Shown here: positions 1 through 21,075 of the stretch, piece by piece
How positions within the stretch are numbered: position 1 is the first letter of the stretch
How the letters are laid out: every line of letters begins with the position of its first letter
IMG/VR virus record: IMGVR_UViG_3300017728_000141
Location: 1-21,075 of that record
Reading direction: 5' to 3' (one strand)
From: a virus
Length of the DNA stretch: 21,075 nt
Notes under the pieces: model-generated
Database searches by the model: none
The model's input: only the letters and a program-made list of their open reading frames with translations
What the model was told of the DNA's origin: nothing
Position numbers and translations under genes: made by a program

Positions 1-1
1 A

Positions 2-3000
2 ATTTCTGTTGTTGGTGGTAATAGTAGTGGTGCAACAGCAAAACCACAAATCTCCCAGAGATCTAGATCCATACCATTCGATACTAGACTCGATATTTAC
101 GGTGGTGGTATCAATCCAGATGGGGAGACTATTCTATTCCTAATAGAACATAAACTAGCCAAGGGCGATCCCATTATCTATGAAAATAATGAAAATGGAA
201 GTATTGGTATTAGTGACGCTGGTGGTGATAACACTTATGATTCCACTAGAACCCTATCTAATGGTGCTGTATACTATGCAGAACCTGTCAATAACCTAAC
301 GATCAAGATTTATGAGACCCTAGATGATTTGAATGCTGGAATCAACACTGTTGGATTCACTTCCTCTACTAGTGGTTTTGGTCTTCAAGATTTCACTACT
401 CTTCCTAAGAATCAACTTACTGGTGCTATCATTGATGATAGAGGTGGTGATTTTGTGTACCGTAAGATGGAGTTCCAACCTGGACATATCTATCCCGAGT
501 ATGATGAACTGAGATATGATTCTCATGGTTTCTCTAGTGGTGATATTGTTGAGTATGGAACCTTTGGTTCTGTTGTTGGTGGTCTATCCACTGAGAAGCG
601 TTATTATGTTGATGCTCTAGATGAAAACGTTATCAAACTATCTGACGCCGGTATTGGTGGAACAAGTAGGTTTGATTATGATAGAAAAGAATATGTTGCT
701 TTCACCAATTCTGGTGTTGGAACGCAGTTTATTAAGTATCCAGATATTAATGTTGATATTGTTGTATCTTTTGCTTCATCCATCACTGGAATTATTACAG
801 CAACACCTATCATTCGTGGTGGTATAATTCAAACCTATGTTGAGAGAGGTGGATACTATGGTTCTGATATTCTCAACTTTGCTAAGACACCTGAGGTAAC
901 AGTTCAGGTTGGTAAAGGTGCTAGAATCAAACCAGTTATTGTTAATGGTAAAGTTGTCACTGTTCAAATTTTGAACAAAGGTGTTGACTACCCAGACACA
1001 CCAACTCTTCGTGTTATTGATGAATCCGGTGAGGGTGCTGGTGCTCTTCTACGTCCAGTAGTTGTTGATGGTAAAATCCAAAAAGTTGTTATTATTACTA
1101 GTGGTGACAAATACGATCCACTCAATACTGATATTGTAGTAGTTGATCCTGCTAGACGTGCTATTCTTGTTCCTAGAATCAGACCACTCACAGTCAATAC
1201 CTTTGCTAGGTTTGGTTTTGAGGGTCTATCTAATAACGACTACTCTGTTGTTGCTTATGATAGAAAGATTCGTGAGGATGTATATGGTGACCTAGGTGGA
1301 TCACACTCACCTATTGTTGGTTGGGCAAATGATGGTAACCCCATCTATGGTGGTTTTGGTTATGATGATCCAGAGAACTCCAACTCTGGTTTCAGGGCAA
1401 TGAGAACTTCATATGAACTCTACCCTAACGAGATCTATGGTCGTCCCCCACTCACACTTTATCCCGCTGGGTTCTTTGTAGAAGACTACAAATTTACAGA
1501 TAATGGTGATCTAGATATTCACAATGGTAGATATGGTAGAACTCCAGAGTACCCTAATGGAATATATGCTTACTTTGCTGGTATTTCTACTGACGTACAG
1601 TCACTAGCTAGAGTACCTCAGTTCCCATACTTCATTGGTCCTCAGTTTAGGGATGGTGCAGGTATCGTAGACGATACAGTATCCCAAAATTATGATATCA
1701 ATAATGAGAAGGTTTTCCGTAATACTTTCCCATATGCCGTAGGTAACCCTATTATTGGTAGTGAGTTCTTAGATCAATCATACCTAGATGATGTTCAGGA
1801 TACTATTATCCAAACTATCAATAGTGGTACTGTTGATAACTTAACTATTGTTGGTGCTGGTGTTAGTTACTCTGTTGGAGATGTTGTTAATTTTGACGAT
1901 ACTTTTGACTACATTAGTGTAATTGTTGATCAAGTTAATGGTGAAGAAGTAACACAGATTGAAAGTGTTGTGGATAGTTATGGTAAGGGTGAAACCAAAC
2001 TTGTTAGATTGGATTCCGACACTGTTCGTGTATATGTTGATCCTTTCCATAACTATATTGACGGAGAGACAGTATCAATCAGTGGTCTAACAACCATCAC
2101 AGAGGAACTAAGCGGTAGTCATGAGATTGACTTCTCTATGCCTAGGATGACAATATCTTCCCCCCTAGCATATACTCCTTTTGAGACAGTATCTGATATC
2201 TTTGTTAATACTATTGTAGATGAGGTTTCTGTTGGTTCCAGCATCACTGTTGGTTTTGGTACTCTATCTGAGGGTATGGAAGTTATTAATATCTTCCCTA
2301 TCCAGAAAGCACTTCGTGTTAGGAGACCAGTAGGATACGCCTATACACACCCAATTGGAGATACCATTGTTATTTCTCCCAACTACTTTGATATCCAAGA
2401 GAGTGTAGACTTCTTCCCGTCCGAAGTTGATTTGCAATACTACTTCAACCCACATCAAACTGTGGCAGTTGGATTAGAAACTGGTGCAAGTGTTGGTTTG
2501 GTATTTTCTGTTGGTAATATCGATAAGAGTATCTCAGTACAGACCCAGAGGATATACGCTCCTTCACACTTCTTTAGAACTGGTGAAGAGATTACCTTTG
2601 AGAAGAATGATGTTGATGCAGCACTAGTTGTATCTGATGGTAACACTGTATACACACTACCTGGTGTTGGAAACACAGGCACTGCTTACGTTGTATCCCT
2701 ATCTAGAAATCATATTGGATTGAGAACTGATCCACGAGGTTCTGATTTATTCTTTTCCAATAACGGAACTGACTCTTTCCTATACTCCATCAAGACCAAT
2801 CGTTTTGCTGAGACTGCAATCGTAGATCGGACTAGAGTAGAAGTTTCAACGAAGACACAACATAGGTTAGAGGATACTGATGAGGTATTCATTAATGTTA
2901 TCTCTTCTGGTGCCTCAGGTGTAGGTACAAATCCAAATATTAAACTAGAGTTTGATGAGTCATCACAATCACTTATTGTTGACCCATACTTCATACAAAC

Positions 3001-6000
3001 TTCTGGTATTGATACTACAACCAACTTAATCCGTATTACAAATCACGGCTATATTGATGGCGATGTAGTATTATATCAAAATGAAGGAACTGCTGTAGGT
3101 GGTTTAACAACTCATCACAAATACTATACTATTCCTTTTGATCGGGATAAGTTCTATCTTGCTGAGACATTTATTGATGTAAGACCTACCTCCAGACTAC
3201 CTGTAGATCTAACTTCTGCTGGTATTGGTTCCCATAAGTTCTCCAAAGTTAATCCAGCACTCCTTATCACTAATAATAATGATATTGAGTTTGATGTATC
3301 ATCACCAACCCTATTTGGAAAAACCTTAGAGTTTTTCTATGACCAGACTCTAACTGAGGTATTTGAAAACAATAGTATTGACAGGGAATTCGTTGTTACT
3401 GGTGTATCTACTGAAGGTTATTCGGATGGTAGAAAGTCTATCAGGTACTCTGAAAATAACCCAGACGTATTCTTCTATGGTGTATCTGAAGGTGGTTATA
3501 TCTCCACAGCAGATGTTAACGTATCTAGACACAACTCCGTTAAGTATGAGGCTAGTAAGTTCTCTATCAAAGGTAATGTCACAATTATCGATAGTAACAC
3601 TTTTGCCTATACACTTAACGAGATTCCCGAAAGACCATCTTACACATCCGCTGATACAGAACTCTCATATGTAACTTCCTCAGAGACTGCTCTAGGTGGT
3701 GTTGGTGGATTGAATATCATCTTCAGTGGTGAGAACTTCCCCAGCCTACCTGATTTCGAAGGAGTTCAGTCTGAGTATGGTCAGAACGCAACTATCAGAG
3801 CAGAGTCTGATGACATTGGAACAGTTGCTTCTTATAGAATTCAGAACGCTGGTTGGGATTATTCCGCTGATAATACACTTAGACCATTTGGTGTTATTCA
3901 ACCAACTATCAAGTTTAGTGATAGTGACTTTGTTACTGACGTTATTATCCTTGATGGTGGTAATGGATATCAGAGTCCCCCTAATACAGTTCTAGTTGAC
4001 TCTGTAACAAGGGAAGTATCTGATAATGGATCTATTCTCCTAGAAGTACAATCATCCACCATCTCTAACGTTATTGTCGAGGTTGCCCCTTCTGGTGTAT
4101 CTAAGGATATTCAGGAACTATGGACTATCGATAATAGTAATGGTGTTCCTATTCTACTCATCGATACCATTGATAATATTTCTGGTGTTGTTACATATAC
4201 AGTACAAACTCCTATTGAGGGTTATGAAAACCCACCATTCGTGGTTGGTGATAGAGTATTTGTTGAAAATATTCTAATAGATCCTGGTGCTCCTGAATCT
4301 AAACTCAACTCCGCTGACTATGGATACAAGTTCTTAGAGGTTGTTAGAGTAACACCAACAAACCCAATTACTGTTGGTATTCAGTATCCCGAAGATGCTA
4401 TCAATAACCTAGGTTATGGTAATACTTTCCAGCAAGCATTCTCTGGTATCGTTAATGAGAAGATCTATCCCAAGTTTGCGGTACAACAAACAACTGCAGT
4501 TTTGATAGAAGGTGAGAGACTTTCCATCTTTGATTCTTTTGGTAATCTAGATGAGACTGACCTAGTTGTGGAAGAGTCCAACACTAGTTTCTTCAAGGTT
4601 ACTGGAAGTTATGACTTATTGGTAGGTGATGTACTCAAGGGTAACAATAGTGGTGTTATTCTAACCGTCACTAGTATTGATAGTAGTGGATGTAGGTATC
4701 AAGTTGATTCTATCTCCAGAATTAATACTGGTTGGAATGACAAAACAGGTTTCCTTAACGAGGAGACTCAGAACCTACCAGATAACGACTACTATCAAAA
4801 CCTTTCTTACTCCATTAAGAGTACAATTAACTTTGAGGAACTTATTAACCCAGTAAACAGACTAGTTCATCCAGCTGGTCTAAAGAACTTCTCTGATACT
4901 AAGATTGAGTCTTCTGGTGATGTTGGTGTTGGTATTGGTATTAGTGATACTGAGGGAACAATTACTATTGATCTCATTGGTCTAACCGATGTGGCACAAA
5001 CTCCACTAAGAGTTGATCGTATTAACGTATTTGACCTTGGTTGGGATGCCAACGTTAATAATAACAGATCTAATGCTATTAGATTACAGAGTAAAACTCC
5101 TAACAAGAGATTAACTGACTATATTGAAGTTCGTACTAACAGAGTATTGTTGCACGATGATATTAGTAATAAATTCATTGACGCCGACAACTCTGGAGAA
5201 CAGGATCCATACTCTGAATTTAACATTATCACTAGTGGATATACCAGAGCTCTACTTCAGGCAAGAAACCCCTTTACAGATCAAGTTCAATTTACTGAAA
5301 TTATTGTTCTATCAGTTAACAATGATGCGTTTACTCTAGAGAAAGCAACAGTATCTGACAATGATCTTGGTTATGGTATTTTTGATGGTAAGTCATTAGC
5401 AAGTAGTGAATATCAGATGAGATTCACTCCCTTTGATTTGGAAACATTCGATGCTGATCTAAAACTACTATCCCACAAGTTTATCTTCACGAATCAATCA
5501 CCTGCAGAAATTGGATATGTAAAACTAGCTGGTGATACTATATCTGCACCAGGTGCTTCTAGTACCCAAATATATGGAGCTAGTAACAGCAATAACAAGG
5601 CGGTTGTTATTCACACAAATGTAACAGTATCTAGTGGTCAAGTTTACTACTATGAGTTTTATGCCTTCACTAACGGTACTGATGTATATTATGCACCTTA
5701 TGGTTATAGTAGTGATGCAGTAACCGATTTCAGTGCTAATTTGGGTGGTGAATTTACTGCAACATTACGGAATGGTAAGTTAGCAGCATACTTTACCAAT
5801 AATACTGATACTGCTATATCACTTACTAATAAAACTATTGAGTATAAGCAAACTCCTACTGGAGATTCACCATTTAGGTTTAAGAAAGATAATGTTCCAG
5901 ATGACCAAGAAAGGAGCATTATTCTAGACACGGTATCTACAACTACTGTTAGTGATCAAGTAACAGAGGTATTCAGATATGATTCCACTCTATTCCAGAG

Positions 6001-9000
6001 TGTTAGATCTGTGGTGTTTATCTCTGGCACTGATTTTGGTGCTATTCATCAGGTAATGACTGTCAATAGTAATAGTTCTACTTATACTGAGGTATATCCC
6101 TTTATCACTGATGGTGATGAGGTAGATTCTACTTCTGGTATTGGTACCTTTGGTTCCTCAATGGATGGAGATGATATGGTCTTGGAGTTCTTCCCAGACT
6201 CTGCAATCCCAACTCAGGGAGTAACTATTACTGCCTATAATGAAACTTTCTACAGAATACTTGATACAGACAACTACACAGCTACTAGACCACTAAGGTA
6301 TTCTGCCAGTGAAGAGAATTACTACCTAGAAAGGTATATTGCTCCTCTAGGTCAGAGAAACAACCTACTTAGATTCCCCCTAACATATAAAGGAAACCCA
6401 ATTTATGAGAAGCAATTTGATCCAGAACAGGTAATCACATTAAGTGACGCCACATTTAATTTTAAAGATCACTTCTTTAGCCCAGCAGAGGAACTATATT
6501 ATCTACCAGATACAACTTTACCTGATGGTATTTCTTCTCCCATACAGATTCAACCAGTAGTCGATTATAGAGGTATTACTACCTCTACAATGCCAGACAG
6601 AGTATATGCTATCAAGAGAGATCTAAACAGATTACAACTGGCAGCAACTCCAGCTGATGCACTTGGTGCTAATGAAATTATTATCACTGGGTTTGGTAGT
6701 GGTATTGGTCATAGACTGGGTATGATGAAGAAACTGGAGAAGACTATAATCACCATTGATGGTGTCATACAAGCTCCCATCACAAACGCACTTAAGTCCT
6801 ATGTTCTAGACGCACCACTAGCTATTGATGATGAGTACGCAGTTCTAACTGGTATTGGTACTATTCGTGTTGGTGACCTATTGTTAGTCAACAAAGAGTT
6901 CCTCAAGATTGATAATATTGGTTTATCTACATCAGCAACTGGTCCCATTAGTAATACTGGTACTTTCCCTCTAATTCAAATTAGTAGGGGTGTTGTTGGT
7001 TCGGAAGCAACTCCTCACGCCAATGGCACTACACTTGACTTATATAGAGGTAGCTTCAATGTTGTTGAAAGTGATGTTGTATTCACTGAAGCACCATCTG
7101 GTCGTGGTTCAATCAACATTAACGAGTCTAACCTAGTTCAAGTTAACTCCTCATATCAAGGAAGAACCTTCTTACAAAGGGAGTATGATCAGATTGCACT
7201 ATTTGATGATATCAGTGATTTGTTCAATGGTATTGATTATAACTTCAACCTTACTTCCGCCGGTAGTACTATTGGTGAAGTTGAGAATGGATCTGGTGTT
7301 CTAACTATTAACGATATCTACCAAACTCCTACAACTGATAACAACGCAGGTAACAACTATTTCTATAGTTATGGAGCACAAACTGGTATCAATAGTGTAA
7401 CCTTTACTGGTATTACTTCTAGTAACGGACAACGGGTTGAGTCTATATTTGATATCAACCAGAACCAAATTCCTCGTGGTGGTGTTATTGTATCACTAGG
7501 TTCCACACCTGGTTTGGGATACGCACCACTATATGGAGCAAAAATAACTCCAGTAGTTACTGGTGGTGTTATTACTGATGTAGCCACAACCAATCAAATT
7601 GGAATTACAACTGATGTTCTCTGGGCTGATTATGATGAGACAACTGGTGACCTAGTTGTTTCTGGTATCGGTTCAGCACTAACCACAGAGTTCAACATCA
7701 CAGATGCTGACTATCGTAACACCTCCGGCATCCTAATCCTCACGAGCGCAACTTCTCTACTATCTACGGGTATCAACCCTGGTGATATCATGTATTTGAG
7801 AGGTATGAGTTTCTCTTGTACTTCTGGTGGAGCACCCGCTACACTAACATACCCAGACCAAGACCCAGTATATGCTGTGGATAGAGTTATAGATGAGTTT
7901 AGGTTCTCTGTGAACGCTGGACTATCCACTATTCCACATACTTATGTTTCTGGTGGTACTTGGCAGAAGTATTCAGCATTCCAGTTTGGACGGGAACAGA
8001 TTAATCCTAAACAGGTTTATCTAAATGGTTTGGAGTTTGATTGTACTAATAGTCCCTTTATCACTACTAATATTTTCCCTGATAATTTCGAGTCCGCATC
8101 TTTCGTTACTCGCGACGATGACGCACACTTTAGACTAAGCGTTGGTATTGCTAGTTTCTCACATGATTATGTGGGTGGAGGTACCTTCGGTCAGTATATC
8201 GAAAACAACCCTGGTTCTGGTTATTTGGAGAGAGTTTCTATAGCAGTTACTGATCCAAACCATAGTGGAACAGTCGCAGAGATTGTTGGTACCCCAATCG
8301 CTGGTGGTGAGTTATCATTCACTATTATTGATGGTGGTTCTGGATATAATCAACCAACTACTGATATCTCCGCACCTGATCCAGCATACTATAACCTCCC
8401 AATTAAGGGTATTTACAGAAGAGAGGTTGGTTTTACATCCGTCACTGGTAGGAACCTCTTCGTAACTGTTGAGGTATCCGCAGCAACCACAACTGCAATC
8501 GGTCGTAGTGAGTTCTTTGAAGTCAGTGGTTATCAGATTACTAACCAAGGTTATGGTTTCCAAGAAGGTGATGTCATTGAGGTTGTTGGTATTCCTACTG
8601 ATAAGAATCTATCACAACCTATAGAACCCTTTGAACTTACAGTTCTAGACACCTTCACTGATAACTTCTCCTCTTGGAACTTCGGTGAAACCGACTATAT
8701 TGATAGTATCAAGACGTTGCAGGACGGGTCGAGAGTTACTTTCCCACTCGCATACAAGGGTGAAGATTTATCCTTCGAATCAAATCCTTCTGATGAAAAT
8801 TCTGCGGCAATTGATTTAGATGCTATCCTACTCATCTATCTGAATAGTGTTCTACAGGTTCCTGGAGTAAGTTACGAATTCACTGGAGGTAATACATTTA
8901 CATTCGTAGCACCACCGTTCCCACAGGACGATATTGATATCTACTTCTACCGAGGTAAGAGGAATATTGATAGTATCGTGGTTACCGAAGTTGATGAGTC

Positions 9001-10231
9001 TATCAGACCTGGAGATCAATTACAACTTGTTAAAAATAACAAGTATAACGATAACAACACTGTGGATTTGACTAAGACACAGGATCTCAGAACGGTTACC
9101 GAAATTGCTTCTTCTGATACAGTTAGAACGAACCTTTACTTTGGTAACAACGATCTAGAAACTATAAAAGAAAGACAAGTCGGTTGGGAAAAACAGAAGA
9201 GAGACATCTTCCTCTATGGTGAACCCGCACCTAAGACGAGAGATAGTTTGGAACCTGTTATTGTACCAACAGCGGCGATCATAAGAGACGCCTCCAAGAC
9301 AGAAACTGAGATATTCATCAGTAACTCTGAAATCTTCCTTTATGAGGAACGTGTTCCTGGTTCTAGTATTGTCTTAACTAATATTAGTGGTGAGATCTTT
9401 AGACCGATTCAGTATAAGTATGACCCACAAGTACCATTCGAACCCGCGACACTTCGCGCGAATGTTAATAACAATGGCCAAGTATCTTCAATCACTATTG
9501 TAGAATCAGGTCAGGGTTATCCATCAAGTACTGAAATTACTGTTGGTGTTTCTTCTACCGGTGATAGAGCAGAGATTGGTACTGTTATCTTCAACCCAAT
9601 TGATGGATCTATCATTTCCACTATCCTCACCAAACCTGGATCTGGTTATGATCAAAGTAATCCACCATTTGTTCTCATTGAAGAACCACAGGTGGACATT
9701 GAACCTTTGGAACTTATTCCAAATATACAAGGTTTCAGTGGTATTGTTACTGGTATTCAGGCAACTACAGGTTCCTCTGGGGCAACCAAGGGTATCAGGG
9801 TATTCTACACAGTGGAAGCCGACATTGTTGCTTCTGAACTAAACGCAGGTTACTCTGTTGTTCTATCTGGAACTCCAGTTGGTAACGGTGTTGAGACTAT
9901 TGGAAGTAACGCGGCAAGTGTAGTTGGTTTTGGAACACAGTTCTTAGACGCAGTTTATGAAGTTAGGACGAATGTTGTATTGGGTCGTAACGGTTTCTGG
10001 GAAGCAAACGTAACAAACGGAACTAACATATCTGGTATCGATATTGTCGGTGGTAACCTCGGAGGTTTCAACTGGGGTAGGTTATCAAATCTAGCAAGGG
10101 ATCCAGACTTAGCACTTTCCTATAACGTGGATGGAAATACATACTCACCTAATATGGATAACTACCCAACTCTTAAGAGGAGTAGTGAAGGTCTCCGTAA
10201 CGAAGGTGGTATCGCTAAGAAGGTTCTGTAG
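2..10231 (+). CDS. Giant modular structural protein with YHYH domain (5'-truncated by window), probable baseplate/tail component
   Basis: The frame is open from base 2 to the TAG at 10229-10231, giving 3409 visible residues; the true start lies upstream, and a TTG at 329 is only an internal codon. Visible order: a repeated H-GD-Y module (near residues 50-110, 166-230, 855-915, 1000-1085), GxGY modules (near 272-393, 1276-1333, 2737-2863, 3155-3230), a YHYH-type domain (about 430-547), an NFKDHFF...EELYYLP segment (about 2152-2172), an RGV-H-GT module (about 2275-2364) and two 61-residue repeats (2597-2657, 2672-2732). I counted only about three cysteines, and saw no membrane segment or signal peptide. 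It lies directly upstream of gp8, where T4 has gene 7, but I see no gp7 similarity. Role inferred: large baseplate-wedge or fibre-like virion protein. A similar giant gene beside gp8 is typical of T4-like cyanophages. The structural role is likely; the exact place in the virion is unknown. Confidence 0.85.
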   Translation: MSVVGGNSSGATAKPQISQRSRSIPFDTRLDIYGGGINPDGETILFLIEHKLAKGDPIIYENNENGSIGISDAGGDNTYDSTRTLSNGAVYYAEPVNNLTIKIYETLDDLNAGINTVGFTSSTSGFGLQDFTTLPKNQLTGAIIDDRGGDFVYRKMEFQPGHIYPEYDELRYDSHGFSSGDIVEYGTFGSVVGGLSTEKRYYVDALDENVIKLSDAGIGGTSRFDYDRKEYVAFTNSGVGTQFIKYPDINVDIVVSFASSITGIITATPIIRGGIIQTYVERGGYYGSDILNFAKTPEVTVQVGKGARIKPVIVNGKVVTVQILNKGVDYPDTPTLRVIDESGEGAGALLRPVVVDGKIQKVVIITSGDKYDPLNTDIVVVDPARRAILVPRIRPLTVNTFARFGFEGLSNNDYSVVAYDRKIREDVYGDLGGSHSPIVGWANDGNPIYGGFGYDDPENSNSGFRAMRTSYELYPNEIYGRPPLTLYPAGFFVEDYKFTDNGDLDIHNGRYGRTPEYPNGIYAYFAGISTDVQSLARVPQFPYFIGPQFRDGAGIVDDTVSQNYDINNEKVFRNTFPYAVGNPIIGSEFLDQSYLDDVQDTIIQTINSGTVDNLTIVGAGVSYSVGDVVNFDDTFDYISVIVDQVNGEEVTQIESVVDSYGKGETKLVRLDSDTVRVYVDPFHNYIDGETVSISGLTTITEELSGSHEIDFSMPRMTISSPLAYTPFETVSDIFVNTIVDEVSVGSSITVGFGTLSEGMEVINIFPIQKALRVRRPVGYAYTHPIGDTIVISPNYFDIQESVDFFPSEVDLQYYFNPHQTVAVGLETGASVGLVFSVGNIDKSISVQTQRIYAPSHFFRTGEEITFEKNDVDAALVVSDGNTVYTLPGVGNTGTAYVVSLSRNHIGLRTDPRGSDLFFSNNGTDSFLYSIKTNRFAETAIVDRTRVEVSTKTQHRLEDTDEVFINVISSGASGVGTNPNIKLEFDESSQSLIVDPYFIQTSGIDTTTNLIRITNHGYIDGDVVLYQNEGTAVGGLTTHHKYYTIPFDRDKFYLAETFIDVRPTSRLPVDLTSAGIGSHKFSKVNPALLITNNNDIEFDVSSPTLFGKTLEFFYDQTLTEVFENNSIDREFVVTGVSTEGYSDGRKSIRYSENNPDVFFYGVSEGGYISTADVNVSRHNSVKYEASKFSIKGNVTIIDSNTFAYTLNEIPERPSYTSADTELSYVTSSETALGGVGGLNIIFSGENFPSLPDFEGVQSEYGQNATIRAESDDIGTVASYRIQNAGWDYSADNTLRPFGVIQPTIKFSDSDFVTDVIILDGGNGYQSPPNTVLVDSVTREVSDNGSILLEVQSSTISNVIVEVAPSGVSKDIQELWTIDNSNGVPILLIDTIDNISGVVTYTVQTPIEGYENPPFVVGDRVFVENILIDPGAPESKLNSADYGYKFLEVVRVTPTNPITVGIQYPEDAINNLGYGNTFQQAFSGIVNEKIYPKFAVQQTTAVLIEGERLSIFDSFGNLDETDLVVEESNTSFFKVTGSYDLLVGDVLKGNNSGVILTVTSIDSSGCRYQVDSISRINTGWNDKTGFLNEETQNLPDNDYYQNLSYSIKSTINFEELINPVNRLVHPAGLKNFSDTKIESSGDVGVGIGISDTEGTITIDLIGLTDVAQTPLRVDRINVFDLGWDANVNNNRSNAIRLQSKTPNKRLTDYIEVRTNRVLLHDDISNKFIDADNSGEQDPYSEFNIITSGYTRALLQARNPFTDQVQFTEIIVLSVNNDAFTLEKATVSDNDLGYGIFDGKSLASSEYQMRFTPFDLETFDADLKLLSHKFIFTNQSPAEIGYVKLAGDTISAPGASSTQIYGASNSNNKAVVIHTNVTVSSGQVYYYEFYAFTNGTDVYYAPYGYSSDAVTDFSANLGGEFTATLRNGKLAAYFTNNTDTAISLTNKTIEYKQTPTGDSPFRFKKDNVPDDQERSIILDTVSTTTVSDQVTEVFRYDSTLFQSVRSVVFISGTDFGAIHQVMTVNSNSSTYTEVYPFITDGDEVDSTSGIGTFGSSMDGDDMVLEFFPDSAIPTQGVTITAYNETFYRILDTDNYTATRPLRYSASEENYYLERYIAPLGQRNNLLRFPLTYKGNPIYEKQFDPEQVITLSDATFNFKDHFFSPAEELYYLPDTTLPDGISSPIQIQPVVDYRGITTSTMPDRVYAIKRDLNRLQLAATPADALGANEIIITGFGSGIGHRLGMMKKLEKTIITIDGVIQAPITNALKSYVLDAPLAIDDEYAVLTGIGTIRVGDLLLVNKEFLKIDNIGLSTSATGPISNTGTFPLIQISRGVVGSEATPHANGTTLDLYRGSFNVVESDVVFTEAPSGRGSININESNLVQVNSSYQGRTFLQREYDQIALFDDISDLFNGIDYNFNLTSAGSTIGEVENGSGVLTINDIYQTPTTDNNAGNNYFYSYGAQTGINSVTFTGITSSNGQRVESIFDINQNQIPRGGVIVSLGSTPGLGYAPLYGAKITPVVTGGVITDVATTNQIGITTDVLWADYDETTGDLVVSGIGSALTTEFNITDADYRNTSGILILTSATSLLSTGINPGDIMYLRGMSFSCTSGGAPATLTYPDQDPVYAVDRVIDEFRFSVNAGLSTIPHTYVSGGTWQKYSAFQFGREQINPKQVYLNGLEFDCTNSPFITTNIFPDNFESASFVTRDDDAHFRLSVGIASFSHDYVGGGTFGQYIENNPGSGYLERVSIAVTDPNHSGTVAEIVGTPIAGGELSFTIIDGGSGYNQPTTDISAPDPAYYNLPIKGIYRREVGFTSVTGRNLFVTVEVSAATTTAIGRSEFFEVSGYQITNQGYGFQEGDVIEVVGIPTDKNLSQPIEPFELTVLDTFTDNFSSWNFGETDYIDSIKTLQDGSRVTFPLAYKGEDLSFESNPSDENSAAIDLDAILLIYLNSVLQVPGVSYEFTGGNTFTFVAPPFPQDDIDIYFYRGKRNIDSIVVTEVDESIRPGDQLQLVKNNKYNDNNTVDLTKTQDLRTVTEIASSDTVRTNLYFGNNDLETIKERQVGWEKQKRDIFLYGEPAPKTRDSLEPVIVPTAAIIRDASKTETEIFISNSEIFLYEERVPGSSIVLTNISGEIFRPIQYKYDPQVPFEPATLRANVNNNGQVSSITIVESGQGYPSSTEITVGVSSTGDRAEIGTVIFNPIDGSIISTILTKPGSGYDQSNPPFVLIEEPQVDIEPLELIPNIQGFSGIVTGIQATTGSSGATKGIRVFYTVEADIVASELNAGYSVVLSGTPVGNGVETIGSNAASVVGFGTQFLDAVYEVRTNVVLGRNGFWEANVTNGTNISGIDIVGGNLGGFNWGRLSNLARDPDLALSYNVDGNTYSPNMDNYPTLKRSSEGLRNEGGIAKKVL
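497..690 (+). repeat. H-GD-Y module, copy with VGGL
   Basis: This encodes HGFSSGDIVEYGTF, then VVGGLSTEKRYYVDALDENV and IKLSDAGIGG. The pattern is H-G-x3-GD-x-V-x-Y, then VGGL, then YY, then a hydrophobic L-[SA] strand and AGIG. The copy at 3040-3230 (HGYIDGDVVLY, AVGGLTTHHKYY, AGIG) is clearly homologous. More divergent copies are at about 149-330 (HKLAKGDPIIY, VYYAEPVNN), 2565-2745 (HFFRTGEEITF, AYVVSLSRNHIGL) and 6460-6660 (HFFSPAEELYY, VYAIKRDLNRLQLA). Confidence 0.7.
815..1180 (+). repeat. GxGY-type beta module, tandem copies in the giant protein
   Basis: Three successive units are seen: TYVERGGYYGSD, VQILNKGVDYPDTPTLRV and VVIITSGDKYDPLNTDIVV. They are separated by GARIKPVIVNGKV and GAGALLRPVVVDGKI. 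Each unit is a hydrophobic strand, then G-x2-Y, then a Pro-containing turn. The same unit recurs at 3828-4000, 8210-8590, 9466-9690, in gp8 and in the DUF4815 protein. Confidence 0.7.
1291..1640 (+). other. YHYH-type domain within the giant protein
   Basis: The translation reads SPIVGWANDGNPIYGGFGY, then after about 55 residues DLDIHNGRYGRTPEYPNGIY, then PQFPYFIG. Order and spacing match the YHYH protein family (DG-x-PIYG, then NGR..TPEYP.G.Y.Y, then FPY.IG). The family's function is not established; it is found in secreted bacterial proteins and in marine phage structural proteins. The H of the namesake motif is replaced in the NGIYAYF stretch (Y-A-Y rather than Y-H-Y), so any metal-binding role may be lost here. 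Confidence 0.75.
3001..3255 (+). repeat. H-GD-Y module, second VGGL copy
   Basis: This encodes NHGYIDGDVVLYQNEGTAVG and GLTTHHKYYTIPFDRDKF, then LTSAGIGSHKF. It aligns with the copy at 497-690 over the H-G, GD-x-V, VGGL, YY and AGIG positions. It probably forms a small beta domain reused along the polypeptide; the fold is inferred. Confidence 0.7.
3828..4000 (+). repeat. GxGY-type beta module
   Basis: This encodes SYRIQNAGWDYSADNTL followed by VTDVIILDGGNGYQSPPNTV. The second half is a near-canonical GxGY unit: strand, DGGNGY, then a double-Pro turn. Confidence 0.65.
7790..8197 (+). repeat. Two 61-residue repeats in the giant protein
   Basis: Copy 1 is 7790-7972 and copy 2 is 8015-8197, both exactly 61 codons. 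Aligned without gaps they share YL at 2-3, G at 5, F at 8, C-T at 10-11, PD at 22-23, H at 50, Y-V at 52-53, GGT at 55-57 and Y at 61. They start MYLRGMSFSCT and VYLNGLEFDCT and end HTYVSGGTWQKY and HDYVGGGTFGQY. The middle third has diverged. Two of the few cysteines of this protein lie at the same repeat position. Confidence 0.75.
8210..8590 (+). repeat. GxGY-type beta modules
   Basis: Successive units NPGSGYLERVSIAV, LSFTIIDGGSGYNQPTTDI and GYQITNQGYGFQEGDVIEVV belong to the same family as those at 815-1180. They follow directly on the 61-residue repeats. Confidence 0.65.
9466..9690 (+). repeat. GxGY-type beta modules near the giant protein C-terminus
   Basis: Two units, SSITIVESGQGYPSSTEITV and ISTILTKPGSGYDQSNPPFV, are separated by DRAEIGTVIFNPIDGS. 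The spacing of about 40 residues between the GxGY motifs is like that of the pair in gp8 (about 45 residues) and of the first cluster. Confidence 0.7.
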
Positions 10232-10236
10232 GTTGT

Positions 10237-10244
10237 TATAAATA
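10237..10244 (+). promoter_or_regulatory. T4-type late promoter upstream of gp8
   Basis: The box TATAAATA is identical to the T4 late promoter consensus and begins 5 bases after the stop codon of the giant gene. It ends 38 bases before the gp8 ATG. T4 late promoters need no -35 element; they use gp55-type sigma, gp33 and the sliding clamp. Transcription would start a few bases downstream, inside the hairpin described next. Confidence 0.75.
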
Positions 10245-10270
10245 GGGTTTAGGTACTGTATCCTAAATCC
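10245..10270 (+). other. Inverted repeat / hairpin between late promoter and gp8
   Basis: The arms GGGTTTAGG (10245-10253) and CCTAAATCC (10262-10270) pair over 9 positions with one G-U pair and an 8-base loop. There is no T-run after it, so it is not a classical intrinsic terminator. It could weakly end the transcript from the giant gene or fold at the start of the gp8 mRNA. Its role is unknown. Confidence 0.5.
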
Positions 10271-10282
10271 TGCTTATACACA

Positions 10283-11827
10283 ATGTCTGCTCTAATCACG
10301 GATGATTTTAGGCTGTTTAATGCCGACAATTTCATCGAATCTGTAACCGATCCTAATAACTCATATTATATCTTCATAGGTCTCCCCAACCCAGTTGGTC
10401 AGACATATGGTAGATCTACTAATTGGAATAACGATCCACCACAACCTATTGATAACTTCTCATACATCCGTCATTGTTATGACACTATGATGTATGGGAG
10501 AAGAGTAACGCCTGGAAATATCAAACGAGTGATACGTCGTATTAACTGGGTCAAAGGAACCAGGTACGATCAGTATCGCGATGATTACAGTGTAAATAAT
10601 GTTTCACCCAATACTGGTTCTACTCGGTTATACGATGCCAACTATTATGTTATTAATAGTGAGTTTAAAGTATACATTTGTTTAAGTAATGGATCTAATG
10701 GAAATAACCCCAAGGGTGCTGGATCTGAGGATGAACCTAACTTTATAGATACCGAACCATCAGCAGCTGGTTCTAGTGGTGATGGATACATTTGGAAGTA
10801 TTTGTTTACAGTATCTCCTTCCGACGTTATCAAGTTCGACAGTACTGATTTTATTACTGTACCCAATGATTGGGATACAACAGATAACTCACAGATTGTT
10901 GCTATTAGAGAAAGTGGTGATTCTATCATCAACGATAGCCAACTAAAACAAATCTATGTTGAAAACCAAGGTGTAGGATACGCTGGTGGAGTAGGACAGG
11001 AGTTACCTATTATTGGTGATGGAGAGGGTGCTAGAGCTATTATTGATGTAAACTCTGGTCGTATTACTAACGCCATTATCGCTAAGGGTGGTAAAGGATA
11101 CAGTTGGGGTCTAGTTGACCTTGGTACTATTAACCAGAGTGCAACACAGGCAGCTAAGTTGGATGTTATTATCCCACCCTCAAGAGGACATGGTTTTGAT
11201 ATCTATCAAGAACTAGGTACTGATAGAGTTCTAGTATATGCTCGTTTTGATGACTCTACAAACGACTTCCCTATTGATACTCAGTTTGCTCAGATTGGTT
11301 TACTTAGAAACCCAACACTAAACGGTTCTAACCAGACATTTACCGAGAATACTTTCACAGCTTGTGATTCACTTAAGATGTTATCATTTAGTGGTGACGT
11401 AGAAGTTGGGGATGTTGTATTCCAGAATACTTCAGAAGGAACTGCTAGGGGATATATTGTTTCCTTTGATAAAGAAACAAAAGTCCTGAAGTATATCCAA
11501 GATAGGTCACTATCTTATAACCCTGTCACATACGACAATACTGACTATGTTGGTATTACAACCAGTGGTAGGAAGTTTTCTTTTGAATCCAATGTGAATC
11601 CAGTTACCACAGACACTGGTTTCTTAGCTACCGTTGATACAACCTTCAATGGTTCTACAGAAACAGTAGGTTCTAAATCAGTAGAACTTGGTGTGGAGTT
11701 CACAAATGGAGTTGCAGTATCGGAGATAAATAGACAGAGTGGTCAGATACTTTACTTGGATAATAGACCAGTAGTACCAAGGAATCCACGACAAAAAGAA
11801 GACGTTAAGATCATCTTGGAATTTTAG
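10283..11827 (+). CDS. gp8: Baseplate wedge protein gp8 (T4 gp8 family), enlarged
   Basis: This is a structural subunit of the baseplate wedge, which in T4 contains gp8 with gp6, gp7, gp10, gp11, gp25 and gp53. Similarity to T4 gp8 is recognisable along the chain: the N-terminal FR..NADNF...PNNSYYIFIG (residues 9-33), RRINWVKGTRYDQYRDDY (about 83-101), SGDGYIWKYLF (about 165-175), and the C-terminal GQILYLDNRPV...KIILEF, matching T4's GEMIYMENRPP...NILFTF. At 514 residues it is much longer than T4 gp8 (334); the extra length is in the middle and includes two GxGY modules (about 222-275). The ATG follows a late promoter and hairpin; no Shine-Dalgarno sequence is visible. The stop TAG is followed at once by an in-frame TAA, and the next gene starts 3 bases after the TAG. 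The family call is firm; the inserted part has no T4 counterpart. Confidence 0.9.
   Translation: MSALITDDFRLFNADNFIESVTDPNNSYYIFIGLPNPVGQTYGRSTNWNNDPPQPIDNFSYIRHCYDTMMYGRRVTPGNIKRVIRRINWVKGTRYDQYRDDYSVNNVSPNTGSTRLYDANYYVINSEFKVYICLSNGSNGNNPKGAGSEDEPNFIDTEPSAAGSSGDGYIWKYLFTVSPSDVIKFDSTDFITVPNDWDTTDNSQIVAIRESGDSIINDSQLKQIYVENQGVGYAGGVGQELPIIGDGEGARAIIDVNSGRITNAIIAKGGKGYSWGLVDLGTINQSATQAAKLDVIIPPSRGHGFDIYQELGTDRVLVYARFDDSTNDFPIDTQFAQIGLLRNPTLNGSNQTFTENTFTACDSLKMLSFSGDVEVGDVVFQNTSEGTARGYIVSFDKETKVLKYIQDRSLSYNPVTYDNTDYVGITTSGRKFSFESNVNPVTTDTGFLATVDTTFNGSTETVGSKSVELGVEFTNGVAVSEINRQSGQILYLDNRPVVPRNPRQKEDVKIILEF
10948..11120 (+). repeat. GxGY module pair inserted in gp8
   Basis: This encodes QIYVENQGVGYAGGVGQELP, then GARAIIDVNSGRITNAIIAK and GGKGYSWG. 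The G-A-R-A then strand then GxGY arrangement is the same as at 815-1180 in the giant protein. T4 gp8 has no such stretch. Confidence 0.7.
11725..11732 (+). promoter_or_regulatory. Possible weak late promoter inside gp8
   Basis: GATAAATA differs from the late box TATAAATA at the first base only and lies 98 bases before the ATG of the DUF4815 gene. It is also simply the codons for Glu-Ile-Asn-Arg, so chance is quite possible. The 3-base gap between the two genes suggests they are mainly co-transcribed. Confidence 0.25.
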
Positions 11828-11830
11828 TAA

Positions 11831-14800
11831 ATGTCTCAGATTAACCTAGATACCAGCCCATACTTTGACGATTTCGATCCGTCAAAGGATTACTATAAAG
11901 TGCTCTTTAAGCCAGGTTTTCCTGTTCAGGCAAGAGAACTCACTACTCTGCAATCTGTTCTACAGAATCAGGTTAGTAGCTTTGGACAACACCTCTTCAA
12001 AGAGGGATCCATGGTTATACCTGGTAGCATTACATATAATCCCAATTACCAATCTGTTGTTCTAAACCAACAACAGGGTGGTGTTAATGTTTCCTTTTAC
12101 ACCGAAGAACTAGTTGGTAAGGTTATTGAAGGTAAGAATAGTGGAGTTACCGCAAAGGTTATCGACTTCTTACTACCACCAGCTGAGGGTGTAACCACTC
12201 CAACGATATTTGTTTCATATATCAGTAGTGGTTCTGACGAAACGACAAGTGTTTTTGATGATAATGAGGAGTTAATTTCTACTTCTGATATCGTATACGG
12301 TAACACTACTATCACCACTGGAACAGTATTTGCTAGTACTATTTCAAATGAATCCACAGCAACAGGTTCTGCTGCCCAGATTAGGGATGGTATTTATTTT
12401 ATACGTGGGTTCTTCACTCAGGTTCGTGAGAGTGTTGTAATTCTAGACGCGTTTGATAATACTCCCTCATACCGAGTTGGTCTTCAGATCACAGAGAAGG
12501 TTATTACTGCTGGTCAAGATAACTCATTATATGATAATGCTAAGGGTTTCAACAACTTCTCAGCACCAGGTGCCGATAGACTAAAAATATCTACAAAACT
12601 CATTAAGAAACCACTTGATGATTATAATGATACCAATTTCGTAGAATTGCTACGCATTGATACTGGAGAGACTAAAAAGATAGCTGTTAATAGTGATCTT
12701 AATATCATTAAGGATTACTTGGCACAGAGAACCTATGAGGAATCTGGTAACTATACCTTATTTGGTATGGGTATTAAACTTGCCGAGTCATTGAGTGATA
12801 ACCTAGGTAATGGTGGTGTATATCAGTTTAACCAGACAACAGCAGATGGTCAAGTACCTACTGACGATCTAGCTGTAGTAAAAGTTTCTTCTGGTAAGGC
12901 ATATGTTCGTGGGTATGACATCAATAACCCTGGGACTGTTAATTTAGATGCCAACAAACCCAGAACAACAGCTAATGTTGAGTCAACATCCTTCCCCTTT
13001 GAGATGGGAAGTAAGTTCTTCATCAATAACGTCAAAGGAACTCCTGTCATTGGTTTGGCTGTTAACGATAATATCGTTCAGTTGTATAATGGTCGCCTAG
13101 ACTCCTCAGGAAACTCCACAGGAGACCTTATTGGTGAGTCTCGTGTATATTCCTATTCTTTGGAAGACGGACCCTATACAGGTGATTCTACACCTTGGGA
13201 ACTATATCTGTATGATACCCAAATCTTTACCAAACTAACTCTAAACGTAGATGCTACTGGTAAGATTCTAACCTCATATAAAGTGAAAGGTCTTAGTAGT
13301 AACGCTACTGGTTATGTTCGTTCTATTAGTAATAAGGATATAGTTCTAACTCAGGTATCTGGTGAGTTTGTAAGGAACGAGGCTATTTCTGTTAATGGTA
13401 GAGTAGAAAACTCCTTCAGTGTATCATCTCTTGAGAGCTACAGAAACAATGATGTTAGATGTATCACTCAAGCAAGTTCTTCACTAGACCCTAATATTCA
13501 ATTTGACTTTAGTGCTGATACTCTTCAGTATTCTAGTGTTCCAACTGGATTCACAGCCTCAGATTCAGTGTCAATTACTACTGGTGGTGTAGTTAAGTGT
13601 CCTGGAAGATTCTTTAATGCTTTCAGAATTGGTGATATTGTTGGTTATCAGAAATCTGGTAGTGAACTCATTACACTTAATAAGGTAACAGCAATCAATG
13701 CTGCTGAGACTAACATGACTGTTAGTGCAATTGCAAGTGTTACTGGTGTTTGTGATGGTACTCGACCAACATCAACAACTAGATCTCGTATTAGATTATA
13801 CAGCTCCAGAATTCTCAATCAGGAAAACTCCCATCTATACGCAGCTTTAGAAGAGAGGAATGTTTCCAGTGTTGATTTGGCATCATCAAACCTTAAGTTT
13901 GTTAAACAGATTAACAACTTATCTACTGATGCTAATGGTTTTCTAACTGTAAATGAATCTGCACTAGATGTAACAGGTGCAACATTCGAAGCATTTGATC
14001 AGGAAAGATATAGCATTCATTATGCTGATGGAACCACACAAACTATTAGATCCAATCAGGTTGTTATTACAGGATCTAGAGCTGAATTTTCCAATCTACT
14101 ACCCAGTCAGACAACCAATGTAACACTTAACTGTACTGCCATTAAGTCGGGTATTAAGTCAAAAACTAAGGTTTTGGTTAGGTCTGAAAAATTAGAAGTT
14201 AATAGGGCGTCTAGTGGCATTTCAACTACAGCTCAAGGTCTGGAGAGAAGTGAATACTATGGTATGAGAATTGATGATGAGGAAATCTCAATCAACGTAT
14301 CAGATGTAACTAATGTTGTTGCAGTATATGAATCACTAGACTCTGGAACTGCGACACTAGATACTCTAACATTTGTTAATGGTCTAGACTTAGACATTAG
14401 AGTTGTAGTTGGAGAAAATATAAAAGGTAGTACCAGTGAATCTATTGCTAGGGTTGTCTCAGTACCATCACCAGCATCAATAGAAATTGTATACCTCACT
14501 GAAACAACTTTCGAAGTTGGTGAGACAATTACATTTATAGAGTCTAAAGTTGAAGCCAACCTCCAGGCTATTACACAAGGTAACTACAGTAATATTACAA
14601 GTAGATATTCACTTGATAAAGGACAAAGAGAACAGTTCTATGACTACTCCCGTATAGTCAGGAAAAGGAACGCCAAAGCACCTAATAAGAGATTACTAAT
14701 AATCTATGATAGATTTGCTGTACCAATTAATGATAAAGGTGACTTCTACACTGCCAATAGTTACACAGAGGAAGACTTCGGTCCGAGTGTTCCTATGTTG

Positions 14801-17800
14801 TCTGATGGAACCCTGCGCGCTTCTGATACCTTAGATTTCAGACCCAGAGTAGCCAGATTTACTTCAATAAACTCCTCACCATTTGACTATACTTCTCGTG
14901 ACTTTGGTGACAACGGCAATACTGTTGTTCTAGTAACAAAACCAAATGAGAGTATGGTTCTAGGTTATGATTTCTATGTTGGGAGAAGGGATCGTGTTGT
15001 ATTAAATTCCGATGGTGGATATTCTATCCTTGAGGGTACTCCAGCCAAGTTCCCAACACTACCTAGCATTACTGACAATGTGATGGAGCTCGCCCAGCTA
15101 AATTACCCACCATATCTTTATAATATCGAAGACGTTCAAGTCACTCTGGTTGATAATAGACGTTATACGATGAGAGATATCGGTAAGTTGGAAGACCGTA
15201 TCGAAAACTTAGAAGAAGTTACCTCACTTTCACTATTGGAGAGGGAGACTGAATCACTACAGGTCCTAGATGAGGATGGTAATGATAGATTCAAATCTGG
15301 TTTCTTTGCTGATGACTTCAATACCACAGATTTCATTGACAATGATTATGAAGATACAAACATTGATGTTGAACCTTCCAGTTCCCAACTAGTTACTAGA
15401 CAACTCTTCGCTACTATTCCACTAAGACCACAACTGTCTGCAAGACTTGACGAAAACGCAGTAGACTTCAATGATAACTTGCCGTTATCAGATGGTAATT
15501 TGAGAATGAATGGTGGTTTAGTTACATTGGGATTTAATGAAGTTCCTTGGATTAATCAACCTCTAGCATCCAAAACAGAGAATGTCAACCCATTCAATGT
15601 TATTCTATTTAATGGAGCTATTACACTAAATCCTGCTTCTGATGAGTTTGTTACTACTAGGCAAATACCTGGTAATACTAGAAATGTTAATGTATTTGGT
15701 GATGGTGACAGTTCTAGTTTTGATAGGACATTTGTTGCAAGTACAGATGATGCACAGTGGATGCGGGCTCGTAATGTTGGGTTCCATGCTCATGATGTTA
15801 AACCCTTCACAGAGTTTTATCCATTCTTAGATGGAACTTCTGGTGTGGATATTGTACCCAAACTAGTTGAAATATCAATGCTCCACAGTTCTTTCATTGT
15901 TGGTGAAAGAATAATTTCCCAAACGAGGAGAATCAGTTTTGCAGCTAGATTGGCTGCACCTAATCATAAGGAAGGTAATTTCCGCAATCCAACTAGAAGG
16001 TTTACCGCAAACCCATATAATAGAAACCAATTGTTACCTGGTGCATACTCCGCATCATCTACAGTTCTCAATATTGATCTCAACTCCTTAGCAGACATTG
16101 GGGATGAACGTTTCTTTGGTTTTGTTGAACCAGGACTCAGACTAGTTGGACAATCTAGTGGTGCTATTGCTGTAGTTAGCCGAGTTAGGTTAATTGCTGA
16201 TACATTCTCTGAACTATATGGTGCTTTCTGGTTTAGAGATCCATTCTCAACCCCAACACCTTCGTTTAGACTCGCTACTGGTGTTAGAACATTCCGTTTG
16301 ACATCTAGTAGAACTAACGCCCCCTCGGTACTTGGTCAAACAGCGGTATCTTTCGCAGATGCTAACTTCCAATCCAGTGGTTTGATTCAAAATAGACAAA
16401 CTGATACCACAATAACAACAGTTAGACCTCTACCTCCGGTACCGGCACCAATCATAATCCGACCACCTGCACCGATAACTGTCGTTAACGTTACCGAAAC
16501 AACAGTTATTAATATTACCGAAGTAGTACAACCGCCCGAGCCACCACGACGTTCCTTCTGGGATTTCTTCCCTAGGGATCCATTGGCACAAACATTCCGT
16601 GTTGACGAGACTGGTGCATTCTTGACCAGTGTTGACCTGTATATGGCTAAGAAGTCTAATACTGATAACTTAATTGTTCAGATTAGAACTACAGAGTTAG
16701 GTACTCCAACGGAAGTTATTCTTCAGGATTATGCAGAAGTTATCCTATCACCAGATGCGGTTAATGTATCATCTGATGCAACTGCCGTAACTAAAGTTAA
16801 TTTTGAATCACCAATTTTCCTAGAAGCTGGTGTGACTTACGCTCTTGTATTACTTGCTCCAACCACTGATGACTATGAAGCGTTTATCGCTGTTATGGGT
16901 GAGGAGAACCTCGCTGGTGATATCGATCCCAACTTGAATCTAAATCAAGGTGCTGACGCTCCACCAGTTAATCTTCCAGGAACTGCTATTATCTCCCAAC
17001 AGTATCTTGGTGGTTCACTATTCAAGTCACAGAATGGTAGTATCTGGACCCCAACTCAATTCGAGGACCTAAAGTTCAAACTAAACAAGGCAGAGTTCAC
17101 TGGAAATCCAGGCACACTATATCTCAGTAATCCAGGACTAAGGGATAGTTCAATACTACCATTTGATCCTATTGAGACATTACCTAGAAGACTCAAGGTA
17201 CCTGTAACCTCTAATACTTACCCCTTCAGTCAAGGTGATATTATTAGTTCTGTTGGATCTGGTGCCACTAATACCGCTTTGGTAACTGGTGACTTGGGTG
17301 CTGTGGGTGGTCCTATAACAACACTCGATCTTACTGATCCTGGTGTTGGTTTCATTGATGGATCATATACTGGAGTTGAAGTATATCCAATCACAAGTTC
17401 TGGATCGGGTGCTGAACTAGATGTTACTGTTTCTGGTAATGTTATTACAGCAGCGACAGTAACTACTGGTGGTTCTGGATATAGAATTGGAGATACCGTT
17501 GGTATTACAACCGCTGATGTTGGTGCTGCTGGTGGTGACTCCATACTAACTATTGACGCTATTGGTGACACAGACACACTATTCCTCACTAACGTACAGG
17601 GTGAGAAAATGGTTTTGACCGAGAGTATTAAAGTACTCGATACCGTTACTGAAACTCTAAGAAGTACTGGTGTGAACATAACAGAGGAATCTGAGGTTCT
17701 AGACCCAATGTATGATGGTAGTGTTTTTATCGCAAACATTCCTAGTCATGGTATGGAAGCAGATAATAATCTGTTATCTATTTCTAATATCGCACCAGAT

Positions 17801-19042
17801 ACAATTGGTAGTCCATTGACAGCAAGAGTTAACATCTCTTCTAATAGTCTACAGATTCAGGATTCTTCTTCATTCTCTACCTTTGAGGGTATTACTACCA
17901 GTATTGGTTATGCTCTAGTTGGTGGTGAAATTATAGAATACTCTAATAGTGAAGATGGTATTATTAGTATTACTGATAGAGGAGTAGATGGTACTCCTAT
18001 CGCTATCCATAGTCCCGGAACTAGAGTATTTAAGTATGAACTCAGTGGTGTATCACTAAGACGTATTAATACTGAACATCAGGTTCCTATTGATGCCCTT
18101 CTAGGTAATACCAGAGAAGTTAGTAATCTACCTATACAAATAGATAGAAGTCCTAGGATATCTGGTAATGATCAATTGAGTTTTAACCAAGAACAGACAG
18201 CAGGTGGTGCATTTGCTAGATCTTCCCAGAACTACCAATATAACAGAATTCTACCCAACCTGGGGGCATTCAGTTTCGGTGATTCTACTAAGATCAATTC
18301 CACAGTAAGAACTGTATCTGGAACAAGTGCCGGTGGTTCTGAGGTATCTTTCCTAGACGAGGGTAGTGTACCTGTCAACCTCAATGATTGGAATACTTTC
18401 CCAACTACTAGATTGATTGCCTCTCAACTCAATGAGGTGGCATATCTACAGGATCTACCAAGACAGAAGTCATTCACAATTGCTATGACACTATCTACCA
18501 GAGATCCTAATCTTAGTCCAGTAGTTGATCTCCAACAGGTTAGTTTAATTACCTCTAGGAGTTCTCTAAACAAACCAATTACTGATTATGCAGATGATCC
18601 AAGGGTTAACTTACTTGTAGGTGATCCACATTCGTCTATATACGTATCAAAGGTGGTTAACCTAGAGACACCAGCTACCTCACTAGAAGTTATCATTAGT
18701 GCATATCGTGATGAGTCAGCTGACTTCCGTGTACTATACCGGTTGTTTGGTCCGAGTTCTGGAAACTCCACAGAACCAACTTGGGAACTATTCCCTGGTT
18801 ACACTAACATGCTAGATACTACTGGTAATGGTGTTGGTGATAGAACTATTGATCCTTCGAAGAACAATGGTTTACCAAACGCAGAAGTTAGGGGCAGTAA
18901 CCTTGGTGAGGTATTGGAGTATGGTTATAAGGTAGATGACCTATCAGAGTTCTCCGGTTTCCAAATCAAAATTGTCTTTAGTGGAACTAACGAGGCGAGA
19001 CCACCATTCTTCACTGATCTTAGAGCAATTGCTTTGGCATAA
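11831..19042 (+). CDS. DUF4815-family giant tail/baseplate protein, probable fibre
   Basis: The protein has 2403 residues. The N-terminus matches the DUF4815 pattern: FDPSKDYYKVLFKPGFPVQA, RELTTLQSVLQNQ, FKEGSMVIPG (residues 15-66), then SSGKAYVRGYDI (about 350-362). Later parts are YSLDKGQREQFYDYSRI (about 929-945), a coiled coil at about 1113-1147 (IGKLEDRIENLEEVTSLSLL), HDVKPFTEFYPFLDG, an FRLATG..TFRLTSS stretch, a Pro-rich linker with an 8-residue tandem repeat (about 1535-1577), DPLAQTF (about 1582-1588), GxGY modules (about 1829-1910), an RGV-H-GT module (about 2015-2080) and a C-terminal beta-rich domain. DUF4815 proteins occur in phage tail regions; no biochemical role is known to me. 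It lies between gp8 and the neck genes, where T4 has genes 9-12, so a peripheral baseplate or fibre role is inferred. The coiled coil suggests a multimer, perhaps a trimer. The stop overlaps the next ATG (TAATG). Confidence 0.85.
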   Translation: MSQINLDTSPYFDDFDPSKDYYKVLFKPGFPVQARELTTLQSVLQNQVSSFGQHLFKEGSMVIPGSITYNPNYQSVVLNQQQGGVNVSFYTEELVGKVIEGKNSGVTAKVIDFLLPPAEGVTTPTIFVSYISSGSDETTSVFDDNEELISTSDIVYGNTTITTGTVFASTISNESTATGSAAQIRDGIYFIRGFFTQVRESVVILDAFDNTPSYRVGLQITEKVITAGQDNSLYDNAKGFNNFSAPGADRLKISTKLIKKPLDDYNDTNFVELLRIDTGETKKIAVNSDLNIIKDYLAQRTYEESGNYTLFGMGIKLAESLSDNLGNGGVYQFNQTTADGQVPTDDLAVVKVSSGKAYVRGYDINNPGTVNLDANKPRTTANVESTSFPFEMGSKFFINNVKGTPVIGLAVNDNIVQLYNGRLDSSGNSTGDLIGESRVYSYSLEDGPYTGDSTPWELYLYDTQIFTKLTLNVDATGKILTSYKVKGLSSNATGYVRSISNKDIVLTQVSGEFVRNEAISVNGRVENSFSVSSLESYRNNDVRCITQASSSLDPNIQFDFSADTLQYSSVPTGFTASDSVSITTGGVVKCPGRFFNAFRIGDIVGYQKSGSELITLNKVTAINAAETNMTVSAIASVTGVCDGTRPTSTTRSRIRLYSSRILNQENSHLYAALEERNVSSVDLASSNLKFVKQINNLSTDANGFLTVNESALDVTGATFEAFDQERYSIHYADGTTQTIRSNQVVITGSRAEFSNLLPSQTTNVTLNCTAIKSGIKSKTKVLVRSEKLEVNRASSGISTTAQGLERSEYYGMRIDDEEISINVSDVTNVVAVYESLDSGTATLDTLTFVNGLDLDIRVVVGENIKGSTSESIARVVSVPSPASIEIVYLTETTFEVGETITFIESKVEANLQAITQGNYSNITSRYSLDKGQREQFYDYSRIVRKRNAKAPNKRLLIIYDRFAVPINDKGDFYTANSYTEEDFGPSVPMLSDGTLRASDTLDFRPRVARFTSINSSPFDYTSRDFGDNGNTVVLVTKPNESMVLGYDFYVGRRDRVVLNSDGGYSILEGTPAKFPTLPSITDNVMELAQLNYPPYLYNIEDVQVTLVDNRRYTMRDIGKLEDRIENLEEVTSLSLLERETESLQVLDEDGNDRFKSGFFADDFNTTDFIDNDYEDTNIDVEPSSSQLVTRQLFATIPLRPQLSARLDENAVDFNDNLPLSDGNLRMNGGLVTLGFNEVPWINQPLASKTENVNPFNVILFNGAITLNPASDEFVTTRQIPGNTRNVNVFGDGDSSSFDRTFVASTDDAQWMRARNVGFHAHDVKPFTEFYPFLDGTSGVDIVPKLVEISMLHSSFIVGERIISQTRRISFAARLAAPNHKEGNFRNPTRRFTANPYNRNQLLPGAYSASSTVLNIDLNSLADIGDERFFGFVEPGLRLVGQSSGAIAVVSRVRLIADTFSELYGAFWFRDPFSTPTPSFRLATGVRTFRLTSSRTNAPSVLGQTAVSFADANFQSSGLIQNRQTDTTITTVRPLPPVPAPIIIRPPAPITVVNVTETTVINITEVVQPPEPPRRSFWDFFPRDPLAQTFRVDETGAFLTSVDLYMAKKSNTDNLIVQIRTTELGTPTEVILQDYAEVILSPDAVNVSSDATAVTKVNFESPIFLEAGVTYALVLLAPTTDDYEAFIAVMGEENLAGDIDPNLNLNQGADAPPVNLPGTAIISQQYLGGSLFKSQNGSIWTPTQFEDLKFKLNKAEFTGNPGTLYLSNPGLRDSSILPFDPIETLPRRLKVPVTSNTYPFSQGDIISSVGSGATNTALVTGDLGAVGGPITTLDLTDPGVGFIDGSYTGVEVYPITSSGSGAELDVTVSGNVITAATVTTGGSGYRIGDTVGITTADVGAAGGDSILTIDAIGDTDTLFLTNVQGEKMVLTESIKVLDTVTETLRSTGVNITEESEVLDPMYDGSVFIANIPSHGMEADNNLLSISNIAPDTIGSPLTARVNISSNSLQIQDSSSFSTFEGITTSIGYALVGGEIIEYSNSEDGIISITDRGVDGTPIAIHSPGTRVFKYELSGVSLRRINTEHQVPIDALLGNTREVSNLPIQIDRSPRISGNDQLSFNQEQTAGGAFARSSQNYQYNRILPNLGAFSFGDSTKINSTVRTVSGTSAGGSEVSFLDEGSVPVNLNDWNTFPTTRLIASQLNEVAYLQDLPRQKSFTIAMTLSTRDPNLSPVVDLQQVSLITSRSSLNKPITDYADDPRVNLLVGDPHSSIYVSKVVNLETPATSLEVIISAYRDESADFRVLYRLFGPSSGNSTEPTWELFPGYTNMLDTTGNGVGDRTIDPSKNNGLPNAEVRGSNLGEVLEYGYKVDDLSEFSGFQIKIVFSGTNEARPPFFTDLRAIALA
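16430..16560 (+). repeat. Pro-rich linker with 24-nt tandem duplication
   Basis: Codons 16431-16560 of the DUF4815 gene encode a hinge with RPLPPVPAP, IIIRPPAP and QPPEPPRR. Between these lie two adjacent 24-base units, 16481-16504 and 16505-16528, encoding VVNVTETT and VINITEVV. The units match at 16 of 24 bases, and all 8 differences are transitions. The alternating hydrophobic pattern suits a beta-prism or a short beta fibre. Confidence 0.7.
17310..17575 (+). repeat. GxGY module pair in the DUF4815 protein
   Basis: This encodes ITTLDLTDPGVGFIDGSYTG, then SGAELDVTVSGNVITAATV and TTGGSGYRIGDTVGITT. The same strand, GxG[YF], G-A-x-L, strand, GxGY arrangement occurs in gp8 and in the giant protein, making this the third gene with the module. 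Confidence 0.7.
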
Positions 19043-19266
19043 TGGGAAAGAAAAGAGTTCAGGGTTTTAGGGACTTGTATCGAAATGAATCTGGCGCTAT
19101 CGTTAATACCGATATCGCTGGATATCTATCGTATAAGAAAAAGAAAGACTCTGCCAAACTAAAGCAGAATCAAATTGAATCCCTAGGGGAACAGTTAGAA
19201 GACGCAAAGCAGGAAATTGAAGAACTAAAATCTCTAGTAAAACAGATGATTAATAAGAACTTATAA
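19042..19266 (+). CDS. Small coiled-coil protein, unknown function
   Basis: The protein has 74 residues, is rich in Lys and Glu, and begins MGKKRVQGFRDLYRNESGAI. Residues about 33-72 form a likely coiled coil: after LSYKKKKDSAKLKQNQIE, hydrophobic residues recur at heptad spacing (L, L, I, L, V, I). It has no cysteine and no membrane segment. The ATG overlaps the stop of the DUF4815 gene (TAATG), so translation is probably coupled; no Shine-Dalgarno sequence is seen. Its own stop lies inside a late promoter box. Small genes of this kind are common near the neck genes of T4-like cyanophages. A helper or an oligomerising virion part is possible, but I do not recognise a function. Confidence 0.75.
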   Translation: MGKKRVQGFRDLYRNESGAIVNTDIAGYLSYKKKKDSAKLKQNQIESLGEQLEDAKQEIEELKSLVKQMINKNL

Positions 19267-19269
19267 ATA
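19262..19269 (+). promoter_or_regulatory. T4-type late promoter overlapping a stop codon
   Basis: TATAAATA, an exact late consensus, includes the TAA stop (19264-19266) of the 74-codon gene and ends 24 bases before the ATG at 19294. It would drive a late transcript for the 177-codon gene, the 85-codon gene, gp13 and gp14. The short leader leaves no clear Shine-Dalgarno sequence. Confidence 0.75.
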
Positions 19270-19293
19270 TTAGAGTAATACTAGCTAATTACC

Positions 19294-19827
19294 ATGGCAA
19301 GTGCCTACGTATCAAATATAACTATTGATCAGGGTGCTGACTTTTCTGCTAATTTCAAACTAGATGATGCAGGAACAGCTGTTCCCATCAATCTAACTAG
19401 ATTTACCGCATACGGGCAACTTAGGAAACATCCTACTGCCCCTTTTGGTGTGCAGTTTGATATTAAGATCGCCAAACCAAAAACTGGTGAAATTATTATC
19501 GAGTTAAACTCAGCACAGACCTCAGCTTTAGATGAGGGTCGTTATGTATATGATGTATATCTCAAAAGCACCACGAACGGCAAAGTGTATCGTGTTGTGG
19601 AGGGAATGGCACTAGTTAACCCCGGTGTAACAGACATGCAAACTGGAATTATCCCACCTTCATACCCACCCGTCGCTATCGGACCAACTCCACCAACAGA
19701 TCCTATCGAAGGAAATCTCTGGTGGAACTCTGAAGATGGACGTATGTATATCTACTATATTGATGATGACTCAGCACAATGGGTCCAGACCAATCCAAGT
19801 AGTAAAGACACAGAGAGGACTAACTGA
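19294..19827 (+). CDS. Small structural protein with Ig-like/BppU-N-like domain and WWNSEDG tail
   Basis: The protein has 177 residues. Residues about 5-112 read ITIDQGADFSANFKLDDAG, then INLTRFTAYGQLRKHPTA, then LDEGRYVYDVYL and RVVEGMALVNPGVT. This is the pattern of small beta-sandwich domains at the N-terminus of phage upper-baseplate and fibre proteins: d-x-G, L-T-x-[FY]-T-A, L-x-x-G-R-Y-x-Y-D, V-x-x-G-x-x-x-V-x-P-x-V-T. After a Pro-rich link (PPSYPPVAIGPTPPTDP) comes GNLWWNSEDGRMYIYYIDDD and SAQWVQ, a short motif often seen in marine phage fibre proteins. It is the first gene after a late promoter; its stop overlaps the next ATG (TGATG). Virion decoration or fibre role inferred; the place in the particle is unknown. 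Confidence 0.75.
   Translation: MASAYVSNITIDQGADFSANFKLDDAGTAVPINLTRFTAYGQLRKHPTAPFGVQFDIKIAKPKTGEIIIELNSAQTSALDEGRYVYDVYLKSTTNGKVYRVVEGMALVNPGVTDMQTGIIPPSYPPVAIGPTPPTDPIEGNLWWNSEDGRMYIYYIDDDSAQWVQTNPSSKDTERTN
19814..19818 (+). promoter_or_regulatory. Shine-Dalgarno site for the 85-codon gene
   Basis: AGAGG (part of AGAGAGGA) lies 8 bases before the ATG at 19827, a good spacing. It is the only convincing ribosome binding site I find for a gene in this window and supports that start inside the TGATG overlap. Confidence 0.55.
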
Positions 19828-20084
19828 TGGCAAACTTACTCGATCAAATCGGTCAGAGAAATGTTGTTAGAGTAGTATCTCAGGGTGTTCCTGCAACACT
19901 ATCTGGACTTTCAGATACAGACTTTAGTGGTATTGGTACTGGAATGGTACCAGTATGGGACGGTGATGCATTCACCCCAATAGTAGGAGGCGCTAACCAG
20001 AGTGTTTCTAATATCATCTTAACGACAAACCCAGTCACACATGCAACTGCGTGGACTGATACTATTGATGGTGGATTCTTCTAA
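19827..20084 (+). CDS. Small conserved phage protein, possible fibre/neck accessory
   Basis: The protein has 85 residues. The central LSGLSDTDFSGIGTGMVPVW and DGDAFTPI resemble the widespread tail-fibre motif L-[ST]-D-x-[DT]...G...G-x-[VL]-x-V-[WY]-x-x-x-x-x-[FW]-x-P, which usually forms a small repeat in phage fibres. The N-terminus (MANLLDQIGQRNVVRVVSQG) is hydrophilic, with no signal peptide. Both ends overlap neighbours by one base (TGATG and TAATG), so it is probably made together with the 177-residue protein and gp13. I do not know a specific function; a structural role is inferred from motif and context. Confidence 0.75.
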   Translation: MANLLDQIGQRNVVRVVSQGVPATLSGLSDTDFSGIGTGMVPVWDGDAFTPIVGGANQSVSNIILTTNPVTHATAWTDTIDGGFF

Positions 20085-20974
20085 TGGCAAAACCACATAC
20101 ACGACAAGAACTAGTCAACTATGGATTGAGGCAGTTGGGTGCTCCAGTTCTAGAGATTAATATTGCAGATGAGCAAATTGATGATCTACTAGATGATACT
20201 ATCCAACACTTCCATGAAAGACACTACGATGGTGTTGTTAGAACTTATCTAAAGTACGAATTAACAAAAGAAGATATTAAACGTGGTGGTGACTTTGATC
20301 CTATGGTGAACCCAGGTATCACTACAGTAGGACCAGTAACATATCCAAACCCACCAAAACAAATAGAAAACAGGTACATAGAGAACTCCAACTGGATTCA
20401 CCTACCTGACTATGTTATTGGTGTTGAGAAGGTGTTTGTACCCCCTGAGGCAACTGGTGGCGGTGGTGTTGGTTATCCTAACCTAATTGGATCTGATGGT
20501 GGTCTTGCAGGAGGTTGTGGCGGTGGTGGCTTCGGTGGTTTAGCTGGTATGGGATACCTCAATGGTGGGGATATGATCTCATACTTTATGGCTAAGCAAT
20601 GGATGGCAACATTTGATTATATGTTCAACCCAGATGCTGCCATTCGCTTCAATAAGAGAATGGATCGTCTGTATCTTGATATTAACTGGCGCCGTCTATC
20701 TGCAGGTGATCTTATTGTTGTTGATTGCTACCGAGCACTTGACCCTGAACAATTTGTAGAAGTCTACAATGATAGTTGGGTTAAGAAGTGGTTTACTGCT
20801 CTATTGAAAAAGCAATGGGGACAGAACCTAATGAAGTTCAAGGGAACCAGACTTGCTGGTGGAATTGAGATGAATGGTAGAGAAATCTACGATGAAGGTG
20901 TTAAAGAACTAGAGCAGATTAAGAATGATATGTCAAGTTGGTATGAACTTCCACCATTGGATATGATTGGTTAA
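20084..20974 (+). CDS. gp13: Head completion/neck protein gp13 (T4 family)
   Basis: With gp14 it forms the neck that closes the DNA-filled head and lets the tail attach. The protein has 296 residues against about 309 in T4. Recognisable parts are the N-terminal TRQELVNYGLRQLGAPVLEI (residues 5-24), then the acidic helix IADEQIDDLLDDTIQHFHER (26-45), YLKYELT, LPDYVIGVEKVFVP (about 107-120), then FDYMFNPDAAIRFNKRMDRL (about 179-198), DINWRRLSAGDLIVVDCYRA (about 201-220) and VKKWFTALLKKQWGQNLMKF. A Gly-rich stretch (residues 125-162, 20 Gly of 38) interrupts the conserved part. The start overlaps the previous stop (TAATG); gp14 begins 6 bases after the stop codon. The gp13-gp14 order is that of T4. 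I am confident of the family. Confidence 0.92.
   Translation: MAKPHTRQELVNYGLRQLGAPVLEINIADEQIDDLLDDTIQHFHERHYDGVVRTYLKYELTKEDIKRGGDFDPMVNPGITTVGPVTYPNPPKQIENRYIENSNWIHLPDYVIGVEKVFVPPEATGGGGVGYPNLIGSDGGLAGGCGGGGFGGLAGMGYLNGGDMISYFMAKQWMATFDYMFNPDAAIRFNKRMDRLYLDINWRRLSAGDLIVVDCYRALDPEQFVEVYNDSWVKKWFTALLKKQWGQNLMKFKGTRLAGGIEMNGREIYDEGVKELEQIKNDMSSWYELPPLDMIG
20456..20569 (+). other. Gly-rich insertion in gp13
   Basis: Residues 125-162 hold 20 glycines of 38, including TGGGGVGYP and GGCGGGGFGGLAGMG. The DNA is a run of GGT/GGC codons. It lies between the conserved VEKVFVP strand and MISYFMAKQW, so it is probably a flexible loop on the neck surface. Confidence 0.7.
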
Positions 20975-20979
20975 GTAAA

Positions 20980-21075
20980 ATGGTTGTTAATCCCTTTTTC
21001 CTACACGGTTCCACCCAGGAACAAAACCTGATGCAGAATCTGGTCAATGAACAGATTCAAATGTATGGAATCGAT
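20980..21075 (+). CDS. gp14: Neck protein gp14, N-terminal 32 codons (cut by window end)
   Basis: The reading frame stays open to the last base: MVVNPFFLHGSTQEQNLMQN followed by LVNEQIQMYGID. T4 gp14 has a matching segment near its start (AESIQMRGVE) just before its YYVPR motif, and cyanophage gp14 proteins begin with a similar VNPFF...G...EQ pattern. It directly follows gp13, as in T4. gp14 forms the neck together with gp13. No Shine-Dalgarno sequence is seen in the 5-base gap or just before it. The rest of the gene lies beyond the window. Confidence 0.85.
   Translation, partial: MVVNPFFLHGSTQEQNLMQNLVNEQIQMYGID

Follow-up and report, generated by a model that had tools for sequence, protein, structure and literature searches.

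A GxGY beta module in virion proteins of T4-like phages, a likely distant relative of T4 gp18 domain I

A shared beta module in three virion proteins

Our analysis points to a promiscuous beta barrel of the virion surface that is probably related to T4 gp18 domain I, which belongs to the tail sheath, as well as to domain D3* of the marine tailspike Dpo31, was inserted separately into different virion proteins, and presumably serves as a docking or adhesion knob. The window, i.e. the whole stretch of 21,075 nucleotides analysed here, derives from a Synechococcus phage and encodes a giant baseplate wedge protein, gp8 and a DUF4815/VrlC-like virion protein on neighbouring genes (Table 1). A relative of this phage is ACG-2014f, in which gp8 and the gene that follows it are about 81% identical at the nucleotide level. 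There the place of the giant protein is between gp6 and gp8, and the counterpart in P-HM1 is annotated as gp7.

The module unit comprises about 40 residues. It opens with Gly-x-Ile and a strand, turns at GxGY into the second strand and ends with the third, which follows a GxGA segment. Two such units form one pair and the whole domain has about 80-90 residues, in which the conserved columns are the turn Gly and Tyr. With a combined profile, five copies in the window (gA, gE, gF and those of gp8 and DUF4815) scored 46-65 bits and a sixth (gC) 34 bits. On the giant protein we found four module pairs and, with weaker scores, several single units, which the sequence profiles assign to the same module. 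The copy that opens the tandem is degenerate in the window, but about 55 bits are reached by the orthologous stretches from other phages (e.g. L067:1121-1405). A previous sequence-only reading had described several occurrences in the giant protein and one pair each in gp8 (10948-11120) and in the DUF4815 protein (17310-17575), all of which were confirmed by the profile envelopes of the pairs in Table 1. Further GxG[YF] motifs at 1352 (YHYH region), 10778 and 11186 are not modules.

Table 1. Genes of the window and the module copies assigned to them by profile searches.
Feature	Positions	Strand	Evidence and remarks
Giant baseplate wedge protein, C-terminal 3409 aa, open at start, gp7 position	2..10231	+	ORF; phrog_2885
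Degenerate module copy opening the tandem, giant protein	695..916	+	3.1 bits (combined profile)
Module pair gA, giant protein	917..1147	+	46.5 bits; 54.5 bits in another profile search
Single unit gB, giant protein, weak	1802..1903	+	7.7 bits
Module pair gC, giant protein	3779..4021	+	34.2 bits
Weaker single module unit, giant protein	near 7532-7594	+	profile
Module pair gE, giant protein	8141..8419	+	50.4 bits; 56.3 bits in another profile search
Weaker single module unit, giant protein	near 8483-8590	+	profile
Module pair gF, giant protein	9425..9733	+	64.6 bits; 61.6 bits in another search; AlphaFold model unreliable
gp8 baseplate wedge protein	10283..11827	+	Pfam PF09215, E 4.2e-13; model compared with T4 gp8 1n7z
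Module pair inserted in gp8, aa 207-291	10901..11155	+	56.4 bits; predicted fold similar to T4 gp18 99-185
DUF4815/VrlC-like virion protein	11831..19042	+	PF16075, E 6.5e-58; phrog_358
Module pair inserted in DUF4815 protein, aa 1807-1911	17249..17563	+	52.7 bits; predicted fold similar to T4 gp18 99-188
Tail-fibre-assembly-like protein	19294-19827		
gp13	20084-20974		

Pairs of GxGY motifs spaced 35-55 residues apart were counted per protein and compared with shuffles. The shuffles gave 0.004-0.044 pairs per protein, and we observed one in gp8 (P = 0.0036), two in the giant protein (P = 0.0012) and one in the DUF4815 protein (P = 0.008), which makes motif pairs about 45 to 260 times commoner than in shuffles. 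Furthermore, orthologs from as many as 80 related contigs served to build one family profile per copy, and each profile was run against the three window proteins as well as shuffled and reversed decoys. The profile of the DUF4815 copy retrieved the gp8 copy with 28.5 bits (E 2e-10), those of gA and gF retrieved gp8 with 23.0 and 15.4 bits, respectively, and that of gE retrieved gF with 20.3 bits. The strongest decoy over all of these searches reached 9.2 bits and most remained below 4.5 bits.

Glycine-rich beta repeats could also have arisen convergently, without homology. The motif is short and rich in Gly, and some single pairwise scores lie near background, such as the weak direct comparisons of the gp8 profile with the DUF4815 protein (10.7 bits) and with the giant protein (9.6 bits). 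We consider convergence extremely improbable, since the copies cross-retrieve each other above shuffles and reversals with alignments that span the whole module, and since two independent models share strand order and structural match (see below). A chance Gly-rich motif was likewise rejected on the basis of decoys and shuffles. Homology among the copies is therefore well supported, and the proposal of one module in three proteins with unrelated cores, for which a profile of one copy was expected to retrieve the others above background, was borne out for the gp8, DUF4815 and giant protein copies.

Predicted structure and relation to T4 gp18 domain I

For the module pair, the predicted fold is a beta structure of six strands. 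For AlphaFold2 the C-terminus of the giant protein and gp8 were modelled as one chain, in which the intergenic stop codons were read through as a linker, and gp8 folded well. Its module strands lie at model residues 550-555, 566-572, 575-584, 587-598, 603-605 and 619-623 (minus 327 for gp8 numbering), and those of the DUF4815 module at 270-277, 285-294, 303-309, 312-320, 330-333 and 346-352 (plus 1559 for protein numbering). The order of the six strands is identical in both models, with a module pLDDT of about 90-97 in each. The C-terminal copy of the giant protein gave no confident fold with AlphaFold2 (pLDDT about 30-57), so that agreement between predicted structures of the copies is seen, as strand order, for gp8 and DUF4815, and the giant protein copies are assigned by sequence. 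Around the insertion the PF09215 fold of gp8 is present, as the window gp8 model aligned to T4 gp8 (1n7z) with Z 20.4 over 276 of 328 residues. T4 gp8 itself had no profile match to the module and aligns around the insertion, in agreement with the earlier statement that it lacks this element.

Both models resembled domain I of T4 gp18 (3foa). The gp8 model aligned to T4 gp18 99-185 (Z 5.5, rmsd 3.0, 71 residues) and the DUF4815 model to 99-188 (Z 4.6-4.7, rmsd 3.3, 76-77 residues). Z scores of 4.6-5.5 are low (the domain is small), and the aligner warns that Z < 8 may reflect a common arrangement; sequence was therefore tested separately. With a profile of gp8 copies only, gp18 ranked first among 130 T4 ORFs with a match at domain I (12.7 bits vs 3.8 bits for the next), and with a profile of all non-sheath copies domain I scored 17.0 bits vs 2.8 bits for the next ORF. 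Among 1000 shuffles the best score was 9.0 bits, and with the profile of gp8 copies only, 1000 shuffles of gp18 reached 8.1 bits. In the opposite direction, the Pfam model Gp18_dom_I matched three of 58 module copies below its cut-off (best E 1.2e-5). Its best copies outside T4 were on gp7 of the Stenotrophomonas phages IME-SM1 and Ps15 (E 2.6e-6, 24.7 bits), and the DUF4815 copy of ACG-2014f scored 15.9 bits. No module copy outside T4 reached the curated cut-off of this model (PF22639, 27 bits), and none of the window proteins matched it at E 1, which makes the module a distant homologue only and not a member of PF22639. An hhalign comparison of the module alignment with that of T4-type domain I (P 0.022) was uninformative, with a template Neff of only 1.9. 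Other structural hits were discarded. Foldseek paired the DUF4815 model with phage GP4 (8jov_1) in what resembled the module, but VIA placed this match at model residues 430-540, which is another domain, and matches to eIF2-gamma at residues 228-398 were set aside as an arrangement that barrels commonly share.

Taken together, the module is very probably homologous to gp18 domain I. This domain (98-188) is similar in size, is likewise inserted into a larger virion protein, has turns GSNY and GKNY 40 residues apart, and is retrieved by profiles in both directions as well as by structure. Its sequence, ISTPGSNYAVGDKITV ... DGKIKKINIPTGKNY, has the appearance of a worn copy of the module unit. 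T4 gp18 differs in that the carrier is the sheath, the copy is degenerate, and the copy number is one per subunit, not several per protein. Domain I has been described as a barrel of six strands set into domain II and protruding outward, which lacks inter-subunit contacts in the sheath and binds the baseplate in the extended sheath as well as the retracted long fibres (PMC3004832). Fibre retraction is inhibited by the mutations G106S, S175F and A178V in this domain (PMC3004832). When checked against the T4 sequence, this numbering fits the protein minus its initiator Met, and G106 is the first Gly of G-S-N-Y, i.e. the first glycine of the GxGY motif. The T4 findings show that a domain of this type can dock fibres and baseplate and that the motif glycine matters.

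Relation to Dpo31 D3* and Ig-like domains

Among solved structures the best match of the module profile was Dpo31 (E 3.5e-6 for the chain; PDB 8ck1, 28lx). The match covers residues 431-505, with the best stretch at 442-505 (i-E 5.1e-5) and a further weak stretch from 431, and thus overlaps D3* (434-536), a domain that is inserted into and protrudes from the beta-helix (PMC13317679). The authors describe D3* as an Ig-like fold that distantly resembles sugar-binding domains (DALI Z 2.9) and think it is near the depolymerase site (PMC13317679). The module and D3* have the profile match and the inserted, protruding position in common, but D3* belongs to the beta-helix depolymerase of a podovirus, has been called Ig-like, and is likened to the module here by sequence only. 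Ig-family Pfam models had no match among 58 module copies at E 0.1, a search that a remote Ig-like fold might escape. Phage virions are known to contain promiscuous beta domains of the Ig-like type (PMC9230969). Like these, the module is a small beta domain found over many virion proteins and is probably displayed on the surface; unlike them, it has an internal two-half repeat with GxGY turns.

Distribution in T4-like phages and bacteria

The sequence-only reading had described the module from three adjacent genes, but it is not specific to these. A profile search of the whole ACG-2014f genome detected it in the giant protein, gp8, the DUF4815 protein, gp14 of the neck (with three units), one of the tail fibres, a 3973-aa protein and, as a weak match, a hub protein. 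The ORF of the 3973-aa protein adjoins the baseplate genes and the remaining ORFs with modules are annotated as virion proteins. As the window is a 21-kb fragment, the gp14 and fibre copies are known from ACG-2014f and not from the window phage itself. Among gp8 proteins collected from T4-like phages, 233 of 240 carry the module, which also occurs in gp7 of other T4-like phages. Strong copies (58-61 bits) were found at about aa 236-322 of the tail sheath gp18 of Stenotrophomonas phages Ps15 and IME-SM1, an insertion that lies more C-terminal than domain I in T4. VrlC/DUF4815 proteins carry the module in S-H34 and lack it in P-HM1, phiM12 and Ps15, hence its presence varies by position and lineage. 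The number of copies in the giant protein is also variable (median 5, up to 8).

Module members match 22 PHROG families, and no family in Pfam or NCBIfam covers the module in general. Outside phages, we found 1 to 18 copies, also in tandem, in large bacterial proteins, several of which have signal-like N-termini, and these proteins are apparently extracellular. The tandem bacterial copies fit general adhesion as well as docking.

Insertion history and possible function

Neighbouring baseplate genes had been proposed to exchange the module among themselves. Three adjacent genes do carry it and the profile matches between their copies are real, which speaks for such trading, but a tree in which five positions of related phages were represented by 141 copies did not bear this out. 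The nearest neighbour of every copy (141/141) was the same position in another phage, the five positions formed five clean clades (support 0.88-0.99), and copies of the same genome were no more alike than those of different genomes (e.g. 27.4% vs 26.6% for DUF4815 and gp8). Position-specific clades without an excess of identity within genomes indicate that neighbouring genes are not exchanging the module, and its presence in non-adjacent genes argues in the same direction. The copies separated before the sampled phages diverged, with no sign of trading since. Neighbour exchange, which we regard as very improbable, is thus disfavoured in the sampled lineages; this applies to recent trading, and ancient copying within a genome is a separate possibility. 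The further suggestion that the three proteins use the module to bind one another is counted against by the copies on neck and baseplate, which could not touch each other, whereas a location on the surface is plausible.

The explanation that we prefer assumes an autonomous domain of about 80-90 residues, a distant homologue of T4 gp18 domain I and Dpo31 D3*, that over a long time would have been inserted separately into loops or tails of gp7, gp8, DUF4815/VrlC, gp14, gp18 and fibres of T4-like phages. The inserted module would most likely project outward from the virion, and its GxGY loops may serve to hold folded fibres, appendages or further parts of the virion at the tail in the manner of T4 gp18 domain I. 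Capture of host surface material might be an added or alternative role. For the window phage, outward position and docking are inferred, and the chance that docking is the main function appears to us somewhat less than even. On the side against this explanation are the low Z scores, the sequence scores below the PF22639 cut-off and the giant protein copies without a model. No interaction partner is known in a cyanophage.

The main rival to docking, which we rate as rather unlikely, is that the module binds carbohydrate or acts in general adhesion, attaching the phage to polysaccharide of the host surface, and has no role inside the virion. The position of D3* near the depolymerase site and its distant likeness to sugar-binding domains speak for this, as do the up to 18 tandem copies in large, secreted-looking bacterial proteins and the proposal that other added sheath domains help adhesion (PMC9230969). 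However, the fibre-holding role of T4 domain I is genetically defined, we found no conserved sugar-binding site among the module copies, in which it is the residues of the turn that are conserved, and the match of Dpo31 to sugar-binding domains has a Z score of just 2.9. The module might also act passively, as a spacer or stabilising filler by which virion proteins become longer or more rigid. Variable copy numbers in the giant protein and a T4 domain I that makes no contacts between sheath subunits would be in line with such a filler, but conservation of the turn residues across positions and the fibre retraction mutants of T4 make it improbable. A surface knob with docking or adhesion function thus remains our preferred reading.

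Significance

In the open-licence literature searched we found no relevant paper on the GxGY motif and no family that unites T4 gp18 domain I, gp7, gp8, gp14, DUF4815 and the tailspike domain. The module is also absent from the titles and abstracts of the open-licence papers that a search on cyanophage gp7/gp8 insertions listed. A more far-reaching possibility, though on the doubtful side, is that GxGY barrels make up a large unnamed family, with T4 gp18 domain I as its degenerate outlier, and that T4-like phages place them on neck, sheath, baseplate and fibres as a common docking surface. In cyanophages with a giant gp7 the array of knobs could then arrange fibres or appendages all around the tail. 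Our results suggest that a module other than Ig may match the Ig-like domains in promiscuity among phage virions. They provide a family identity and a testable function for repeats in virion proteins that are among the largest of abundant marine phages. These repeats, which are unnamed in Pfam and NCBIfam, are thereby tied to a T4 domain for which mutants and a crystal structure exist, so that ideas on fibre retraction in T4 may be tried out on cyanophage baseplates.

Module copies outside the phage and the gp8 gene

Bacterial proteins longer than 3000 aa also carry the module, with 18 copies in the protein of a Prosthecobacter genome and 14 in that of a Planctomycetales genome. A glycine-rich, low-complexity run within gp13 (window 20459-20560, GGGGVGYPNLIGSDGGLAGGCGGGGFGGLAGMG) is not a module copy. 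The annotation of Stenotrophomonas phage IME-SM1 splits gp8 into two short ORFs (L088:14075-15498, on the comparison sequence of this phage) as opposed to one full gene in relatives such as Ps15, which suggests a frameshift, either in that record or in the gene.

Domains beside the module

Coordinates of module-bearing bacterial proteins (comparison sequences L264, Prosthecobacter, and L269, Planctomycetales) and of further domains in the window
Feature	Coordinates	Residues	Place relative to module	Basis
Bacterial protein, >3000 aa	L264:3181-12306			
Bacterial protein, >3000 aa	L269:133-9327			
YHYH domain, giant baseplate protein	window 1301-1585	434-528		PF14240, E 5.4e-22
PHR-like domain, DUF4815 protein	window 16571-17056	about 1581-1742	N-terminal	structural alignment of model
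Second domain, DUF4815 protein	window 17795-18061	about 1989-2077	C-terminal	structural alignment of model

The YHYH stretch of the giant protein is also matched by several virion PHROGs. Structural alignment of the predicted model of the DUF4815 protein showed a close match between its PHR-like domain and 9euj_G, one of the proteins in the baseplate of Staphylococcus phage phi812 (Z 12.0, rmsd 2.3, 109 residues, 33% identity). The second domain of the same predicted model matched the JBD30 baseplate, the LKA1 tailspike, a capsid chain (VP1) and a phage GP4 protein of 116 aa (Z 8.6-10.0), and is thus a further beta domain, besides the module, that recurs among virion proteins.
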